A model generated the notes under the pieces. It saw nothing but the letters and a program-made list of their open reading frames with translations, had not been told where the DNA came from and made no database searches. Both the position numbers and the translations under genes were made by a program. From contig NZ_CP045644.1 in the NCBI RefSeq assembly GCF_009498455.1, forward strand, positions 4,591,001 to 4,655,000: a DNA stretch of 64,000 nt, given 5' to 3'. This document shows positions 1 to 64,000 of this stretch, in pieces. The stretch is from Variovorax paradoxus (GTDB lineage Bacteria > Pseudomonadota > Gammaproteobacteria > Burkholderiales > Burkholderiaceae_C). Positions within the stretch are counted from its first letter, which is position 1. Each line of letters starts with the position of its first letter.

Positions 1-404
1 CGGCTGTGCCGCCCGACCTTGATGTTGTCGAGCACGCTCATGCTATTGAACAAGGCCAGGTTCTGGAACGTGCGACCGATGCCCAGGTGGACCATCCGGT
101 GTCTTGGATGTTCCTCCAGGGGATGGCCGTCGAACACGATCCTGCCTTCGCCATAGGCGTAGAGTCGCGACAGGCAGTTGAAGAGCGAGGTCTTGCCCGC
201 GCCGTTCGGCCCGATGAGGCCTAGCACCGTCTCCCGTTCCATGTTGAACGAGACGCCGTCGAGTGCGGTTATGCCCCCGAACCGGAGCGTCACGCCCTCG
301 ACGGACAGCAGAGGGCCGTGGCGTACGGACTTGGCCGACGCGGTCGCCCCCGCCGCATCACGCGGCATCGCCAGGGCAGCCGTCGCGATCATCGCCTCGG
401 ACAT
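1..404 (-). CDS. Branched-chain-type ABC transporter ATP-binding protein (LivG-like), 3' end outside window
   Basis: N-terminal 134 residues of a LivG-family ATPase; the rest lies beyond the left edge. A Walker A motif (GPNGAGKT) is at residues 65-72 and a Q-loop (RTFQN) near residue 110, the LivG spacing. The start at 404 leaves an 8-bp gap after the stop of the upstream receptor gene, so the two are probably cotranscribed; an internal ATG at 391 is an alternative. The first 30 residues before the ABC fold are longer than usual, so the true start could be further in. It would energise import of the ligand of the receptor next to it. The substrate class cannot be read from this fragment. Confidence 0.85.
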   Translation of the reverse strand, partial: MSEAMIATAALAMPRDAAGATASAKSVRHGPLLSVEGVTLRFGGITALDGVSFNMERETVLGLIGPNGAGKTSLFNCLSRLYAYGEGRIVFDGHPLEEHPRHRMVHLGIGRTFQNLALFNSMSVLDNIKVGRHS

Positions 405-412
405 CGTTGCCC

Positions 413-1612
413 TCACTTGCCCGTCTTGCCGAAAGGCACCCATGCCTTGCCGTCGAAGCGCTGCAGCTGTGCCTGCTTGATGGCCAGGTAGTCGGCGGGG
501 GAGGTGTTGACGGCGATGCCGTCCAGCAGCATGGCGAGGTGGACATCCTTCAGGGAGGTCGCCACCTTCATCAGGTTCTCGCGCGTCAGGTTGTCCTTGC
601 AGCGCTCGAGGAGGATCGCTGCGAGTTGGGCGGAGGTATAGGCCCAGACGGTGTTGGTGTCCGAGGGATCGCCGTCGGGGTACCACTTGGCCATGAAGGC
701 GCGGTATTCTGCCACGTCCTTGTCCGTGCCCTGGAGAATGTTGTCCGGGTCCTTCACGACCGAAGCCGTGATGATGCCGGTGGAGATGTCGAGGCCCGCC
801 GGCTTGAGCACGGCACCCTTGGAACTGGAGATGAAGCTGATGAAGTGCAGCGGCTTCCAGCCCAGGTCATGCACCTTCCTGATCGCCTGCGCACCGAATT
901 TCTGCGTCGTCACGTTCAGCAGCGTGTCAGCACCCGCACCCTTGAGCGCAATGATCTGCGATTCGATGCTGGGCGCCGAAATCTCGTAGGAGGCCTCTCG
1001 AACGATCATCCTGCCGGCCTTGTCGCCGAGCTCGGCCTTGAATGCGCGCAGGAAGTCCTTGCCGAAATCGTCGTTCTGGTAGATCACGCCCACCTTCGCA
1101 TCCGGCTTGTCTCTCAGGAGGTAGCGGGCATAGCTGGTCGCCTCGACCTCGTAGCTGGGGTAGTAGCCCATCGTGTAGGGCGCATCCTTCGGATCGAGGA
1201 AACGTTTCGCACCCGTGATCAGCAGCAGACCCGGGACCTTGCGCTGATTGAGGTAGCGCTGGACCGCGGCGTTGGTGGGCGTGCCCAGCGTGCCGATGAC
1301 GGCGAAGACGTTTTCCTCTTCCACCAGTCGGCGATGGTGCTCGACCGTGCGCGGCGGGCTCAGTTCATCGTCGAGTGAGATGAACTTGATCTTGCGGCCG
1401 TTGATGCCCCCACGCGCGTTCACCATGTTGAAGTACGCGTTCATCAGCTTCCCGTTCACGGAGGCCGCCGACACGGGACCGCTGTAGGGATTCGTCTGCC
1501 CGATCTTGATCTCGGTGTCCGTCACGCCGGGGCCGTATGCCTTCTGCGCAGAGGCGATGCCACCGGCGGCGAGCAGCAATGCGGCGGCGTATGCATGGAA
1601 GATGCGCTTCAT
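413..1612 (-). CDS. ABC transporter substrate-binding protein, LivJ/LivK type
   Basis: Periplasmic receptor of 399 residues, the usual length of the Peripla_BP_6 family. It has a signal peptide at residues 1-22 (basic MKR, a hydrophobic Ala/Leu stretch, cut after ASA) and the family-typical opening DTEIKIGQTNPYSGP. The ATG at 1612 is preceded by GGAGACTGAC, a good Shine-Dalgarno. The LivG-like ATPase follows directly. In catabolic operons of this kind such receptors often bind aromatic or short organic acids rather than leucine. Here the neighbours (dienelactone hydrolase, FAH hydrolase) favour an organic acid, but the ligand is not shown by the sequence. Confidence 0.88.
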   Translation of the reverse strand: MKRIFHAYAAALLLAAGGIASAQKAYGPGVTDTEIKIGQTNPYSGPVSAASVNGKLMNAYFNMVNARGGINGRKIKFISLDDELSPPRTVEHHRRLVEEENVFAVIGTLGTPTNAAVQRYLNQRKVPGLLLITGAKRFLDPKDAPYTMGYYPSYEVEATSYARYLLRDKPDAKVGVIYQNDDFGKDFLRAFKAELGDKAGRMIVREASYEISAPSIESQIIALKGAGADTLLNVTTQKFGAQAIRKVHDLGWKPLHFISFISSSKGAVLKPAGLDISTGIITASVVKDPDNILQGTDKDVAEYRAFMAKWYPDGDPSDTNTVWAYTSAQLAAILLERCKDNLTRENLMKVATSLKDVHLAMLLDGIAVNTSPADYLAIKQAQLQRFDGKAWVPFGKTGK

Positions 1613-1628
1613 GTCAGTCTCCAGGGAT

Positions 1629-2771
1629 TCAGGTGGCCGAGGGCAGCACCACGACGTTAATGAAGCCGCTGCCTGAGTCGGCGGCGGCGGCGATGGCCTC
1701 GTTGACGTCGGCGAGCGCGAAACGCTTGTGTTCCAGGCACGAGAGGTCAAGGGTGCCCGCGCCCGCCATGTCCGCCATGTCCTGCCCTTCGGAGACGGTG
1801 AACCAGCGCGAGCCGATCAAGTACGCGTTCTTGGCGAGGCCCCAGAAAGGGTCGAGGGTCAACGCCTCGGCCATGCCGCCGGGCAGGACCGTGCGCCCGC
1901 CGGTTCGCATGGCACGCATGGCGGCCATCGTGGACGCTGCGGGGCTCTTCGGGGGCAGGCAATCCACCACGATGTCTACGCCGTAGCCCTCGGTGAGACT
2001 GCGAGCCCAGTCGCGCACCGTCGCATCCGACTCCTCGATCGAATGCACCTCGATTTTGCCGGGCGCGAGGGACCTGACGCGCTCGAGGGGCGCGCGGCGC
2101 CTGCCGACCCCGAGGATCTTCGTGGCCCCCATCGCGAGCGCCATCATGGTCGTGTTCACCCCGAGCGTTCCACCGATACCGTTGATGAGAACGGTTCCCC
2201 CGGGGCGCAGCTCGGCCTTGCGCAGAGCAGCATACCCGGTGCCGAGATAGCCGAAGCGTGCTGCCTGCTCGTAATCCAGGTTGTCAGGCAGTGTCACCAG
2301 GCAGGACTGCGGCGCGACGACGTACTCGGACAGGCCACCGAAGGGGTACTGCTCGAAGATGGCCGGCGTGGCGGGACCGCGACCGAAATAGCCGCGGTAC
2401 GTGAAGCTGTCGCAGTCGAGGATGTCGCCGTTGCGGCAGAACCTGCATCCGCCACAACCGGTGCCCGGGTTGATATACACCCGCTGGCCGGGCCTGAAGG
2501 CGTGGACGTTGCTTCCGACCGCTGCGATCACTCCGGCTGCGTCGAGCCCGAATGATCCCGGCAACGGCGGCAGCGGCATCTCCGGATGCCACTGAGGCCA
2601 GTGCGTGATGATGTTGCGCAGGTTGGGGACAACGTTGCAGGCCTCGATGGCCACGATGACGTCGGTTGCTCCGGGCTGGGGTACCGGAACGGTATCGATC
2701 TGGAGCGCCCCACCAATCTCATGCAGCCGGGCGACGCGCATGGTCGCGGGCAACGGTTTCTTTTGGGTCAT
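1629..2771 (-). CDS. MDR-family dehydrogenase/reductase with structural but no catalytic zinc site
   Basis: Protein of 380 residues with an N-terminal GroES-like domain and a C-terminal Rossmann domain (GIGGTLG near residue 200). The structural-zinc cysteines are present at 106, 109, 112 and 120 (C-x2-C-x2-C-x7-C). The usual catalytic zinc ligands are not: the Gly-Val-Cys position reads NVV, Gly-His-Glu reads GLD, and the later Cys position lies in FGYLG. Two paralogues in this window (20499-21674 and 39256-40368) share the same losses. It probably reduces or oxidises a CoA ester or ketone without catalytic zinc, but the substrate is unknown. It lies 16 bp upstream of the receptor gene and 9 bp after the dienelactone hydrolase. 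Confidence 0.82.
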   Translation of the reverse strand: MTQKKPLPATMRVARLHEIGGALQIDTVPVPQPGATDVIVAIEACNVVPNLRNIITHWPQWHPEMPLPPLPGSFGLDAAGVIAAVGSNVHAFRPGQRVYINPGTGCGGCRFCRNGDILDCDSFTYRGYFGRGPATPAIFEQYPFGGLSEYVVAPQSCLVTLPDNLDYEQAARFGYLGTGYAALRKAELRPGGTVLINGIGGTLGVNTTMMALAMGATKILGVGRRRAPLERVRSLAPGKIEVHSIEESDATVRDWARSLTEGYGVDIVVDCLPPKSPAASTMAAMRAMRTGGRTVLPGGMAEALTLDPFWGLAKNAYLIGSRWFTVSEGQDMADMAGAGTLDLSCLEHKRFALADVNEAIAAAADSGSGFINVVVLPSAT

Positions 2772-2780
2772 GGCTGTCTT

Positions 2781-3533
2781 TCAGTTCGACTGCGGCAAGC
2801 GCCGGGCAAAAAGGGACAAGAGACGGTCCCAGTGACGCTCGGCACTGGCCTCGTCGTAAACGGAAGGACGCTGCGGGAACACGAAGCCGTGCTGCGCGCC
2901 TGGATACCATTCGACCTGCGAAGCGGCGGAGCACTGTGCGAGTGCATCGGACAACTTTCCGATCGTTTCCTTGTCTGCCCACTTGTCGTTCTCTGCGCAG
3001 CCGAAATACATCTCGCCCTTTACCTGGGAGGCCAGACGGTGAGGTGAATCTTCCTTGTCGGTGACCAGGGGCGTGCCATGGAAGGACGCAGCGGCCTTGA
3101 CGCGATCCGGCCAACGCGCGGCTGCCGCGATCGCGAACTGGCCGCTCATGCAGTACCCGACCGTTCCGATCTCCCGGGCCTGCGCGGCGGGTTCGATGTC
3201 GATGAAACGGATGAGCGCCTCCGTGTCCCTGACAACGAGCTCGTTGCTCAATGTTCCCACCATGCGCAGCATCTCCTGGATGCCGGCTTCGTCCCACGTC
3301 ATGTGGAACTCGCGCAATGTGCGGTAGTACAGGTTCGGCAACACGACGAAGTAGCCGGCCGAGGCCATGCGCCGCGCCATCACGCTCAGCTCTTCACGGC
3401 GGCCGATCGCATCCATGTAGAAAAACACGACCGGATATCGGCCGCGGCCGGACGGGTGAACGACGAGCGTGTTCATCGTTCCGTCGGCCGTCTGGATGTC
3501 GACCTCCTTCTCGGCAAGAGATACGTCAGTCAT
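2781..3533 (-). CDS. Dienelactone hydrolase family protein
   Basis: Alpha/beta hydrolase of 250 residues. The DLH catalytic triad is visible: nucleophile Cys128 in GYCMSG, Asp183 in AENDKWAD and His214 in GAQHGF. Family members hydrolyse dienelactones from ring-cleavage pathways or other small esters and lactones. The start at 3533 forms an ATGA overlap with the stop of the upstream VOC gene; an earlier in-frame start at 3560 would put 9 extra residues inside that gene and is less likely. Cytoplasmic, with no signal peptide. Its place between a VOC protein and an MDR dehydrogenase suggests a breakdown step after ring or side-chain oxidation, but the substrate is inferred only. Confidence 0.85.
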   Translation of the reverse strand: MTDVSLAEKEVDIQTADGTMNTLVVHPSGRGRYPVVFFYMDAIGRREELSVMARRMASAGYFVVLPNLYYRTLREFHMTWDEAGIQEMLRMVGTLSNELVVRDTEALIRFIDIEPAAQAREIGTVGYCMSGQFAIAAAARWPDRVKAAASFHGTPLVTDKEDSPHRLASQVKGEMYFGCAENDKWADKETIGKLSDALAQCSAASQVEWYPGAQHGFVFPQRPSVYDEASAERHWDRLLSLFARRLPQSN

Positions 3534-4066
3534 CTCGTGCTCCCGAAACGATCGGTCCATTCCGCGATCGGCATGAAGGTGGGATCAGCGCGGCATACGC
3601 GTTCGGTCTCGGCCCAGATTTCCTCGTCGCTCTTCCCCAGGTCGAGCGGATCGCCATGCGGCTGCGTGATGTACCAAGGGGTGTCGAGGTACACCTCCAC
3701 GGTGTTCTGCTCGATGTCGCTGAAGTAGATGGAGATGGCATTGCCGTGGTTGAGGCCGCGCATCTCGCTCGCTCCGGCTTCCAGCGCCCGGCGCCTGGCT
3801 TCCCGCAGGTGATCGAGCGCGGCCACCTTGAACGAGAGCTGCATCACGGTGCTGGGCGCGTCGGCGCCACGGCCGCTTGCCAGCACGAGCTGGTGGTGCT
3901 GGCTCGGTGAGCCGCTCAGGAACACCAGCCTCATCTGGAACGTCCTGCCGACGCCGCGGTCGGTCTCGACCATGCCGAAGACATGCTTGTAGAAGGACAC
4001 CATCTTCTCGACGTCTTTGCAGAAGACGCCGAAGTGCGACAGATTGGGGCGAAACGTCGTCGTCAT
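3530..4066 (-). CDS. VOC-family protein (glyoxalase/dioxygenase superfamily)
   Basis: Protein of 178 residues with the vicinal-oxygen-chelate fold, opening with LSHFGVFCKDVEKMVSFY, typical of the first beta-alpha-beta-beta-beta unit. A second unit follows with HGNAISIYFSDIEQNTVEVY, where the terminal Glu is in the position of a metal ligand. This is the size of single-domain-pair lyase or isomerase members, not of a full extradiol dioxygenase (about 300 residues). The ATG at 4066 follows the DUF1185 stop by 2 bp, and the 3' end overlaps the DLH gene by 4 bp, so translation is probably coupled. Function beyond family is not resolved. Confidence 0.75.
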   Translation of the reverse strand: MTTTFRPNLSHFGVFCKDVEKMVSFYKHVFGMVETDRGVGRTFQMRLVFLSGSPSQHHQLVLASGRGADAPSTVMQLSFKVAALDHLREARRRALEAGASEMRGLNHGNAISIYFSDIEQNTVEVYLDTPWYITQPHGDPLDLGKSDEEIWAETERVCRADPTFMPIAEWTDRFGSTR

Positions 4067-4068
4067 GA

Positions 4069-4650
4069 TCAACGCTGCCCGTCGTGAACGGACACCTTGT
4101 CCTTCGTGAGGCCGCCAAGGCGGGAATGGATGCGGCCTCCATCTGCCATCACCAGCGCGAACAGGATCTCGTCCGGACGTGGCGCGTCCTGAATGCCAAC
4201 TTCGAAGCTGTTGTAGTGGCTTCGCACGTAGGAAGCATGGATGTAGGTGAGCGGAACGATCAGCCGGTAGCCGGGTACGGCCACGCACTTGGCCGACGGG
4301 ACCATGGCCTTGGGGTCACCCAGCACCTGGCGCATGGCCCAGCCTCCCGCCTCATGCCATATGGCGCCATGCTCCAGTTCGCCATTGATGCCCACGATCG
4401 CGGCCTTGCTGTACGCCTCGACCCGGTCTTTCCCGCCGAGTGCCCCCGCGGCCTCTTCGGCGAGGAGGGTGCCCAGACTGCGTAGTTCGGCCATGAAAGG
4501 CAACAGGTCGGGTTCATAGCGCCCCGCGTAGGGATTGCGCAGAACGGCACTTGCGGCGACCAGGCGCAACGGTTTCGGAGCAGCCGGCCCCCCTTCGTGC
4601 AGGACCGTCTCGATGGTCAGGCTGCGCTTGCGTATTGAAATCAATGGCAT
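4069..4650 (-). CDS. AA_synth (DUF1185) family protein
   Basis: Protein of 193 residues that I recognise as the DUF1185 / amino acid synthesis family. Typical are the opening ISIRKRSLTIETVLHEGG, the KAAIVGINGELEHGA segment and the ending LGGLTKDKVSVHDGQ. No reaction is established for the family; members often sit in operons for breakdown of aromatic or heterocyclic acids, which fits here. The ATG at 4650 is preceded by GAGACAACCG. The longer frame upstream (to 4905) runs into the FAH gene and is not supported. The 145 bp to the FAH gene stop holds no other gene. Confidence 0.75.
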   Translation of the reverse strand: MPLISIRKRSLTIETVLHEGGPAAPKPLRLVAASAVLRNPYAGRYEPDLLPFMAELRSLGTLLAEEAAGALGGKDRVEAYSKAAIVGINGELEHGAIWHEAGGWAMRQVLGDPKAMVPSAKCVAVPGYRLIVPLTYIHASYVRSHYNSFEVGIQDAPRPDEILFALVMADGGRIHSRLGGLTKDKVSVHDGQR

Positions 4651-4795
4651 GTCGGTTGTCTCGGGTTCTTGATAGGTGTTGTCGACGCGCTCGGACGTCG
4701 GCCTCGTCCGTCTGTAGTTCGCGCCCGGCGAGCCTGTGCTGTCGACCTGGAACGCGCGTGTGCATCGCCCTGGGGCCGGCGCGACCGGGCCCGGT

Positions 4796-5656
4796 TCAGG
4801 CTTGTGCAGTGATCGGGTTGCGAAGAATGCCGATGTCCTCGATCTCGACCTCGCAGACGTCGCCAGGCTGCATGTACCTTGGGGGCTTGCGGGCAAAGCC
4901 GACACCGGAGGGCGTGCCGGTCACGATCACGTCGCCGGGCAGCAACGTGGAGATCGTCGAGCAATAGGCGATCAGGCGCTGTGTGCTGAAGATCATCTGG
5001 TCGGTCCGGCTGGACTGGACGGTCTCTCCGTTCAATCGCACCTCAAGCTTGAGGGCGCGGCCAGGCTCGATCTCTTCCGCCGTTACCATCCAGGGACCGA
5101 AGCCGCCGGTGGACTCGAAGTTCTTACCGGTTGCGATTTGCTTGGCATGGAACTGCCACTCGCGCACGCTGGCTTCGTTGTAGCAGGCGTAGCCCGCGAC
5201 GTGCTCGTACGCCTCGTTCTCCGGGATGTCGCGACCGCCCTTTCCTATGATGACGGCGAGTTCGCCTTCCCAGTCCAGCGTTTCCGAGACGCGCGGGCGC
5301 ACGATCGGCGCGCGGTGCGCCGTCTGGGACCGTGCGGTCCGCAGGAACAGCGGCGGGAACTCCGACAGCTCACGTTGCAGGCCGGCGGCCAACGCTTCCT
5401 GGTGGTGGTCCATGTAGTTGCGCACGGCGCACCAGATCTTGTCGGGTTGCGGGATCACTGGGAGAAGCTCGACGTCGTCATAGAGCGCTACCGGTTTCTC
5501 TCCCTTGACAAGAGCGTCGCGCTGCGCGAATCGATCGCTGCCGACGAATTGCGCCAGCGTCGCGATGCCGGTGGTTCTGCCGAGGTCGAAGACCTGATGA
5601 TCGACAACGGCGCCCCAAGTTTCGCGGCCACCCTGCAGGAAGGAAATCAATTTCAT
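4796..5656 (-). CDS. Fumarylacetoacetate hydrolase (FAH) family protein
   Basis: Protein of 286 residues of the FAH / 2-keto-4-pentenoate hydratase superfamily. Metal-binding acidic residues are visible in LDWEGELAVIIG (around residues 127-138) with the partner segment YNEASVREWQ; the C-terminal region has the canonical LLPGDVIVTGTPSGVG. Such enzymes hydrolyse acylpyruvates or hydrate ketopentenoates at the end of aromatic pathways. It is distinct from the dedicated fumarylacetoacetase at 10306-11619. The start at 5656 is preceded by ATGGAGCGCAC. It is the first gene of the minus-strand operon and is divergent from the GntR gene, which may regulate it. Confidence 0.87.
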   Translation of the reverse strand: MKLISFLQGGRETWGAVVDHQVFDLGRTTGIATLAQFVGSDRFAQRDALVKGEKPVALYDDVELLPVIPQPDKIWCAVRNYMDHHQEALAAGLQRELSEFPPLFLRTARSQTAHRAPIVRPRVSETLDWEGELAVIIGKGGRDIPENEAYEHVAGYACYNEASVREWQFHAKQIATGKNFESTGGFGPWMVTAEEIEPGRALKLEVRLNGETVQSSRTDQMIFSTQRLIAYCSTISTLLPGDVIVTGTPSGVGFARKPPRYMQPGDVCEVEIEDIGILRNPITAQA

Positions 5657-5697
5657 GTGCGCTCCATGTGAATATGTTCGTTGCTGACGGGATGCTA

Positions 5698-5720
5698 TGG
5701 GTGCGTCCTTGGCGCACCCA
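5698..5720. promoter_or_regulatory. 23-bp perfect inverted repeat (8-7-8), candidate GntR operator
   Basis: Arms TGGGTGCG and CGCACCCA separated by 7 bp lie between the divergent FAH-family gene (start 5656) and the GntR regulator (start 5804, or 5750). The position suits an operator controlling one or both directions. There is no T-tract, so a terminator role is unlikely. Assignment to the GntR protein is inference. Confidence 0.45.
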
Positions 5721-5803
5721 CATCGCCTTCCGATAGATGAACACGAGAAATGCCTGAACGTCGTTCTGTGCATAAACTGACTCATCACGCATTCGGCGCA
5801 TCC

Positions 5804-6502
5804 ATGGCAGATACAACCTCCCTTGCAGAGCAGGCATTCACGCGATTGCGCAGGGATATGCTCGCCGGCTCGTTGGCAGCGGGCAGCAAGCTCAAGATCG
5901 AAGATCTGCAAGATCTGTACGGCTTCTCGAGCAGCCCGCTGCGGGAAGCCTTGAGCCGCCTCTGCCAGGAGGGACTTGTCCGTGCGGATGAGCGGCGCGG
6001 GTTTCGCGTGGCGCCGATCAGTGCCGAAGACATGGCCGACATCACGCGGATGCGCCTCATCCTGGACTTGCAGGCGCTCTCGGACGCCATCTCTTGCGGC
6101 ACCGATGCATGGGAGGCCGCCATCGTTGCCGCGTTCTACCGGCTCGAGAAAGTCGAGGGCCGACTCGAGGGACCGACGGTCCTGGACGAGGAATGGGGCG
6201 CGCTGCACCGCGCGTTCCACATGGCATTGATTGCCGCGTGCTCATCCGCGCGTCAGCGCTCCTGGAGCGCAAGTCTCTTCGACCAGGCGGAGCGCTACCG
6301 CCGCTACTCGTCGACCCACCGGAACGCCTCGCGACGCAAGACGAACGAGCACAAGAAGCTGATGGAGGCGACGCTGAATCGAGAAACCCACGCGGCCAGC
6401 GCGATGCTGCGAGAGCACATCCTCGGGACGCAACGCAATGTCGAGGCTGCGCTGCGCGCGGCGGCCGGCGAAACATCACTTGAAGAAAGGAAACACCGAT
6501 GA
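5804..6502 (+). CDS. GntR-family transcriptional regulator, FCD subfamily
   Basis: Regulator of 232 residues. The N-terminal winged helix-turn-helix (residues about 5-70) includes AEQAFTRLRRDMLAG and the recognition helix FSSSPLREALSRLCQEGL. The C-terminal all-helical FCD ligand domain contains the His-bearing segment LHRAFHMALIAAC. FCD regulators bind small organic acids. An upstream ATG at 5750 would add 18 residues; I prefer 5804 because homologues begin close to the SLAEQAF segment, but neither start has a strong ribosome site. It is divergent from the FAH-headed operon and overlaps the next gene by ATGA. It likely represses the operon to its left. Confidence 0.85.
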   Translation: MADTTSLAEQAFTRLRRDMLAGSLAAGSKLKIEDLQDLYGFSSSPLREALSRLCQEGLVRADERRGFRVAPISAEDMADITRMRLILDLQALSDAISCGTDAWEAAIVAAFYRLEKVEGRLEGPTVLDEEWGALHRAFHMALIAACSSARQRSWSASLFDQAERYRRYSSTHRNASRRKTNEHKKLMEATLNRETHAASAMLREHILGTQRNVEAALRAAAGETSLEERKHR

Positions 6503-6897
6503 GCACGAACAATGTGGAAGCGCAATTGCGCGAGCTCGAGGGCCAGCGATGCGTCGCGATGGTGGCGGGCGACCTGCCGCGGCTGCGGCAGTTGCTGCAC
6601 CGGGACCTGATCCATGTCCACGCCAAGGGTCAGGTCGACACGCACGAGAGCTACTTCGCCTCGGGCGGATTCAAGGTGAACTACACGCGGCTGGAACGCG
6701 GCGAGTTGACGGTGCGGGTCCTCGGAGATTCCGCGCTGATGACCGGTCGCCAGTTGCTGGAAGCCGTCCGCAAGGCAAATGGCGAGCATGTCCGCATCGA
6801 ATCCCAGGTGATGCAGATCTGGGTGCGCGAGGGCGGGAGTTGGCAGCAGCTGGCTTTCCAGACGACGCCCAGCGAGCACACGGTCACGCCAGCGTGA
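6499..6897 (+). CDS. NTF2-like (SnoaL/DUF4440) protein
   Basis: Protein of 132 residues with the cone-shaped NTF2-like fold pattern: an N-terminal helix pair (QLRELEGQRCVAMVAGD), the LHRDLIHVHAKGQVDTHES segment and a C-terminal beta sheet ending QLAFQTTP. Family members are small isomerases, dehydratases or binding proteins, and no catalytic assignment is possible here. It starts by ATGA overlap with the GntR stop and has a purine-rich ribosome site (GAAGAAAGGAAACACC), so it is made from the same transcript. Confidence 0.72.
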   Translation: MSTNNVEAQLRELEGQRCVAMVAGDLPRLRQLLHRDLIHVHAKGQVDTHESYFASGGFKVNYTRLERGELTVRVLGDSALMTGRQLLEAVRKANGEHVRIESQVMQIWVREGGSWQQLAFQTTPSEHTVTPA

Positions 6898-6929
6898 CCG
6901 AACACGCACAATCACTACACCACACGTCG

Positions 6930-7805
6930 ATGTCCATCGGCCAATCCGAAGCTGTGGTGTCCATCGTCCGGCAGCTGCGCGCGCTCGGGGCGAAGTTCGA
7001 CCCCGAAGTCCTTGCGGCGACGCGTCACATCTACCGTCCGCTGCTGGTACTTGCGCCCGCCGCGCTGGAGCGGCATGACGTGGCCTATGGCGATCACCCG
7101 CGTCACAAGCTTGATGTCTATCACCCGGCAGGGGACTGCAGGGCGATCGTCGTGAACGTGCACGGCGGAGGCTTTGTGGCAGGCGACAAGAACGCCGACG
7201 ATGTCTTCAATTGCAACATCGGACGCTGGCTCGCCGCACATGGCTATGCCGCTGTGCTGCCGAACTACCGGCTCGCTCCCGGCCATGGTTGGCCTGCAGG
7301 CGCGGAGGATGTGCAGTCGGTGCTGCGGTGGGTGCAGAGCCATCGCGCCGATCTCGCGCCGTCGCCCCGACCGATCGTGCTGTGGGGACAATCGGCGGGG
7401 GCGTGTCATGTCGCATCGTGGCTGTTCGATCCGGTCGCGGCCGACGGTAGGATGAGCGATGTCGCGGCGGTCATGCTCCTGAGCGGCTTCTACAGCGCAA
7501 CCTCGCCACTAGCGTCAGGTCCCCGCGCCTATTTCGGCGACGACGCGTCGCGCTACTCACAGCGCTCGCCTATCACGCACGTGCGGCATGTGGATGTGCC
7601 GATCTGGCTCGGCGTCGCGGAGCTGGACCCGGCGCCGATCGCCGAGCAGACCTATGCGCTGGCAGGTGCGATGACGGCGGCACTCGCTCGCAGCCCCGAC
7701 TTTCATTTCTTCCGCGGGCACAACCATGCGTCGACCGTCCAGAGTCTCGGTTCGCCGCACGAGGATGCAGGTTCCGAGATCCTGCGGTTTCTCGGAACCC
7801 TTTAA
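6930..7805 (+). CDS. Alpha/beta hydrolase, HSL-like (esterase/lipase)
   Basis: Hydrolase of 291 residues. The oxyanion-hole motif is HGGGF and the nucleophile elbow is GQSAG, as in the hormone-sensitive-lipase-like family that includes kynurenine formamidase-like esterases. The late segment FFRGHNHASTV carries the probable catalytic His. The start is uncertain: ATG at 6930 leaves 32 bp after the NTF2-like gene, while an in-frame GTG at 6894 would give a GTGA overlap and 12 more residues. It is the third gene of the GntR transcript and converges with the TctC receptor gene, with only 14 bp between the stops. Confidence 0.83.
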   Translation: MSIGQSEAVVSIVRQLRALGAKFDPEVLAATRHIYRPLLVLAPAALERHDVAYGDHPRHKLDVYHPAGDCRAIVVNVHGGGFVAGDKNADDVFNCNIGRWLAAHGYAAVLPNYRLAPGHGWPAGAEDVQSVLRWVQSHRADLAPSPRPIVLWGQSAGACHVASWLFDPVAADGRMSDVAAVMLLSGFYSATSPLASGPRAYFGDDASRYSQRSPITHVRHVDVPIWLGVAELDPAPIAEQTYALAGAMTAALARSPDFHFFRGHNHASTVQSLGSPHEDAGSEILRFLGTL

Positions 7806-7819
7806 GCGCCGACGTGCGA

Positions 7820-8821
7820 CTACTTGCGAGCCGCGCTCTCTTCGGCGCGTTTCATCGCGTCGATCACTGGCGCAGCCGCGCGCGCGGCCTGTAGCGTCAA
7901 CGCGTCGAACTCCTTGCCCTGCATCAGCCGCACCTGCATCTTGACGCCCCCGACGGCCGCGGCGAACTCTGGACTCTGACCTGCCTTGCGGAATGCATCG
8001 CGCAACCGCGCCGCGCGATCGTCGGGGACACCCTTGCGCAGCACGATGCCGAGGATCGGGTTGAGTGTGTCCGCCCCTTGCACGCCTTGTTCCAGTAGGG
8101 TTGGAGCGTCCGGATATTCGTTCAGCCGCTCTCGCGTCGCGGTGGAAACGAGCCGCAGTTTCCCAGCGCGCAGTAGGGTATCGACCGCCGAGATGTCGGC
8201 GATGCCCATGTCCGTGTGCCCGCCGAGAATGGCGGCGATCATGTCGGGTGCTCCGCGATATGGGATCTGAATTGGCTCGATGCCGAGGGCCTTGAAGGTC
8301 AGGTACCCCTGGATGTGAAGAGAGGTCCCCGCGCCGAGATGGCTGAAGCGAAGGCCGCCAGGCGACCTGGCGGCTGTCGAGACGTCGGAGAGCTTGCTCA
8401 ACGCTGAGTCCGCCTTCGCGAACATCACATGCCGGAACTCCGCCACACCCAGCAGCGTCTCGAGAGACGCCATATCGAAGGTCGGCTTCTGCAGGTGCGA
8501 AGTGATGGCGGCGTAGGAACTCGTCGTCACTGCGACGGTGTATCCATCGGCCGGCCTCCTTGCGAGGTCCGCCAAAGCCAGGCCGCCACCGGCGCCCGTG
8601 ACGTTTTCCACGAGGACAGGCTGGCCAAGAAGTCTGCCGGCTGCGTCCGCCAATGCCCGTGCACCGATGTCGACAGCGCCCCCCGCGCCGAAGCCGACGA
8701 CCAGCCGGATGGGGCGGTCCGGGAAGGTTTCCTGTGCGGCTGCAGTCAGCGATCCCAGCGACAGCAAGAGGGCGGCCATTGTGCGGGAGGACAGGCGGCG
8801 GAAGTCGTCTGGCTTTTTCAT
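7820..8821 (-). CDS. Bug/TctC-family periplasmic solute receptor
   Basis: Receptor of 333 residues. A signal peptide (residues about 1-30, ending AAAQ) precedes the family hallmark FPDRPIRLVVGFGAGGAVD and a conserved HIQGYLTFKALGIEPIQIPYRG region. Bug receptors serve tripartite tricarboxylate transporters, but no TctA/TctB membrane genes are nearby, so it is an orphan that must work with a distant transporter or as a sensor. The ATG at 8821 is preceded by AGGAGACATGAC. It lies alone on the minus strand between the hydrolase and hmgA; 160 bp separates it from the hmgA stop. Confidence 0.9.
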   Translation of the reverse strand: MKKPDDFRRLSSRTMAALLLSLGSLTAAAQETFPDRPIRLVVGFGAGGAVDIGARALADAAGRLLGQPVLVENVTGAGGGLALADLARRPADGYTVAVTTSSYAAITSHLQKPTFDMASLETLLGVAEFRHVMFAKADSALSKLSDVSTAARSPGGLRFSHLGAGTSLHIQGYLTFKALGIEPIQIPYRGAPDMIAAILGGHTDMGIADISAVDTLLRAGKLRLVSTATRERLNEYPDAPTLLEQGVQGADTLNPILGIVLRKGVPDDRAARLRDAFRKAGQSPEFAAAVGGVKMQVRLMQGKEFDALTLQAARAAAPVIDAMKRAEESAARK

Positions 8822-8981
8822 GTCATGTCTCCTTTGTTGTACGGGTTCGTTCACCGCGAGTTGGTTGGCGGGGCAGGCGATCTAGCCACGATGCCTGAAG
8901 GCCCCTAGCGCATTGCGCGGCAGTCTCGCGCATGGCGGCGCAAGATCCTGCAGCGCACCTTTCTGGAAGCGGCGCCGCCCG

Positions 8982-10286
8982 TTAGACAGGCGCGCTCGCG
9001 AACCCGCTCCACACTCCGTCGTAGTCCGATTGCAGGTGCGCCGCCTCGAGTGCCTGCCGCGTCGGGCGGAAAATGTGCCGGCTCTCGAACATGAACGCTA
9101 GCGTGTTTTCCAGCCGGTGCGGAGCGAGCGCCGCGCTGCTCGCCTTCTCGAACGTGGCAGCGTCGGGCCCATGGGCGAGCATGCTGTTGTGCAGGCTTAC
9201 GCCGCCGGGCACGAAGCCTTCGGCCTTCGCGTCATAGACGCCGCGCACCAGGCCCATCAACTCGCTCATGATGTTCCTGTGGAACCACGGTGGCCTGAAG
9301 GTCTCCTCCGCCACCAGCCAGCGCGGCGGGAAGATCACGAAGTCGCAATTGGCAACGCCTGGCGTGTCGGTTCCGGAAGTCAGCACTGTGTTGATCGAGG
9401 GGTCCGGATGATCAAAGCTCACCGTTCCGATCGCCATGAAATGCGCCATGTCGTACTTGTACGGAACCAGGTTCCCGTGCCAGGCAACGACATCGAGTGG
9501 TGAGTGATCTTGCTTCGATTCCCAGAAGTGCCCCAGATACTTGTTCACCACCGTGCACGCGCGCTGTGTCTGCGCTTCGCAGCTTGCAACGGGTGTCTGG
9601 AAGTCGCGGGCGTTGGCCAAGCCGTTGGAGCCGATAGGGCCAAGTTCGGGAAGGCGGAACGCGGCGCCATAGTTCTCACAGACATAGCCGCGTGCGAGGC
9701 CGTCGGGCAACTCGATGCGCCAGCGCATGCCGCGCGGCACGACGGCGAATTCGCCGGGCGCCACCAACAGCCTGCCGAGTTCGGTATGGAGCAGCAATGC
9801 ACCCTGCTGCGGAACGAGCAACATCTCGCCGTCGCTGTTCATCAGGTAGCGGTCCGTCATCGAGCGGTTGGCGTGATAGACATGGGCTGCGACGCCGGTC
9901 TGGGCGTGTGCATCGCCGTTCCCGCCGATCGTGAAGATCCCATCGATGAAGTCGGCGCCGCCTGCCGGTCCCGCCCAGGGATTCCAGCGAAGTCGGTTAG
10001 CTGGCGTAGGGACCTCATGGAACGGCCCAGTCTGCCATTGAGGGGCTCGGACTTCAACGGCCTTGGAGTGCATAGCCGAAGGACGCATGCGATACATCCA
10101 AGTGCGGCGGTTGTGTGCGCGCGGCGCCGTAAAGGCGGTACCAGACAACAGTTCCGCATAGAGGCCGAAAGGCGCGCGCTGTGGCGAATTCCGGCCGACC
10201 GGCAGGGCGCCCGCGCGGGCCTCGGTTGCGAATTCGTTTCCGAAGCCACTTTGATACTGAAATGGGGTCTGGCTTGAAACCGTCAT
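8982..10286 (-). CDS. hmgA: Homogentisate 1,2-dioxygenase
   Basis: Protein of 434 residues, full length for the family. It opens the ring of homogentisate to maleylacetoacetate with a non-haem Fe(II), the central step of tyrosine/phenylalanine catabolism. Recognisable are the N-terminal [13 protein letters not shown], the cupin-region iron-ligand segment [12 protein letters not shown] (His and Glu) and the third ligand in [12 protein letters not shown]. It is preceded by GAGAGGAA. It is the last gene of the SDR-fahA-hmgA block, 19 bp after fahA. The usual partners hppD and maleylacetoacetate isomerase are not in the window. Confidence 0.97.
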
Positions 10287-10305
10287 GGCATGGATTCCTC
10301 TCGGT

Positions 10306-11619
10306 TCAGTAAGCGGGCAGCACGGTGGAGCGGCATACGCCCAGCCCGATGCGTGCGAAGCCCGGTCGTTCGCAGAAAGCCGACAGCGTCAGCTCGTCGC
10401 CGTCTTCGAGGAAGCTGCGCTTTTCGCCGGATGGCAACTCGAAAGCACGGGAGCCACCGCGGCTGATTTCCAGCAGACTGCCGAGGGCGGAATCGTCAGC
10501 CCCGGAGATCGTCCCGGACCCGAGCAGATCCCCGTTCTGAAGGAATGAGCCGTTGCTCGTGTGGTGCGCGATCATCTGACCCGGTGTCCAATAGAGCGTG
10601 GCGCTGTCCGACCGGGAAAGTCGCGTCGCAGGCTGCCCATTGGCACGCATGCGCTGGCTCGCAAGGTGGGCATCGATGACGATGTGGACTGCGCCGCCCG
10701 CCTGGTCTTCCTCCCCCTGCAAGTGCGGCAGCGGTGACGGGTCGCCGTCCAGTCGTCGCGCTGCGGGCACGTGAAAAGGAGCAAGCGCTTCGGCAGTGAC
10801 GACCCAGGGCGAGATGCTCGTCGCAAAACTCTTGGCAAGGAACGGTCCGAGGGGCTGGGCCTCCCACGCCTGCACGTCTCGCGCCGACCAATCATTGAGT
10901 AGGCAAACGCCAAAGATGTGGTTCCACGCCTCGTCGACGGCGATCGGCCTGGCCTGCTGCGAGCCCTGGCCGATGAACAACCCAAGCTCGACTTCATAGT
11001 CCAGCTTTTCGCATGGGAGGAATGCGGGCGCCTCGGTGCCGTTCTTGCGCAGTTGGCCGCGCGGGCGGTAGACGGGGGCTTCACCGAGCTGAACGCTGGC
11101 GGCGCGGCCGTTGTAGCCAACGGGCACGTGCTTGTAGTTCGGAAGAAGCGGCTGGTCGGGCCGGAAGAGGCGCCCCGCGTTCGTCGCGTGGTGGATCGAC
11201 GCGAAGAAGTCCGTATATCCTGAGATCTTCACCGGCATGAGCAGGTCTGCATACCCCATCGGAACCAGCGCGTCCTCAACAAGTTGGCGATGGGAGGCTG
11301 TGCCTTCGGCGAGCAGGTCGAACAACTGCAATCGAAGCGCCGAGACGGCGTCCTGCGGTAGCGCCATGAGCCGATTCAGCGTGCTCTCGCCACAAGCCAT
11401 CGCTGCTTCCCTGGCCGACGCGGTGAACGCGTCGGCGGCCCTGGCGACGTCGACGATCCGCTCGCCGATGGCGACGCCGCATCGGGGCAGGTCGCTGGCG
11501 CCATGCCTACGAAACACGCCGAAGGGTAGGTTCTGGATGGGGAAGTCGGTGCCTGGTGCGTTTGCCGATGCGACCCAACTGCGCGTGCCCGCGTCATGCG
11601 TTCGATTCAGTGCGATCAC
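10306..11619 (-). CDS. fahA: Fumarylacetoacetase
   Basis: Protein of 437 residues that hydrolyses fumarylacetoacetate to fumarate and acetoacetate, the last step of the homogentisate route. The N-terminal SH3-like domain contains [13 protein letters not shown], the catalytic/metal region includes [13 protein letters not shown], and the C-terminal part has LGSGTISG. I place the start at a GTG (11619) that overlaps the upstream SDR stop as GTGA and gives [14 protein letters not shown] at the N-terminus, a typical opening. The longer frame to 11889 reads through the SDR gene out of frame and is rejected. It is distinct from the generic FAH-family protein at 4796-5656. Confidence 0.95.
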
Positions 11620-12365
11620 AGCGTGAACCCACCGTCGATCACGATGCGCGTGCCCGTCGCTGTACGAAGTTGCGTGATGCAGGCCAGCACGGCGTGGGCG
11701 ACGTCCTCGGGGGAGACGACGCGGCCCAGGGGAGTGGCCGCCGCCTTCTTCTCCAGTTCTTCCCGGGTGCGACCCGCGACGAAGCCGGTGTCCACCGACG
11801 CTGGAGCAATGTTGAGGAAGCGAACGGTCGGTCCGAACGCTCGGGCAAACGACAGCGCGGTCGTTTCCATTGCCGCCTTGGCTGCGCAATAGGCAATGTT
11901 GCTGCCCGCACCCGTTGCCGCCGAGACGGACGAGACGTTCACGACGACGCTCTCCGTTCCTTTTCTCAGAAGAGGAAGAAGCGCGCGGGTGATGGAGAAA
12001 GTCCCTCCAGCGTTGGCAACGAGGATGTCGGTGAACAAGCGGGCATCCATGCGCTCCAGGTCCGCGTGTGGCACGCGTTGCGTGCGCCCTGCGGAGTTCA
12101 CCAGGATGTCGATGGCGCCGAATTTCCCTTGTAATTCCGCCGCCAGAGCGTCATGAGCGGCGTGGTCTTCGAGGGGAATATGGGCGACCGTATGACCCTG
12201 CCCGGGCAGATCGGAAACGAGGGCTTCGGCACGCTCCCTGCCAGCGTTGTAGCCGATCACCACGCGCGCGCCCTCGCGCGCGAGCAGTTGCGCGCAGGCC
12301 GCACCGATACCGCTGCTGGCCCCTGTTACGACGGCAATCCTGCCTGCCAGTTGTTCAGATTTCAT
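11616..12365 (-). CDS. Short-chain dehydrogenase/reductase (SDR)
   Basis: Classical SDR of 249 residues: cofactor motif TGASSGIG near the N-terminus, NSAG (family NNAG) in the middle, catalytic Ser in NVSSVS and YCAAK as the YxxxK pair. C-terminal IDGGFTL is typical of the FabG-like group. An NAD(P) oxidoreductase of unknown substrate; as first gene of the homogentisate block it may form or recycle a hydroxylated precursor. The start at 12365 has no strong ribosome site, and a palindrome (12368-12381) sits directly in front of it, so its translation or transcription may be repressible there. Confidence 0.87.
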   Translation of the reverse strand: MKSEQLAGRIAVVTGASSGIGAACAQLLAREGARVVIGYNAGRERAEALVSDLPGQGHTVAHIPLEDHAAHDALAAELQGKFGAIDILVNSAGRTQRVPHADLERMDARLFTDILVANAGGTFSITRALLPLLRKGTESVVVNVSSVSAATGAGSNIAYCAAKAAMETTALSFARAFGPTVRFLNIAPASVDTGFVAGRTREELEKKAAATPLGRVVSPEDVAHAVLACITQLRTATGTRIVIDGGFTL

Positions 12366-12367
12366 AG

Positions 12368-12381
12368 ATGGATATTTCCAT
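12368..12381. promoter_or_regulatory. Inverted repeat next to SDR start, candidate IclR-type operator
   Basis: Arms ATGGA and TCCAT with a 4-bp centre. The TGGA-n4-TCCA core resembles the TGGAAAT-n-ATTTCCA-like sites known for E. coli IclR. It begins 3 bp upstream of the SDR start codon, in the divergent region shared with the IclR gene at 12510. Binding is inferred, not shown. Confidence 0.4.
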
Positions 12382-12437
12382 GGCAGCCAACGGCGCCTTG
12401 GGCGGACTTTAGGGTTGCCCGTCTCGGTGGTCGGAGG

Positions 12438-12459
12438 TAAATTCCATTTAACGGACACG
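12438..12459. promoter_or_regulatory. Palindrome TAAAT-3-ATTTA plus CGGACACG half-site
   Basis: A perfect 13-bp palindrome (12438-12450) lies in the middle of the hmgA-block/IclR divergent region, directly followed by CGGACACG (12452-12459). The same CGGACAC sequence forms one arm of a palindrome upstream of the hydratase-lyase operon (13511-13529). This may mark shared control by the IclR protein. Confidence 0.35.
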
Positions 12460-12509
12460 ACCTTCGTTCTTCATCCGCACGCCGGGCTCCGGTCGTGCAC
12501 AGTTGCGCT

Positions 12510-13337
12510 ATGAGAAACCAGACTCCCCGCGTTGAAGAGCCAGCTGCGACCACGGATGCCGGGTCGCTCAAGCGCGGTGTCCAGATTCTGAAAATCCTAG
12601 CGACAGTGGGGGCACGCGGACTCGCGCTCACGGAAATCGCTGACCGCGCGGGCCTGCCGCATCCCAGTGTCCATCGCGTGTTGCGCCAGCTGCTCGATGA
12701 TCGCCTGGTCTCTCGCAACGAAGACATCAAGCGCTACCGCCTCGGTCCGCTCGCCTTCGAGCTGGGCATTGCGTGTTCCACCATGTACGGTGATCTTCGC
12801 GACCTCTGCGCGAACGCGATGGAGATGCTGTCGGAGCAAACGGGCGACACGTCCTATCTTGTTGTGCGAAGCGGCTTCGACGCGGTCTGCATGCATCGCC
12901 ACGAAGGAGAGTTTCCAATCCGGGCGCTCGTTCTGGACGTGGGCGGGCGCAGGCCATTGGGCGTGGGCGCCGGCGGACTCGCGCTGCTGGCGGCGGTGAA
13001 GGAAGACGAGCGCCACCAGATCATCGAGCGGGTCGGGCCCAAACTGCACGCGTTCGGAGGCATGACGGCGGAAGACTTGGAGCGGGCATGTGTGCTCACC
13101 CACGACAACGGTGCCGCGGTCATCCACGACACCTTGAGTCTCGGGGTGAGTGCCGTGGGCCTGGCGTTCTTCGACGGGCTTGGGCAGCCGGTAGGCGCGC
13201 TCAGCGTGGCGGCACTTTCGCACCGCATGACGGGCGAGCGGGTCAAGCGCATCGCGGAATTGCTCAAGGACGGCCGTGCCGACGTCGAACGGCGCATGAA
13301 CCGCAAGCACCTGAACGGCTGGAAGACCGGCACCTAG
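12510..13337 (+). CDS. IclR-family transcriptional regulator
   Basis: Regulator of 275 residues. The N-terminal winged helix-turn-helix (residues about 25-85; SLKRGVQILKILATVGARG, then LTEIADRAGLPHPSVHRVLR) is followed by the IclR effector domain with LGVGAGGLALLAA and SVAALSHRM. It is closely related to the IclR protein at 21706-22509, and the two flank the arylpropanoid-type operon. It is divergent from SDR-fahA-hmgA and lies 321 bp before the hydratase-lyase gene, so it could control either side. A GTG 15 bp upstream (12495) is an alternative start. The effector is likely an aromatic acid or CoA ester, by context only. Confidence 0.9.
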   Translation: MRNQTPRVEEPAATTDAGSLKRGVQILKILATVGARGLALTEIADRAGLPHPSVHRVLRQLLDDRLVSRNEDIKRYRLGPLAFELGIACSTMYGDLRDLCANAMEMLSEQTGDTSYLVVRSGFDAVCMHRHEGEFPIRALVLDVGGRRPLGVGAGGLALLAAVKEDERHQIIERVGPKLHAFGGMTAEDLERACVLTHDNGAAVIHDTLSLGVSAVGLAFFDGLGQPVGALSVAALSHRMTGERVKRIAELLKDGRADVERRMNRKHLNGWKTGT

Positions 13338-13658
13338 CGTCCGCCGCTTGGCGTGCCCGTAAGGGGCGGCGCTGCGGCGTCTCATGCCCCGCAGTCCCAT
13401 CCGGTCTGGTGCTCAGACGCTCGTGTCAAGGCCGTCGAAATCCTCGGTGATCGCCGCCCTGCGGGCGCCAGTTCGTGCGCGCTCGGCCGCCGGGTCAGCG
13501 CTTTCAAGCTGTGTCCGTCAATCGGACACGGAGGTGGTGCACGGACGGCCCCGCATCAACAATTCTCTCCGCCAAACGCATCGGAGAAGTTTCCGATTAG
13601 CGCACAGCCGTAGGGGCCAAGTGCCCTGTAACGCAACCATCCTTCACGAGGAGCAAGC
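13338..13658. other. Intergenic promoter region with a 7-5-7 palindrome (13511-13529)
   Basis: No gene is visible in these 321 bp. They contain a perfect inverted repeat GTGTCCG-5-CGGACAC at 13511-13529 and a looser one (TCTCCG-10-CGGAGA, 13566-13587) upstream of the hydratase-lyase gene, whose ribosome site is ACGAGGAGCAAGC. The first palindrome is a plausible operator for one of the two IclR proteins; its half-site recurs at 12452-12459. I could not assign a clear -35/-10 pair. Confidence 0.4.
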
Positions 13659-14498
13659 ATGAGCACTGAGCAAGAAAACCCCGTTCGCGTCGAATTCGAG
13701 GAAGGGATCGCCTGGGTCATCCTCAACCGGCCCGACAAGCGCAACGCCATGAGTCCCGCACTCAATTCCCGCATGATCGAGGTCCTTGACGAACTTGAGA
13801 CCGACCCGCGTTGCAAGGTGCTGGTGCTGACCGGCGAAGGGGACTCGTTCACGGCCGGGATGGACCTCAAGCTGTTCTTTCGGGACGCCGAGCAGCAGCA
13901 TACCCCCGAGCGCCTCATCCAGATTCGCCGCGACTTCACGCAATGGGCGCAGCGCCGTTTGCAAGGCTACATAAAGCCGACGATCGCGATGGTCAACGGC
14001 TGGTGCTTCGGCGGCGGTCTCACGCCGCTCGTTTGCTGCGACCTTGCCATCGCGGACGAGCAGGCCCAGTTCGGCGTCTCCGAGATCAACTGGGGAATCA
14101 TCCCCGGCGGCAACGTCACGCGTGCGCTGGCGGCGACCATGGGACGGCGCGACGCCCTCTACTACATCATGACCGGCATCCCGTTCGATGGCCGTCGGGC
14201 CCAGCAGGTGGGACTGATCAACGAGGCTGTGCCCAAGGAGCAACTGCGTGCCCGCACGGTGGAACTCGCGAAGATCCTGATGTCGAAGAATCCCTCGGTG
14301 CTTCGCAACGCCAAGCAGGCCTTCATCAACGGCGGAAACCTCCCGTGGGATGTCGCGGAGGATTACCTGAGCGCCAAGAACTTCATGAGCATGATGCAGG
14401 ACCCCGAGAAGGGGCGTGCGCAGGGGCTCAAGCAGTTCCTGGACGACAAGACCATCAAGCCCGGCTTGCAAGGCTACACGCGCGAAGGCGACGCATGA
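13659..14498 (+). CDS. Crotonase of the hydroxycinnamoyl-CoA hydratase-lyase type
   Basis: Protein of 279 residues, clearly related along its length to HCHL/Ech (feruloyl-CoA hydratase-lyase), which hydrates hydroxycinnamoyl-CoA and releases an aromatic aldehyde plus acetyl-CoA. Shared segments include AMVNGWCFGGG, FGVSEINWGI with catalytic Glu142, and the C-terminal KQFLDDKTIKPGLQGY. Compared, from memory, with the Pseudomonas enzyme, Tyr75 and Tyr239, which contact the 4-hydroxyl of the substrate, are Phe73 and Ser (in EDYLSAK), and Ser123 is Thr122. The substrate may therefore differ from ferulate. First gene of the operon; ends with an ATGA overlap. Confidence 0.88.
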   Translation: MSTEQENPVRVEFEEGIAWVILNRPDKRNAMSPALNSRMIEVLDELETDPRCKVLVLTGEGDSFTAGMDLKLFFRDAEQQHTPERLIQIRRDFTQWAQRRLQGYIKPTIAMVNGWCFGGGLTPLVCCDLAIADEQAQFGVSEINWGIIPGGNVTRALAATMGRRDALYYIMTGIPFDGRRAQQVGLINEAVPKEQLRARTVELAKILMSKNPSVLRNAKQAFINGGNLPWDVAEDYLSAKNFMSMMQDPEKGRAQGLKQFLDDKTIKPGLQGYTREGDA

Positions 14499-16582
14499 CA
14501 ACGGTGAACGTCGATCGTCTGCTCTCGCCCAGGTCGGTCGTGGTGGTGGGCGCTTCGGCCCGGCCGGAAAGCCCCGGTGCCCGGGTCTTCGCTGGTCTCA
14601 AGCGCTTGGACTTTGCGGGCGCCATTCACCTGGTGAATCCGACGCGCGCTGAACTGGATGGGCATCCTTGTGTCGCTAGCATCTCGGCGATTCCACAAGA
14701 AGTCGACCTGGCGGTACTTTGCGTTCCCAAGGATGCCGTCCAGGCCTCGCTCGAGGCATGCATCGAGCGGAAAGTCGGCGCCGCAGTGGTATTTGCCGCG
14801 GGGTATGCCGAACAGGACGAGGGCGGCGCGCAAGAGCAACGCCGCCTCGAAGACACGGCACGTGCTGCGGGCATCGCCCTGCTGGGCCCGAACTGCCTGG
14901 GCTTTGCGAATCTGCGCGCACGCGCCCCGATCACGATGGTCAACATCGCGAAACCCGCATCGGATGCGCCGGGTGTCGCCATCGTCGCCCAGAGCGGTGC
15001 GTTCATGTCTTCGCTGTACGCCACGATGTCGCTCAAGGGCACCCCGGTGTCGTCGATCATTTCGGTCGGCAATCAGGCCGTGCTTGGTGTAGAGGATTTC
15101 TTGGCGCGATTCATCGACGACGACGGTACGTGCGTCATGGCCGTCTTTGCCGAACGACTGCGCGAGCCGAAGCGTTTCCTGGAACTGGCGGCCCGCGCTA
15201 GAGAAAAGCACAAGCCCATCGTCATGATGCACACCGGCCGCAGCAGCAAGGCCCGCGACGCAGCGGCTTCGCATACCGGCGCGCTCGCCGGCGACGACGC
15301 GATCATGCGTGCGCTGGTGGCACATGAATCCGTGATCCTCGTGGACTCCATCGATGAACTGGCGGATGTCGCGGCTCTGGCGGCTGCGTTTCCGGAAGCG
15401 CCCACGAAGGGCGTGGGCGTCGTCACGAACTCGGGCGCGCTGCGTGGCATCACCTTCGATTTCTGCGAAAGCGCCGGCCTCGACGTGCCCGTGCTCGACG
15501 CTGCGACGGTCGAGAAGATGGCGTCGCGTCTTCCCGCCTATGCAGTCGCGGAAAACCCGATCGATGTCACCGTGCAGGCCATCGCGGAGCCGGACCTGAT
15601 CGGCGCTGGGGCGCGGGCCCTGCTGGACGATCCCAACATCGGCAGCGCTGTGCTGGCGGTACACGCGGGCAAGGAGGCTGCGGAATATGCGCGCCTGGCC
15701 GGCCCGATGCTTGCCGGTTCCCGCAAGCCTGTCGCCTACAGCCTGTTGGGCGAAGGCGCGCCGCTCTCGCCGGAACTGGCCGCGGCGCTGCGCGAGAACG
15801 GCATTCCGCTGTTCCGCTCAGTGGAGCGCGCGTTGGGCGCGGTGGCGAAGCTCACGGGGTACGGAAGGTCTCGTCTCCGATCCCCGCGCGCGGCCAGCCC
15901 GTCCGCACCGGTCCCGGTGTTCGCGGGTGCCGGGACCCTGACAGAGCACGACAGCAAGAACTGGCTGCGGCAACTTGGCATCGCCGTGCCCAAGGGCGCT
16001 CTCGCTAAGACGGTGAGCGACGCGACGCGCATCGCCAAAGACATCGGCTATCCCGTGGTGCTGAAGGCACAGGCCTCCGGGCTCGCCCACAAGAGCGACG
16101 CAGGCGGGGTGATCCTGAACATCGCCGACGAGGTCGCATTGCTTCGCGCCTGGGACGAACTGCATGCGAACGTCCGGCGCGCAAGGGACGGTCTCGCGCT
16201 TGACGGTGTGCTCGTCGAATCGATGGCCCGCAAGGGCATTGAGCTGGTGATCGGCATCAAACGCGATCCCGACTGGGGGCCGGTGATGCTGCTCGGCCTG
16301 GGCGGCATCTGGATCGAGATTCTCAAGGACGTGCGGCTGATGCCTCTCGATTTCACCGAGGCGGCCATTGTCGAAGAGCTCACCCGGCTGCGCGCCAGTG
16401 GCGTGTTGCAGGGCGCGCGCGGCAACCGGCCCGCCGATCTTCGCGCCGTCGCACGAATCGCAGCGACGCTCGGCCAAGCCGTGCTCGCCACGCCACAGGT
16501 CAAGGAAGTCGACCTGAATCCCGTGATCGTCTACCCAGAAGGCGAGGGCGCCGTGGCGCTCGATGCCCTGATCGTCGCATGA
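14495..16582 (+). CDS. Acyl-CoA synthetase, NDP-forming type
   Basis: Single-chain enzyme of 695 residues. The N-terminal CoA-binding domain opens LLSPRSVVVVGAS, the ligase domain carries the phospho-histidine His260 in SHTGALAGDD, and a C-terminal ATP-grasp domain (about 475-695) contains GLAHKSDAGGVILNI. The family makes acyl-CoA with release of ADP and phosphate. As I recall, the feruloyl-CoA synthetase FerA of Sphingobium SYK-6 belongs to this type, which fits its coupling by ATGA overlap to the hydratase-lyase gene. I infer that it activates the arylpropenoic substrate of the operon. A longer frame from 13811 is an out-of-frame reading of the preceding gene. Confidence 0.9.
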   Translation: MTTVNVDRLLSPRSVVVVGASARPESPGARVFAGLKRLDFAGAIHLVNPTRAELDGHPCVASISAIPQEVDLAVLCVPKDAVQASLEACIERKVGAAVVFAAGYAEQDEGGAQEQRRLEDTARAAGIALLGPNCLGFANLRARAPITMVNIAKPASDAPGVAIVAQSGAFMSSLYATMSLKGTPVSSIISVGNQAVLGVEDFLARFIDDDGTCVMAVFAERLREPKRFLELAARAREKHKPIVMMHTGRSSKARDAAASHTGALAGDDAIMRALVAHESVILVDSIDELADVAALAAAFPEAPTKGVGVVTNSGALRGITFDFCESAGLDVPVLDAATVEKMASRLPAYAVAENPIDVTVQAIAEPDLIGAGARALLDDPNIGSAVLAVHAGKEAAEYARLAGPMLAGSRKPVAYSLLGEGAPLSPELAAALRENGIPLFRSVERALGAVAKLTGYGRSRLRSPRAASPSAPVPVFAGAGTLTEHDSKNWLRQLGIAVPKGALAKTVSDATRIAKDIGYPVVLKAQASGLAHKSDAGGVILNIADEVALLRAWDELHANVRRARDGLALDGVLVESMARKGIELVIGIKRDPDWGPVMLLGLGGIWIEILKDVRLMPLDFTEAAIVEELTRLRASGVLQGARGNRPADLRAVARIAATLGQAVLATPQVKEVDLNPVIVYPEGEGAVALDALIVA

Positions 16583-18042
16583 ACCACCATCACATCGGCA
16601 GGCACTGGATCAACGGAGAGTTCGTTGCATCGGGCGTCGAGCGCGCCGTGATCAATCCGGCGAACGGAGAGGCCGTCGGCTGCTATCACGATGGCGGCCT
16701 TGAAGAGGCTGCAGCGTCGATCGCCGCGGCCCAACGGACGTTCCATGGCTGCGAGTGGAAGAGCGACGGCGCCCGACGGGCGACGGCTCTCGGCCGCCTC
16801 GCGGACGCTTTCGAGCGCCGGGCCGCGGAACTCGCGGTGCTCATAAGCTTGGAGAACGGCAAGGTCGCAGCCGAGGCCGGCTTCGAAGTCAGCATGTTGT
16901 CGCGCACCTTGCGCTTTCAGGCAGGCCTTGCCATGCAGACCTTCGGTCGCGTCCTTGAGGGCAAGCCCGGATCAATGTCGATGGTGCTTCGCGAGCCGAT
17001 CGGGGTGTCGGGCCACATCATTCCCTGGAACTCGCCGGCGGTCCTGTTCGTCCGCTCGCTCGCACCGGCCCTGGCGGCCGGCACGACAGCCGTCGTGAAG
17101 ATGCCCGCGCAGTCTGCGCTGGTGGCCACCCTGATGGCCGAGATCATCGCGGAAGTGAAAGAGTTGCCCCGTGGCGCCGTGAACATCTTCATCGAGGGCG
17201 GTGCCGAGGGCGCGAAGCACATCGTTGATTCTCCGCTCGTGCCCGCCATCAGCTTCACCGGAAGCACGGCGACGGGACGAGCCATTGCCATTGCTGCGGC
17301 CCCACGCTTCAAGCGGCTGGGGCTGGAACTGGGTGGCAAGGGGCCGCATCTTGTCTTCGACGACGCCGACATCGTCGCAGCATTGCCCAAAATCGAGAAA
17401 TCGCTGACCGTGTTCGCGGGACAGTTTTGCATGACGGCGGGCCGCCTACTCGTGCAGCGCGGCGTCGCCGACGTCGTTCGCGAGGGGCTCGCCGCGCGGC
17501 TGCGCGCCGTGAAGGTCGGGCCGGCCAGTGATCCATCGAGCAGCATGGGTCCCCTGATCGACAAGCGCAGCGTCGATCGCGTCGAGCAGATGGTGCAGGA
17601 GGCCATTGCGCAGGGCGCCAAGGTCCTCGTGCGGGGTGGCCCCGTTACCGAGGGGCCGCTCTCGTGCGGCGCCTTCTATCGTCCGACGCTGCTGGAGATC
17701 CAGGATCTTTCCACGCGGATTGCGCGTGAAGAGGTCTTCGGGCCGGTGCAGGTGCTGCAGGTCTTCGACACCGAGCAGGAGGCAGTGGACTTGGCCAACG
17801 ACAGCGAATACGGGTTGAGCGCAAGCATCTGGAGCCGCGACGCGGACCGAGGCCTGCGCATTGCGCGTCAGCTGGAGACGGGGCTCGTGTCGATCAACGA
17901 CTGGATCAACTTCGGGGTGCAGTTCGAGATCGGTGGTGTGAAGGCCAGCGGCCTTGGTCGCATGGGCGGTCTTGGATCGATCGACGGATTCCTCGAATAC
18001 AAGCAGATCGGGCAGGTCTATCGGACCGCCGCAACCGAGTGA
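16579..18042 (+). CDS. Aldehyde dehydrogenase (vanillin dehydrogenase-like role)
   Basis: NAD(P)-dependent aldehyde dehydrogenase of 487 residues. The cofactor region has SFTGSTATGRA, the general base is Glu250 in LELGGKG and the nucleophile is Cys284 in GQFCMTAGR. It overlaps the CoA ligase by ATGA. Behind a hydratase-lyase it would oxidise the released aromatic aldehyde to the acid, the Vdh/HcaB role. Substrate assignment is from context. The N-terminus (MNHHHIGRHWINGEF) is a natural His-rich start. Confidence 0.9.
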   Translation: MNHHHIGRHWINGEFVASGVERAVINPANGEAVGCYHDGGLEEAAASIAAAQRTFHGCEWKSDGARRATALGRLADAFERRAAELAVLISLENGKVAAEAGFEVSMLSRTLRFQAGLAMQTFGRVLEGKPGSMSMVLREPIGVSGHIIPWNSPAVLFVRSLAPALAAGTTAVVKMPAQSALVATLMAEIIAEVKELPRGAVNIFIEGGAEGAKHIVDSPLVPAISFTGSTATGRAIAIAAAPRFKRLGLELGGKGPHLVFDDADIVAALPKIEKSLTVFAGQFCMTAGRLLVQRGVADVVREGLAARLRAVKVGPASDPSSSMGPLIDKRSVDRVEQMVQEAIAQGAKVLVRGGPVTEGPLSCGAFYRPTLLEIQDLSTRIAREEVFGPVQVLQVFDTEQEAVDLANDSEYGLSASIWSRDADRGLRIARQLETGLVSINDWINFGVQFEIGGVKASGLGRMGGLGSIDGFLEYKQIGQVYRTAATE

Positions 18043-18057
18043 CTTTGGGAGCAACGC

Positions 18058-19251
18058 GTGGATTTGAACTATTCCGATGACCAACTGATGCTTCGCGAGA
18101 GCGCCGACCGCTTCCTGAGCGAGAGGCATCAGTTCGAGCACTTCCGCAAGATCGAAGCCGCCGGCACGGCCTTCGACGAAGGCATCTGGCGCGCCTTCGC
18201 GCACCTGGGCTGGCTCGGCCTGCCGATCTCGGAGCGCAACGGTGGACTCGGCGGCGGTGCCATCGAGACCGCGATCGTCGCCGAAGCGCTCGGCAAGTCG
18301 CTCGTGCTGGCGCCGTACGTGTCCGCTGTCGTCCTCGCCGGAGGGCTGATGGACGAACTGGGAACGAGCGCCCAATGCAATGCCGTGCTCGGCCCGCTGG
18401 TCGAAGGGGCGGGCATTGCCGTCCTTGCACACGACGAGCGGCGGATGGGTGTGACCATGGCGGGAATCGACACGATGGCCGTGCGCGCGTCGACGGGAGC
18501 GGGCTACCGCATCGACGGCCACAAGACCATGGTGCTGGGGGGCGCCGGCGCGCGGACCTTCTTGGTCACGGCGCGCGTGGACCAGGCGTCCCATGGCGCC
18601 GCGAGAGTCGGCGTCTTCATCGTGCCGTCCGATGCGCGGGGTGTGGCCGTCAAGCCGTTTCGAACGGCGGACGGCGGACTCGCCGCGGACGTGTCATTCG
18701 CGGGCGTTGCAGTGGAGGGTGATGCCCTCCTGGGCGGGTGCGACGACGCGTCGGCGGCGTTGCGACTCGCGCTCGACCGCGCCGCCGCGGCGGTGTGCTG
18801 GGACGCTGTCGGAGCGATGGACGCGCTGCTGGCCGCGACGGTCGAATTCACCAAGCAGCGCGTGCAGTTCGGAAAACCGTTGTCGAGCTTCCAGGCGTTG
18901 CAACACCGCATGGCGGAGATGGCGGTGAAATGCACCGAAGCCCGAGCGACCGCATTGCTTGCGTCGCTGAGCCTTGAAGCCCCCGAGGATTGGCGTGTTC
19001 GGGGTGTGTCGGGTGCCAAGGCGAAGATCGGCAAGATCTCGCGAGACGTGGCGCATGAAGCGATCCAATTGCATGGCGCCATGGGCTTCAGCGACGAACT
19101 CCCGGTGGGGTGGTGGTTCAAGCGGCTGTTCGTGTTCGAGAACCTCTTCGGTTCCACCGGCCAGCACCTCGAGCGCTATCGCAGGGTCGTCAGTCAACCC
19201 GAGTTCCAGGCCGAATCGCTGCTGCGTTCGCCTGCGCTTGCCCCCAACTAG
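18058..19251 (+). CDS. Acyl-CoA dehydrogenase
   Basis: FAD-dependent dehydrogenase of 397 residues. Typical are the N-terminal LNYSDDQLMLRESADRFL, KQRVQFGKPLSSFQALQHRM in the C-terminal helical domain, and QLHGAMGFSDELPV near the end. It starts at GTG (18058) behind GGGAG. With the next gene it forms a tandem pair of about 400 residues each, an arrangement common for alpha/beta heteromeric acyl-CoA dehydrogenases of steroid and aromatic side chains. In the Acinetobacter hca operon a comparable enzyme (HcaD) desaturates dihydro-hydroxycinnamoyl-CoA, so the pair may feed saturated arylpropanoids into the hydratase-lyase. This role is inferred. Confidence 0.9.
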   Translation: MDLNYSDDQLMLRESADRFLSERHQFEHFRKIEAAGTAFDEGIWRAFAHLGWLGLPISERNGGLGGGAIETAIVAEALGKSLVLAPYVSAVVLAGGLMDELGTSAQCNAVLGPLVEGAGIAVLAHDERRMGVTMAGIDTMAVRASTGAGYRIDGHKTMVLGGAGARTFLVTARVDQASHGAARVGVFIVPSDARGVAVKPFRTADGGLAADVSFAGVAVEGDALLGGCDDASAALRLALDRAAAAVCWDAVGAMDALLAATVEFTKQRVQFGKPLSSFQALQHRMAEMAVKCTEARATALLASLSLEAPEDWRVRGVSGAKAKIGKISRDVAHEAIQLHGAMGFSDELPVGWWFKRLFVFENLFGSTGQHLERYRRVVSQPEFQAESLLRSPALAPN

Positions 19252-19264
19252 CCGAGGAATAACC

Positions 19265-20467
19265 ATGGATCTGTTCTTGTCCGAAGAGGAAGTCGCATTC
19301 CGGGACGAAGTGCGCGCCTTCCTCGATGCCGAACTCGACCCCGGCTTGCGTCGGTCCGAGCGGTTGAATCCCTGCTTCATTGCGCATCCTTCATACGGCC
19401 TCCTGTGGCAGGCGAAGCTCGCTCGTCGGGGTTGGGCTGTGCCCACCTGGCCGACCGAGCACGGTGGGCCGGCCTGGACCCTGACGCAGCGCTACATCTT
19501 CGACCAGGAATGCGAGCGGCGCGGTGAGCCGCGCTTCCGCACCCAGGGCATCAAGATGCTCGCACCAGTGTTGATGCGCTATGGAACGCCTGCCCAGAAG
19601 ATGCACTACCTGCCTCGGATCATCTCTGGCGAACACGTCTGGGCCCAGGGCTACTCGGAACCCGGTGCCGGCTCCGACCTGGCTGCGCTGCGCACAAAGG
19701 CCGTGCGCGACGGCGACGACTACGTGGTGAACGGTTCGAAGATCTGGGCCAGCATGGCCCATGAGTCGACGCACATCTTCAGTCTGGTGCGCACGGCGGA
19801 CACGGGCAAGAAGCAGGAAGGCATCACGTTCCTGCTGATGGCGCTGGATGCCCCTGGGATCACGATCCGGCCGATCAAATCGATTTGCGGAAGCCACGAG
19901 TTCAATGAAGTCTTCTTCGACAACGTGCGCGTGCCCGTCGGCAACCGCGTCGGCGAGGAGAACAGCGGCTGGGAGGTGACCAAGTACCTGCTTGAGTTTG
20001 AACGAGGAGGCAATCCCGCCGGCGGCATGCTGCGGGCGTGGCACGGCCGTCTGCTCAGGTTGGCGTCGGTGCCAGGCCCCGACGGGGGGCGAGCGATCGA
20101 CGACCCGGTGTTCGCGACGCAATTCGCCGAGATCGGGATGGACATCGACGCGAACGACATGATCGAACTCACGGCCATGTCGAAGGTGCAGGCAGGCGGA
20201 AACCCCGGGGCGATCGCTTCGTCAGTGATGAAGCTCGAACGCAGCCGGATCCGGCAAGCGATCAGCGAACTGGCAGCGATGGTCGTCGGCATGGATGCGG
20301 TCCGGTGGGAGACGAGCCGGCCCTTGACGGATCTTCCCGAAGCGCCGCAGATCGAAGAGGAGCGCATGATGGCCTCGGCCATCTACTTCAACTCGCGCTC
20401 GCAGAGCCTACTGGGCGGCTCGAACGAGATCCAGTTGGAGATCATCGCCCGGGACCTGCTGCGCTGA
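19265..20467 (+). CDS. Acyl-CoA dehydrogenase
   Basis: Second acyl-CoA dehydrogenase, 400 residues, 13 bp after the first. Conserved FAD/substrate segments are WAQGYSEPGAGSDLAALRT and DDYVVNGSKIW in the middle domain, and LLGGSNEIQLEIIARDLL at the C-terminus. The ATG at 19265 has a good ribosome site (GCCGAGGAATAACC); the frame extending back to 18974 lies inside the first gene and is not real. It probably acts with its neighbour on one acyl-CoA substrate, either as a heteromer or as two specificities. Confidence 0.91.
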   Translation: MDLFLSEEEVAFRDEVRAFLDAELDPGLRRSERLNPCFIAHPSYGLLWQAKLARRGWAVPTWPTEHGGPAWTLTQRYIFDQECERRGEPRFRTQGIKMLAPVLMRYGTPAQKMHYLPRIISGEHVWAQGYSEPGAGSDLAALRTKAVRDGDDYVVNGSKIWASMAHESTHIFSLVRTADTGKKQEGITFLLMALDAPGITIRPIKSICGSHEFNEVFFDNVRVPVGNRVGEENSGWEVTKYLLEFERGGNPAGGMLRAWHGRLLRLASVPGPDGGRAIDDPVFATQFAEIGMDIDANDMIELTAMSKVQAGGNPGAIASSVMKLERSRIRQAISELAAMVVGMDAVRWETSRPLTDLPEAPQIEEERMMASAIYFNSRSQSLLGGSNEIQLEIIARDLLR

Positions 20468-20498
20468 GTGAAAGGACATTAGTGACTGGAGACAAAAA

Positions 20499-21674
20499 AT
20501 GAGCGACACACAACCGCGATCTGTGCCCGAGACGATGATGGCAGCGCGCCTTCATGCCATCGGCGAACCACTACGAATCGACCGCATCCCCGTGCCGAGA
20601 CCTCGGGCTTTCGACGTGCTCGTGGAAGTCAAGGCCTGCGGCATCGTGCCCAACATGCGCCGCGTGATCGGGAACTTCTTCGGCACGCAGACGCCCGATG
20701 CCAAGCTCTTCCCGCAGCTTCCCGCTATCTTCGGGCTGGACCCCGTCGGCGTCGTTGCAGAGGTAGGCGATCACGTCACGGGCGTAAAAGTCGGCGAGCG
20801 CGTCTACGTGAATCCCGCCCGCAGTTGCGGCTCATGCCGGATGTGCCGCCTCGGGCGCACGCTCGATTGCCCCGTGTTCACCTTCCAGGGCTACTTCGGC
20901 CGCTCGCGCGAGTTGATGTCCGCCTATCCCTACGGCGGGTTCTCGCAATACATCACCGCGCCTTCGAACGCGCTCGTGAAGCTTCCGGCGAACGTCAGGG
21001 ATGAAGCGGCGGCCCGTCTGGGCTATCTCGGAACGGCGTATGGCGCGATGAAACGGATTCAGGTGGGACCGGGCGATGTGCTGCTCGTCAATGGGATCAG
21101 CGGGACGCTCGGCTTGTGCGCTGCGCTGCTCGGACTGGCGATGGGAGCGCGCCGCATCCTCGGGACCGGGCGCAACGCCGCGCTGCTGGAAAAGGTCAAG
21201 GCCATCGCGCCCGAACGCATCTTTGTCCAGGCCCTGCGGGACGAGCCAGCTGTCGTCGCCAGTCCGTCGACTGATCCCTTGCACATCTGGACGCGCGAGC
21301 TGACGGACGGTTGGGGCGTCGACGCGATGATCGACTGTCTGCCGCCCGGCGCGCCCGCGAGCGCCATGGTTCGCGCGCTGCATTCGCTGCGTCGCGGTGG
21401 CAGGGCTGTCAATGTCGGTGCGGTCACCGAGCCGCTCTCCGTCAATGCGTTCTGGCTCTGCGCAAACAGGATCGCGCTCGAAGGATCGGTGTGGTTCACG
21501 ACGGCAGAGGGAGAAGAGATTGCCGCCATGGCGTCGACCGGATCGCTCGACCTTTCTTGCCTTGAGCACCGGATCGTCTCGTTGGACAAGATCAACGAAC
21601 TGCTGGACCAGATGCCCAGCAACACGGACGGCGGCTTCGCCAACTATGTGATCGATCCGACCCCCGTCGGTTGA
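20499..21674 (+). CDS. MDR-family dehydrogenase/reductase with structural but no catalytic zinc site
   Basis: Protein of 391 residues, paralogous to 1629-2771 and 39256-40368. Structural-zinc cysteines are at 110, 113, 116 and 124. The catalytic positions are changed as in the paralogues: GIV for Gly-x-Cys, GLD for Gly-His-Glu and LGYLG at the later Cys. Segments YPYGGFSQYITAP and SGTLGLCAALLGLAMGARR (cofactor loop) are typical of this subgroup. The ribosome site is CTGGAGACAAAAA. It is the last gene of the arylpropanoid-type operon and may reduce an enoyl or keto intermediate; no substrate is evident. Confidence 0.83.
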   Translation: MSDTQPRSVPETMMAARLHAIGEPLRIDRIPVPRPRAFDVLVEVKACGIVPNMRRVIGNFFGTQTPDAKLFPQLPAIFGLDPVGVVAEVGDHVTGVKVGERVYVNPARSCGSCRMCRLGRTLDCPVFTFQGYFGRSRELMSAYPYGGFSQYITAPSNALVKLPANVRDEAAARLGYLGTAYGAMKRIQVGPGDVLLVNGISGTLGLCAALLGLAMGARRILGTGRNAALLEKVKAIAPERIFVQALRDEPAVVASPSTDPLHIWTRELTDGWGVDAMIDCLPPGAPASAMVRALHSLRRGGRAVNVGAVTEPLSVNAFWLCANRIALEGSVWFTTAEGEEIAAMASTGSLDLSCLEHRIVSLDKINELLDQMPSNTDGGFANYVIDPTPVG

Positions 21675-21682
21675 ATGGATGC

Positions 21683-21705
21683 GTACCCGGGCAAAATCCG
21701 GGTAC
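21683..21705. promoter_or_regulatory. 23-bp perfect inverted repeat (8-7-8) touching the IclR start codon
   Basis: Arms GTACCCGG and CCGGGTAC with a 7-bp AT-richer centre end directly before the ATG at 21706 and begin 8 bp after the stop of the MDR gene. It could be an autoregulatory operator, or in RNA a hairpin covering the ribosome site. No T-tract follows, so a simple terminator is less likely. Confidence 0.45.
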
Positions 21706-22509
21706 ATGAAAGATCATTCCAGCGCTCCGGACGGTGGCTCGCTCAAGCGAGGTGCGCTGCTCCTCAAGATTCTCGCCATGGCCGGCACGCGCGGGCTTTC
21801 GCTGACGCAGATTGCGGAGCGCGCGGGGCTTCCGCATCCGACCGCCCATCGCGTCCTGCGCCAGCTCGTCGAGGAACGGCTGGTCGCCCGCAATGTCGAG
21901 CTCAAGCGGTATCGCCTCGGTCCGCTGGTGCATGAACTGGGGGTGGCAGGTGCCACGTTGTACGACCTGCGCGACCTGTGCGATGGCCCCATGCATGTCC
22001 TCTCGGAAGAGACGACCGATACCGTCTACCTCGTCGTTCGCAGCGGATTTGAGGCGGTCTGCATGCACCGGCTCGAGGGTTCGTTTCCCATCCGCACGCT
22101 GGTGCTCGACGTCGGAAGCCGCCGGCCCATGGGTGTCGGGGCAGGGGGGCTCGCACTGCTTGCCGCCCTCCAGGACGAAGAGCGCAAACAGGTGCTGGCG
22201 CGCGTCGGCGCGAAGCTGAGCACATTCGGAAAGCTCACGCCCGAAGAAGTCGATCGTTCATGCACGGCCACGAAAAAGCGAGGCTTCTCGATCATCCAGG
22301 ACACCGTGAACCTCGGTGTCAGCGCGGTGGGCAGGGTGTTCCTCGATCCGATGGGGCAGCCGCTGGGGGCCATCAGCGTGGCTGCGCTTTCCCATCGGAT
22401 GCCCTCGCAGCGCATCGCAAGGATTGCGGAACTTCTCAAGGACGCGTGCACGGCCATTGAGCGCCGGATGGGCGACCAGCGCCAAGGCGGGTGGCAGACG
22501 GGCGCCTGA
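21706..22509 (+). CDS. IclR-family transcriptional regulator (paralogue of 12510-13337)
   Basis: Regulator of 267 residues with the same architecture as the IclR protein at 12510: helix-turn-helix region SLKRGALLLKILAMAGTRG and LPHPTAHRVLRQL, then an effector domain with VVRSGFEAVCMHR and MGVGAGGLALLAAL. The two align closely throughout, implying duplication. I choose ATG 21706; an in-frame ATG at 21679 would place the palindrome 21683-21705 inside the coding region. It follows the operon on the same strand, so it may be cotranscribed with it or made from its own promoter. Confidence 0.88.
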   Translation: MKDHSSAPDGGSLKRGALLLKILAMAGTRGLSLTQIAERAGLPHPTAHRVLRQLVEERLVARNVELKRYRLGPLVHELGVAGATLYDLRDLCDGPMHVLSEETTDTVYLVVRSGFEAVCMHRLEGSFPIRTLVLDVGSRRPMGVGAGGLALLAALQDEERKQVLARVGAKLSTFGKLTPEEVDRSCTATKKRGFSIIQDTVNLGVSAVGRVFLDPMGQPLGAISVAALSHRMPSQRIARIAELLKDACTAIERRMGDQRQGGWQTGA

Positions 22510-22510
22510 G

Positions 22511-22573
22511 TCGGCGCACCGCGGCGTGCGCGGCACCCGATCAGGCGCGTGCCGCGGCTGCCCGGTGCGCCGA
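22511..22573. terminator. Long nested hairpin between convergent genes, probable bidirectional terminator
   Basis: An outer 11-bp perfect arm pair (TCGGCGCACCG, 22511-22521; complement 22563-22573) encloses an inner 8-bp pair (CGCGGCAC, 22529-22536; complement 22549-22556). It fills the 72 bp between the IclR stop (22509) and the convergent TctC stop (22582). There is no T-tract, so it may block transcription as a strong GC hairpin or protect mRNA ends. Confidence 0.5.
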
Positions 22574-22581
22574 AGTGCTGC

Positions 22582-23550
22582 TCAGTCGAGCGTGATTCCC
22601 TTGGAACGGATCAGCGCCGGCCAGATCGCCATGTCCTGTGTCCACTGCTGCTTCATCTGTGCGCTCGTCGTCGGCAGCGGCTCGGCCCCCATGTCGCGCA
22701 GACGGGCCTGCACATCGCGATCGCTCAGCGCCAGCTGCAGTTCGCTCGAGAGTTTGTCGATGACCTCGGGCGGCGTCTTCGCCGGGGCCACGACGCTCAA
22801 GTACGACGGGGGCACACGCGTAGTCAGATTCAGTTGCACAAGCGACGGAACACCCGGGAGGTCGGTCAGTGGTTGTGCGTTGAACGTCGCCAACACCTTC
22901 AGCTTGCCGCCTTTGATGTGGCCGATCGCGCTCGTGAGGTCCGCGATCATGACGGGCACCACGCCGGCCATCACGTCCTGCAGCGCTGCCGCGCCGCCCT
23001 TGTACGGCACGTGCGCCAGCTTCAACTGCGCTTGGTCCTTTAGGAACTCCAGCGCGACATGGTGCGGTCCTCCGATGCCCGACGTGGCCACCGGAAACTT
23101 TTCGGGCGTCGCGCGCATGTCCGCGACCAGTTGGCGGACGTCCTCGTAGCCCGAACCGGGATGGACCGCCAGCAGCAGCGGCACGCGAGCCAGCAGGCCG
23201 ACCGGCGCGAAATCCCGGACGGGGTCGTAGGGTAACTTCGCGTAGAGGGCCGTGCTGAACATGATCGTTCCCGGGTCTGCGGCCAGGATCGTGTAGCCGT
23301 CCGGCGTGGACTTGGCCACGTAGTCGGCGGCGATGGTAGTGCCCGCGCCCGGTTTGTTGTCCACCACGAGGGGCTGGGCCATCTGCTTTTGCATCTGGGT
23401 TCCGACCAGCCGGGCCACGATGTCGGTTCCCCCTCCTGCGGGCGTTCCCACGACCCACTTGATCGGGCGCGACGGAAACGACTCTTGCGAGCGCGCAGGT
23501 CCGTGGACGGCGCATGCGAGGACGATCGAAACTGCCAGCAGCTTTCTCAT
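22582..23550 (-). CDS. Bug/TctC-family periplasmic solute receptor
   Basis: Receptor of 322 residues with a signal peptide (residues about 1-21, ending ARSQ) and the hallmark SFPSRPIKWVVGTPAGGGTD, then HVPYKGGAAALQDVMAG. The start at 23550 has the ribosome site GGAGACAACGC; the longer frame to 23733 adds an unlikely Arg/His-rich leader. Like the other four in this window it has no tctA/tctB partners nearby. The next upstream gene on its strand is the MarR regulator, with 287 bp between them that show no other gene. Confidence 0.9.
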   Translation of the reverse strand: MRKLLAVSIVLACAVHGPARSQESFPSRPIKWVVGTPAGGGTDIVARLVGTQMQKQMAQPLVVDNKPGAGTTIAADYVAKSTPDGYTILAADPGTIMFSTALYAKLPYDPVRDFAPVGLLARVPLLLAVHPGSGYEDVRQLVADMRATPEKFPVATSGIGGPHHVALEFLKDQAQLKLAHVPYKGGAAALQDVMAGVVPVMIADLTSAIGHIKGGKLKVLATFNAQPLTDLPGVPSLVQLNLTTRVPPSYLSVVAPAKTPPEVIDKLSSELQLALSDRDVQARLRDMGAEPLPTTSAQMKQQWTQDMAIWPALIRSKGITLD

Positions 23551-23837
23551 GCGTTGTCTCCGTCTGTGAGTGCCGGATTGTTCCGGGTGATGCGCTCGGC
23601 AGCGGTCCACGTGTTCGATAGATGAAATCGGCCTGATGTCCCCGCAGATCGGAGCCGGCGAACGGGCGGCGTGCGGGGGCGCCTGCGGTCCGTGCGCCGG
23701 CATCGACATGGCTCCGGATGCCCGATTGGACACGGCCGCCGCGCGAGCTCAGGCGACAGGCGTGGTCTTCGGCTGCTGGGGACTCGCCTGTCGTCATGCC
23801 GGCGCGTCCGCTTCGCGCATGCGCCGATCTGCTGGCG

Positions 23838-24401
23838 CTAGCGAGGCGGATCTTGGTCGTCGGCGACCTTCGCGAGCAGTGATAGCAACAGCGTCCGTTC
23901 GCGTGCCGACAGGCACGCCGCTATCTTCTTTTCGAAGGATTGACTTGCAGCCTGATAGAGGTCGAGGTCCGCGTTCCCTCGATCCGTCAGGTGGAGCGCA
24001 TAAGCACGGCGGTCCTCGGTGGCGTTCCGCGACACGAGGCCCATGCGTTCAAGTTCGTCCACCACCTTGACGGTGCCAGGTCCCTTGATGCCGAGCAGTC
24101 CGCCTAGCGCCGCTTGGCTGATGCCGGGGTTGGCGCCGATGGCACAGAGCGCAGCGAAGCGAGCTGGCGAGAGATTGCCGCCGAGGTGAAGAACGAGAGC
24201 TTCGTCGCAGCGCACCTGGGCGCGCTTTATCGCATAGGCGAGGGAGCCGCTCAGGAGATCCCCGCGCTTGGCGGATCTCGTCGCCGGCGGCACGCCATCC
24301 CTGCCTCGCGCAGCGCCTGTCGCGCTGGCCGGGTTGGCGTCCTTTGTGCGGACGGGAGCGGGACGGGTGGACGTTCGGGTCACAGGCAGCCGATAGGACA
24401 T
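23838..24401 (-). CDS. MarR-family transcriptional regulator
   Basis: Regulator of 187 residues. A low-complexity, Ala/Arg-rich N-terminal tail (about 45 residues) precedes the winged helix-turn-helix: NLSPARFAALCAIGANPGIS, GGLLGIKGPGTVKVVDELE as recognition region, and the wing RNATEDRRAYALHLTDRG. C-terminal helices form the dimer interface. It is divergent from the ABC importer block, whose promoter carries an operator-like element (24457-24481) that recurs at 31506-31530 in front of the reductase gene. I infer that this protein controls both promoters and possibly its own. The true start could be one of several downstream codons, since the N-terminal tail is poorly conserved-looking. Confidence 0.87.
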   Translation of the reverse strand: MSYRLPVTRTSTRPAPVRTKDANPASATGAARGRDGVPPATRSAKRGDLLSGSLAYAIKRAQVRCDEALVLHLGGNLSPARFAALCAIGANPGISQAALGGLLGIKGPGTVKVVDELERMGLVSRNATEDRRAYALHLTDRGNADLDLYQAASQSFEKKIAACLSARERTLLLSLLAKVADDQDPPR

Positions 24402-24420
24402 GAAGATCGTTCAATTGTAG

Positions 24421-24449
24421 TTGACGGTGAACAGTGCTCTGGGTACATT
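24421..24449 (+). promoter_or_regulatory. Sigma-70-type promoter of the ABC importer/Rieske block
   Basis: TTGACG (24421-24426) and TACATT (24444-24449) with an ideal 17-bp spacer. The predicted start of transcription falls inside the adjacent operator-like element, leaving a leader of about 175 nt before the receptor gene. A matching promoter is at 31468-31497. Confidence 0.65.
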
Positions 24450-24456
24450 GATTCCA

Positions 24457-24481
24457 GGCAAATGATTTGCTAGGCGAACTA
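24457..24481. promoter_or_regulatory. Operator-like element A, candidate MarR binding site
   Basis: The element reads GGCAAAT, G, ATTTGC, then TAGGCGAACTA. It contains a perfect 13-bp palindrome (GCAAAT-G-ATTTGC) overlapping an imperfect one (TTTGC-TAG-GCGAA). 23 of its 25 positions recur at 31506-31530. It sits over the expected +1 of the promoter at 24421, 56 bp from the start of the divergent MarR gene: the classic position for repression. Confidence 0.65.
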
Positions 24482-24631
24482 TAAATAGCCGGGTCGGCCG
24501 CGCAGTGGCTTCGATAGCGCTGACGGCTCACAGCAGCAAGAGTCATGTCCGGATACCGAAATGGAACCCCGACTCGAGTCCGCTGAATGCCGAGAATCGG
24601 CTGGCCCTTGAAGTCGACAGAAGGAGACAAC

Positions 24632-25798
24632 GTGAAAAAAATCCATTCAGTGCTCGTCGCCGCCGCTTGCGGCCTTTGGATCGGCGCCGCGCACGCGGAC
24701 ATCAAGGTGGGATTTACGGCGCCGCTCTCGGGGCCGGCGGGCGCCATCGGCCAGGACCAATACGACGGCTTCATGCTTGCGATCGAGCGACTGCAGGGCA
24801 GGCTGGGTGGCCAGTCGGCAGCGGTGCTCAAGGAGGACGACCAACTCAAGCCGGAAGTGGGTCTGCAGGCCGCTCGCAAGTTGATCGAAAAGGAAAAAGT
24901 CGACGTCCTCGTGGGCCTGGGCTACACCAACGTCTTCATGGCCATGGCGCCGCTCGTCACACAGTCCGGGGTCGTGGCCATCGGAACCAACGCAGGCCCG
25001 CAGGCCGTTGCCGGGGCGGGATGCAAGGCGAACATCTTCGCCATGACCGGTCAGAACGACGGTCCGTCCGAGGCGATGGGCATGTACGCCCAGCAGAAGC
25101 GTTATGACAGGACCTTTCTGCTCGCGCCCAACTACCAGGCGGGCAAGGAGATGCTGGCGGGCTTCAAGCGGCACTACAAGGGAAGCGTCGCTGACGAGGT
25201 CTACCCGCCGTTGAATCAGTCCGACTTTTCCGCGGAGATCGCGCAGATCCAGGCAGCCCGTCCCGATGCGCTGTTCATCTTCTTGCCCGGAGGCATGGGC
25301 ATCAACTTCATCAAGCAAATGAAGCAGGCCGGCCTGCTGGGCCGCGTGCCCGTGATGTCGGTTTTCACCGTTGACGGAACCACGCTCCCGGCCTTGAAAC
25401 AGCAGGCTGAAGGCGTGCTCGCCGGCGCGATGTGGGATGCGGCCTCGGACGGCAAGGAGGCGGCCGAATTCAAACAGGCTTTCGCCGCGAGATACAAGCG
25501 TATCCCGAGCCTGTACGCGGCCGTGGGTTACGACGCCGGCAATCTGCTGAACGTGGCGATCGCGAGACTCAACGGAAACGTGTCGGACAAGGTGGCCTTC
25601 GCTGCCGCCGTCAAGGCGGCCGGCTCGGAATTCAGGTCGGTGCGCGGCGCCTTCCGCTTCAACACCAACAACATGCCGGTGCAGGACTACCATGTCTACC
25701 AGGTGGTGAAAGCCGGCACGGACGTCACGATGGCGCAGGTGGCGACGCCCGTCAAGGCGCATCCGGATTCCTATCACGCGCAGTGTTCCCTGAAGTGA
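24632..25798 (+). CDS. ABC transporter substrate-binding protein, LivJ/LivK type
   Basis: Receptor of 388 residues starting at GTG behind an excellent ribosome site (AAGGAGACAAC). A signal peptide (about 1-22, ending AHA) is followed by DIKVGFTAPLSGPAGAIG, the usual Peripla_BP_6 opening. It is the first gene of a complete importer (receptor, two permeases, two ATPases) that continues into a Rieske oxygenase gene, so its ligand is probably the oxygenase substrate or a precursor. A longer reading from 24587 lacks a ribosome site and disrupts the signal peptide. Confidence 0.92.
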   Translation: MKKIHSVLVAAACGLWIGAAHADIKVGFTAPLSGPAGAIGQDQYDGFMLAIERLQGRLGGQSAAVLKEDDQLKPEVGLQAARKLIEKEKVDVLVGLGYTNVFMAMAPLVTQSGVVAIGTNAGPQAVAGAGCKANIFAMTGQNDGPSEAMGMYAQQKRYDRTFLLAPNYQAGKEMLAGFKRHYKGSVADEVYPPLNQSDFSAEIAQIQAARPDALFIFLPGGMGINFIKQMKQAGLLGRVPVMSVFTVDGTTLPALKQQAEGVLAGAMWDAASDGKEAAEFKQAFAARYKRIPSLYAAVGYDAGNLLNVAIARLNGNVSDKVAFAAAVKAAGSEFRSVRGAFRFNTNNMPVQDYHVYQVVKAGTDVTMAQVATPVKAHPDSYHAQCSLK

Positions 25799-25805
25799 TG
25801 GGTCC

Positions 25806-26732
25806 ATGAGCCTCACGCTGTTCATTGCCCAGTTGCTGAACGGACTTCAGTTCGGCGTTCTGTTGTTCCTGCTGGCCGCCGGGCTGACGCTGGTGTTCGG
25901 CATCATGAGTTTCATCAATCTCGCCCATGGCTCCCTCTACATGGTCGGGGCGTATGCCGCCGCAGTGGCGGGTGCGAAGACCGGCTCCTTTGCCGTGGCG
26001 GTGGCGGCGGCGCTCATAGCGGGCGTTGCGGTTGGTGCGCTGCTAGAGAGGCTCGCGGCGTCCCGGCTGTACCGCCGGGATCATCTGGACCATGTCCTGG
26101 CCACGTTCGGACTGGTGATGTTCTTCAATGAACTTGCCCGCATGATCTGGGGCCCCCAGCCGATCTTCATCTCGTTGCCGGAAAGTCTGTCGGGAACCGT
26201 GGCGCTTCTGGGATTTTCCTATCCGTCCTATCGCTTCCTGATCATCGCAACCGGGTTGGCGGTGGCCATGGCAAGCCAGTGGCTGATCCGCCGCACGAGA
26301 TGGGGCATGCTCATCCGCGCCGGCTCGTCGAATCCCGACATGGTCTCGACACTGGGCGTGAACATCGGGCTGCTCAATGCAGGCCTGTTCACGCTCGGCG
26401 CGGCGCTTGCAGCGTTGGCAGGCGCCATGGCCGCGCCGATCCTTTCGGTGCAAAGCGGGATGGGCGATGGCGTATTGATCACGACGCTGGTCGTCATCGT
26501 GATCGGCGGGATCGGCTCCGTTGCCGGTGCGTTCTGCGCGAGCCTGCTCGTCGGCGTGGTGGACACCATGGGACGCAGCTACCTGACCCTGCTGTTGCGC
26601 GAGGTGGCCGATCGCGACGTCGCCAATGCGGCAGGACCCGCGCTGGCATCGATGTTGGTCTACCTGCTGATGGCCATCGTGCTTGCATGGCGCCCGCAAG
26701 GGCTGTTTCCCGCCACGGGGAGGCCGTCGTGA
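25806..26732 (+). CDS. Branched-chain-type ABC transporter permease (LivH-like)
   Basis: Inner-membrane protein of 308 residues with about eight hydrophobic segments. Family signatures are LTLVFGIMSFINLAHGSLYM near the N-terminus and VIVIGGIGSVAGAFCASLLVG in the second half. It is 7 bp after the receptor gene and overlaps LivM by GTGA. Confidence 0.93.
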   Translation: MSLTLFIAQLLNGLQFGVLLFLLAAGLTLVFGIMSFINLAHGSLYMVGAYAAAVAGAKTGSFAVAVAAALIAGVAVGALLERLAASRLYRRDHLDHVLATFGLVMFFNELARMIWGPQPIFISLPESLSGTVALLGFSYPSYRFLIIATGLAVAMASQWLIRRTRWGMLIRAGSSNPDMVSTLGVNIGLLNAGLFTLGAALAALAGAMAAPILSVQSGMGDGVLITTLVVIVIGGIGSVAGAFCASLLVGVVDTMGRSYLTLLLREVADRDVANAAGPALASMLVYLLMAIVLAWRPQGLFPATGRPS

Positions 26733-27736
26733 CCGGGCGTGGAACGCTTCCGCTTCGCGCCGGTGCGCTGGTGGCGCTGGCGGCGATCCCCCTTGCGGCC
26801 ATGGCGATGGGCGAGAGCTTCTACCTGGCCTTCGGCGCGCGTGTGCTGATCTACGCCATCGCTGCGGTCGGGCTGAACATCGCGCTGGGCTTCGGCGGCA
26901 TGGTGAGCCTGGGACATGCCCTGTTTCTCGGACTGGGGATGTACAGCGTGGCGCTGCCCGCACATTTCGGCATCGACAGCGGCTGGATTCACCTGGCCTT
27001 GACTGTCGCGTCCTGTGCACTGGCGGGAACGCTTACCGGCTGGATCAGCCTGCGCACGGCCGGCATCGCGTTCATCATGATCACGCTGGCCTTTGCCCAG
27101 ATGGGCTTCTTCGTGCTCGTGAGCCTCAAGCAGTTCGGGGGCGACGATGGACTGGCCGTTGCGGCGCCGAGCAACTTCGGTCGGTTCGGATTGGATTCCC
27201 CGCTTGCGGTCTACATCGCGGCCTTCGCAATGCTGCTGGGATTGTTGATCTGGACCGACCGTCTTCGCCAATCGTCCTTCGGCATGGCGCTGCGCGCCTG
27301 CCGCCAGAGCGGGCGGCGCGCCGCCTCGCTGGGCATCATGCCTCGCAGGTGTCTGCTGGCAGCCTACGTCTTGTCAGCGGTCATCTGCGGCATTGCCGGC
27401 TTGCTGTTGGCGAACTTGAACGCTTACGTCTCGCCAAGCACGATGTCGTGGTTCGTCTCCGGTGAGCTCATCGTGATGGTGGTGCTCGGCGGCATCGGGT
27501 CCGCCTTCGGGCCGGCGGTGGGCGCCCTGGTCTATCTGGGAGCGGAAGAGGTGCTGAAGTCCATGACGGGCCACTGGATGGCCGTGTTCGGCCTTCTCAT
27601 ATTCGCCATGGCATTGGTAGGCAGGCCCGCAGCCGCCAGACTCGCGGTCGATTGGAGCCGGCGCCCGCGTGCGGTCGGCGCGAACCGCCGTGTTTTGAGC
27701 GGCACGACCGGCACCGCCGGCACGGAGCGCAAGTAA
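26729..27736 (+). CDS. Branched-chain-type ABC transporter permease (LivM-like)
   Basis: Inner-membrane protein of 335 residues. Signatures are IYAIAAVGLNIALGFGGMVS, SLGHALFLGLGMYS and the loop VVLGGIGSAFGPAVGA. The start is a GTG at 26729 that overlaps the LivH stop; the longer frame from 26279 lies within LivH. A basic, low-complexity C-terminal tail (from about residue 310) follows the last membrane segment. Its stop shares bases with the next start (TAATG). Confidence 0.92.
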   Translation: MTGRGTLPLRAGALVALAAIPLAAMAMGESFYLAFGARVLIYAIAAVGLNIALGFGGMVSLGHALFLGLGMYSVALPAHFGIDSGWIHLALTVASCALAGTLTGWISLRTAGIAFIMITLAFAQMGFFVLVSLKQFGGDDGLAVAAPSNFGRFGLDSPLAVYIAAFAMLLGLLIWTDRLRQSSFGMALRACRQSGRRAASLGIMPRRCLLAAYVLSAVICGIAGLLLANLNAYVSPSTMSWFVSGELIVMVVLGGIGSAFGPAVGALVYLGAEEVLKSMTGHWMAVFGLLIFAMALVGRPAAARLAVDWSRRPRAVGANRRVLSGTTGTAGTERK

Positions 27737-28491
27737 TGCCGTTGCTCCAGGTCCGGTCCCTGACGAAGCGCTACGGCTCGCTGCTGGTGACCGATGAGGT
27801 TGTCCTGGACGTCGAGCCGGGTGAACTTCACGCGCTCATCGGGCCCAACGGCGCCGGCAAGACGACGTTGGTCAATCAGATCTCCGGCGAACTGCCTTCG
27901 GATACCGGGACGATCCATTTCGACGGACGGGACGTGACTTCGCAGGCGATCGCGACGCGCGCACAGGTCGGATTGGTGCGTTCCTACCAGATTAGCTCGG
28001 TATTCGACGAGTTCACCGTGCTCGAGAATGCGGCCCTCGCTGCCCGGGCTGCGCACGCCGGGGTGTTCGGCTTCTGGCGGCAGCTTCTCGAGGACCGCGG
28101 CGCGACGCGGTCCGCACAGCGCAGCATCGCGGCAGTGGGTCTGTCGGGACGCGAGCATGTGACCGCACAAGCGCTGGGCTACGGCGAGCGTCGCCAACTT
28201 GAACTGGCGATGGCACTCGCGGCCGAGCCGAAGTTCCTGTTGCTCGACGAGCCGATGGCCGGCATGAGCGTTCAGGAATCGAGCGAAGTCGTCGCGCTGC
28301 TTCGCCGGCTCAAGCGTGACTACACCATCTTGCTCGTGGAGCACGACATGGCGGCGGTGTTCGCGCTCGCGGACCGCATCAGTGTGCTGGTCCATGGGCG
28401 GATTCTCATGACTGGGACGCCAGCGGAGATTCGCCGAAACGAGCAGGTGCGGGCGACCTACCTGGGTGATGAGGAGCTGCAGCCATCGTGA
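27736..28491 (+). CDS. Branched-chain-type ABC transporter ATP-binding protein (LivG-like)
   Basis: ATPase of 251 residues. Walker A GPNGAGKT is at residues 36-43, the signature loop is LGYGERRQLE (the LivG-type LSYG variant) and Walker B is FLLLDEPMAGM, with the switch His in LVEHDM. This subunit has an intact nucleotide site, unlike its partner LivF. Start 27736 overlaps the LivM stop by TAATG. Confidence 0.93.
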   Translation: MPLLQVRSLTKRYGSLLVTDEVVLDVEPGELHALIGPNGAGKTTLVNQISGELPSDTGTIHFDGRDVTSQAIATRAQVGLVRSYQISSVFDEFTVLENAALAARAAHAGVFGFWRQLLEDRGATRSAQRSIAAVGLSGREHVTAQALGYGERRQLELAMALAAEPKFLLLDEPMAGMSVQESSEVVALLRRLKRDYTILLVEHDMAAVFALADRISVLVHGRILMTGTPAEIRRNEQVRATYLGDEELQPS

Positions 28492-29201
28492 CCTGCTTAC
28501 TCGAAGTTTCTGGATTGACCGCCGGGTACGGCGCTGCACAGGTCCTGTTCGGCGTGGACTTCCACCTGCGCGAAGGACAGGTGATCACGCTGCTTGGCCG
28601 CAACGGCATGGGCCGTTCGACGACGATCAAGTGCCTCTTCGGTCTGGTGCGCGCGCGAAATGGCAGCATCCATTTTTGCGGTGAGCGGCTGCATGCGCTG
28701 CCGACCCACCGCATCGGCCGTGCAGGACTGGCATTGGTGCCGGAGGGGCGCCAGATATTTCCCAGCCTCACCGTGGAAGAAAACCTGGTGGCCACGGCAA
28801 GACCGAAGCGTGGCGATGCCCGGTCGATGTGGACCCTGGCACGGGTCTACGACTTCTTCCCTCGGTTGAGCGAGCGTCGGCGGAACCTCGGCACGCAGTT
28901 GTCCGGCGGCGAACAGCAGATGCTGGCCATCGGGCGGGCATTGATGACCAATCCGCGACTGCTGGTCCTGGACGAAGCGACCGAAGGGCTTGCACCCCTG
29001 ATCCGCGCCGAGATCTGGTCGGCGCTGCAGGTGCTCAAGGCCGAGGGCCTGTCCATGGTGGTCGTGGACAAGAACTTGAATCCGCTGCTTGGCCTGGCGG
29101 ACCGCCATTTTGTGCTGGAGAAAGGGCGCGTCGTCTGGTCGGGCGATTCGAACGAACTCCGGTCCGACCCCCGCGTCGTTCACGAGTACCTCGGCGTCTG
29201 A
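28488..29201 (+). CDS. Branched-chain-type ABC transporter ATP-binding protein (LivF-like) with Walker A Lys to Arg
   Basis: ATPase of 237 residues, GTG start overlapping the LivG stop (GTGA). The Walker A motif reads GRNGMGRS, with Arg43 (codon CGT at 28614-28616) where the invariant Lys is expected; the rest is normal: signature LSGGEQQ, Walker B LLVLDEATEGL (Ala for the usual Pro/Ser), D-loop and switch region VVVDKNL in place of the usual His. With both Lys and switch His changed, this half of the ATPase may bind but poorly hydrolyse ATP, giving an asymmetric importer. Reading frame and neighbours are otherwise intact, so this is not a pseudogene. Confidence 0.9.
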   Translation: MTCLLEVSGLTAGYGAAQVLFGVDFHLREGQVITLLGRNGMGRSTTIKCLFGLVRARNGSIHFCGERLHALPTHRIGRAGLALVPEGRQIFPSLTVEENLVATARPKRGDARSMWTLARVYDFFPRLSERRRNLGTQLSGGEQQMLAIGRALMTNPRLLVLDEATEGLAPLIRAEIWSALQVLKAEGLSMVVVDKNLNPLLGLADRHFVLEKGRVVWSGDSNELRSDPRVVHEYLGV

Positions 29202-29254
29202 GCCGCGTCGGTCGATTCGAACGTTCGTGCTTTCATTTCACGTAGGAGACTCTC

Positions 29255-30334
29255 ATGACTTTCATTCGCAATGACTGGTACGTCGCTGCTTGGCCGAACG
29301 AGGTGACCGAGAAGCCGCTGGCGCGGCGTCTGGGGAACCAGCCGGTGGTCCTGTATCGCGATCGCAGCGGGCGCGCCGTAGCCCTGCATGACCGATGCCC
29401 GCATCGCGGCGCGCCGCTGTCGTTGGGCGAGGTGACCGACAGCGGCCTGCAATGCAACTATCACGGACTCACGTTTGGCGCCGACGGCACATGCGTGATC
29501 ATTCCCGGCCAAGACCGGATCTCGGCAAAGAACTGCATCAAATCCTATCCGCTCGTTGAAAAGCAGGGCTTCATCTGGATCTGGCTTGGTGATCCGGCCA
29601 AGGCGGACGCCTCGACGATCGTGGACTATCCGTACCACGACGATGCGAAGACATGGCCACGCAAGTGCGGAATGATGCATGTCAAGGGGCACTACATGTT
29701 GATGGTCGACAACCTGATGGACCTGACGCACATCGGCTACATGCACAAGAACACCATCGGAAGCGGCCCCGCCGATGAGTATGTGAAGGCGATCATGAAG
29801 CCGGAGCGCACGCCGCGCGGAGCGAAGTTCTCGCGCTGGCTCCTGGATCACACGCCTCCGGCGACCTATGTCGCGGCCGGCGGATTCAAGGGCAAGGTGG
29901 ACCGCTGGCAGGAGTTCGAGCATGTCGCGCCCGGCAACGTGCTGATGTACACAGGTGGCAAGGACGCGGGCACCGGGGCATACGACCGCAACGACCGAGA
30001 GGGCGGCATCCAGTTGCGCATCTTCCATGCGCTGACGCCGGAGACGGACACCTCCTGCTTCTACTTTTTCTCGACGATGACCGGCTACAGACAAGAGGAT
30101 CCCAAGACCTGTGAGCAGTACCACGACGCCATTCTGCGCACCTTCGTCGAGGACGTGGAGTTCATCGAGGGACAGCAGGCGCGCTTGTCCGAGTTCCCGA
30201 GTCCGCAGATTGACACGATCCATGACACGGTCCGCGTCTGGGTGCGCCGGCACCATGAGGCCCGCCTGGCCGAGGAGGCGCGCAACATGGAGAACGCCGC
30301 GGCGTCCGAGGCATCTTCCCTGGCGCGGGCCTGA
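29255..30334 (+). CDS. Rieske non-haem iron oxygenase, VanA-type (aromatic hydroxylase/O-demethylase)
   Basis: Oxygenase subunit of 359 residues, the length of VanA-like three-helix-insert-free enzymes. The Rieske 2Fe-2S cluster ligands are Cys48 and His50 (CPHRG) and Cys67 and His70 (CNYHG). The mononuclear iron site has His159 and His164 in DNLMDLTHIGYMH; a late acidic ligand is expected near FVEDVEFIEGQQ. VanA relatives demethylate methoxybenzoates or hydroxylate aromatics. It lies 53 bp behind LivF with ribosome site GTAGGAGACTCTC. Its electron-donating reductase is probably the product of 31532-32557, which starts from a near-identical promoter. Substrate unknown. Confidence 0.92.
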   Translation: MTFIRNDWYVAAWPNEVTEKPLARRLGNQPVVLYRDRSGRAVALHDRCPHRGAPLSLGEVTDSGLQCNYHGLTFGADGTCVIIPGQDRISAKNCIKSYPLVEKQGFIWIWLGDPAKADASTIVDYPYHDDAKTWPRKCGMMHVKGHYMLMVDNLMDLTHIGYMHKNTIGSGPADEYVKAIMKPERTPRGAKFSRWLLDHTPPATYVAAGGFKGKVDRWQEFEHVAPGNVLMYTGGKDAGTGAYDRNDREGGIQLRIFHALTPETDTSCFYFFSTMTGYRQEDPKTCEQYHDAILRTFVEDVEFIEGQQARLSEFPSPQIDTIHDTVRVWVRRHHEARLAEEARNMENAAASEASSLARA

Positions 30335-30335
30335 C

Positions 30336-31133
30336 ATGCGCACGATCAGCATCAATGGGGTGGAAATCGCGTACGACGTCCACGGCACGGGCGGCCCCTG
30401 GGTCGTCTTTGGGCATTCTCTGGGTTGCACGCGCGCCATGTGGCAGCGGCAGATCGATTCGCTCGCTCGGAATTGCCGCGTGCTGGCCTACGATCTGCGC
30501 GGCCATGGACAGAGCGCCACGGGCGACGCCGCGGCGCAAGGATCGCTCGCGCAACTGGCGTCGGATGTCCGGTCCCTGATGGACCAACTGACGATCGAGC
30601 GCGCGCATTTCGTCGGTATCTCGATTGGCGGCATGATCGGGCAGACCCTCGCCATTGAAAGCCCTGCTCGCATCGCGAGCCTGGTAATGGCCAATACGAC
30701 GGCCTTCATGCCGCCAGCTGCCGTTCAGCTGTGGGCGCAGCGCATCGAGGCGGCGCGAACCCACGGGGTTGCAAGCCTTGCTCGACCGTCGATCGAGCGG
30801 TGGTTTCCTGAAGATTTCCGCGTTGCGCATCCGGCATTGATAGAGCAGATGATCCAGGTGTTTTCGACGACCTCGTTCCGAGGCTACGAGTTCTGCTCCC
30901 GGGCCATCATGGGGTTGGACACGCGCGAAGGCCTGGCGCGGATCCGGTGTCCAGTCCTCATCATCGGAGGCAGCGAGGATCCGGGTGCTCCTGTTGGGGC
31001 GCTTGACCAGATGCAGCAAGCGCTCGCCCAGTCGGAACTTGTCCTGCTGCAAGGAGCGGGACACCTCTCAAACATCGATCGCCCGGAGGAGTTCACCGCG
31101 GCACTGTCGAAATTCCTGCTGCGCTGCACCTGA
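30336..31133 (+). CDS. Alpha/beta hydrolase, 3-oxoadipate enol-lactonase-like
   Basis: Hydrolase of 265 residues. The oxyanion region is VFGHSLG, the nucleophile is Ser96 in GISIGG, Asp is in GGSEDPGAP and His in GAGHLSNIDRP, the PcaD-like pattern. It starts 1 bp after the oxygenase stop, so is cotranslated. It may hydrolyse a lactone or ester linked to the oxygenase product. The frame extending back to 30111 overlaps the oxygenase gene and is rejected. Confidence 0.87.
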   Translation: MRTISINGVEIAYDVHGTGGPWVVFGHSLGCTRAMWQRQIDSLARNCRVLAYDLRGHGQSATGDAAAQGSLAQLASDVRSLMDQLTIERAHFVGISIGGMIGQTLAIESPARIASLVMANTTAFMPPAAVQLWAQRIEAARTHGVASLARPSIERWFPEDFRVAHPALIEQMIQVFSTTSFRGYEFCSRAIMGLDTREGLARIRCPVLIIGGSEDPGAPVGALDQMQQALAQSELVLLQGAGHLSNIDRPEEFTAALSKFLLRCT

Positions 31134-31467
31134 CCCGCGCGCGGCGTCGCGGCGCCCCTGCCGCGGCGGTGGGGTGAAGTGTTCCCGAAGGGCCACGCCT
31201 CGGGCTGAGGGTCTGTACGCGCACCGACAGCGAAGCGATGCGCGACAACCAGCGCGAGCCGCGCCGGCCCGGCCAGGCCAGGCCAGGCCGGGCCAGGATG
31301 CGCGCGGGCCCGACCCCCGCGCTCATGGCGCGCCCCCGCCGTTCAAGGCCCTGTCCGCCGGTGCTTCCCCGCGTCTGCATCGATCGGCTCCCGCGGCTGC
31401 AGCAGGGGGCAGGGGCGGCATAAACACAGATAGGGGTTTGCCCCGGTGCAAAAAATGAACAACGGCG
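31134..31467. other. Gene-free interval between the two MarR-linked blocks
   Basis: No credible gene in 334 bp before the second promoter. There is a GC hairpin close behind the hydrolase stop (CGCGGC 31148-31153 with GCCGCG 31160-31165, no T-tract), which could end the first transcript, and a short tandem repeat at 31271-31297. Base composition is very GC-rich until about 31420 and then becomes AT-richer into the promoter. Confidence 0.5.
31271..31297. repeat. Short tandem repeat, GGCCA unit
   Basis: Five consecutive 5-bp units (four GGCCA, one GGCCG) followed by GG, in non-coding DNA. Too short for a functional claim; possibly slippage-prone. Confidence 0.6.
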
Positions 31468-31497
31468 TTGACAGGGGTGAGCTCACAGATCTACATT
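31468..31497 (+). promoter_or_regulatory. Sigma-70-type promoter of the reductase-headed 11-kb block
   Basis: TTGACA (31468-31473) and TACATT (31492-31497), spacer 18 bp. The -10 region, TACATTGAT, is identical to that at 24444-24452, and the operator-like element follows 5 bp later (4 bp in the first copy). Confidence 0.65.
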
Positions 31498-31505
31498 GAT
31501 CACTT

Positions 31506-31530
31506 GGCAAATCATTCGCTAGGCGAACTA
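31506..31530. promoter_or_regulatory. Operator-like element B, candidate MarR binding site
   Basis: The element reads GGCAAAT, C, ATTCGC, then TAGGCGAACTA, and differs from element A (24457-24481) at two of 25 positions. It contains the perfect palindrome TTCGC-TAG-GCGAA. It ends directly in front of the first ATG (31532) of the reductase gene and covers the expected transcription start. Confidence 0.65.
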
Positions 31531-31531
31531 A

Positions 31532-32557
31532 ATGAAAACGGCGAAGGCACCCACCTCGCCCTCAGTGGATCCCGCGAGCATGTCGACCCCAACCCAAGCC
31601 CAACTTCTTCTGCGCGTCGCCAACAAGACGGCGCAAGCGGAGGGCGTCGTGTCGTTTCGCCTAGTCGACGCCCTCGGGCGGGCCTTGCCAGGCTTCGCTG
31701 CCGGTGCGCACATCGATGTCCAGTTGGGCCCGGATCTGGTGCGGCAGTACTCGTTGTGCAATCCGTCGCGATCGCCCACGGAGTACGAAATCGCGGTTCT
31801 CAGGGAGCCGGCCTCGCGCGGCGGGTCGAAGTACATGCACGAGACATTGGCTGTAGGCATGGAATTCCCGGCAAGTGCACCGAAGAATCATTTCCAGCTT
31901 GACGCACATTCGCCGGCCTTCCTGTTCGCCGGCGGCATCGGCATCACGCCGCTGCTGGCCATGGCGCAGCAGCTGGCCGAGGAAGGCCGGCAGTTCGAGT
32001 TGCACTACTGTGCCCGCAGTCGTCAGCGTGCGGCATTCAGGGAGCGCTTGGCCGAGGCGGCCTATGCCGGGAGTGTTCACTTCCACTACGACGAGGAAGC
32101 GCCCTCGCAGCGGCTCGACATCGCTTCGGTGCTGTCGCGCGGCTCGTCCGCGCATCACCTCTATACCTGCGGGCCCGCCGGCTTCATCCAGCATGTCCTG
32201 GATGCGGGCAGAGGTGCCGGCTGGCCGGAGTCCCGCATGCACCGCGAGTTCTTCGCGGCGCCGGCGGCCGATGCCCGGGCGACAGCGGACGGGGCGTTCG
32301 AAGTGGAGCTCGCGAGCAGCGGCAAACGCTTCGTCGTGCCTGCGGGCACAACGGTGCTTGCCGTACTAACCGACGCCGGCATCGAGGTTCCGGCCTCGTG
32401 CGAGGCCGGTGTGTGCGGCACCTGCGTGACACGGGTGGTCGAGGGGACGCCGGACCACCGCGACGTCTACCTCACCGATGCTGAGCATGCCAAGAACGAC
32501 TGCTTCACGCCCTGCTGCTCGCGGGCGCTGTCGCAGCGGCTTGTGATCGATCTGTAA
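31532..32557 (+). CDS. FNR-type reductase with C-terminal plant-type 2Fe-2S domain (PDR/VanB family)
   Basis: Reductase of 341 residues (325 if started at ATG 31580, which may be the homologous start; no start has a strong ribosome site). The flavin domain has RQYSLCNPS, the NAD domain [12 protein letters not shown] and YTCGPAGF, and the C-terminal ferredoxin domain has CEAGVCGTC plus a further Cys near CFTPCC for the 2Fe-2S cluster. VanB-type reductases pass electrons from NAD(P)H to a Rieske oxygenase. The partner is almost surely the VanA-type oxygenase at 29255, which is in another transcript with the same operator. First gene of a block running to 42816. Confidence 0.92.
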
Positions 32558-32577
32558 GTGAACTGGAGACAACACCT

Positions 32578-33465
32578 ATGAGCAAACCCAAAGTCATCGT
32601 CACCGTGGCGCCGACCGGCGGCATGGCGGGCAAGAAGCAGAACCCGAACCTCCCCACGCAGCCCTCTGAAATCGCCGACGACGTCTACCGTTGCTACAAC
32701 GCCGGCGCCAGCGTCGTCGCTGTGCATGCACGGCGTCCGGACGACCAGGCGACCTGCAATCCTGAGATCTACAGCCGGATCAACCGGCTGATCCGCGACA
32801 AGTGCGACATCGTGCTGAACAACTCTACCGGCGGTGGCGTCAGCGGCGACATGCTTCGCAAGCTCGACAACGGACTGTGGGAGCTGGACTGGCAGGAACG
32901 CCTCAAGGGGATGGATGGCGAGGGCGTCGAGATGTGCACGCTGGATGCACAGACAGTGTGCGCCAGCTACGGCGGCATGGAGATCCTTGCGCCGACGACG
33001 CCCAAGCGCACGCGAGAACTGGCCGAGGGCATGAAGGCGCGAGGCATCAAGCCCGAGTGGGAGGTGTTCAGCCTGTCGGACATCGTGCAGGACGTGGGCC
33101 GGGCCATCAGAGAGGGCTTGGACGAACCGCCGTACTTCATCAACATCGTGCTTGGCGTCACTGCCTTCCAGGGTGCGTTGCCGTACACCCCGCGCATCCT
33201 CCAGATGTTGGTGGAGCACCTGCCCAAGGACAGCGTGTTCAACGTCAGCGCAATCGGCAACGCGCAATTGCCGGCCACCACGCAATCCCTGCTGCTCGGC
33301 GGTCATGTGCGCGCCGGGCTCGAGGACAATCTGTACTACGCACAGGGCGAGCTGGCGACCAATGTGCAGCTGATCGAGCGCACGGTGCGCCTCGTGCGCG
33401 AACTCGGCGGCGAGCCCGCAACGCCGGCCGAAGCTCGCGAAATCATGGGCCTGCGGCCGCTGTGA
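32578..33465 (+). CDS. BKACE-family (beta-keto acid cleavage, DUF849) enzyme
   Basis: TIM-barrel protein of 295 residues. BKACE enzymes react a beta-keto acid with acetyl-CoA to give acetoacetate and a new CoA ester, using a Zn ion. STGGG, NVSAIGN and the C-terminal VRAGLEDN (Glu ligand) are typical. The HxH pair of the N-terminal half is AVHAR here: Ala48-Val49-His50, so the first zinc His appears to be missing. It has a good ribosome site (TGGAGACAACACCT) and overlaps the dehydrogenase gene by GTGA. Together the pair could oxidise and then cleave a beta-hydroxy acid, as in carnitine catabolism; the actual substrate is unknown. Confidence 0.88.
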
Positions 33466-34445
33466 CGAACGACATGATCCGTTGCAGTCCCCAGGACGTG
33501 CGTCGTGTCGCGGTGATCGGCACGGGGTCGGTTGGTGCGAGCTGGATCGCGCTCTTTCTGGCCCGCGGCATGCAGGTCATTGCACACGATCCTGCGCCGG
33601 GGGCCGAGGACTTCACGCGCGACTACGTCACGAACGCCTGGCCAGCGCTCCTCGCACTGGGCATTCCCGAGCCCATCGACACACCGCTGGCAGGCCTGCG
33701 CTTTGCCGCATCGGCGGCGCAAGCAGCCCGGGAAGCAGATCTCGTCCAGGAGAACGTACCCGAGAAGCCGGATCTGAAAGCCCGTGTGTTGCAGGAGATC
33801 GGTGAGGCGGCAGGTACAGGGACGGTCATCATTTCCAGTACCGGCGGGATTCCTCCCTCGGTGCTGCAGGAGTCATGCCCTCATCCGGAGCGGCTCGTCG
33901 TTGTTCACCCGTTCAATCCGTCGCACCTGATCCCGCTGGTGGAAGTGGTGGGCGGCAAATTGACCTCGCCATTGGTGGTCGACTGGGCCATGGCGTTCGC
34001 ACGCCACCTCGGCAAGCAGCCGATCCGCGTGAACATGGAAGCCAGCGGGCACATGACAAACCGCCTGCAGATGGCACTGGTGCGCGAAGCGGTGGCCTGC
34101 CTCGTGGACGGAGTCGCCAGTGCGCGTGATATCGATGCGGCGATTCGCTACGGATTGGGTCCCCGCTGGATGCTGATGGGCCCGCTGCTGACCATGCATC
34201 TGGCCGGTGGCCCTGGCGGCATGCAAGGCATTCTCGATCACGCAGGGGCTGCCGTGGAGGAGTGGTGGACACCCCGATCACAGCCCCGGCTGACGCCCGA
34301 AGTGAAGGCGCAACTGGTCGCCGCCGCCGACGAGGTCTCAGGGCGGGCGGCCATCGTCGACTGGATTCGATGGCGCGACGAGAACCTCGTGCGCGTCCTC
34401 CAACTGCAGGAGGCGGGACGGTTCACCGAACCGAAGCCGGCCTGA
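33462..34445 (+). CDS. 3-hydroxyacyl-CoA dehydrogenase / L-carnitine dehydrogenase-like protein
   Basis: Protein of 327 residues. The Rossmann motif is [15 protein letters not shown]; the catalytic region includes IISSTGGI and [19 protein letters not shown] with the catalytic His; [18 protein letters not shown] follows, as in carnitine and 3-hydroxybutyryl-type dehydrogenases. It oxidises a 3-hydroxy acid or its CoA ester with NAD. I choose GTG 33462, which overlaps the BKACE stop as GTGA; ATG 33474 is 12 bp downstream. The tight pairing with a BKACE gene suggests that its 3-keto product is cleaved by that enzyme. Confidence 0.87.
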
Positions 34446-34484
34446 ACTGTTCTGTGCCCATCTGACAAGAATTTTGGAGACATC

Positions 34485-35459
34485 ATGACTCACAGCTTCA
34501 ATCGTCGCCAGTTGCTTCAGTTGAGTAGCGCTATCGCACTGTCGGCTGCCGGCCTGGTGCACGCCCAGGGCACGGCGGGCCGGATCGTGGTGGGATTCCC
34601 GCCGGGCGGAACGCTCGACGTGCTGGCTCGGCTCCTTGCACCGCATTTCTCAAAAGGCGGCATGACCGTCGTCGTGGAGAACAAACCGGGCGCATCGGCC
34701 CAGCTCGGACCGGTAGCCGTCAAGCAGGCACCGCCGGACGGATCGAGCATGCTGCTGACGCCGACGTCGGTGCTGACGCTCACGACGCAGTTGTTTCGCA
34801 AACCGCTAGTCGACCCGTTGCACGATTTGGCGCCGGTCGGGTCCGTGTGCGAACATCCCTTCGCCTTTGCAGTCAGCGGAAGCAGCCCGATCAAAAGCAT
34901 GGATGAGTTCATCGCCTGGGTGAAGGCGCGGGGCAGGGAGGCGAACTTCGCGCATCCGGGCGCGGGCACCTCGCCGCATTTCCTCGGGATGATCCTGGCT
35001 AAGGAAGCGGGGATCAAGCTCACCCATGTGCCCTACCGAGGCACGGCACCTGGTTTGCAGGATCTGATCGGCGGTCAGGTTGATTCGACGATGAACGCGC
35101 TGCCCGCGATGATCGAATACCACAAAGGCGGCCGTTTGCGGATTCTCGCAACCACCGGCTCGCAACGACTGGCTTCCTTGCCCGACGTTCCCACATTCTC
35201 AGAGCTCAAGATTTCCGGTCTCGAATACGCCGAATCATTCGGCATCTTCGTCTCTGCCGCTACGCCCGGCTCCGTCGTTGCTCGTCTAGAGACCGCGCTT
35301 CAGCAGGCGGTGGCCAGTCCCGAGATGGCAGAAGCGGCCAAGCGGATGGAAATGCAGCTGCGCGGCTCGTCCGCAGCGGCCTACAAGCAACTGTTCGAGG
35401 CCGACTACAAGCGCTGGTCCGGCATCGCGAAAGAGTCGGGATTCACCCTCGACGCCTAG
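34485..35459 (+). CDS. Bug/TctC-family periplasmic solute receptor
   Basis: Receptor of 324 residues. The leader (MTHSFNRRQLLQLSSAIAL, ending VHAQ) has an arginine pair but reads as an ordinary or possibly Tat-type signal. Mature features are RIVVGFPPGGTLDVLARLL and HVPYRGTAPGLQDLIGG. The ribosome site is TTGGAGACATC. It is embedded in the catabolic operon, unlike the other Bug receptors in the window, so its ligand may be the operon's substrate, in parallel with the Liv-type importer. No TctA/TctB partner is seen. Confidence 0.9.
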   Translation: MTHSFNRRQLLQLSSAIALSAAGLVHAQGTAGRIVVGFPPGGTLDVLARLLAPHFSKGGMTVVVENKPGASAQLGPVAVKQAPPDGSSMLLTPTSVLTLTTQLFRKPLVDPLHDLAPVGSVCEHPFAFAVSGSSPIKSMDEFIAWVKARGREANFAHPGAGTSPHFLGMILAKEAGIKLTHVPYRGTAPGLQDLIGGQVDSTMNALPAMIEYHKGGRLRILATTGSQRLASLPDVPTFSELKISGLEYAESFGIFVSAATPGSVVARLETALQQAVASPEMAEAAKRMEMQLRGSSAAAYKQLFEADYKRWSGIAKESGFTLDA

Positions 35460-35477
35460 ACCAATCAAAAGAATCGG

Positions 35478-36293
35478 ATGGAATTGCAAATGAAAGAAAA
35501 GACAGATTGGCCGGCGAGCTTGCCGCCTTGCGTTCGCATCGAACGCCGTGGTGGCATTGCCATCGTGACGTTGAACCGGCCTGAGAAGCGGAACTCCCTC
35601 AGCGACGAACTCGTCATCGGCTTACAGACGTTCTTCTCAACGATCCCGCGTGACGTGCAAGCGGTGGTAATGACGGGGGCCGGTGAGCACTTCTGCGCCG
35701 GACTCGATCTCAACGAGATCAAGGAGGCGGGGACCGCAGAGAACTTCGAGACCTGTGCGATCGGCCAGCGCCTGAATGACACAATTCAGTTCTGCAAGGT
35801 CCCCGTAATAGCAGTGCTTCATGGTGCGGTCATTGGAGGAGGGATGGAGCTTGCGGCCGCAGCCCATATCCGCATTGCGGAACCCAGCGCCTACTACGCG
35901 CTGCCGGAAGGCACACGCGGTATCTTCCTCGGATCGGGTGGCTCGGTACGGCTGCCTCGACTTATCGGCGCCTCTCAGGTGGTCGACATGATGCTTTCCG
36001 GCCGCGTATTCGATGCGGTCGAAGGCCGGAACTTCCTGCGCTTCTCGCAATACTTGGTCGAGGCAGGTGACGGTCTGCAGAAAGCGATCGCCGTTGCCGA
36101 GAAGGTCGCCAAGAACGCCCCGCTGGCCAACTATGCCGTGATCCAGGCAATTCCCCGCATCACCGAACAAGAGCCGGCGAATGGGTTGTTTACCGAGATG
36201 CTGATGGTCACCTTGGCGCAGGGCGACGACGAGGCCAAGGGCAGGCTACGCGATTTTCTCGACCGCAAGGCCGGGAGGGTTGTGCCGCAATGA
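35478..36293 (+). CDS. Enoyl-CoA hydratase/isomerase family protein
   Basis: Crotonase of 271 residues. The oxyanion hole segments are HFCAGLDL and GAVIGGGMELAAA; both acidic residues of a true hydratase are present, Glu124 in GGGMELA and Glu144 in ALPEGTRGI. It likely hydrates an enoyl-CoA made by an acyl-CoA dehydrogenase, possibly the one at 40987. It overlaps the ligase gene by ATGA. An internal ATG at 35490 is an alternative start. Confidence 0.9.
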   Translation: MELQMKEKTDWPASLPPCVRIERRGGIAIVTLNRPEKRNSLSDELVIGLQTFFSTIPRDVQAVVMTGAGEHFCAGLDLNEIKEAGTAENFETCAIGQRLNDTIQFCKVPVIAVLHGAVIGGGMELAAAAHIRIAEPSAYYALPEGTRGIFLGSGGSVRLPRLIGASQVVDMMLSGRVFDAVEGRNFLRFSQYLVEAGDGLQKAIAVAEKVAKNAPLANYAVIQAIPRITEQEPANGLFTEMLMVTLAQGDDEAKGRLRDFLDRKAGRVVPQ

Positions 36294-37876
36294 TCGACCA
36301 GGCTGGTGCACACACTTTCGGCGACGTGCTGCGCGCCAACGCGGCCGCTCGGCCCGATAAGGCCGCTTTCGAGATGCTCGATGGCGAGGCGGTGAACTTT
36401 GGGGACCTGAATCGGCGCGTGAACGCGCTGAACAATGCTTTTGCCGAACTGGGGGCTTGCAAGGGCGCGCGCGTCGCGCTACTCGCCAAGAACCGGCTGG
36501 AGTATGTAGAGGTCTATGGACTGAGCAAGTCCGGCCTCATCGTCGTACCGCTCAACTGGCGGCTGGCGCCTGGCGAACTGGTGAATCTGATCAGGCACAG
36601 TGCACCGGAGGTGCTGGTGGTCGACGAGCACCATCGGCTGCTCGCCGAATCAATTCGCAACCAGATTCCGAGTGTCAAGCACTTCGTTCTCATCGGTGGC
36701 ACCGCAGGAGGGTGGCAGGGTTACGAGGATCTGATCCAGCGAGCATCGGATGCAGAACCGGTATCTCAGGCACTGCCCGACGATGTGCTCTGCCTGATCT
36801 ACACCAGCGGCACGACGGGCGCACCCAAGGGCGTTGCCATGACCCACGCCGGCGTGATGGGAAACTGCGCGGCAGCAGCGCAAGAACTCAAGCTCACCGA
36901 CGCCGACATCACGATGGCGGTCATGCCGCTATTCCATGCTGGGGGCATGTGGTACCACCTGTTCCCGAGCTTCGCTTCCGGGACGACGTCGTTGCTGCTG
37001 TCGGACTTCGATCCCGCAACGATTCTTCGCGAACTGCAGGTGCGGCGCATCACCAACGTACACCTCGCACCGACCATGATTGCCGCGCTGCTCTCGAACC
37101 CGTCGGCAGCGTCGGCCGACCTCGGCAGCGTGAGGGTGCTGTTCTATGCAGCGTCGTCGATGCCGCCCGAGTTGCTGCGGCGTGCGATGCAAACCTTCCC
37201 CCGGTGCGGCTTTGTCCAGGGGTATGGATCGACCGAAGCTGGAGTGGTCACCATTCTTCGTGCCGATGCGCATCGGCGTGCGATGGAGCCGGGCGGTGAA
37301 TATCTGCTGGCGTCATGTGGGTTGCCTTACCCGGGTCGACTTGTTCGAGTTGTCGACGATGCTGGCGTCGAGTTGCCGCAAGGAGAAGTGGGGGAGGTGG
37401 AGGTCCACAGTCCCGACTTGATGCAGGGCTACTGGCTCGACGACCAGGCCACAGTACGAGCTCTGCATGGCAAGTGGTTAAAGACCGGGGACCTGGGGCG
37501 CCTCGACCTCCAGGGATTTCTCTATATCGTCGATCGAAAAAACGACATGGTGGTCACCGGTGGCGAGAACGTCTTTCCGACCGAGGTCGAGTCGTACCTC
37601 TACCGCGATCAAGACGTCGAGGAGGCAGCCGTCTTCGGCATTCCGGACCCTGCCTGGGTGGAAAGGGTCGTGGCAGCGGTGGTGCTTCGGCCAGGATCGA
37701 CGGCAACCGGCGAGGAACTGGTCCGGCGGCTGCGCACGCAACTGGCAGGCTACAAGTGCCCGAAGGAGATTTTTGTCGTCAACCATCTGCCAAAGAGTGC
37801 GGTTGGAAAGGTGCTGCGCAAGGAATTGCGTCGGCGTTTCGGTGAAGAACCACAGAAAGAGCGGGGAGCGCAATGA
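36290..37876 (+). CDS. AMP-forming acyl-CoA ligase
   Basis: ANL-superfamily ligase of 528 residues. Motifs are IYTSGTTGAPKGVAMTH (A3 loop), QGYGSTEAGV (A5), KTGDLGRLD (A7), DRKNDMVVTGGENVFPTEVE (A8 hinge) and the C-terminal catalytic Lys in PKSAVGKVLRKELR. It activates a carboxylic acid to CoA ester via an adenylate. It is coupled by ATGA to both neighbours, between the crotonase and the thioesterase, so acts in the same pathway; chain type is not clear (aromatic or medium-chain acid). Confidence 0.92.
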   Translation: MIDQAGAHTFGDVLRANAAARPDKAAFEMLDGEAVNFGDLNRRVNALNNAFAELGACKGARVALLAKNRLEYVEVYGLSKSGLIVVPLNWRLAPGELVNLIRHSAPEVLVVDEHHRLLAESIRNQIPSVKHFVLIGGTAGGWQGYEDLIQRASDAEPVSQALPDDVLCLIYTSGTTGAPKGVAMTHAGVMGNCAAAAQELKLTDADITMAVMPLFHAGGMWYHLFPSFASGTTSLLLSDFDPATILRELQVRRITNVHLAPTMIAALLSNPSAASADLGSVRVLFYAASSMPPELLRRAMQTFPRCGFVQGYGSTEAGVVTILRADAHRRAMEPGGEYLLASCGLPYPGRLVRVVDDAGVELPQGEVGEVEVHSPDLMQGYWLDDQATVRALHGKWLKTGDLGRLDLQGFLYIVDRKNDMVVTGGENVFPTEVESYLYRDQDVEEAAVFGIPDPAWVERVVAAVVLRPGSTATGEELVRRLRTQLAGYKCPKEIFVVNHLPKSAVGKVLRKELRRRFGEEPQKERGAQ

Positions 37877-38301
37877 GCACAATCTGGCAGCAGCCAATTT
37901 CGGTCGAGATACTGACGGCGTTCCATAAGGACACGGCCCCGCTGCATCTGGGCATCGAGTTTCTCGAAGTGGGGAAAGACTTCGTCAAGGGCCGCGTGCC
38001 CGTCGATGCGCGCACACGACAGCCGTACGGACTCCTGCACGGAGGCGTGTCCGTCGTCCTGGCCGAGACCCTGGGCTCGGTGGGCGCGGCCTATGCTTGC
38101 CCATTGGGGTATCACGCGTTCGGACTGGATATCAATGCAAATCACCTTCGCAGTGCGCCTTCCGGCTGGGTGACGGGGGTCGCCGCACCGGTGCATATCG
38201 GACGAAGTACCCAGGTCTGGCAGATCGAATTAACGGACGAGGCGGGGCGGCTCGTTTGCGTTTCCAGGCTGACCATGGCGGTAATGCTGGCAAAGCAATG
38301 A
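37873..38301 (+). CDS. Hotdog-fold thioesterase, PaaI-like
   Basis: Protein of 142 residues with the PaaI_thioesterase pattern: YGLLHGGVSVVLAETLGSVGA holds the HGG motif and the probable catalytic acid, and GLDINANHLRSAPSGWV the second conserved strand. It hydrolyses CoA thioesters, perhaps to release stalled intermediates and free CoA. It overlaps the ligase gene by ATGA. Confidence 0.87.
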   Translation: MSTIWQQPISVEILTAFHKDTAPLHLGIEFLEVGKDFVKGRVPVDARTRQPYGLLHGGVSVVLAETLGSVGAAYACPLGYHAFGLDINANHLRSAPSGWVTGVAAPVHIGRSTQVWQIELTDEAGRLVCVSRLTMAVMLAKQ

Positions 38302-38314
38302 AAGGACCTCGCAG

Positions 38315-39202
38315 ATGAAGCGTTCGTCGTGGTCCGTCATCGGTGCGCTCACTGTCACTGCCTTCATCGCCCTAGGCAGCAAGACCGCGGCGGGGCAAGG
38401 ACTCCCGGCCGCAGTCGGCTCGCCGCGTGTTTACGTGCTGAACTCGGCGGAGTTCGTCGGCTATCCCCGGTCCTTCCTCCAATTCGGCGCACAAGGTGTC
38501 GGCGGCTGGACGCCGGCGGCGTTCTTCCTCATCCGCCATCCGCGGGGCAACGTGCTGGTGGACACGGGCGTCAGCGACCGAGAGATCGACGAACCGGGCT
38601 CGGTCTGGGGAGCCGGGCTTCGGCAGTATTTCGGGTTGAAGAAGACGCCGGACTTGTCCATTGAATCCCAGCTTGCCAAGGCAAGGCTCAAGCCCGAGGA
38701 CATCCACTACGTGGTGCTTACCCATTTGCATCTGGATCACGCCGGCAACCTGTCCAAGTTCCCGACCGCGACTTTCATCATCCAGAACGAGGAGCTGAAG
38801 GCGGCGTGGTGGCCCGACAAGGGCTTTGAAGGCGCCTACTTGCACGAGGACATCAAGGACACGAGGAAGTTCAAGATTCTGCGGCTCGAGGGCAACCTCG
38901 ACCTGTTCGGCGATCGCTCGATCGAAGTCATTCGGGCGCCCGGGCACACACCGGGAACGCAACTCGTCGTCGCGCGCCTGCCCAGGTCCGGCATGGTGGT
39001 TTTCACCGGCGATGCCGTCTACGACCGCGACAACCTGGAGAAAAACGCACTGCCGACGCCGTCAGGGGCCTGGCAAGCGACCGGAATGCTCAACACCTAT
39101 GCGCTGGTTCGCCAATGGCGGGACAGCGGCGCACAAGTGCTTTTCTCGCACGATGGCGACGACTTCAAGACCTACAAGCAGGCCCCGGCGTACTACGACT
39201 AG
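38315..39202 (+). CDS. Exported metallo-beta-lactamase-fold hydrolase, AHL-lactonase-like
   Basis: Protein of 295 residues with a signal peptide (about residues 1-27, ending AAGQG) and the dinuclear-metal motif HLHLDH at 137-142, then APGHTPGTQ and FTGDAVYD for the remaining ligands and a late His in LFSHDGDDF. The overall pattern matches the N-acyl-homoserine-lactonase group of the MBL superfamily, which opens lactones. Being periplasmic and inside a catabolic operon, it may open a lactone substrate or quench a signal; neither can be decided here. The ribosome site is AAGGACC. Confidence 0.85.
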   Translation: MKRSSWSVIGALTVTAFIALGSKTAAGQGLPAAVGSPRVYVLNSAEFVGYPRSFLQFGAQGVGGWTPAAFFLIRHPRGNVLVDTGVSDREIDEPGSVWGAGLRQYFGLKKTPDLSIESQLAKARLKPEDIHYVVLTHLHLDHAGNLSKFPTATFIIQNEELKAAWWPDKGFEGAYLHEDIKDTRKFKILRLEGNLDLFGDRSIEVIRAPGHTPGTQLVVARLPRSGMVVFTGDAVYDRDNLEKNALPTPSGAWQATGMLNTYALVRQWRDSGAQVLFSHDGDDFKTYKQAPAYYD

Positions 39203-39255
39203 CTGCGCAAGCGAGGCGATCGCGAAATTCGACAACCCACAAACAGGAGACAAAG

Positions 39256-40368
39256 ATGACAAAGATGATGAAGGCCGCGCGTCTGCATGAGATCGGCAAG
39301 CCATTCCAGATCGACACCGTGCCGGTGCCGGAGCTCAGACCAACCGACGTGCTGATCGAAGTGAAGGCAGCGGGCGTCGTGCCCAACCTGCGCAATGTGG
39401 TGACGCACTACCCGACCTGGTTTCCGTTCATGCCGCTGCCCAAGCTGCCGGCCATCTATGGATTGGACGCGGCGGGGGTCGTCTCCGCAGTGGGTGCGCA
39501 GGTCCGCGCCGACGTCAAGCCTGGAGATCGTGTCTACATGAACCCGGGGCTCTCTTGTGGTTCATGTGAGGCTTGCCGACGGCACGATCACACCAACTGC
39601 GCGGCGTTCACCTTTCATGGCTACTTCGGCTTCGGCGCGGGGTCGCAGCAGATCTTCGAAGACTACCCGTACGGCGGGTTCGGGCAATACCTGTTGTCGC
39701 CAGCGGCGAACCTGGTGAAGCTGCCCGATAGCATCAGCTTCGAACAGGCTGCTCGCTTTGGATATCTCGGAACGTCTTACGCTGCGTTGCGCAAGGCGGG
39801 TTTCGCACCGGGGCAGACGGTGCTGGTGGATGGCGGGACAGGCACCCTGGGCTTGGGCGCCGTAGTACTTGCGCTGGCCATGGGCGCGGCCAAGGTGTTC
39901 GCGACCGGTCGTAACCAGGCACTGCTGGACAAGCTCCACAAGATCGACCCTGCACGTGTCGTTCCCATTGCCTTGGGCTCGCGGCCAACCGCGGAGGTGG
40001 TGATGCAAGCGACCAACGGCTTCGGCGCCGATGCGTTGATCGAGGCCTTGGGTCCCAATGCACCCGTGGCCACGGTTCTGGACGCTTTCAATGCGCTCAA
40101 GCGCGGCGGGCGCACCATCAACATCGGCGGCGTGGCTGATCCGATCCCACTCGATCCATTTCCGTTGATGGCCCTGCAGAAGTCGTACATCGGCTCTTGC
40201 TGGTTCAGCACTGCGGAAGGCCAAGACATGGCTGCCATGGCGCATGCCGGGACGCTCGACTTGAGCGTATTCGAACACGAGCGCTTCTCGCTGGACCAGG
40301 TGAACGAGGCACTGGACGCCATCGACAAGCGCGGCGGTGGATTCACCAACGTCGTGATCATGCATTGA
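39256..40368 (+). CDS. MDR-family dehydrogenase/reductase with structural but no catalytic zinc site
   Basis: Protein of 370 residues, third member of the paralogous trio (with 1629-2771 and 20499-21674). Structural cysteines are at 101, 104, 107 and 115. Catalytic positions read GVV, GLD and FGYLG instead of Gly-x-Cys, Gly-His-Glu and a Cys. The cofactor loop is GGTGTLGLGAVVLALAMGA. The ribosome site CAGGAGACAAAG selects ATG 39256 over a longer frame from 39115 that reads through the MBL gene. Function probably NAD(P)H-dependent reduction or oxidation without zinc. Confidence 0.83.
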   Translation: MTKMMKAARLHEIGKPFQIDTVPVPELRPTDVLIEVKAAGVVPNLRNVVTHYPTWFPFMPLPKLPAIYGLDAAGVVSAVGAQVRADVKPGDRVYMNPGLSCGSCEACRRHDHTNCAAFTFHGYFGFGAGSQQIFEDYPYGGFGQYLLSPAANLVKLPDSISFEQAARFGYLGTSYAALRKAGFAPGQTVLVDGGTGTLGLGAVVLALAMGAAKVFATGRNQALLDKLHKIDPARVVPIALGSRPTAEVVMQATNGFGADALIEALGPNAPVATVLDAFNALKRGGRTINIGGVADPIPLDPFPLMALQKSYIGSCWFSTAEGQDMAAMAHAGTLDLSVFEHERFSLDQVNEALDAIDKRGGGFTNVVIMH

Positions 40369-40390
40369 AGCAGCGAACAAGGAGCCCCCC

Positions 40391-40927
40391 ATGCAAATTA
40401 GACGAATCGTGACTGGCCGCGACGCCGGCGGGAAGTCCATCATCGCGTCCGACGCTGCGCCGCCGCGAGCCGTGACGTTCAAGCACGTGCCTGGCCTGGC
40501 GGCCGCGTTGTTGTGGGAAACGCCGGCACGGTCGATGCTCGGAGAGTCCGGAGATCCATCCATCTCGGCGCGCTCGTGGGTTCCCCCGGCCGGTGGCAGC
40601 AATCTGATGCTGGTCACATTTCCGCCAGATTCGGTCATGGTGAGCCCCGGCTTCGATCCAGCTGCCGCGGGTGCCGAGTACATGCAGTTGCTTCCCGGCT
40701 TGGCAGAGGCCTTCGAGAGGGACAGTCCGGGCATGCACACCACCGACACAGTCGACTATGCGGTCCTGCTCGACGGTGAACTGCATCTTGAACTGGATGG
40801 TGGTGTACTGACCAAGCTCTCGCCGCACGACGTGGTGGTCCAGAACGGCACCCGCCATGCTTGGCGTAACCGCGGAGACAAGGCGGCAACAGTGCTCTTC
40901 GTGCTCGTCGGCGCGGCACATGCCTGA
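40391..40927 (+). CDS. Cupin-domain protein
   Basis: Protein of 178 residues with one cupin barrel in the C-terminal half: MHTTDTVDYAVLLDGELHLEL (motif 1, with a His near the start but few other ligands) and NGTRHAWRN (motif 2 with His). This matches the group annotated as cupin-domain proteins of aromatic operons. It could be a small-molecule binder or isomerase; the sparse ligand set leaves metal binding uncertain. The ribosome site is AAGGAGCCCCCC, 22 bp after the MDR gene. Confidence 0.8.
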   Translation: MQIRRIVTGRDAGGKSIIASDAAPPRAVTFKHVPGLAAALLWETPARSMLGESGDPSISARSWVPPAGGSNLMLVTFPPDSVMVSPGFDPAAAGAEYMQLLPGLAEAFERDSPGMHTTDTVDYAVLLDGELHLELDGGVLTKLSPHDVVVQNGTRHAWRNRGDKAATVLFVLVGAAHA

Positions 40928-40986
40928 CGCAGAACCGAATCGGGCCAAGCCCCTGTCTCACTATCAATCAACTGATTAGCTCTGTC

Positions 40987-42816
40987 ATGTCCACGCTTCG
41001 CACAACCCTCGACTTCCTGCTTCATGAGTGGCTGCAGACCGAACGCCTGAGCAGCCGGCAGCGATTTGCCGATCACTCGCGTGAGACATTCGATGCCGTT
41101 CTCGACACCTGCGAGCGGATCGCACGCGAGAAATACGCGCCGGCCAACCGTCTGATCGATACCGAAGAACCTCGCTTCGACGGAGAGACCGTCACGCTTC
41201 CCGCTGTGACGCACGAAGCCTACGCCGCGTACGTGGAGTCGGGTCTCCTGCTGGGGGGGCAGGACTACGAGGTCGGCGGCATGCAGTTGCCCCACGCAGT
41301 GCAAGCAGCTGCCAGCACGGTCTTCAGCTGCGCCTCCATCAGCCTCGGCGCCTTCGGGCTTTTGACCCTCGGCAATGCGAACCTGCTGATGGCGCATGGC
41401 ACTGATACGCAGAAGCGCGTCTTTGCGCTCAATGAACTGAATGGTCGGTTCACTGGCACCATGTGCTTGTCGGAGCCGCAGGCTGGGTCGTCCATATCTG
41501 ACATCTCCACGCGCGCAACACCCGACGGAGACGACTTCGAGCACGATCCGCTCGGCCCGCGTTACCGCCTGCGCGGCAACAAGATGTGGATCACCGGTGG
41601 CGAGCATGAGCTTGCGGAGAACATCGTCCATTTGGTACTGGCCAAGATCCCCGGTCCGGACGGGAAACTGGTCCCCGGTACGCGTGGCATCTCGCTGTTC
41701 GTCGTGCCCAAGAAGCTGGTCGGCGTTGATGGTGCTTTGACTGGCGAGCGCAATGACGTTGCGCTGGCGGGCCTGAATCACAAGCTGGGTTGGCGTGGCG
41801 TCACGAACACGCTTCTGAACTTCGGGGAAGGAAGGTACCCCGTGCGTGGTGGGAGCGGGGCAATCGGCTACCTGGTCGGCACGCCAGGCGAAGGATTGCG
41901 TTGCATGTTCCACATGATGAACGAGGCCCGGATCGACATTGGCCTATCGGCGACGGCTTTGGGTCTCGCGGGCTACGATGCAGCGCTGGACTATGCCAGG
42001 ATCCGCACACAAGGCCGCCCTGCAGGCCCTGCCGGGAAGGATGCGGCAACGCCACAGGTGCGAATCATCGAACATGCCGACGTCAAACGCATGCTGCTGG
42101 CGCAGAAAGCCTATTGTGAAGGCGCTCTGGCCCTGCTGCTGCTGTGTGCTCGCCTAGTGGACGACCAGCGCACCGGAACATCTGCGGAAGCCGAAGAGTC
42201 GCGGCTGCTGCTGGAGGTGTTGACGCCCATCGCGAAAAGTTGGCCCAGCGAGTTTTGTCTCGAGGCCAATTCGCTGGCCATTCAGATCCACGGGGGCTAT
42301 GGCTACACGCGCGACTTCCCGGTTGAACAGTACTGGCGGGAGAACCGCCTGAACATGATTCATGAAGGCTCCCACGGCATTCAGGCTGCGGATCTTTTGG
42401 GCCGCAAGGTCGTGATGGAAGGCGGCAAGGGCTTGGACGTGCTGGTCGCACGAATCAACCGCACCTTGCAGCAGGCGCGCGAACGGCCGGATCTTACGGT
42501 CAACGCTGCCTCTGTGGAAAAGGCGGTGCAGGTGGTCGTCGCTGCGACACGCGAGGCCTGGGCATCTGGGGACCCTTCCGAGGCCTTGGCTAACGCTGTA
42601 CCGTACATGCAGGCATTCGGACACATGGTGATTGCATGGGTCTGGACCGATGTTCTGCTGGCGGTCCCGGTGTCTGACGGCACGCCCGCGGCAGAAGGTA
42701 GACGCCGGGCTGCCCGGTATTTTTGCAACTACGAGTTGCCGAAGGTCGGGGCATGGCTTCGTGTGGTCGAGGCGCGCGACATGACCTGCGCCGGCATGCC
42801 GGAGGATGGTTTTTAA
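40987..42816 (+). CDS. Long acyl-CoA dehydrogenase (DmdC-like, with C-terminal extension)
   Basis: Flavoprotein of 609 residues, about 200 longer than classical acyl-CoA dehydrogenases, as in the DmdC/AidB-like group. Middle-domain segments are FTGTMCLSEPQAGSSISDIST and YRLRGNKMWITGGEHEL; the C-terminal catalytic domain has IQIHGGYGYTRDFPVEQYWREN, followed by an extra helical domain. It is probably the alpha,beta-desaturating enzyme of the CoA pathway of this operon. It lies 59 bp after the cupin gene with a weak ribosome site; a small palindrome (AATCA-2-TGATT, 40966-40977) precedes it, so a separate promoter is possible. It converges with the next gene. Confidence 0.92.
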   Translation: MSTLRTTLDFLLHEWLQTERLSSRQRFADHSRETFDAVLDTCERIAREKYAPANRLIDTEEPRFDGETVTLPAVTHEAYAAYVESGLLLGGQDYEVGGMQLPHAVQAAASTVFSCASISLGAFGLLTLGNANLLMAHGTDTQKRVFALNELNGRFTGTMCLSEPQAGSSISDISTRATPDGDDFEHDPLGPRYRLRGNKMWITGGEHELAENIVHLVLAKIPGPDGKLVPGTRGISLFVVPKKLVGVDGALTGERNDVALAGLNHKLGWRGVTNTLLNFGEGRYPVRGGSGAIGYLVGTPGEGLRCMFHMMNEARIDIGLSATALGLAGYDAALDYARIRTQGRPAGPAGKDAATPQVRIIEHADVKRMLLAQKAYCEGALALLLLCARLVDDQRTGTSAEAEESRLLLEVLTPIAKSWPSEFCLEANSLAIQIHGGYGYTRDFPVEQYWRENRLNMIHEGSHGIQAADLLGRKVVMEGGKGLDVLVARINRTLQQARERPDLTVNAASVEKAVQVVVAATREAWASGDPSEALANAVPYMQAFGHMVIAWVWTDVLLAVPVSDGTPAAEGRRRAARYFCNYELPKVGAWLRVVEARDMTCAGMPEDGF

Positions 42817-42871
42817 GGCGCCCTGCTCGAAGTCCGCCGTGGCTGCGCATCGCGCTGCCTTTGGTCGCTCT

Positions 42872-43861
42872 CTATTGGTCAGCCTTCACGCCCGCGCGGG
42901 TGATGATGTCCGACCACTTCGCCGCATCCCGCTCGATGATGCGCGCGAATTCTTCGCGCGTTCCAACTCCCGGCTCCACGCCAGTGTTGGTCAATTCCTT
43001 CTGCACATCGGGCGATGCGGCGGCTACTGCCATGGCCCGAACCAGCCGCTCAACGACCTGCGGGGGTGTGCCGGCAGGCGCCACGGGACCAAACCATGAA
43101 TAGACTTCGTACGTGGGCAGAAGTGTTCCGAATAGCGGCACGGCCGGCGTCGGCGCAAATGGCTTGCGGCCGGTTACGGCATAGGCACGCAGGCGGCCGT
43201 TCTGGATGTGTGGTGCCAAGGCGGACGCCGTATCGAGCACCAGATCGACCTGAGCCCCGAGTGCGTCAGTGATTGCCGGACCGCCTCCACGATAGGGTAC
43301 GTGCACCAGTCGCATGCCGGTCAGCTCGCGAAGATGCTCGGCGGCCAAGTGCCCCAACGAACCGTTGCCTGCCGTCGCCACTGTCAACGCCTTGCGCCGG
43401 CCCAGTTCGATCAGCTGGCCCAGGTCGCGTGCGCTTATCGATGGTGGCCCTGCGAGCATCATCGGTCCGCGCAGCGCCATACCGATCGGAACGAATGAGC
43501 GCGCATCGTAGCCCAGCGATTTGTACAGGCCAGGGGCCACTGCCAGCGTGCTTGTTCCGCCCCACAGCAAGGTGTAGCCGTCTGCAGCCGCGCGCGCGAC
43601 TGCTGCGCTGCCAACGGTGCCCCCAGCGCCGGCGCGATTCTCGATCACGATGGGCTGGCTCAGCGTCTCGCTCATCGAGCGCGCAAAAAGCCGGGCGCTC
43701 GCGTCCGTGGGGCCGCCCGCCGGGAACGGGACCACCAAAGTGATCGGCTTGCTGGGGTAGCCTGGCTGTTGGGCGTGCGTAAGCATCGGCGAGACCGCCA
43801 CTGCGGCGGCGAGCAGAGCTGCGCGGAACCTGGAACGAAACTGGGCAATGAAGCTGGACAT
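42872..43861 (-). CDS. Bug/TctC-family periplasmic solute receptor
   Basis: Receptor of 329 residues. The signal peptide (about 1-31, ending THAQ) is followed by YPSKPITLVVPFPAGGPTD, the family opening; HVPYRGGGPAITDALGA and LFGTLLPTYEVYSWFGPVAPAGTP are also typical. I place the start at ATG 43861 rather than GTG 43882. It is an orphan, convergent with the acyl-CoA dehydrogenase and divergent from the NIPSNAP gene. Confidence 0.9.
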   Translation of the reverse strand: MSSFIAQFRSRFRAALLAAAVAVSPMLTHAQQPGYPSKPITLVVPFPAGGPTDASARLFARSMSETLSQPIVIENRAGAGGTVGSAAVARAAADGYTLLWGGTSTLAVAPGLYKSLGYDARSFVPIGMALRGPMMLAGPPSISARDLGQLIELGRRKALTVATAGNGSLGHLAAEHLRELTGMRLVHVPYRGGGPAITDALGAQVDLVLDTASALAPHIQNGRLRAYAVTGRKPFAPTPAVPLFGTLLPTYEVYSWFGPVAPAGTPPQVVERLVRAMAVAAASPDVQKELTNTGVEPGVGTREEFARIIERDAAKWSDIITRAGVKADQ

Positions 43862-44169
43862 CTGGGGCGATCCAATTTGCACCGGTGGAACGCGTGCCGG
43901 TCACGCAGGCACCGCCTGGGAGGGCCGTGCATCCGAGGCATCCTAAGTGGGAAAGCCATCCTGTCGCAGAAGCCTGTTTGCTTGATGGACACGTCTTGCA
44001 GTGCGGCTCACCACTGCGTCCAGAAAGCGCCCGCCGCGTCATAAAGATGAATGCGACATCAGGGACAAACCCGCGATGCAGGTTGTGTTCGCAAATCGGA
44101 AAAGGCTCTGGCCCTCGGATTGGATTCGCAGAAAACTACGGCTTTGATCGAATCGTGGAAGGGACACCG
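43862..44169. other. Divergent intergenic region, TctC receptor / NIPSNAP gene
   Basis: About 308 bp without a credible gene. It must hold promoters for both directions, but I see no convincing -35/-10 pair or strong palindrome. The frame running from 43885 into the NIPSNAP gene has no family-like content before residue 96. Confidence 0.4.
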
Positions 44170-44520
44170 ATGCTTGTCGAAGAGCGCACCTATACGACCC
44201 ATCCTGGCCGATGGCGGGATTACCTGGCCCTGTTCGAAGCCGAGGGGCTGGCCATCCAGCACCGCATACTGGGCCGGATGGTCGGCTACTACACCACAGA
44301 ATTGGGCGAGTTGAACCAGATTGTTCATCTGTGGGCCTATGAAGACCTGAACGAGCGCGCCGAGCGTCGAGCCGCGCTGCTGGCCGACCCAGGGTTCAAG
44401 GCCTATGTGGCCAAGATGCTGCCGCTGTTGCAGCGGCAAGAAAGCCGGATTCTTCGGCCTGCACCTTTCTTCCAGCCTCGATGGTGCGAGCCAGCGAACG
44501 TGTCGCCGGGGCAGCTCTGA
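44170..44520 (+). CDS. NIPSNAP-family protein
   Basis: Protein of 116 residues with the ferredoxin-like NIPSNAP pattern: VEERTYTTHPGRWRDYLALFE at the N-terminus and NQIVHLWAYEDLNERAERRA in the middle. Bacterial members accompany aromatic or ether catabolic operons; their reaction is not established. ATG 44170 has the ribosome site GGAAGGGACACC. The gene stands alone after a divergent TctC receptor gene. Confidence 0.8.
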   Translation: MLVEERTYTTHPGRWRDYLALFEAEGLAIQHRILGRMVGYYTTELGELNQIVHLWAYEDLNERAERRAALLADPGFKAYVAKMLPLLQRQESRILRPAPFFQPRWCEPANVSPGQL

Positions 44521-44563
44521 TTGATCAGGCGCGCTCGAGCCAAGGTGACGATGAGGCGATCCC

Positions 44564-44875
44564 ATGAATGCACGGCGGGACATGAAGACACAGGTGTTCA
44601 GATCTCGCCCGAGTAGCAACCGGGCCGGGGAGTCGAAGAATCTAAGTTCCGAGCCTGATCAGGAGTCAGAGGACGACATGCTTGAAAAGCTAGCGGGCGA
44701 CCCAGTGCTCGAACCTCCGACTCTGGAGTACTGCATTGGGCTGGGGGTTCTTGCATCGTTCCCCATGGGTAGCATCAAGTCCGCGCAATACGAAGTCTCA
44801 TCGAGCGAGCAGATGACGTACTTGGGAGTGAGCATTGGGCTTGTGCTCCTGTGCGCACTCTTAAGTGGATACTGA
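44564..44875 (+). CDS. Hypothetical small membrane-anchored protein
   Basis: Possible protein of 103 residues that I do not recognise. It has a polar, acidic first half (SSEPDQESEDD near residues 28-38) and one hydrophobic segment at the very C-terminus (TYLGVSIGLVLLCALLSG), like a tail-anchored protein. Base composition is less GC-rich than in the neighbours. No ribosome site stands out. It fills most of an otherwise gene-free 507-bp gap between the aromatic and sugar-acid regions, so it may be a chance frame. Confidence 0.35.
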   Translation: MNARRDMKTQVFRSRPSSNRAGESKNLSSEPDQESEDDMLEKLAGDPVLEPPTLEYCIGLGVLASFPMGSIKSAQYEVSSSEQMTYLGVSIGLVLLCALLSGY

Positions 44876-45027
44876 CGAACGCCGAATCCTTTAGGCCGAC
44901 GGAGCGCCCCTTCGCCCTAGCGGGTCTGCATCGGCATAGCGCGTTGTCGAACGCTTGAGCGGCCTTGGAGAAGGTTGGGCATCAGAGTTGAGGGCGACCG
45001 TCATGCGTATCAGATTTTTGGCTGCCT

Positions 45028-46071
45028 TCACGTACTGCTTCGCTCGATCACCTCAAAGCCGATGTCCACGAACTGCGCCCCGGGGTCTTCGCCAGCCAGC
45101 CGCGTGAGCAGCATCTGCCCGGCGCGTTCGCCCATTTCGGCGCGGCGAATACGCACGGTGGACAGTCGTGGCGACGCGGCTCGCGCAATGGGCATGTCGC
45201 CGAAACCCATCACCGCAATGCGGCCAGGCACAGCCCAGCCGCGCTGCTGACATTCGAAGAGCAGGCCGGCCGCGAGCAGGTCGTTGTTGCAGAATACGGC
45301 AGTGATGCCGGGTCGCCGCGCCAGCAGTTGCGCCAGCCGCGCGCCGGCATCATCGATCTGCACGGGCGGGCGGATCAGCTCGGCCGGCACCTCGTCCGCG
45401 CCACGCGCCGCGGCCTCGGCGCGGAAACCTGCGAGCCGCAGGCGAGAGCGCTCTTCCTCCGCGCCGATGAAGGCCAGCGAGCGGTATCCGCGTGCGAACA
45501 GGTGCGCGGCAGCAGCGCGCCCCGCGTCGACGTTCGAGAAGCCGACCAGCATGTCGACCGGCGCCTCGCCACCCGCGGAGGGCCAGTCCCATGTCTGCAC
45601 CACGGGCACACCTGCGCGGCGAAGCTTGAGCCGCAGCGCGCTGGGTTGCCCAAGGCCGGTGAGCACCAACCCGTCGACGCGGCGCCCAAGAAAGGTGTCG
45701 ACCAGAGCGGCCTCGTCGTTGTGGCGGTAGGCGCTCTGGCCCAGCAGCAGTTGGTAGCCGCCATCGGCCAGCGTCTGGGCCAGCGCCTCGATCGTCTCGG
45801 AGAACACCAGGTTGGAGATGGTCGGCACGATGGCCGCCACGATGCGTGAGCGGTTGGACGCGAGGCTGCCGGCCATGAGGTTGGGCACATAGCCCAGCCG
45901 TTCGATGGCCGCGCGCACGGCAGCGAGGGTGTCGGGCGCAAGCTTGCCTGGCGTGTTGATGGCGCGCGAGACGGTAACGAGCGACACGCCCGCCTCGCGC
46001 GCCACGTCGCTCATGCGAGCGGCGCCTGACGGCGCGGTTTCTTCGGGGATGTGGATCTTGGTGGCGGGCAT
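45028..46071 (-). CDS. LacI-family transcriptional regulator
   Basis: Regulator of 347 residues. The helix-turn-helix and hinge are SDVAREAGVSLVTVSRAIN and LGYVPNLMAGSLASNRS (residues about 20-75), followed by a periplasmic-binding-type effector domain (AAIVPTISNLVFSE; RPGITAVFCNNDLLAAGLL). Divergent from the TctC-galactarate dehydratase block. Two operator-like TGAAAGCGCT(A/T)CCA sites lie between them (46123 and 46224), so it likely represses this block and itself, with an aldarate or uronate as inducer. The frame upstream of 46071 has no ribosome site. Confidence 0.92.
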   Translation of the reverse strand: MPATKIHIPEETAPSGAARMSDVAREAGVSLVTVSRAINTPGKLAPDTLAAVRAAIERLGYVPNLMAGSLASNRSRIVAAIVPTISNLVFSETIEALAQTLADGGYQLLLGQSAYRHNDEAALVDTFLGRRVDGLVLTGLGQPSALRLKLRRAGVPVVQTWDWPSAGGEAPVDMLVGFSNVDAGRAAAAHLFARGYRSLAFIGAEEERSRLRLAGFRAEAAARGADEVPAELIRPPVQIDDAGARLAQLLARRPGITAVFCNNDLLAAGLLFECQQRGWAVPGRIAVMGFGDMPIARAASPRLSTVRIRRAEMGERAGQMLLTRLAGEDPGAQFVDIGFEVIERSST

Positions 46072-46122
46072 GGCAAAACGCTGTCGATCATAGCCTTTGG
46101 GAATCGGTGAAACACCTTGAGA

Positions 46123-46136
46123 TGAAAGCGCTACCA
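46123..46136. promoter_or_regulatory. LacI-type operator site 1
   Basis: TGAAAGCGCTACCA, a near-palindrome with the central CG typical of LacI-family operators. It is 52 bp upstream of the LacI start and is repeated with one change at 46224-46237, 101 bp away. Confidence 0.65.
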
Positions 46137-46223
46137 ATTGAGCCTTCTGCGTCCCATGCAGTGGGATTCGCTTAAGAGTCTCCAGATATTCGGGGCTTTC
46201 CGAACCTCTTGCGAAAGCCAAAA

Positions 46224-46237
46224 TGAAAGCGCTTCCA
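46224..46237. promoter_or_regulatory. LacI-type operator site 2
   Basis: TGAAAGCGCTTCCA, 47 bp upstream of the TctC receptor start. With site 1 it would allow looping by a tetramer or separate control of the two divergent promoters. Assignment to the LacI protein at 45028 rests on position and consensus. Confidence 0.7.
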
Positions 46238-46283
46238 TCACCATGCATCTAACAAGCGAATCCAACGCGCAGGAGACAAATCC

Positions 46284-47252
46284 ATGTTCCGCAGAACCCT
46301 TCTTGCTGCCCTGGCCTTGGCCGGCCTGCTGGCCGGCGCCGCCCACGCCCAGGACGATTACCCCTCGCGTCCCGTGAAACTCATCGTGCCGTTCCCCGCA
46401 GGCGGCACCAGCGACATCATGGGCCGCCTGATTGCCGAGGTGCTCGGGCGGCAGCTCAAGCAGCCGTTCATCGTCGACAACAAGGGTGGGGCGGGCGGCT
46501 CCATCGGCACCGATCAGGCGGCCAAGGCGCCGGGCGACGGCTACACGCTGCTGCTGTCGGGCATCGGCAGCAACGCGATCATCCACGGCTTCTCGCCCAA
46601 GCCGCCCTATGACTCGAACCGCGACTTCGTGCATGTGTCGCAGCTTGCGGCCGGGCCCAACGTGCTGGTGGTGAACCCATCGTTCCCGGCGAAGAACTTC
46701 AAGGAGTTCGTTGCCTGGGTCAAGGCCAACCCGGGCAAGTTCAGCTACGGGCAGGTCAACGCCTCGTCCGGCCACGTCACCACCGAGTATCTCAAGCAGG
46801 TGGCGGGGCTCGACATGGTGGGCATTCCGTACAAGGGGAGCGCACCCGCGCTCAACGACGTGCTGGCCGACCAGATTCCCGGCATGTTCACCAACCAGGA
46901 CTCGGTGCTGCCTCACATCAAGGCCGGCAAGCTGCGCGCCCTGGTCGTCACCAGCGCGCATCGCAACCCGCTGTTCCCCGACGTGCCTACGGTGGCCGAG
47001 TCGGGCTACCCCGGTTTCAGCGCCGTGTCGTGGACCGGCCTGTCGGCGCCCAAGGGCACGCCAAAGACAGTCGCCGACAAGCTCGAAGCCGCCATGGTCA
47101 AGGGCTTCGCAGACCCGGCGGTGCGTGCCAAGCTGGAAGCCAACGGTTTCGTCGTGGTGGCTTCGCACGCAGCCGACTACACGCGCTTCGTGCAGGACGA
47201 GACAGCGCGCTGGACCCAGGTGGTGCAGAAGGCCGGCATCAAGCTGGACTGA
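46284..47252 (+). CDS. Bug/TctC-family periplasmic solute receptor
   Basis: Receptor of 322 residues. Clear signal peptide (MFRRTLLAALALAGLLAGAAHAQ), then YPSRPVKLIVPFPAGGTSD and IPYKGSAPALNDVLADQIPG. The ribosome site is CAGGAGACAAATCC. Here the operon context suggests a sugar-diacid ligand such as galactarate, since it precedes the galactarate/L-talarate dehydratase by 50 bp. No TctA/TctB genes are next to it. Confidence 0.92.
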   Translation: MFRRTLLAALALAGLLAGAAHAQDDYPSRPVKLIVPFPAGGTSDIMGRLIAEVLGRQLKQPFIVDNKGGAGGSIGTDQAAKAPGDGYTLLLSGIGSNAIIHGFSPKPPYDSNRDFVHVSQLAAGPNVLVVNPSFPAKNFKEFVAWVKANPGKFSYGQVNASSGHVTTEYLKQVAGLDMVGIPYKGSAPALNDVLADQIPGMFTNQDSVLPHIKAGKLRALVVTSAHRNPLFPDVPTVAESGYPGFSAVSWTGLSAPKGTPKTVADKLEAAMVKGFADPAVRAKLEANGFVVVASHAADYTRFVQDETARWTQVVQKAGIKLD

Positions 47253-47302
47253 ATGCGCGCCGCTACTTTTTCTTCCCTGTTTCCAATTCCGAAAGTGACC
47301 GA

Positions 47303-48499
47303 ATGAAAGCCGTCGAATCCAACATCGTTTCCTACGCCAAGGTGGCCGAAGGCGCACGCACTGCCGCCGATGCAGCCGACCGCATCGACTGGATCAAGGT
47401 CTCGCTGATGTACCTGCCGCTGGCCACGCCGGTGAGCGACGCCAAGGTGCTCACGGGCCGCCAGAAGCCGCTGACCGAAATCGCCTTCATCTTTGCCGAG
47501 ATCCGCACGCGCGACGGCCACGAAGGCATCGGCTTCGGCTACAGCAAGCGCGCGGGCGGTCCCGGCATGTATGCGCATGCGAAGGAGCTCGCGCCCAACC
47601 TGATCGGCGAAGACCCGAACGACATCTCGCGCCTCTTTACCAAGCTGCTGTGGGCGGGCGCCAGCATGGGCCGCAGCGGTCTCACCACGCAGGCGGTTGC
47701 ACCGTTCGACATCGCGCTGTGGGACCTGAAGGCCAAGCGCGCCAAACTGCCGCTGGCCAAGCTGCTGGGCGCCGAACGCGACTCGGTGCAGTGCTACAAC
47801 ACCTCGGGCGGCTACCTGCACACGCCGCTCGACCAGGTGCTCAAGAACGTAGCCATTTCGCGCGAGAGCGGCATTGGCGGCATCAAGCTCAAGGTGGGCC
47901 AGCCCGACCTGGCCATCGACATCCAGCGCGTGGGCGAAGTACGCAAGCTGCTGGGCGATGCGTTTCCGCTGATGGTCGATGCCAACCAGCAATGGGACCG
48001 CCAGAAGGCCACACGCGCCTGCCGCGCGTTCGAGGACTTCGACCTCACCTGGATCGAGGAGCCGCTGGACGCCTACGACTTCGAGGGCCACGCGCAACTG
48101 GCTGCGCGCTTCGACACCGCCATCGCCACCGGCGAGATGCTCACCAGTTTCGGCGAACATGCGCAGCTCATCATGGCGGAGGGCAGCGATTTCATCCAGC
48201 CCGACGCGCCGCGCGTGGGCGGCATCACGCCCTTCCTGCAGATCATGAACCTGGCGGCCTTCAAGGGGCGCAAGCTGGCGCCGCACTTCGCGATGGAAAT
48301 TCACCTGCATCTGGCTGCTGCCTACCCCATCGAACCCTGGCTCGAACACTTCGAATGGCTGGGTCCGATGTTCAACGAGCAGATGCACCTGAAGGACGGC
48401 CGCATGCATGTGTCGGATCGCCCGGGCCTGGGCTTCAGCCTGAGCGAGCAGGCACTGAAATGGACGACCGAGACGCAGGAGTTCGGCAAGCGGCCCTGA
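47303..48499 (+). CDS. Galactarate / L-talarate dehydratase
   Basis: Enolase-superfamily enzyme of 398 residues, the same length as the characterised Salmonella TalrD/GalrD, with high identity as I recall it (KVLTGRQKPLTE, WAGASMGRSG, CYNTSGGYLHTPLDQVLKN). All expected residues are present: Lys195 and Lys197 (KLK), metal ligands Asp226, Glu252 and Glu278, and His328 (APHF). It dehydrates (and epimerises) meso-galactarate and L-talarate to 5-keto-4-deoxy-D-glucarate. The frame from 47030 extends into the receptor gene and is rejected. Confidence 0.95.
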   Translation: MKAVESNIVSYAKVAEGARTAADAADRIDWIKVSLMYLPLATPVSDAKVLTGRQKPLTEIAFIFAEIRTRDGHEGIGFGYSKRAGGPGMYAHAKELAPNLIGEDPNDISRLFTKLLWAGASMGRSGLTTQAVAPFDIALWDLKAKRAKLPLAKLLGAERDSVQCYNTSGGYLHTPLDQVLKNVAISRESGIGGIKLKVGQPDLAIDIQRVGEVRKLLGDAFPLMVDANQQWDRQKATRACRAFEDFDLTWIEEPLDAYDFEGHAQLAARFDTAIATGEMLTSFGEHAQLIMAEGSDFIQPDAPRVGGITPFLQIMNLAAFKGRKLAPHFAMEIHLHLAAAYPIEPWLEHFEWLGPMFNEQMHLKDGRMHVSDRPGLGFSLSEQALKWTTETQEFGKRP

Positions 48500-48653
48500 G
48501 TCTGCCGCCATCGCTGCCGTGTCCCAGCGGGTGGGGATTTTCGGACAGTGCGCCCGCGTGGCCATACACCGCAGCCGTGCGGGCCTCCTAGCATTGGCAG
48601 GCTTCGAGGCCGTCGTGAGCCGCGCGCCCCGATCGCTCACCATAGGAGACACC

Positions 48654-49466
48654 ATGATCGACCGACGCACTTTCACCATCGTCAGCGCCTCCCTCGCAGG
48701 CACGCTGGCATTCGGCAGTACAGCTGCCCACGCGCAGAGCGACACACTGGCACGCATCCAGCAAGCCAAAAAAATCCGCATTGCGCTCGACCCCAGCATT
48801 CCGCCATGGTCGTTCAAGAACGACAAGCTCGAGATGAGCGGATCCGAATACGAGACCGCCAAAATGCTGGCAGAGGATCTCGGCGTGACGCTGGAGATGG
48901 TGCCGACCAACGGTGCCAACCGCATTCCGCAACTGATCACCGACAAGGCTGACATCGTGGTGGCCGCGATGACGATTACCGCCGAGCGGCAGAAGGTCAT
49001 CGACTTCTCGCTGCCGTACTCGGGCACGACCACCGCGGTCTCCGCGCCGCGCGGCATGGCCATCAAGACCATGCCCGACCTGGCCGGCAAGCGCGTAGGC
49101 GTCGCCCGCGGTACCGTCATGGATACCGACTTGACCGCCACCGCCCCGAAGGGCGTGGAGATCGTGCGTTTCGAGGACGAGGCAACCACGCTGACTGCGG
49201 TGCTGAGCGGGCAGGTCGATATCGTCGCCCAATCGGTCACGTTGAATGAGACCGTCAACAAGCGGGACCCCGCCAAGGCCCTGGAAACCAAGATCGTTCT
49301 GCGCAACAGCTTGCACGGCATCGGCATGCGCAAGAACGACGCACGGCTCAAGGAGTGGCTCGACCAATGGGTGCGGACCAACATGGCCAATGGCAAACTG
49401 GCTGCAGTGTTCAAGAAGAATCAAGGCATCGACCTGCCCGCTGCGGTGGTACAAGCTGCACGTTAG
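48654..49466 (+). CDS. ABC transporter substrate-binding protein, polar amino-acid type (SBP_bac_3)
   Basis: Receptor of 270 residues with an N-terminal export signal containing RR (MIDRRTFTIVSASLAGTLAF, ending AHAQ), possibly Tat-type. Mature opening DTLARIQQAKKIRIALDPSIPP is typical of family 3. It is one of four closely related receptors in the island (also 51608, 54734 and 55579) and the only one on the plus strand. It probably feeds the permeases at 53153-54497. Preceded by CATAGGAGACACC. Confidence 0.9.
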   Translation: MIDRRTFTIVSASLAGTLAFGSTAAHAQSDTLARIQQAKKIRIALDPSIPPWSFKNDKLEMSGSEYETAKMLAEDLGVTLEMVPTNGANRIPQLITDKADIVVAAMTITAERQKVIDFSLPYSGTTTAVSAPRGMAIKTMPDLAGKRVGVARGTVMDTDLTATAPKGVEIVRFEDEATTLTAVLSGQVDIVAQSVTLNETVNKRDPAKALETKIVLRNSLHGIGMRKNDARLKEWLDQWVRTNMANGKLAAVFKKNQGIDLPAAVVQAAR

Positions 49467-49599
49467 GCGGACGGCGGCGCGCGTCCCGCCATCTGGTACT
49501 GCTGGCGCAGCCTGGTGCGCAGCGTTCTCCGGCACGGTCAGGCCGCGCTCGACAATTGCGACACCCCGCGACGCGGGCTCAACCGAGACCTTTTCAAGC

Positions 49600-50454
49600 A
49601 TGAAACGTATTGCCATCACGGGTGCCGCAGGACTGGTGGGAACCGGCCTGCGCGCGCAATTGCTGAAGCGCGGCTATCGCGTGCTGTCGCTGGACATCAA
49701 GCAGGTTCAGAATATTGCCGCCCATGAGGAAGCTGCCGTCGTCGATATCACCGACCAGGCGGCCATGACGCAGCAACTGCAGGGCTGCGACGCCGTGGTG
49801 CACCTCGCGGCTTGCACCACGGATGCCCCCTGGACCGAGCAGGTCAAGCTCAGCGTGGAGGGCTGCATCAGCGTGTTCGATGCCGCGCGCGATGCCGGCG
49901 TGCGCCGCGTTGTCTACGCCAGCTCTCACCATGTGGTCGGCATGCACCCGCGTGTGCCGCATGGGCCACGGATGGGCAACACGGCCATCCTGCGGCCAGA
50001 CAGCCGCTACGCGGTCGGCAAGGCCTTCGGCGAGTCAATTGGCGCCTTGTATGCCTACAAGTACGGCATGCAGGTACTGTCGGTGCGCATCGGAAACGTG
50101 AATACGCGGCCGATCGACCGCCGCCGCATGGGCAGTTGGGTCAGCTGGCGCGACCTGGCGCAGCTCGTCGCCATAGGCATCGAGCGCGAGGATCTGGTGT
50201 TCGAGATCGTCTATGGCGTCTCCGATGCCACGGGCCGCCACTACAACAACGCTGCGGCCTATGCGTTGGGGTATCTGCCCGAGGATGGTTCGGAGGGTTG
50301 GGATGATGAAGTGCTGCGCGAAGACCCGCCGCCCGCAGCCGGCAGCAAGGCTGCACGCTCTGCTGCTGAAATCACGTTGGGTGGCCAGTTTTCGCAATCC
50401 GAGTACGAGGGCAGCACGGACCGACTGCTGCCGCATGCCAGGAACGCCGCATGA
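49600..50454 (+). CDS. NAD-dependent epimerase/dehydratase family protein, uronate dehydrogenase-like
   Basis: Extended-SDR protein of 284 residues. Cofactor motif is TGAAGLVGTGL at the N-terminus and the catalytic pair is Tyr137-x3-Lys141 (YAVGK). Segments VVYASSHHVVGMHPR and YKYGMQVLSVRIGNV, and its size, resemble bacterial uronate dehydrogenase (Udh), which oxidises glucuronate or galacturonate to the aldarolactone. Context with galactarate dehydratase supports this. The C-terminal 40 residues are low-complexity and polar. It overlaps the next gene by ATGA. A different sugar epimerase role cannot be excluded. Confidence 0.82.
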   Translation: MKRIAITGAAGLVGTGLRAQLLKRGYRVLSLDIKQVQNIAAHEEAAVVDITDQAAMTQQLQGCDAVVHLAACTTDAPWTEQVKLSVEGCISVFDAARDAGVRRVVYASSHHVVGMHPRVPHGPRMGNTAILRPDSRYAVGKAFGESIGALYAYKYGMQVLSVRIGNVNTRPIDRRRMGSWVSWRDLAQLVAIGIEREDLVFEIVYGVSDATGRHYNNAAAYALGYLPEDGSEGWDDEVLREDPPPAAGSKAARSAAEITLGGQFSQSEYEGSTDRLLPHARNAA

Positions 50455-51542
50455 AGATCGCGCACATCGACATCATCGAGGCGGTCATCCCGTTCGACGA
50501 TGGTGGCAGCGGCATGGGCATCACGCCGGACCGGTGGGATTCGCTCGAGTTCGTGCTGGTGCGGGTGGAGACCGACACCGGCGTTGTGGGCTGGGGCGAA
50601 TGCTTCGCCTATTCCTGCCGCGCCGCGGTCGCCACGGCCGCGCGCAGCATGGTTGCGCCCCTGCTGCAGGGCCGCGAACTGCCAGTCACACCCGAGGCGC
50701 TGATGCTGGAGGTGCAGCGCCGCCTGCACCTGTTCGGCCGCTATGGCATCACGATGTTCGCGATCTCGGGCTTCGACATCGCGCTGTGGGACATCGCCGC
50801 CAAGGCCCAGGGCCGGCCGCTGCATTCGCTGTTGGGCGACGCGTGCCGCAGCGAGATCCCGGCCTATGCGAGCCTCGTGCGCTACGGCGACGCTGCATTG
50901 GTGCGCAAATACTGCCATGAAGCCATTGCACAAGGCTATCGCTACATCAAGCTGCATGAGATCGAGCCCGACATCATCCGCGCCGGCCGTGCCGCGATCG
51001 GGCCGGACATCGGCCTGTCCGTGGATGTCAACTGCGCATGGTCGACCGAGCAGGCCCGCGAGCGCATTGCGATGCTGAGCGAAGTGGACGCGATGTGGAT
51101 CGAGGAGCCGGTGTTCCCGCCCGAGGACATCCGCACTCAGGCTCAGCTGAACGCGGCGTTCCCGGTGGGAGCCGGCGAGAACGCCTGCACGCGCCATGAG
51201 TTCGCGCGCATGCTCGAGGCCGGCGCGGTGCGCTATGCCCAGCCCTCGGTCATCAAGATCGGCGGCGTCACCGAGTTCGTGGCGGCCGCGGCGCTGGCGC
51301 AGGCGCAGGGTGTGACGGTGATGCCGCATTCGCCGTACTTTGGCCCCGGCTACTTCGCCACGCTGCAGCTTAGCGCGGGGCTGGCCGGTGAGCCGCTGTT
51401 CGAGCACCTGTACGTGCAACCCGCCGCTGACCTGGCCCTGGGCGGCACGCCGCTACCGCAGCAAGGCACGGTGAGCATCCCGCAGGTCCCGGGCCACGGT
51501 TTCGAGCCCGACCCCCAGGTGCTGGCGCGCTGGCGCATCTAG
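50451..51542 (+). CDS. Mandelate racemase / muconate lactonizing enzyme family protein (sugar-acid enzyme)
   Basis: Enolase-superfamily protein of 363 residues. Metal ligands are Asp194 (VDVN), Glu220 (WIEEPV) and Glu245 (GAGEN), and a His295 (MPHSPYFGPG) takes the place of the C-terminal base. The end of the second barrel strand reads Lys167-Leu-His169, not Lys-x-Lys, so the catalytic base set differs from the neighbour at 47303. Likely roles are sugar-acid dehydratase or aldarolactone cycloisomerase (Gci-type), the latter fitting its coupling to a Udh-like gene. It is the last gene before the bidirectional terminator. Confidence 0.87.
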   Translation: MKIAHIDIIEAVIPFDDGGSGMGITPDRWDSLEFVLVRVETDTGVVGWGECFAYSCRAAVATAARSMVAPLLQGRELPVTPEALMLEVQRRLHLFGRYGITMFAISGFDIALWDIAAKAQGRPLHSLLGDACRSEIPAYASLVRYGDAALVRKYCHEAIAQGYRYIKLHEIEPDIIRAGRAAIGPDIGLSVDVNCAWSTEQARERIAMLSEVDAMWIEEPVFPPEDIRTQAQLNAAFPVGAGENACTRHEFARMLEAGAVRYAQPSVIKIGGVTEFVAAAALAQAQGVTVMPHSPYFGPGYFATLQLSAGLAGEPLFEHLYVQPAADLALGGTPLPQQGTVSIPQVPGHGFEPDPQVLARWRI

Positions 51543-51561
51543 ATTCCGGTCTCCAAAGACG

Positions 51562-51597
51562 AAGGCCATTCCCGCATACGCGGGAGTGGCCTTTTTT
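51562..51597. terminator. Rho-independent bidirectional terminator
   Basis: A 14-bp stem (51562-51575 with 51580-51593, one G-T wobble) with the loop ATAC, followed by six T on the plus strand (51592-51597). An A-rich start gives some terminator character on the minus strand too. It separates the convergent plus-strand block (46284-51542) and minus-strand block (58550-51608). Confidence 0.92.
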
Positions 51598-51607
51598 GCA
51601 GGGTGCC

Positions 51608-52420
51608 TCAACCGCCCTTGCTCAGCTCAGCCGGCAGGTCCGTGCCGTGGAACTTGCGGTAGATCGCGTTGAGCTTGCCGTCGGCCATGCGGTTCTTGAC
51701 CCACTGGTCCAGGTAGGCCTTGAGTTCGGCGTCGTTCTTGCGCAGGCCGATGCCCACCGGGAACTGGGTGAAGATGAACTTGGGTTCGATCTGGCGTGCC
51801 GGGTTGCGCGCGGCCACGGTCGTCAACGTGGCCGGCTCCTGCACCACGATGTCGACCTGGCCGCTGGCCAGCGCAGTCATGTTGGTGGCTTCGTCGTCGA
51901 AGCGCAGAACCTCCACGCCCAGATCCTTGGCCTTCTTGGTCAGTTCCACGTCGCCGGTGGTGGCGCGCGTGACGCCTACGCGTTTGCCCTTGAGGTCGGA
52001 TTCGCTCTTGAGCACCACGTTCTTCGGCGCGCCGACGATCTGCACAGCGCTGGCGTAGGGCTGCGAAAAGTCGATCACCTTGAGCCGCTCGGGCGTGATC
52101 GAGAAGGTCGACAGCACCACGTCGGCCTTGCGCGTCTGCAGGAAGGGAATGCGGTTGGGGCCGGTCACCTCGACGATCTCCAGCTTCACGCCGAGGTCGG
52201 CGGCTAGCAGCTCGGCAGCCTCCATGTCCGAGCCGGTCATTTTGAGCTTGTCGTCCTTGTAGCCCCATGGCGGGCGGCCGAACTCCAGGGCGACCTTGAG
52301 GGTCTTGGCCTGACGGATGGTGGCGAGGGTGTCCTGCTGGGCGTGGGCGGGCAGGGCACCTGTCAGCAGGCCGGCCGCGCCGAGGGCCGCCAGGGGAAAA
52401 ATGTGTCGCCGAGAAATCAC
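51608..52420 (-). CDS. ABC transporter substrate-binding protein, polar amino-acid type (SBP_bac_3)
   Basis: Receptor of 270 residues with a signal peptide containing RR (MISRRHIFPLAALGAAGLL, ending AHAQ). Mature opening DTLATIRQAKTLKVALEFGRPP. Paralogous to 48654, 54734 and 55579. It is the last gene of the minus-strand block, 20 bp after the ATPase gene. Confidence 0.9.
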   Translation of the reverse strand: MISRRHIFPLAALGAAGLLTGALPAHAQQDTLATIRQAKTLKVALEFGRPPWGYKDDKLKMTGSDMEAAELLAADLGVKLEIVEVTGPNRIPFLQTRKADVVLSTFSITPERLKVIDFSQPYASAVQIVGAPKNVVLKSESDLKGKRVGVTRATTGDVELTKKAKDLGVEVLRFDDEATNMTALASGQVDIVVQEPATLTTVAARNPARQIEPKFIFTQFPVGIGLRKNDAELKAYLDQWVKNRMADGKLNAIYRKFHGTDLPAELSKGG

Positions 52421-52440
52421 GGTTGCTCCTTGTGTAGAAA

Positions 52441-53169
52441 TCAGGCCTCGGCGCTGACGAACTGCGCCAACTCGGGCGTCGAGGGCTTGCGCAGGATGTC
52501 GGCGGTGCCGCTTTCGTGCACCTTGCCGTCGCGCATGTAGATCACCTTGTGGGCCACGTTGCGCGCGAAGGCCATCTCGTGCGTGACCAGCACCATGGTC
52601 ATGCCGTCCTTGGCCAACTGCTCCATGACGCGCAGCACCTCGCCGGTGAGCTGCGGGTCCAGCGCGGAGGTCACCTCGTCGAACAGCATCAGCTTGGGTT
52701 CCATCGCCAGGCTGCGGGCGATGGCCACGCGTTGCTGCTGGCCGCCCGAGAGCTGCTCGGGGTAGGCCGACATCTTTTCCTTCAGGCCCACCTTGGCCAG
52801 CACCGCGGTGGCGATCTCGCGGGCCTCGGACGCCTTGATGCCCTTGACCGTGCGCGGCGCCAGCGTCACGTTCTGCTCCACCGTCAGGTGCGGGAACAGG
52901 TTGTAGCTCTGGAACACGATGCCCACGTCGCGACGCAGCCTCTTCACGTCCAGGCGCGGATCGTGCAGCGCGTGACCGCAGACCGTCAGCTCGCCCTGGT
53001 CGATCTTCTCCAGCCGGTCCATGCAGCGCAGCGCCGTGCTCTTGCCCGAGCCGCTCTGGCCGATGATGGCGGCCACCTGGCCCCGTTCCACATCGAAGCT
53101 GACGCCGCGCAGCACATGGTTGGTGCCAAAGGTCTTGTGGATGTTGCTGAGTTCAACGACGGCTGACAT
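52441..53169 (-). CDS. Amino-acid-type ABC transporter ATP-binding protein (GlnQ-like)
   Basis: ATPase of 242 residues. Walker A IIGQSGSGKST, Q-loop FQSYNLFPH, signature LSGGQQQRVAIA, Walker B LMLFDEVTSALDP and switch His in VTHEM are all intact. It powers the permease pair encoded upstream; its 5' end overlaps the permease gene by 17 bp. Confidence 0.95.
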   Translation of the reverse strand: MSAVVELSNIHKTFGTNHVLRGVSFDVERGQVAAIIGQSGSGKSTALRCMDRLEKIDQGELTVCGHALHDPRLDVKRLRRDVGIVFQSYNLFPHLTVEQNVTLAPRTVKGIKASEAREIATAVLAKVGLKEKMSAYPEQLSGGQQQRVAIARSLAMEPKLMLFDEVTSALDPQLTGEVLRVMEQLAKDGMTMVLVTHEMAFARNVAHKVIYMRDGKVHESGTADILRKPSTPELAQFVSAEA

Positions 53170-53800
53170 TAAGCTTCCTTTCGAGCTTGCGGGCCTGCCG
53201 GGACAAGGGATAGCAGACCGCGAAATACAGAAGACCGGCCAGCCCGAAGTACAGGAATGGCTGGAACGTGGTGTTGTTGAGGACCTTGGCGTTGTAGGAG
53301 AGCTCGGTGTAGCCCACCACCAGCGAGGCCACGGACGTGTTCTTCACGATCTGCACCATGAAGCCCACGGTGGGCGGCGTGGCCAGCCGCAGGCCCTGCG
53401 GCAGCACCACCATCCGCATGCGCTGTGCGCGCGACAGGCCCAGGCATTCGGCGGCCTCCCACTGCGACTTGGGCACGGCCTCCAGGCAGCCGCGCCAGAT
53501 CTCGCCCAGATAAGCGCCGGCGTAGAAGGTCATGGCCAGCGTGGCCGCGAACAGCGGGTTGACCGACTGCATGCCCAGCAGGCTGGGGCCGTAGAAGCAC
53601 AGGCCCATCAGCACCAGCAGCGGCAGGCCCTGCATGAACTGGATGTAGGCCTGTGTGACGCAGGCGACCACGCGCAGCGGCGAGATGCGCGCCAGCGCGA
53701 TGACCAGGCCGAACAGCCCGCCGAACAGGAAGGTCAGCAGGCTCAGCAGCACTGTGCCCCACAGGCCCTGCAGCAGCGAGCCGATGTATTGCATGTTCAT
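53153..53800 (-). CDS. Amino-acid-type ABC transporter permease (HisM/GlnP-like)
   Basis: Inner-membrane protein of 215 residues with about five hydrophobic segments. The HEQ-type loop reads EAAECLGLSRAQRMRMVVLPQGLR, and FMVQIVKNTSVASLVVGYTEL is the family C-terminal hallmark. An alternative start is 6 bp downstream (53794). Pairs with 53814-54497. Confidence 0.93.
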   Translation of the reverse strand: MNMQYIGSLLQGLWGTVLLSLLTFLFGGLFGLVIALARISPLRVVACVTQAYIQFMQGLPLLVLMGLCFYGPSLLGMQSVNPLFAATLAMTFYAGAYLGEIWRGCLEAVPKSQWEAAECLGLSRAQRMRMVVLPQGLRLATPPTVGFMVQIVKNTSVASLVVGYTELSYNAKVLNNTTFQPFLYFGLAGLLYFAVCYPLSRQARKLERKLNVSRR

Positions 53801-53813
53801 GTTGCGGGCTCCC

Positions 53814-54497
53814 TCAGATTGGCGTGCCGAGCTTGCGCCGGCGCGTGAACAGGGCCAGGTTCAGCAGCCAGAAGGCCGCGCGCAGCAGCATCGACAGCGC
53901 CAGGTACACGATGCCGAGCACCACGAACACCTCGAAGTTGCGGAAGGTGTCGCTCTGCACGCGGTTGGAGATGCCGAACAGCTCCTCGACCCCGACCGAC
54001 GACAGGATGCTGGAGGCCAGCATCAGCAGCACGTACTGGCTGGCCAGCGACGGGTACACGCGCTCCATGGCCGGGCGAAGCACCACATGCAGGTAGACCT
54101 GCGTGCGCGACAAGCCCAGGCATTCCGCCGCCTCCAGCTGCCCCGGCTGGATCGAGTCGATGCCCGCGCGCATGATCTCGGTGGTGTAGGCGCCGATGTT
54201 GACCACCAGCGCGATGGTGGCGCCCACCAGGATGGGCAGGCGCAGGCCGATGCTCGCCATGCCGAAGATCAGGAAGTAGCTCTGGATCAGCAGCGGTGTG
54301 TTGCGGATGGCTTCCACATAGCCGGCCACGATGCGTTGCAGCCAGGTCGGACCGCTGGTGCGCGCGATGGCGCACAGCGTGCCGAACAGAAAGCCGATGA
54401 TGGTGGCAAAGAAGGTCAGCCGCAGCGTGACCCAGGCGCCTTCGGCGAACAGCGGCCAGAACGCCAGCACGGCGCCGAAATCGAATTCGTAGTTCAA
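53814..54497 (-). CDS. Amino-acid-type ABC transporter permease (HisQ/GlnP-like)
   Basis: Inner-membrane protein of 227 residues. Family features are VEAIRNTPLLIQSYFLIFG and the coupling loop EAAECLGLSRTQVYLHVVLRPA. It lies 13 bp before the second permease gene. 236 bp separates it from the upstream receptor gene; that gap has no gene and only a short direct repeat (GTTCGGG twice near 54650-54665), so a separate promoter is possible. Confidence 0.93.
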   Translation of the reverse strand: MNYEFDFGAVLAFWPLFAEGAWVTLRLTFFATIIGFLFGTLCAIARTSGPTWLQRIVAGYVEAIRNTPLLIQSYFLIFGMASIGLRLPILVGATIALVVNIGAYTTEIMRAGIDSIQPGQLEAAECLGLSRTQVYLHVVLRPAMERVYPSLASQYVLLMLASSILSSVGVEELFGISNRVQSDTFRNFEVFVVLGIVYLALSMLLRAAFWLLNLALFTRRRKLGTPI

Positions 54498-54733
54498 GGG
54501 GTGGATCTCGGGTGAGGCCGCTGCGTGGCGCGGGGCTGGCAGCGGAGAAGAGGAAGGGCAGAGCTCATGGTGCGAGGGGAGGGCGTCCCACCATCCGGAC
54601 AGGTGATGGAAGACGCGTGCCGGGAATGCTAAAGAGCACCCCGGTGTTCGGGACGTTCGGGGTTAACCCGAGTCGCCCGGAATCGTCCCGATGGGTGGGA
54701 CGCAACCCCTTGCGTTGGCGTGCGCAGCAGCGT

Positions 54734-55546
54734 TCAGGAAGCGGACTTGAGCACCGCCGCAGGCAGATCCGCGCCTTGGTGCTTGCGGTAGATCGCCTGC
54801 AGCTTGCCGTTCTTGAGCTGTGCCTGGATCCAGCGGTCGACCCACTCCTTCATGCGTGTGTCGCCTTTGCGCAGGCCGACGCCGAACAGGGATTCCTGCA
54901 AGGGCAGCTTGGGCTCCAGCTGCCGCGCGGGCGCCTTCTGGTTGATCAGGGCGATCAGCGTGGTGGCCTGCGCGATCACGTCCATCTGGCCGCTGACCAC
55001 GGCGGTCATGGTCGTGGCCTCGTCCTCGAAGCGCACGATCTCGGCGCCGTGCGGCGCGAGCTTTGTCACGTCGGCGTCGTTGGTGGTGCCGCGCGTGACG
55101 GCGATGCGCTTGCCCGCCAGGTCCGCCGGCGTGCGGATGACCATGGACTTCGGTGCGGCCACGAACGTGGAGATGCCGGAGTACGGAATGGAGAAGTCGA
55201 TCGCCTTCAGGCGCTCGGGCGTGATGGTCATGGCCGAGATCACGATGTCGGCGCGGTTGGTGATCAGCAGCGGAATGCGGTTCGCCCCGTTGGTGGTCAC
55301 GATCTCCAACTCCGCGCCCAGGTCCTTGGCCAGCAACTGGGCGGTCTCGACTTCCGAGCCGGTCACCTCCAGCTTGTCGTTCTTGTACGACCAGGGTGGT
55401 ACGTTGAGATCGATCGCGATCCGGATCTTGCGGCTCTCCTGCACTTTGGCGAGCGTATCGGACTGGGCCAGGGCGGAAGGCGCCCACAGGGTGAACGCGG
55501 CGGCGCACAGGGCGCCGAGGAAGCGGCCGGAATGGCGCATGGTCAT
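54734..55546 (-). CDS. ABC transporter substrate-binding protein, polar amino-acid type (SBP_bac_3)
   Basis: Receptor of 270 residues with a signal peptide (about 1-28, ending ALAQ) and mature opening DTLAKVQESRKIRIAIDLNVPP. It is the closest in sequence to the plus-strand receptor at 48654 (both have NGANRIP and ITADIV/TADIV-like segments). 32 bp after the fourth receptor gene, same strand. Confidence 0.9.
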   Translation of the reverse strand: MTMRHSGRFLGALCAAAFTLWAPSALAQSDTLAKVQESRKIRIAIDLNVPPWSYKNDKLEVTGSEVETAQLLAKDLGAELEIVTTNGANRIPLLITNRADIVISAMTITPERLKAIDFSIPYSGISTFVAAPKSMVIRTPADLAGKRIAVTRGTTNDADVTKLAPHGAEIVRFEDEATTMTAVVSGQMDVIAQATTLIALINQKAPARQLEPKLPLQESLFGVGLRKGDTRMKEWVDRWIQAQLKNGKLQAIYRKHQGADLPAAVLKSAS

Positions 55547-55578
55547 GGCGGTGTCCTTGATGTTGATCTTGGCGGGGA

Positions 55579-56403
55579 TCAGGCGCCTGCGGCACGCGCG
55601 ACATCAGGCGACAGGTCGGCGTTGTGGTGCTTGCGGTAGATGGCGTTGAGCTTGCCGTTGCGCAGGTTCTCGCGCACCCAGTCGTCCACGCGGGCTTTCA
55701 GGCGAGTCTCGTTCTTGCGGATGCCGATGCCCGTGAGGTTGGTCTTGACCACCAGCTTGGGCTCCATCGCCAGCTCCGGCCGCCGCTGGTTGACCGGGGC
55801 CAGCAGGGCGGGCGCCGTGCAATAGAACTCGGCCTGGCCGCTGAGAACCGCGGTGATGGCGGTCGCATCGTCGTCGAAGCGCACGACCTCGGTGCCGGGC
55901 TTGACGACCTTGGTCAGCTCGGCGTCGTTGGTGCTGCCGCGCACCACGGCCACCTTGCGGCCCACTAGGTCGTCCATGCGGGCCAGCGGCGTGGCGCGCT
56001 GTGCGCCCACGATGACCTGGATGCCGGAATACGGCACCGAGAAATCAATCACCTTCTCGCGTTCCGGCGTGATCGACAGCGTGGAGATCACCAGATCGGT
56101 CTTGTCGGTCAGCACGTACGGGATGCGGCTGGCTGGATTGGTCGGCACGATCTCCAGTTTGAAGCCCAGGTCCTTGGCCAGAAGTTCGGCGACCTCGACC
56201 TCCGACCCTGCGAACGCGAGCTTGGCGTCCTTGGCGGAGTAGGGTGGCGCGGCCGGGTCGATCGAGATGCGCAGCACACCGCTCTTGGTGATGCTGTCCA
56301 ACGCGTCGGCGTGGGCTGGCGCCCAGGCCACGTTGGCGAGCGTGCAGGCGAGGGCGGCCTGTAGCCAGGCGCGGCGAAGGTTGGGTATGGGACGGTGGTG
56401 CAT
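55579..56403 (-). CDS. ABC transporter substrate-binding protein, polar amino-acid type (SBP_bac_3)
   Basis: Receptor of 274 residues with a signal peptide (about 1-32, ending AHAD) and mature opening LDSITKSGVLRISIDPAAPP. It is the most divergent of the four paralogues. 42 bp after the Ldh-family gene. Two adjacent receptor genes before one permease pair suggest ligand diversification. Confidence 0.9.
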   Translation of the reverse strand: MHHRPIPNLRRAWLQAALACTLANVAWAPAHADALDSITKSGVLRISIDPAAPPYSAKDAKLAFAGSEVEVAELLAKDLGFKLEIVPTNPASRIPYVLTDKTDLVISTLSITPEREKVIDFSVPYSGIQVIVGAQRATPLARMDDLVGRKVAVVRGSTNDAELTKVVKPGTEVVRFDDDATAITAVLSGQAEFYCTAPALLAPVNQRRPELAMEPKLVVKTNLTGIGIRKNETRLKARVDDWVRENLRNGKLNAIYRKHHNADLSPDVARAAGA

Positions 56404-56445
56404 GTCTTGTCTCCTGGTCGTGTTGTGTGTGAAAGGAATTTGGAA

Positions 56446-57525
56446 TCAGGCCGTCTGGGCATCGCGCTGGTTCAGCGCCTGCGGCAGCGCGAGGCCACAG
56501 GCCGAGGCGTACGGCGCCAGGCCGTCGAGGATGGCCTGGTCTAGCACCACGCCCTCGGCCAGTGCCGTGCGCTGCCGCGCCATGGCCTGGTCGCCGGGCA
56601 CGCGCACGCGGTCCACGCCAGGACGTGGCGGGTTCGCGTGGCAGGCTTCGATCAGCCAGTCGGTCTCGTCAGTGAATGCGCAGCGGCCACCGAAGGCTGC
56701 CGGGTCCAGCACCTGCAGGAAGGTGTTCATCACGGTGCCGGTGGGACCGTCGCGGCGGCCGTAGCCCGACAGGCCCTGCGTCAGCGACTCGACGAGCAAG
56801 GCCATCGCGTAGCCCTTGTGGCCGTGGTCCAGTCCCCCGACGGGCAGCAGGCTGCCGTCGCCCTGCAGCAGCACGGCAGGGTCGTCCGTGGGCTCACCGT
56901 GTGCGTCCATCACCCACTGGCCCGGGAGCCGGCCGCCGGCCTTGGCCACCTGCGTCGAACGCTTGATGGTGGTGATGGAGCAACTGATGTCCAGCAGCAC
57001 AGGGTCGCCGCCGCTGGGCATGCCGGCGGCCAGGGGGTTGGGGGTGAACACACCTCGTGTGCCGCCAAAAGGGGCAACGCCGCTGTGCGCGGGGCCCGAG
57101 CAGGCCAGAACCACCATCAGCCCGCGCTCGGTCAGGCGCGGCAGATAGGTTGCCAGCGCACCGGTGTGGTAGCCGTTGGCGATCGTGCAGGTGACGACGC
57201 CGTGCGCCTCGATGCGCTCCAGCGCCACGTCGATCGCGCGGTCGATGAGCCAGGCGCCCGGCAGGCGCCGGCCGTTCCAGGCCACGCAGGCACCGCGGTC
57301 GGAGAGCACCTCGGGCTCGCCGTGCAACGCCATGGCGCCGCTGCGTGCCTCCTGCAGGTACCAGGGGGCGATGGCCAGCCCATGGGTCGTGTGGCCCATC
57401 ATGTCGGCCGTGACCAGCGAGCGCACCACGCTGTCGATCTTGTCGGACGCGAGGCCGGCCGCCTCGAACAGTTGGCGCGCGAACGCGCGGACGGCGGCGA
57501 CGTCGTAGCGCGGGCCCTCGCTCAC
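56446..57525 (-). CDS. Ldh-family oxidoreductase (malate/L-lactate dehydrogenase type)
   Basis: Protein of 359 residues of the MDH/LDH2 family (YlbC, ureidoglycolate and related NAD(P)-dependent 2-hydroxy-acid dehydrogenases). Features are GHTTHGLAIAPWYLQ with the conserved catalytic His, TIANGYHTGALATYLP, and PNPLAAGMPSGGDPVLLDIS. GTG 57525 overlaps the epimerase stop as GTGA, with the ribosome site AGGAGCGCACG. A much longer frame (to 58644) is an out-of-frame reading of the epimerase gene. In this context it may interconvert a 2-keto and a 2-hydroxy sugar acid. Confidence 0.9.
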   Translation of the reverse strand: MSEGPRYDVAAVRAFARQLFEAAGLASDKIDSVVRSLVTADMMGHTTHGLAIAPWYLQEARSGAMALHGEPEVLSDRGACVAWNGRRLPGAWLIDRAIDVALERIEAHGVVTCTIANGYHTGALATYLPRLTERGLMVVLACSGPAHSGVAPFGGTRGVFTPNPLAAGMPSGGDPVLLDISCSITTIKRSTQVAKAGGRLPGQWVMDAHGEPTDDPAVLLQGDGSLLPVGGLDHGHKGYAMALLVESLTQGLSGYGRRDGPTGTVMNTFLQVLDPAAFGGRCAFTDETDWLIEACHANPPRPGVDRVRVPGDQAMARQRTALAEGVVLDQAILDGLAPYASACGLALPQALNQRDAQTA

Positions 57526-58550
57526 CGTGCGCTCCTGCCGGCGGCTTCGTCGACCATGTCGAACAACGAATACTTCGGCGCATAGCCCAGCAGTGCGCGC
57601 GCCTTGGCCGCGCTGCCGTGCGTGCGGCCCAGCTCCACGGGGATGCGTGCCTCGACGTAGCGCCGGCCCGTGGCCTCGGCCAGATAGGGGATGAACTCCG
57701 CCAGGCTGACCGGCGTGGCGGGCGCCAGGTTGAAAGTCTCGCCGATGGCCTCGGGCTTGTCGTGGATCAGCAGCAGGCCCTGCACGATGTCGCGCACGTC
57801 GACCAGTTCCTGCGTGTGCGGCTTGCCGTCGGCGTCGCGTGCCAGCAGCAGCGGTTCGTCGGGTGCGACCAGCGGCTCCAGCACGTCCAGGATGCTGCGC
57901 AGTTCGGCCTGGCTCGTGGCGCCCGCATGGTGCGTGCTGCTGGCCTTCAGGTTGCGCACGCGGCCGTTCACGTAGAACGCCGCGCTGGAGTATTCGCCGT
58001 TCGGGTCCAGCAGCTCGTGCGCAGCCTCGATGTGCGAGAACACCGCCGTGCTGATCTTCAGGTTGGGCTCGGAACGCGCGTAGAACGCGGCCATGTCCTC
58101 GCCCAGCAGCTTGCTCAGCCCATAGAACGTATAGGGCTCGCGCGGGTGCAGTTCGTCGGTCGGCCGGTAGCGAGCGAAGCGCGTGGGGTAGACCTGATCG
58201 CTCGACGCGAACACGAGGCGCACCGGCTGCTTGGCGGACTGCTGTGCAGCGGCGCGCAGCACGTTGTAGGTGCCAACCACATTGGCGCTCCAGATCAGGT
58301 CGCGCGCCTGTGGCTGGAACGAGATGGCGGCCGCCATGTGGAACACCGCATCGGCGCCCTCCATGGCCTGGCGCACCGCGGACAGCTCGGCCAGGTCGCC
58401 GACCACGCAGTCGATGCCGGCGCCCTGCGTGGCCGCCAGGTTGCGATCCTGCGGCAGTGCCAGCGTGCGCACGCGCCAGCCCCGTTCCAGCAAGGCGCGC
58501 GCGAGCGTGCCACCGACGCGCCCCGTGGCGCCTGAGACGAAAACCTGCAT
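57522..58550 (-). CDS. NAD-dependent epimerase/dehydratase family protein
   Basis: Extended SDR of 342 residues. Cofactor motif SGATGRVGGTLARALL at the N-terminus, FASSDQVYPT and the catalytic YGLSK, then YVNGRVRNLKASS in the substrate region. Acts on a sugar, sugar acid or nucleotide sugar; related in fold to the Udh-like protein at 49600 but clearly divergent. First gene of the minus-strand block and divergent from a LysR regulator. The ribosome site is AAGGAAGACATCCC. Confidence 0.88.
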   Translation of the reverse strand: MQVFVSGATGRVGGTLARALLERGWRVRTLALPQDRNLAATQGAGIDCVVGDLAELSAVRQAMEGADAVFHMAAAISFQPQARDLIWSANVVGTYNVLRAAAQQSAKQPVRLVFASSDQVYPTRFARYRPTDELHPREPYTFYGLSKLLGEDMAAFYARSEPNLKISTAVFSHIEAAHELLDPNGEYSSAAFYVNGRVRNLKASSTHHAGATSQAELRSILDVLEPLVAPDEPLLLARDADGKPHTQELVDVRDIVQGLLLIHDKPEAIGETFNLAPATPVSLAEFIPYLAEATGRRYVEARIPVELGRTHGSAAKARALLGYAPKYSLFDMVDEAAGRSAR

Positions 58551-58606
58551 GGGATGTCTTCCTTCGAGTATGTTGAACCGGCTCGCACTGTAGGAGCGAT
58601 GCCATC

Positions 58607-58618
58607 CAATTAATATTG
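58607..58618. promoter_or_regulatory. AT-rich inverted repeat, possible LysR site
   Basis: CAAT-4-ATTG in the 93-bp divergent region between the epimerase (58550) and the LysR gene (58644), the only AT-rich stretch nearby. Position fits a LysR-type binding site; evidence is weak. Confidence 0.3.
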
Positions 58619-58643
58619 AAGAAATTTCCGGATTTGATACGCA

Positions 58644-59615
58644 ATGGTTATCAGCAGAGATGATGCGCAAGAGCAGGCCGCGGAGCGCGCGCGGCATCGA
58701 CTGGTGGGCCGCCTGCGGCTCAAGCATCTGCGCCTCATCGACGCGCTGGCGCGCACCAGCAGCCTGCGGCAGGCGGCAATGGCGATGAGCCTCACGCAGC
58801 CGGCGGCCACCAAGATCCTGCAGGACCTGGAGGATGTGCTGGGCGTGCAGCTGTTCACGCGTCGCGCGCGCGCGATCGAGATCAACGACTTTGGCCGCTT
58901 CGTCGCCGTGTACGCGCGCCGCATGCTCGGCGAGACGCAACGCTTCGGCGTCGACCTCGACACGCTGGTGCGCAGCGGCCACGGCACGCTGACCATCGGT
59001 GCCATCATGGTGACGGCTGCCGGCTTGCTGCCGGCAGCGGTGCTGGAGCTCAAGAAGACGCGGCCCGCAGTCTCGGTGCGCATTGTCGAGTCCTCCAGCG
59101 ACCGGCTGCTGGCGGACCTGGCGAAGAACGAGTTCGACTTCGTGCTCGCGCGCTTCGTGCGTCCGCAGGACAGTTTGCAATTCGAACTGCTACCGCTCAG
59201 CGACGAGCCGCTGTGCATCTTCACGGGACGCGAGGGCCCGGTCTCGCAGCGCTCGCGCAGCCTGGCCGACCTGCATGGCCTGCCCTGGGTGATCCAGGAT
59301 TCGCCCACGCCGACGCGGCGCCTGCTGGAAGCCGAGTTCGGCGGCGAAGGCCTGGGACTGCCGGCCGACCTGGTGCGCGTGTCGTCGGTCTACACCATGC
59401 TCAACATGGTCGAGAAGGCGGGCATGGTCGGCGTGCTGCCGCGCGCCATGGTCGACAACGAGGGCGAGCGCTTTCGCGTCTTGCCAGTGCGGCTGAAAAG
59501 CGCGCTGTCACCCTACGGCATCGTCACGCGGCGTGGCATGGAACTGACCCCGACTGCGCAGGACATGATGGCCATCCTGCAGCGCCTGGCGCGCAAGAAG
59601 CCGCGCCGCGGTTGA
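58644..59615 (+). CDS. LysR-family transcriptional regulator
   Basis: Regulator of 323 residues. The N-terminal helix-turn-helix (about residues 25-85) includes LRLKHLRLIDALARTSSLRQAA and SLTQPAATKILQDLEDVLG; the effector domain follows (LTIGAIMVTAAGLLPAAV). It resembles the GbpR/galactose-linked subgroup. It is divergent from the epimerase-Ldh-ABC block, which it probably controls. Its stop lies in the loop of a strong hairpin (59600-59624). Confidence 0.92.
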   Translation: MVISRDDAQEQAAERARHRLVGRLRLKHLRLIDALARTSSLRQAAMAMSLTQPAATKILQDLEDVLGVQLFTRRARAIEINDFGRFVAVYARRMLGETQRFGVDLDTLVRSGHGTLTIGAIMVTAAGLLPAAVLELKKTRPAVSVRIVESSSDRLLADLAKNEFDFVLARFVRPQDSLQFELLPLSDEPLCIFTGREGPVSQRSRSLADLHGLPWVIQDSPTPTRRLLEAEFGGEGLGLPADLVRVSSVYTMLNMVEKAGMVGVLPRAMVDNEGERFRVLPVRLKSALSPYGIVTRRGMELTPTAQDMMAILQRLARKKPRRG

Positions 59616-59624
59616 CGGCGCGGC
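59600..59624. terminator. GC hairpin at the LysR stop, probable terminator
   Basis: Arms of 9 bp, GCCGCGCCG (59600-59608) and CGGCGCGGC (59616-59624), with a 7-bp loop containing the LysR stop codon (59613-59615). It lies between the LysR gene and the convergent aldose 1-epimerase (stop 59633). No T-tract. Confidence 0.5.
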
Positions 59625-59632
59625 GCACCGGT

Positions 59633-60526
59633 TCACCCCAGCACGATGTCGAGCTGCCCCTGCAGCTGCGCGCCGGGCGCCAGGATGCGGGTGCCCGTGC
59701 CCGCCACATTGCGCGCGTGCAGGTTGAAGCCGTCGGGCAGATGGCTGACCGGCTCGATGCAGACGTGTGGCGCGTCCGCGGGCCGGTGGATGACGAGCTG
59801 GTCCATCGCGCCGCTGGCGAGCAGCAGGACGGGTCTGGCCTGCGCAGAACGGAGTTCGAGCGTGCCGGACCAGTCCGCGATGAAGTGCGTGACCTCGCCA
59901 GCCACAAAGTCCGTTGCGCCCAGGATCCAGAGCCGGCGGTTTCCTCCATCGGCCGCGGGCTCTCGCGGCAGGTAGTCGGCGTCGAACGGCCAAGCGGGGC
60001 CGGCATCGAACCGCACCTGGTTGTCGGCCCGGTGCACGAAGTACGGGTGCAGGCCCACGCCGCCCGGCATGTCCGCGCTGCCCGTGTTGCGCAGTGTGAG
60101 TGCGATGCGCACGCGGCCCGGGTCCAGCGCGATGTCCATGGCGGCCTCGAATGCCCACGGCCAGTGCGCGTCGGCGGCGTGCACATAGGCCAGGCGCGCA
60201 CGGCTCTCCTCGCATGTCAGCAATTGCCAGGGCCGGCGCTGGGCGATGCCGTGCAGCGTGTGGGGGCTGCCCGCGTGCGGTGTCAGCGCCCAGTCGCGAT
60301 CGGCGTGGCGCAACCGGGCATCGCGGATGCGCCCGTTGTAGGGCACGAGCGGGTAGATGCCTCCCTTGGCCCATTGGTCAAGGTCGGCGTGCTGCTCGGG
60401 GTAGGGCTGGAGTACCTGCTGCAGCAGGCCGTCCGGCGCGGCCAGCGTGCAGGCGGTGATGCGCCCGCCGGCGGCAGGCAGCAGGCGCAACTCGGAACGG
60501 CCGGCGCGCAGCCTGACGGCGTTCAT
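59633..60526 (-). CDS. Aldose 1-epimerase family protein
   Basis: Protein of 297 residues of the galactose-mutarotase-like fold. The region GGIYPLVPYNGRIRDARL gives the conserved Asn-x-Arg, HGIAQRRPW a conserved His, and GGVGLHPYF the catalytic His. It interconverts anomers of a sugar or uronate before dehydrogenation, or a related sugar-phosphate-free substrate. ATG 60526 lies 13 bp after the aldehyde dehydrogenase stop; the N-terminal part of the longer frame to 60676 is not protein-like. Confidence 0.87.
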   Translation of the reverse strand: MNAVRLRAGRSELRLLPAAGGRITACTLAAPDGLLQQVLQPYPEQHADLDQWAKGGIYPLVPYNGRIRDARLRHADRDWALTPHAGSPHTLHGIAQRRPWQLLTCEESRARLAYVHAADAHWPWAFEAAMDIALDPGRVRIALTLRNTGSADMPGGVGLHPYFVHRADNQVRFDAGPAWPFDADYLPREPAADGGNRRLWILGATDFVAGEVTHFIADWSGTLELRSAQARPVLLLASGAMDQLVIHRPADAPHVCIEPVSHLPDGFNLHARNVAGTGTRILAPGAQLQGQLDIVLG

Positions 60527-60539
60527 GGCCACGCCGTGC

Positions 60540-62135
60540 TCAGGGCTGGCGCAGAGCGCCATCGACCATGCGCCACAGGCCCAGCGGATTGGCCTGCTGC
60601 AACGCGGCGGGCAACAGTGCGTCCGGCAGATCCTGGTAGCACACGGGGCGCAGGAAGCGCTCGATGGACTCGGCACCGACCGAGGTGAACATTGCGTTCG
60701 ACGTGGACGGGAACGGGCCGCCGTGCACCATCGCGTGGCAGACCTCTACGCCCGTCGGGAATCCGTTGACCAGGATGCGGCCAGCCTTGCGTTCGAGCAC
60801 CGGCAGCAGGCGGCGAGCGTCCGCATGGTCGGCGGTGCCCAGCTGCAAGGTCGCGGTCAACTGGCCTTCCAGTTGCTCGGCCACCTGCAGCATCTCCTGC
60901 AGGTCGCGTGTGCGCACGACGATGGCGGCGGGGCCGAACATTTCTTCGCGGAGCGTTGGCGTGGCCAGGAACCGCGCGGCATCGGTCACATACAGCGCGG
61001 CCTGCGCGGCATTGGGCCGATCGCCCGCATCCGCCCCGAACACGGCCGTTTCCACACCGGGGGTCGCGCCGACTTTCTGCGCGCCGGTCTGGTAGACCGC
61101 GTGGATGCCGGGCGTGAGCATGGTCTGCGCGGGCGTGGCGGCCAACGCATCGTGCGTGGCCTTCAGAAAGCTGGCAAAGCCGGGGCCGTCGCAGGCCAGC
61201 ACCAGACCTGGGTTTGTGCAGAACTGGCCCGCGCCCAGGGCCAGAGAGGCCGCGAAGCCCTTGCCGATGGATTCGGCCCGCTCAGCCAGCGCCGCCGGCA
61301 GCAGGAACACGGGGTTGATGCTGCTCATCTCGGCATAAACCGGAATGGGCTGGTGCCGTGCATTGGCGATCTTCTGCAGCGCCAGGCCGCCCTGGCGCGA
61401 GCCAGTGAAGCCAACGGCCTGGATGGCCGGGTGGGCCACCAGCGCCTCGCCGATCTGGCGGCCGGCGCCGATCAGCAGCGAGAACACGCCCTCGGGCAGG
61501 CCATGGGCCTGCACCGCCTGCTGCAGCGCGCGGCCGACCAGTTCGGACGTGCCCAGGTGCGCGCTGTGCGCCTTCACGATCACGGGCGCGCCCGCGGCCA
61601 GCGCGGCGGCGGTGTCGCCGCCGGCCACCGAGAAGGCCAGCGGGAAGTTGCTGGCGCCGAACACCGCCACCGGGCCCAGCGGCAGCTTGGCCAGGCGCAA
61701 GTCGGCGCGCGGCAGCGGCTGGCGCCTGGACTGGGCCGGATCGATCGTGGCCTTGAGGAAATGGCCGTCGCGCACGACCTTTGCGAACAGGCGCAACTGG
61801 CCCACCGTGCGACCACGCTCGCCCTGCAGGCGCGCGATGGGCAGGCCGCTTTCTTCGTGCGCACGTGTGATCAGCGTGTCGCCGAGCGCCAGGATTTTCT
61901 CGGCGATTGTTTCCAGGAAGGCCGCGCGCGTCGCCAGTGGCAAGCTCCGATAGGTGTCGAACGCCGCAGCGGCCAATGTGGCCGCGCGCTCCACGTCGGC
62001 GGCGTCGCCCAGGCCGAAGATGGGCTCGGCGATCTCGGCGTTGGTGGAGGGATTGAAGGCGCGCTGGGTGCCTGCGCTGCCGCGCACGGCGCTGGCGCCG
62101 ATGAGCATGTCGCCGGTGAGGGTCATGGTGGTCAT
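60540..62135 (-). CDS. Aldehyde dehydrogenase, 2,5-dioxovalerate (2-ketoglutarate semialdehyde) type
   Basis: Dehydrogenase of 531 residues, longer than classic members and typical of the KGSADH subgroup used in uronate/aldarate pathways. Features are the [22 protein letters not shown] segment, [29 protein letters not shown] (general base) and [10 protein letters not shown] with the nucleophilic Cys. It would convert 2-oxoglutarate semialdehyde to 2-oxoglutarate, the last step after the keto-deoxy-glucarate dehydratase, which I do not find here. It follows the Dabb gene by 1 bp. Confidence 0.9.
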
Positions 62136-62136
62136 G

Positions 62137-62430
62137 TCAAACGGTGTAGTCGACGGCGGCCCAGTCGAAGTAGGGCTTGAGATCTGCGACCAAGGCCTGG
62201 TGCAAGGGATGGAACCGGTACTCGTCGAGCGCTGCGGCGCTCTCGACCTCGGACTCCAACACGTAGTCCCAGCTGATGGGGCGCACGAGTTCGTTCGCGG
62301 CCACGCGCCAGTGGCGGATCGCGGGGATCTGCGCGCCCAGGGCAGCCATTCGCTCGGCCAGCGCGCCTTCACGCGCAGGGTCCTTCTCGACGTCCGTCTT
62401 GCGTCGAAAGAGCACGACGTGGCGGATCAT
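62137..62430 (-). CDS. Dabb-family (stress-responsive A/B barrel) protein
   Basis: Protein of 97 residues: opening [20 protein letters not shown] and a closing [16 protein letters not shown] match the dimeric alpha/beta barrel family. Reaction unknown; such proteins occur in sugar and aromatic operons. It overlaps the NTF2-like gene by ATGA. Confidence 0.82.
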
Positions 62431-62879
62431 TTGGCAGCCCCTTCGCTCTTGAGCGCGTAGCCACGCCCGACGTAGTCGAAGCCGACCAGTTCGTTGATCG
62501 GAGTGCCCTTGTCGGCCGGCGAGGCGTAGTAGGCGCGGATCTCCTTGATCTTGCCGTTCTCGAAGTCGTACCACTCGGCGCCGCGCAGCGCCGTGCCGCT
62601 CCTGTTCTTCCAGTGCGTCCACTCGATCATGGCCTCGGGCTTGTCGTGGCTGATCAGGATGCGCTCGATGGTCCATTGCGAGCCCAAGGTCTCCACGCAC
62701 CAGATCCATTTCTTCGCGATGGTGTCGGCCGTGCGCCAGGGCACCTCGGGCAGGCCGGCCGGGAAGTAGTGCACAGCGTCGGGCGTGAAGCAGTCGATCA
62801 GCGCCTGGTAGTCGGCCGCATTGCAGGCGTCGAAGTAGCGGCGGATCAGGCCGTCGTAGTCGTCGGGGGTGTAGGTCAT
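62427..62879 (-). CDS. NTF2-like (SnoaL) protein
   Basis: Protein of 150 residues with the cone-shaped fold pattern: LIRRYFDACNAADYQALIDCFTPDAVHYFPAG at the N-terminus and a beta sheet ending GKIKEIRAYYASP. Could be a small isomerase/dehydratase or ligand binder. It lies 13 bp after the RraA-family gene. Confidence 0.8.
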   Translation of the reverse strand: MTYTPDDYDGLIRRYFDACNAADYQALIDCFTPDAVHYFPAGLPEVPWRTADTIAKKWIWCVETLGSQWTIERILISHDKPEAMIEWTHWKNRSGTALRGAEWYDFENGKIKEIRAYYASPADKGTPINELVGFDYVGRGYALKSEGAAK

Positions 62880-62892
62880 GTCTCTTTCCGGT

Positions 62893-63702
62893 TCAGCGTG
62901 CGCCGACGGGCTGCACGGGCTTGATCTCGGGGCGGCCGGCGGCCACCCATTCCTCGTGCTGGCGGCGCGTGGCGTCGCTGGGCGGGTACAGGCCCCACAG
63001 CGCCTCGCCGGCCTGCACGCGCAGGGCCAGGTAGGCCTCGATGTCGTCGCGCTTCTCGCACAGGTCGGCCATCTCCTCGGCCAGGTGGGCGGGGATCACG
63101 GTGATGTTGTCGCCGTCGCCATGGATCACGTCGCCGGGGTACACGGCCACGCCGGCGCAGCCGATCGGGACCTGCAGGTCGGCCACGTGGTGGTAGGAAA
63201 GCCGTGTGGTCGCGGTCACGCCGGTGCACCAGATCGGGAAATGCATGTCCGACAACTCGGTGCCATCGCGAAAGCTGCCGTCGGTGACCACACCGCGCGC
63301 GCCGCGCATCATCATGCGCGTGATGAGCATGTTGCCCATCGATGCGGCGCGGCCGTCCTTGTTGCTGTCGATCACCAGCACGTGGCCGGGTTCGATCTGC
63401 TCCACACCTACCCACTGCAGGTTGTCGGCGCTCGGCTCGGTCGTGAGATTGCCGTATACGTCGACGTCTTCTCGTGCAGGAATGAAGCGCATCGTGTAGG
63501 CCCGGCCTGCGAAAGGTTTGATCTTCTTGTTCAGCGGCGTCAAGCCGTGCAGCACCGGCTGGCGAAATCCCTTGATGTAGAGCTGCGTGGTGAGCGAGCC
63601 GCTCGTGGCCTTTGCGAGGCGGTCGAGCACCGCATCGGGCACGAAGGGAGCGGGTGCACGCTGGGGAATGCTGGCCAGCGGCTTGGGCGGGGACGTCGTC
63701 AT
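62893..63702 (-). CDS. RraA-family protein (aldolase/decarboxylase-like)
   Basis: Protein of 269 residues of the RraA / 4-hydroxy-4-methyl-2-oxoglutarate aldolase family, which also includes RNase E inhibitors. The metal-binding region is GVVTDGSFRDGTEL (Arg-Asp pair), with GDVIHGDGDNITVIP at the end. The C-terminal 50 residues extend beyond the core fold. In sugar-acid operons such proteins likely act as retro-aldolases on keto-acids. It is the first gene of the minus-strand block and divergent from an IclR gene. Confidence 0.85.
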   Translation of the reverse strand: MTTSPPKPLASIPQRAPAPFVPDAVLDRLAKATSGSLTTQLYIKGFRQPVLHGLTPLNKKIKPFAGRAYTMRFIPAREDVDVYGNLTTEPSADNLQWVGVEQIEPGHVLVIDSNKDGRAASMGNMLITRMMMRGARGVVTDGSFRDGTELSDMHFPIWCTGVTATTRLSYHHVADLQVPIGCAGVAVYPGDVIHGDGDNITVIPAHLAEEMADLCEKRDDIEAYLALRVQAGEALWGLYPPSDATRRQHEEWVAAGRPEIKPVQPVGAR

Positions 63703-63876
63703 GAAGGCTGTCTCAAATGGTGGGATCGGACGAGACCACAGGTCATCGCAAGGGTGGAATGCTCACTGTAAGGAGAGAGGTCCAAAAATAGAATGGGCCG
63801 CAGTTGCGTTGCCGCCATGCACGGCACACCCAGTACCGCTATCTGAGACAAACAGGCAAACAAGGGCTTCATCACC

Positions 63877-64000
63877 ATGGCCACCACTCCCGGCGAGGGC
63901 ACCGGTGCCCTCGAAAAGGCACTCGACGTGCTCGACGCCATCGGTTCCGCGCCCGAAGGGCTGGGCCAGAGCGAGCTGGCCGAGCAGCTCGACCTGCCGC
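63877..64000 (+). CDS. IclR-family regulator, N-terminal fragment
   Basis: The first 41 residues of a protein that runs past the right edge. The helix-turn-helix start ALEKALDVLDAIG and GLGQSELAEQLDLP matches IclR-type regulators. It is divergent from the RraA-headed block, so it likely controls that block. It is not closely similar to the other two IclR proteins in the window in this part. Confidence 0.8.
   Translation, partial: MATTPGEGTGALEKALDVLDAIGSAPEGLGQSELAEQLDLP

Follow-up and report, generated by a model that had tools for sequence, protein, structure and literature searches.

Two promoters 7 kb apart in the 64,000-nucleotide stretch of Variovorax paradoxus DNA analysed here (the window, to which positions refer unless genome coordinates are given) carry the same promoter-operator module, of which no further close copy exists in the genome. 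Matching modules or dyads occur at the closest readable relatives of the MarR-family protein encoded beside the first copy. Judged from sequence, the shared element is very likely the operator of this adjacent MarR, which would repress both operons until a pathway metabolite releases it. This kind of system, a MarR repressor with operators at catabolic promoters, is already known. Here, a hitherto uncharacterised MarR clade gains a concrete candidate operator and a two-block regulon, and the proposed regulon places an oxygenase and its probable reductase under common control.

Promoter 1 (plus strand, 24421..24449) consists of TTGACG (24421-24426), a 17-bp spacer and TACATT (24444-24449, followed by GAT), with the element (24457-24481) after a further 4 bp. 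Promoter 2 (plus strand, 31468..31497) consists of TTGACA (31468-31473), an 18-bp spacer and TACATT (31492-31497, again followed by GAT), with the element (31506-31530) after 5 bp. Both were read from the sequence and recovered by a promoter scan, each as the sole sigma-70-like match (in 24300-24640 and 31050-31620, respectively); no promoter for the MarR gene itself was found in 24300-24640. The preliminary description had reported this common layout, TTGAC(G/A)-17/18-TACATTGAT followed by a 25-bp element identical at 23 positions, and on both points it was confirmed. While TACATTGAT is identical in the two modules (9/9), the spacer agrees at only 3 of 17 positions, and identity is 30/100 in the 100 nt upstream of the -35 box, 35/110 from -150 to -40 before the element and 27/100 in the 100 nt past it. 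Since the boxes are conserved and the spacer and flanks unrelated, conservation is confined to the -35 box, the -10 box and the element.

Putative operator 1 (plus strand, 24457..24481) contains three half-sites (GCAAA-TGA-TTTGC-TAG-GCGAA) with its core dyad at 24466-24478, an inverted repeat beside promoter 1 and within the intergenic region between regulator and operon. Putative operator 2 (plus strand, 31506..31530; GCAAA-TCA-TTCGC-TAG-GCGAA) has a perfect core dyad at 31515-31527. The overlapping palindromes noted earlier both occur, but neither copy has both of them intact: copy 1 has a perfect GCAAAT-G-ATTTGC, whereas TTCGC-TAG-GCGAA is perfect only in copy 2 (copy 1 has TTTGC). The element had also been placed over the expected transcription start. 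With +1 assumed 7 nt after the -10 box, it begins at +2/+3 and the dyad runs from +11 to +24, downstream of the start rather than centred on it.

The 25-bp element has exactly two matches with up to three mismatches in the whole genome (7,288,087 bases, one contig), its reversed control pattern has none, and shuffled versions of the window gave a mean of 0.00 matches (100 shuffles). A 17-mer at up to three mismatches matched 53 places (33 + 20, against 10 + 10 for the reversed controls), the best being the two window elements (0 and 1 mismatch). Loci were inspected for 30 of the 53 places; the 28 outside the window amount to 27 separate places, two overlapping loci having the same best match. 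None of these 28 has TTGAC-N16-19-TAnnnT in the 70 nt upstream; long GC3-rich frames contain most of them. As far as searched, the element was not seen at many unrelated promoters, the observation named beforehand as counting against a dedicated operator.

The proposed repressor of both promoters (23838..24401, minus strand, 187 aa) has a MarR winged-helix domain above Pfam cutoffs (MarR_2 2.4e-9, MarR 1.5e-7). All genes of the two blocks lie on the plus strand. Promoter 1 precedes the gene for a Liv-type periplasmic receptor (24632..25798; Peripla_BP_6 1.1e-67), whose reading frame is open from 24587 and which probably starts at GTG 24632 (Shine-Dalgarno sequence and signal peptide judged by eye). 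There follow four genes for Liv-type ABC permeases and ATPases (25806..29201; BPD_transp_2, ABC_tran, BCA_ABC_TP_C), a Rieske oxygenase of the VanA/DdmC (O-demethylase) type (29255..30334; Rieske 1.4e-21, VanA_C 2.3e-37; dicamba O-demethylase DdmC 7.7e-49) and a PcaD-like alpha/beta hydrolase (30315..31133, approximate start), which matched 3-oxoadipate enol-lactonase 2xua (2e-44) and TIGR02427 (2.7e-71, 240 bits, below its 256-bit cutoff).

The second block is headed by a PDR/VanB-type ferredoxin reductase (31532..32557, starting at ATG 31532 or 31580; Fer2, NAD_binding_1). There were 86 plasmid matches to this reductase; the 20 that were listed are 51-55% identical to it, and most of the 20 are annotated 'PDR/VanB family oxidoreductase'. 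The remainder (32578..42816), assigned by Pfam, encodes a BKACE protein, 3-hydroxyacyl-CoA dehydrogenase, TctC receptor, enoyl-CoA hydratase, AMP ligase, 4HBT thioesterase, metallo-beta-lactamase fold protein, Zn-alcohol dehydrogenase, cupin and acyl-CoA dehydrogenase. A VanAB-type pair, Rieske/VanA_C oxygenase and PDR/VanB-type reductase, is present, and family membership together with the shared operator suggests that the reductase probably serves the oxygenase. The two had been assigned to different transcripts, but no plus-strand terminator was found in 31050-31620, so read-through into the reductase block is possible.

The proposal that the adjacent MarR reads both sites, at first drawn from its nearness to the first copy, gained comparative support, dyads being present also at its closest relatives. 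The core common to the window and these relatives is TTNGC-N3-GCNAA, which occurs exactly in the upstream 500 nt at four of the five best-scoring MarR places (the window, the genome's own second MarR, V. boronicumulans and genome G205) and at none of 31 weaker ones. The MarR of P. koreensis has a dyad with one mismatch, though its E-value is better than that of G205. Further weak relatives lacked the exact dyad in three sets: 0/4; 0/3; and 0/6, the MarR loci (of 30) under a 1e-8 cut, of which only L032 anchored well. Of four new plasmid MarR matches, all but PBL-E5 were covered. Below 46% identity the exact dyad was absent wherever the region was read. As the dyad is found only at the best-scoring places, conservation of the site with its regulator holds only for the near clade.

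The second MarR belongs to the same clade (G000:C1:4660897-4661328 in genome coordinates; 60% identical) and lies 6 kb past the window, about 45 kb from the window MarR. Its module faces its own operon and reads TTGACG-17-TACATT, a 17-nt gap and TTAGCCAGGCTAA (also given as GTTAGCCAGGCTAAC); at up to two mismatches GTTAGCCAGGCTAAC matched only this locus in the genome (reversed control, one match). Beside a MarR gene on a V. boronicumulans plasmid (50% identical), TTGACC-17-TACATT is followed after 1 nt by TTAGCTAAGCTAA, ahead of a gtdA/BKACE/HCDH/AMP operon. In G205 (49% identical) GTTAGCCAGGCTAAC lies between the MarR gene and a Liv-ABC/AMP/ACDH gene run, and in both of these GTTAGC-N3-GCTAAC separates MarR from the divergent operon. 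The 17-bp spacer and the same -10 box with TTGAC(G/C) thus precede the operators at the second MarR and in V. boronicumulans, the distance from -10 box to operator being 1 nt in the latter and 16-17 elsewhere; neither G205 nor P. koreensis showed the TTGAC/TACATT pair. Also in favour of the MarR reading, the half-sites stand in an 8-bp alternating register: with the half-site defined on the very loci tested, shuffles reached the observed count in 1/500 cases for window copy 1, 0/500 for V. boronicumulans and G205, and 3% for the second MarR. Proteins of the second block have counterparts in the second MarR's operon (BKACE 66%, ADH 66%, HCDH 47%, AMP 44%, ECH 35%, ACDH 29%), the other genes of the block having none at 1e-10.

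Could the element be read by another regulator? The candidates are the second MarR, by virtue of its similarity and proximity, and an IclR-type protein, whose gene (21679-22509) lies 1.9 kb before the first copy. The IclR site would be GCAAAT-N-ATTTGC, there being a resemblance between IclR-type sites and GC-outside dyads that have a 1-bp centre. Reading by either protein is unlikely. The second MarR's own operator is of the TTAGC type, with no other genome copy at up to two mismatches, and it is the TT-outside dyad, not the GC-outside one, that recurs at three MarR relatives. The IclR reading is further weakened because copy 2, with GCAAAT-C-ATTCGC, does not preserve the GC-outside dyad.

Recent duplication of one promoter, with the similarity as leftover ancestry and no shared working operator, would account for the identical order and nearly equal spacing of the boxes. 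It was rejected as barely credible, conservation being confined to the boxes (9/9 and 23/25) against a diverged spacer (3/17) and flanks 27-32% identical, and the dyad being kept in relatives with base changes on both arms. A site just downstream of a start is in a position suited to occlusion or roadblock, and the dyads lie at about +11 to +24 of near-consensus promoters. This argues against MarR being an activator or dual regulator at both sites, a very improbable alternative even though some MarR proteins are activators (PMC4737184).

In the repressor mechanism that we infer, which extends from MarR binding, repression and ligand to the operon limits and the oxygenase-reductase partnership, a MarR dimer would occupy the dyad TTYGC-TAG-GCGAA just downstream of both sigma-70-type starts. 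Bound MarR would block operon 1 (Liv-type transporter, VanA-type Rieske oxygenase and PcaD-like hydrolase) and operon 2 (VanB-type reductase and acyl-CoA catabolic genes). Release by a pathway metabolite, plausibly an aryl- or acyl-CoA formed by the AMP ligase encoded at 36290-37876, would induce both halves of the pathway together. With a shared repressor site at both promoters, the genes for the oxygenase and its probable electron-supplying partner are likely to be switched on together.

CouR of Rhodopseudomonas palustris is a MarR repressor of p-coumarate catabolism whose effector is p-coumaroyl-CoA. It is the closest structurally characterised relative of the window MarR and its clade (6c28; 3.6e-20 for the single sequence; 2.7e-29 as a profile, against 1.9e-13 for the next structure), and the window MarR likewise adjoins acyl-CoA catabolic genes, although similarity to CouR is moderate. 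In Rhodococcus jostii RHA1, a number of promoters belonging to a single pathway carry copies of the CouR operator (PMC4737184), an arrangement like that proposed here; this operator is ATTGA-N5-TCAAT over the -35 box, whereas TTNGC-N3-GCNAA lies downstream of the -10 box. Another MarR protein, SlyA, has TTAGCAAGCTAA as its recognition sequence (PMC2156107). This SlyA/RovA operator shares the half-site TTAGC/GCTAA with the relatives of the window MarR; the SlyA/RovA form TTAGC-N2-GCTAA was not found, all copies having a 3-bp rather than a 2-bp centre and the window having TTYGC.

Two-component Rieske O-demethylases of the VanA/VanB kind and DdmC resemble the window system in pairing a Rieske/VanA_C oxygenase with a PDR/VanB-type reductase, but in the window the two lie in separately promoted blocks joined by the shared operator. 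The Variovorax iad (auxin) locus with MarR_73 is likewise catabolic and holds genes for a MarR repressor, a Rieske oxygenase and a reductase together. Its oxygenase is the alpha-beta type IadDE (PMC12633357, PMC9613470), in contrast to the single VanA_C-type subunit of the window, and identity with iad was rejected on this difference.

Both window sites have TTYGC where the relatives have TTAGC. The recognition helices of the window MarR and SlyA align gap-free, with Gly in the window MarR at SlyA's base-contacting Ser. On this thin comparison, the window MarR might possibly have a private operator specificity. A more elaborate and rather doubtful proposal, comparing the window's two sites with three relatives, is that two MarRs of one clade about 45 kb apart use private operator classes (TTYGC-TAG-GCGAA and TTAGC-CAG-GCTAA) on the same promoter design, cross-talk being prevented by a recognition-helix change that sets Gly109/Lys106 of the window clade against Ser/Ala of the second MarR. 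The operator would also be an extendable array whose half-sites alternate with an 8-bp period, and dimers could occupy it in overlapping registers. Running counter to such a switch, the MarR-side arrays of two Ser-type relatives also include a half-site of the TTYGC/GCGAA type. The nearest MarR proteins (P0001, P0002 and P0009), encoded on metagenome contigs, have the recognition helix KGPG. The related MarR pair, with its differing half-sites and recognition-helix residues, offers a natural test of specificity change after a lineage split.

Plasmid neighbourhoods of BKACE relatives (six of 13 records) had no dyad in four of six cases; the other two had one each, in cobT (L061) and outside any MarR intergenic region (L064). 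The Rieske gene had a single genome-contig relative (L040, 50%), in which the dyad was absent. Among PMC texts, the operator strings matched solely an unrelated yam paper. Widening the search from the order to the phylum left the set of matching genomes unchanged.

The same layout precedes both gene blocks of the window, at the positions given in the preliminary description: TTGACG (promoter 1, 24421-24449) or TTGACA (promoter 2, 31468-31497), a spacer of 17 or 18 bp, TACATTGAT, 4 or 5 bp and a 25-bp element (24457-24481 and 31506-31530) identical at 23 positions between the two copies. Outside these boxes the modules are unrelated (identity of 3/17 in the spacer, 27/100 downstream, and 35/110 and 30/100 upstream), indicating retained function rather than recent copying. 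The two-site element is real: as a 25-mer with ≤ 3 mismatches it occurs only at these two promoters in the genome (7,288,087 bases, one contig), as expected if it links them, and its reversed control had no match there. With a 23-mer version (≤ 3 mismatches), 4 of 150 genomes had a match: this one, with its two copies, and three others, each with a single three-mismatch site. With +1 set 7 nt past the -10 box, a core dyad, TT(T/C)GC-TAG-GCGAA, is positioned at roughly +11 to +24 of both promoters. In its general form, TTNGC-N3-GCNAA, the dyad occurs at three places in the 64-kb window, the two operators and 14302 (within a 923-aa reading frame), and once in the 30 kb past the window, at a second MarR gene.

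Promoter 1 precedes genes for a Liv-type transporter, a VanA/DdmC-type Rieske oxygenase and a PcaD-like hydrolase. The second block is headed by a PDR/VanB-type reductase, then BKACE, 3-hydroxyacyl-CoA dehydrogenase, a TctC receptor, enoyl-CoA hydratase and AMP ligase, the rest being a thioesterase, a metallo-beta-lactamase-fold protein, a Zn-alcohol dehydrogenase, a cupin and an acyl-CoA dehydrogenase. No plus-strand terminator was found between the blocks (31050-31620), and transcription may read through from the first into the second. A MarR dimer on the dyad, immediately downstream of the start, would prevent transcription from both promoters; a pathway metabolite that released it would induce uptake, oxygenase, reductase and acyl-CoA degradation jointly. 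The best solved-structure match of the window MarR (23838-24401, minus strand) is R. palustris CouR, described in PMC9594313 and PMC5487221 as a repressor released by p-coumaroyl-CoA. As the second block has an AMP ligase, a CoA thioester is a plausible effector.

The window MarR had 91 homologues at E ≤ 1e-3 among 804 candidates. A search of its own genome located the second MarR (G000:C1:4660897-4661328), of the same clade and 60% identical to it, some 6 kb beyond the end of the window. Towards the operon divergent from this second gene, the sequence is TTGACG-17-TACATT, 17 nt, then TTAGCCAGGCTAA, which is the window design with changed half-sites. On a V. boronicumulans plasmid, the promoter by a MarR 50% identical to the window MarR is TTGACC-17-TACATT, with GTTAGCTAAGCTAAC directly after. 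In G205, a further relative of the same family whose MarR is 49% identical to the window MarR, GTTAGCCAGGCTAAC lies between the MarR gene and a series of genes for Liv-ABC components, AMP ligase and acyl-CoA dehydrogenase. In the V. paradoxus genome GTTAGCCAGGCTAAC occurs only at the second MarR (≤ 2 mismatches; reversed control, one match).

The exact dyad TTNGC-N3-GCNAA was looked for at 36 distinct MarR places, within 500 nt upstream of where the tblastn match begins, and was present at four, all among the five best by E-value; the remaining one of these five, on a Pseudomonas koreensis plasmid, has the dyad with one mismatch. The exact form was absent from this interval at the other 31, and also from four further distant MarR relatives and three more on plasmids; nor was it found at six further MarR loci, most of them weakly anchored. 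By comparison, the element is a well-supported candidate MarR operator. The system is ordinary in kind and its members are new; no description of the operator strings was found among the PMC papers searched, a set without subscription journals.

TTNGC (F) and GCNAA (R) half-sites alternate in 8-bp steps, as GCAAA-TGA-TTTGC-TAG-GCGAA in the window and TTAGC-TAA-GCTAA-CGA-TTAGC in V. boronicumulans. The overlapping palindromes of the preliminary description are thus recast as neighbouring dyads with a common half-site in this register. Across five pooled loci the commonest offsets were F-to-R 8 (5), F-to-F 16 (5), R-to-F 8 (3), R-to-R 16 (3) and F-to-R 24 (3), with out-of-register offsets also present (F-to-R 19 (3), F-to-R 3 (3), R-to-R 5 (2)). 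Shuffles reached the observed half-site total in 1/500 for the window, 0/500 for V. boronicumulans and G205, 3% for the second MarR, 6% for P. koreensis and 4.4% for locus L047, values that overstate array strength since the half-site was defined on the loci shuffled. The other 7 of 13 loci tested had no in-register pair. A second array lies closer to the MarR gene in V. boronicumulans (L050, near 11803) and G205 (L041, upstream of MarR), which suggests autoregulation; none was seen at the window MarR.

SlyA Ser62, Val64 and Arg65, base-contacting residues according to PMC4737184, align to Gly109, Val111 and Lys112 of the window MarR. Among 66 clade proteins (P0001-P0066) the Ser62 position is Ser in 61, Gly in three (P0001, P0002, P0009), Asn in one and unread in one. 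In the three relatives of Ser type whose operator could be read, both arms of the dyad on the divergent-operon side carry TTAGC, whereas the Gly-type window MarR has TTYGC in its facing operators. This single evolutionary contrast is suggestive of a specificity switch, not proof; against a clean one stand a GCGAA arm in the V. boronicumulans MarR-side dyad and TTTGC in the G205 MarR-side array. The tree places the window MarR in a supported group with P0002 and P0009 (100/93), and the second MarR in a separate one with P0036 (100/99); the two MarRs therefore did not arise by recent duplication. They offer a specificity contrast open to testing.

The second MarR operon (G000:C1:4660897-4671430 including MarR; L038:6892-17431), past the window end, encodes thioesterase, BKACE, HCDH, acyl-CoA dehydrogenase, enoyl-CoA hydratase, FAD monooxygenase, AMP ligase, Liv receptor and Zn-alcohol dehydrogenase. 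Its proteins are 58-85% identical to those of the V. boronicumulans plasmid operon, which also carries gentisate dioxygenase. Against the second block of the window, identities are uneven (BKACE and ADH 66%, HCDH 47%, AMP ligase 44%, ECH 35%, ACDH 29%), so neither is a plain copy of the other. The gene content of the second MarR and V. boronicumulans operons suggests side-chain shortening with BKACE in place of thiolase. On an Azospirillum plasmid, the genes next to a MarR with 37.5% identity to the second MarR encode a ring-hydroxylating oxygenase, a VanB-type reductase and a p-hydroxycinnamoyl-CoA hydratase/lyase, a neighbourhood in line with aromatic-acid control; the dyad was looked for there and was absent.

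Short tandem GGCCAGGCC-like repeats occupy 31270-31300, in the gap from the hydrolase gene to promoter 2. TctC-type solute receptors lie beside (42872-43882) and inside (34485-35459) the second block, with no membrane Tct genes among those scanned. At 51600-56400, over minus-strand reading frames, a direct-repeat search revealed three diverged copies of a segment of about 0.7 kb, spaced about 3126 and 848 bp, which are perhaps paralogous genes.
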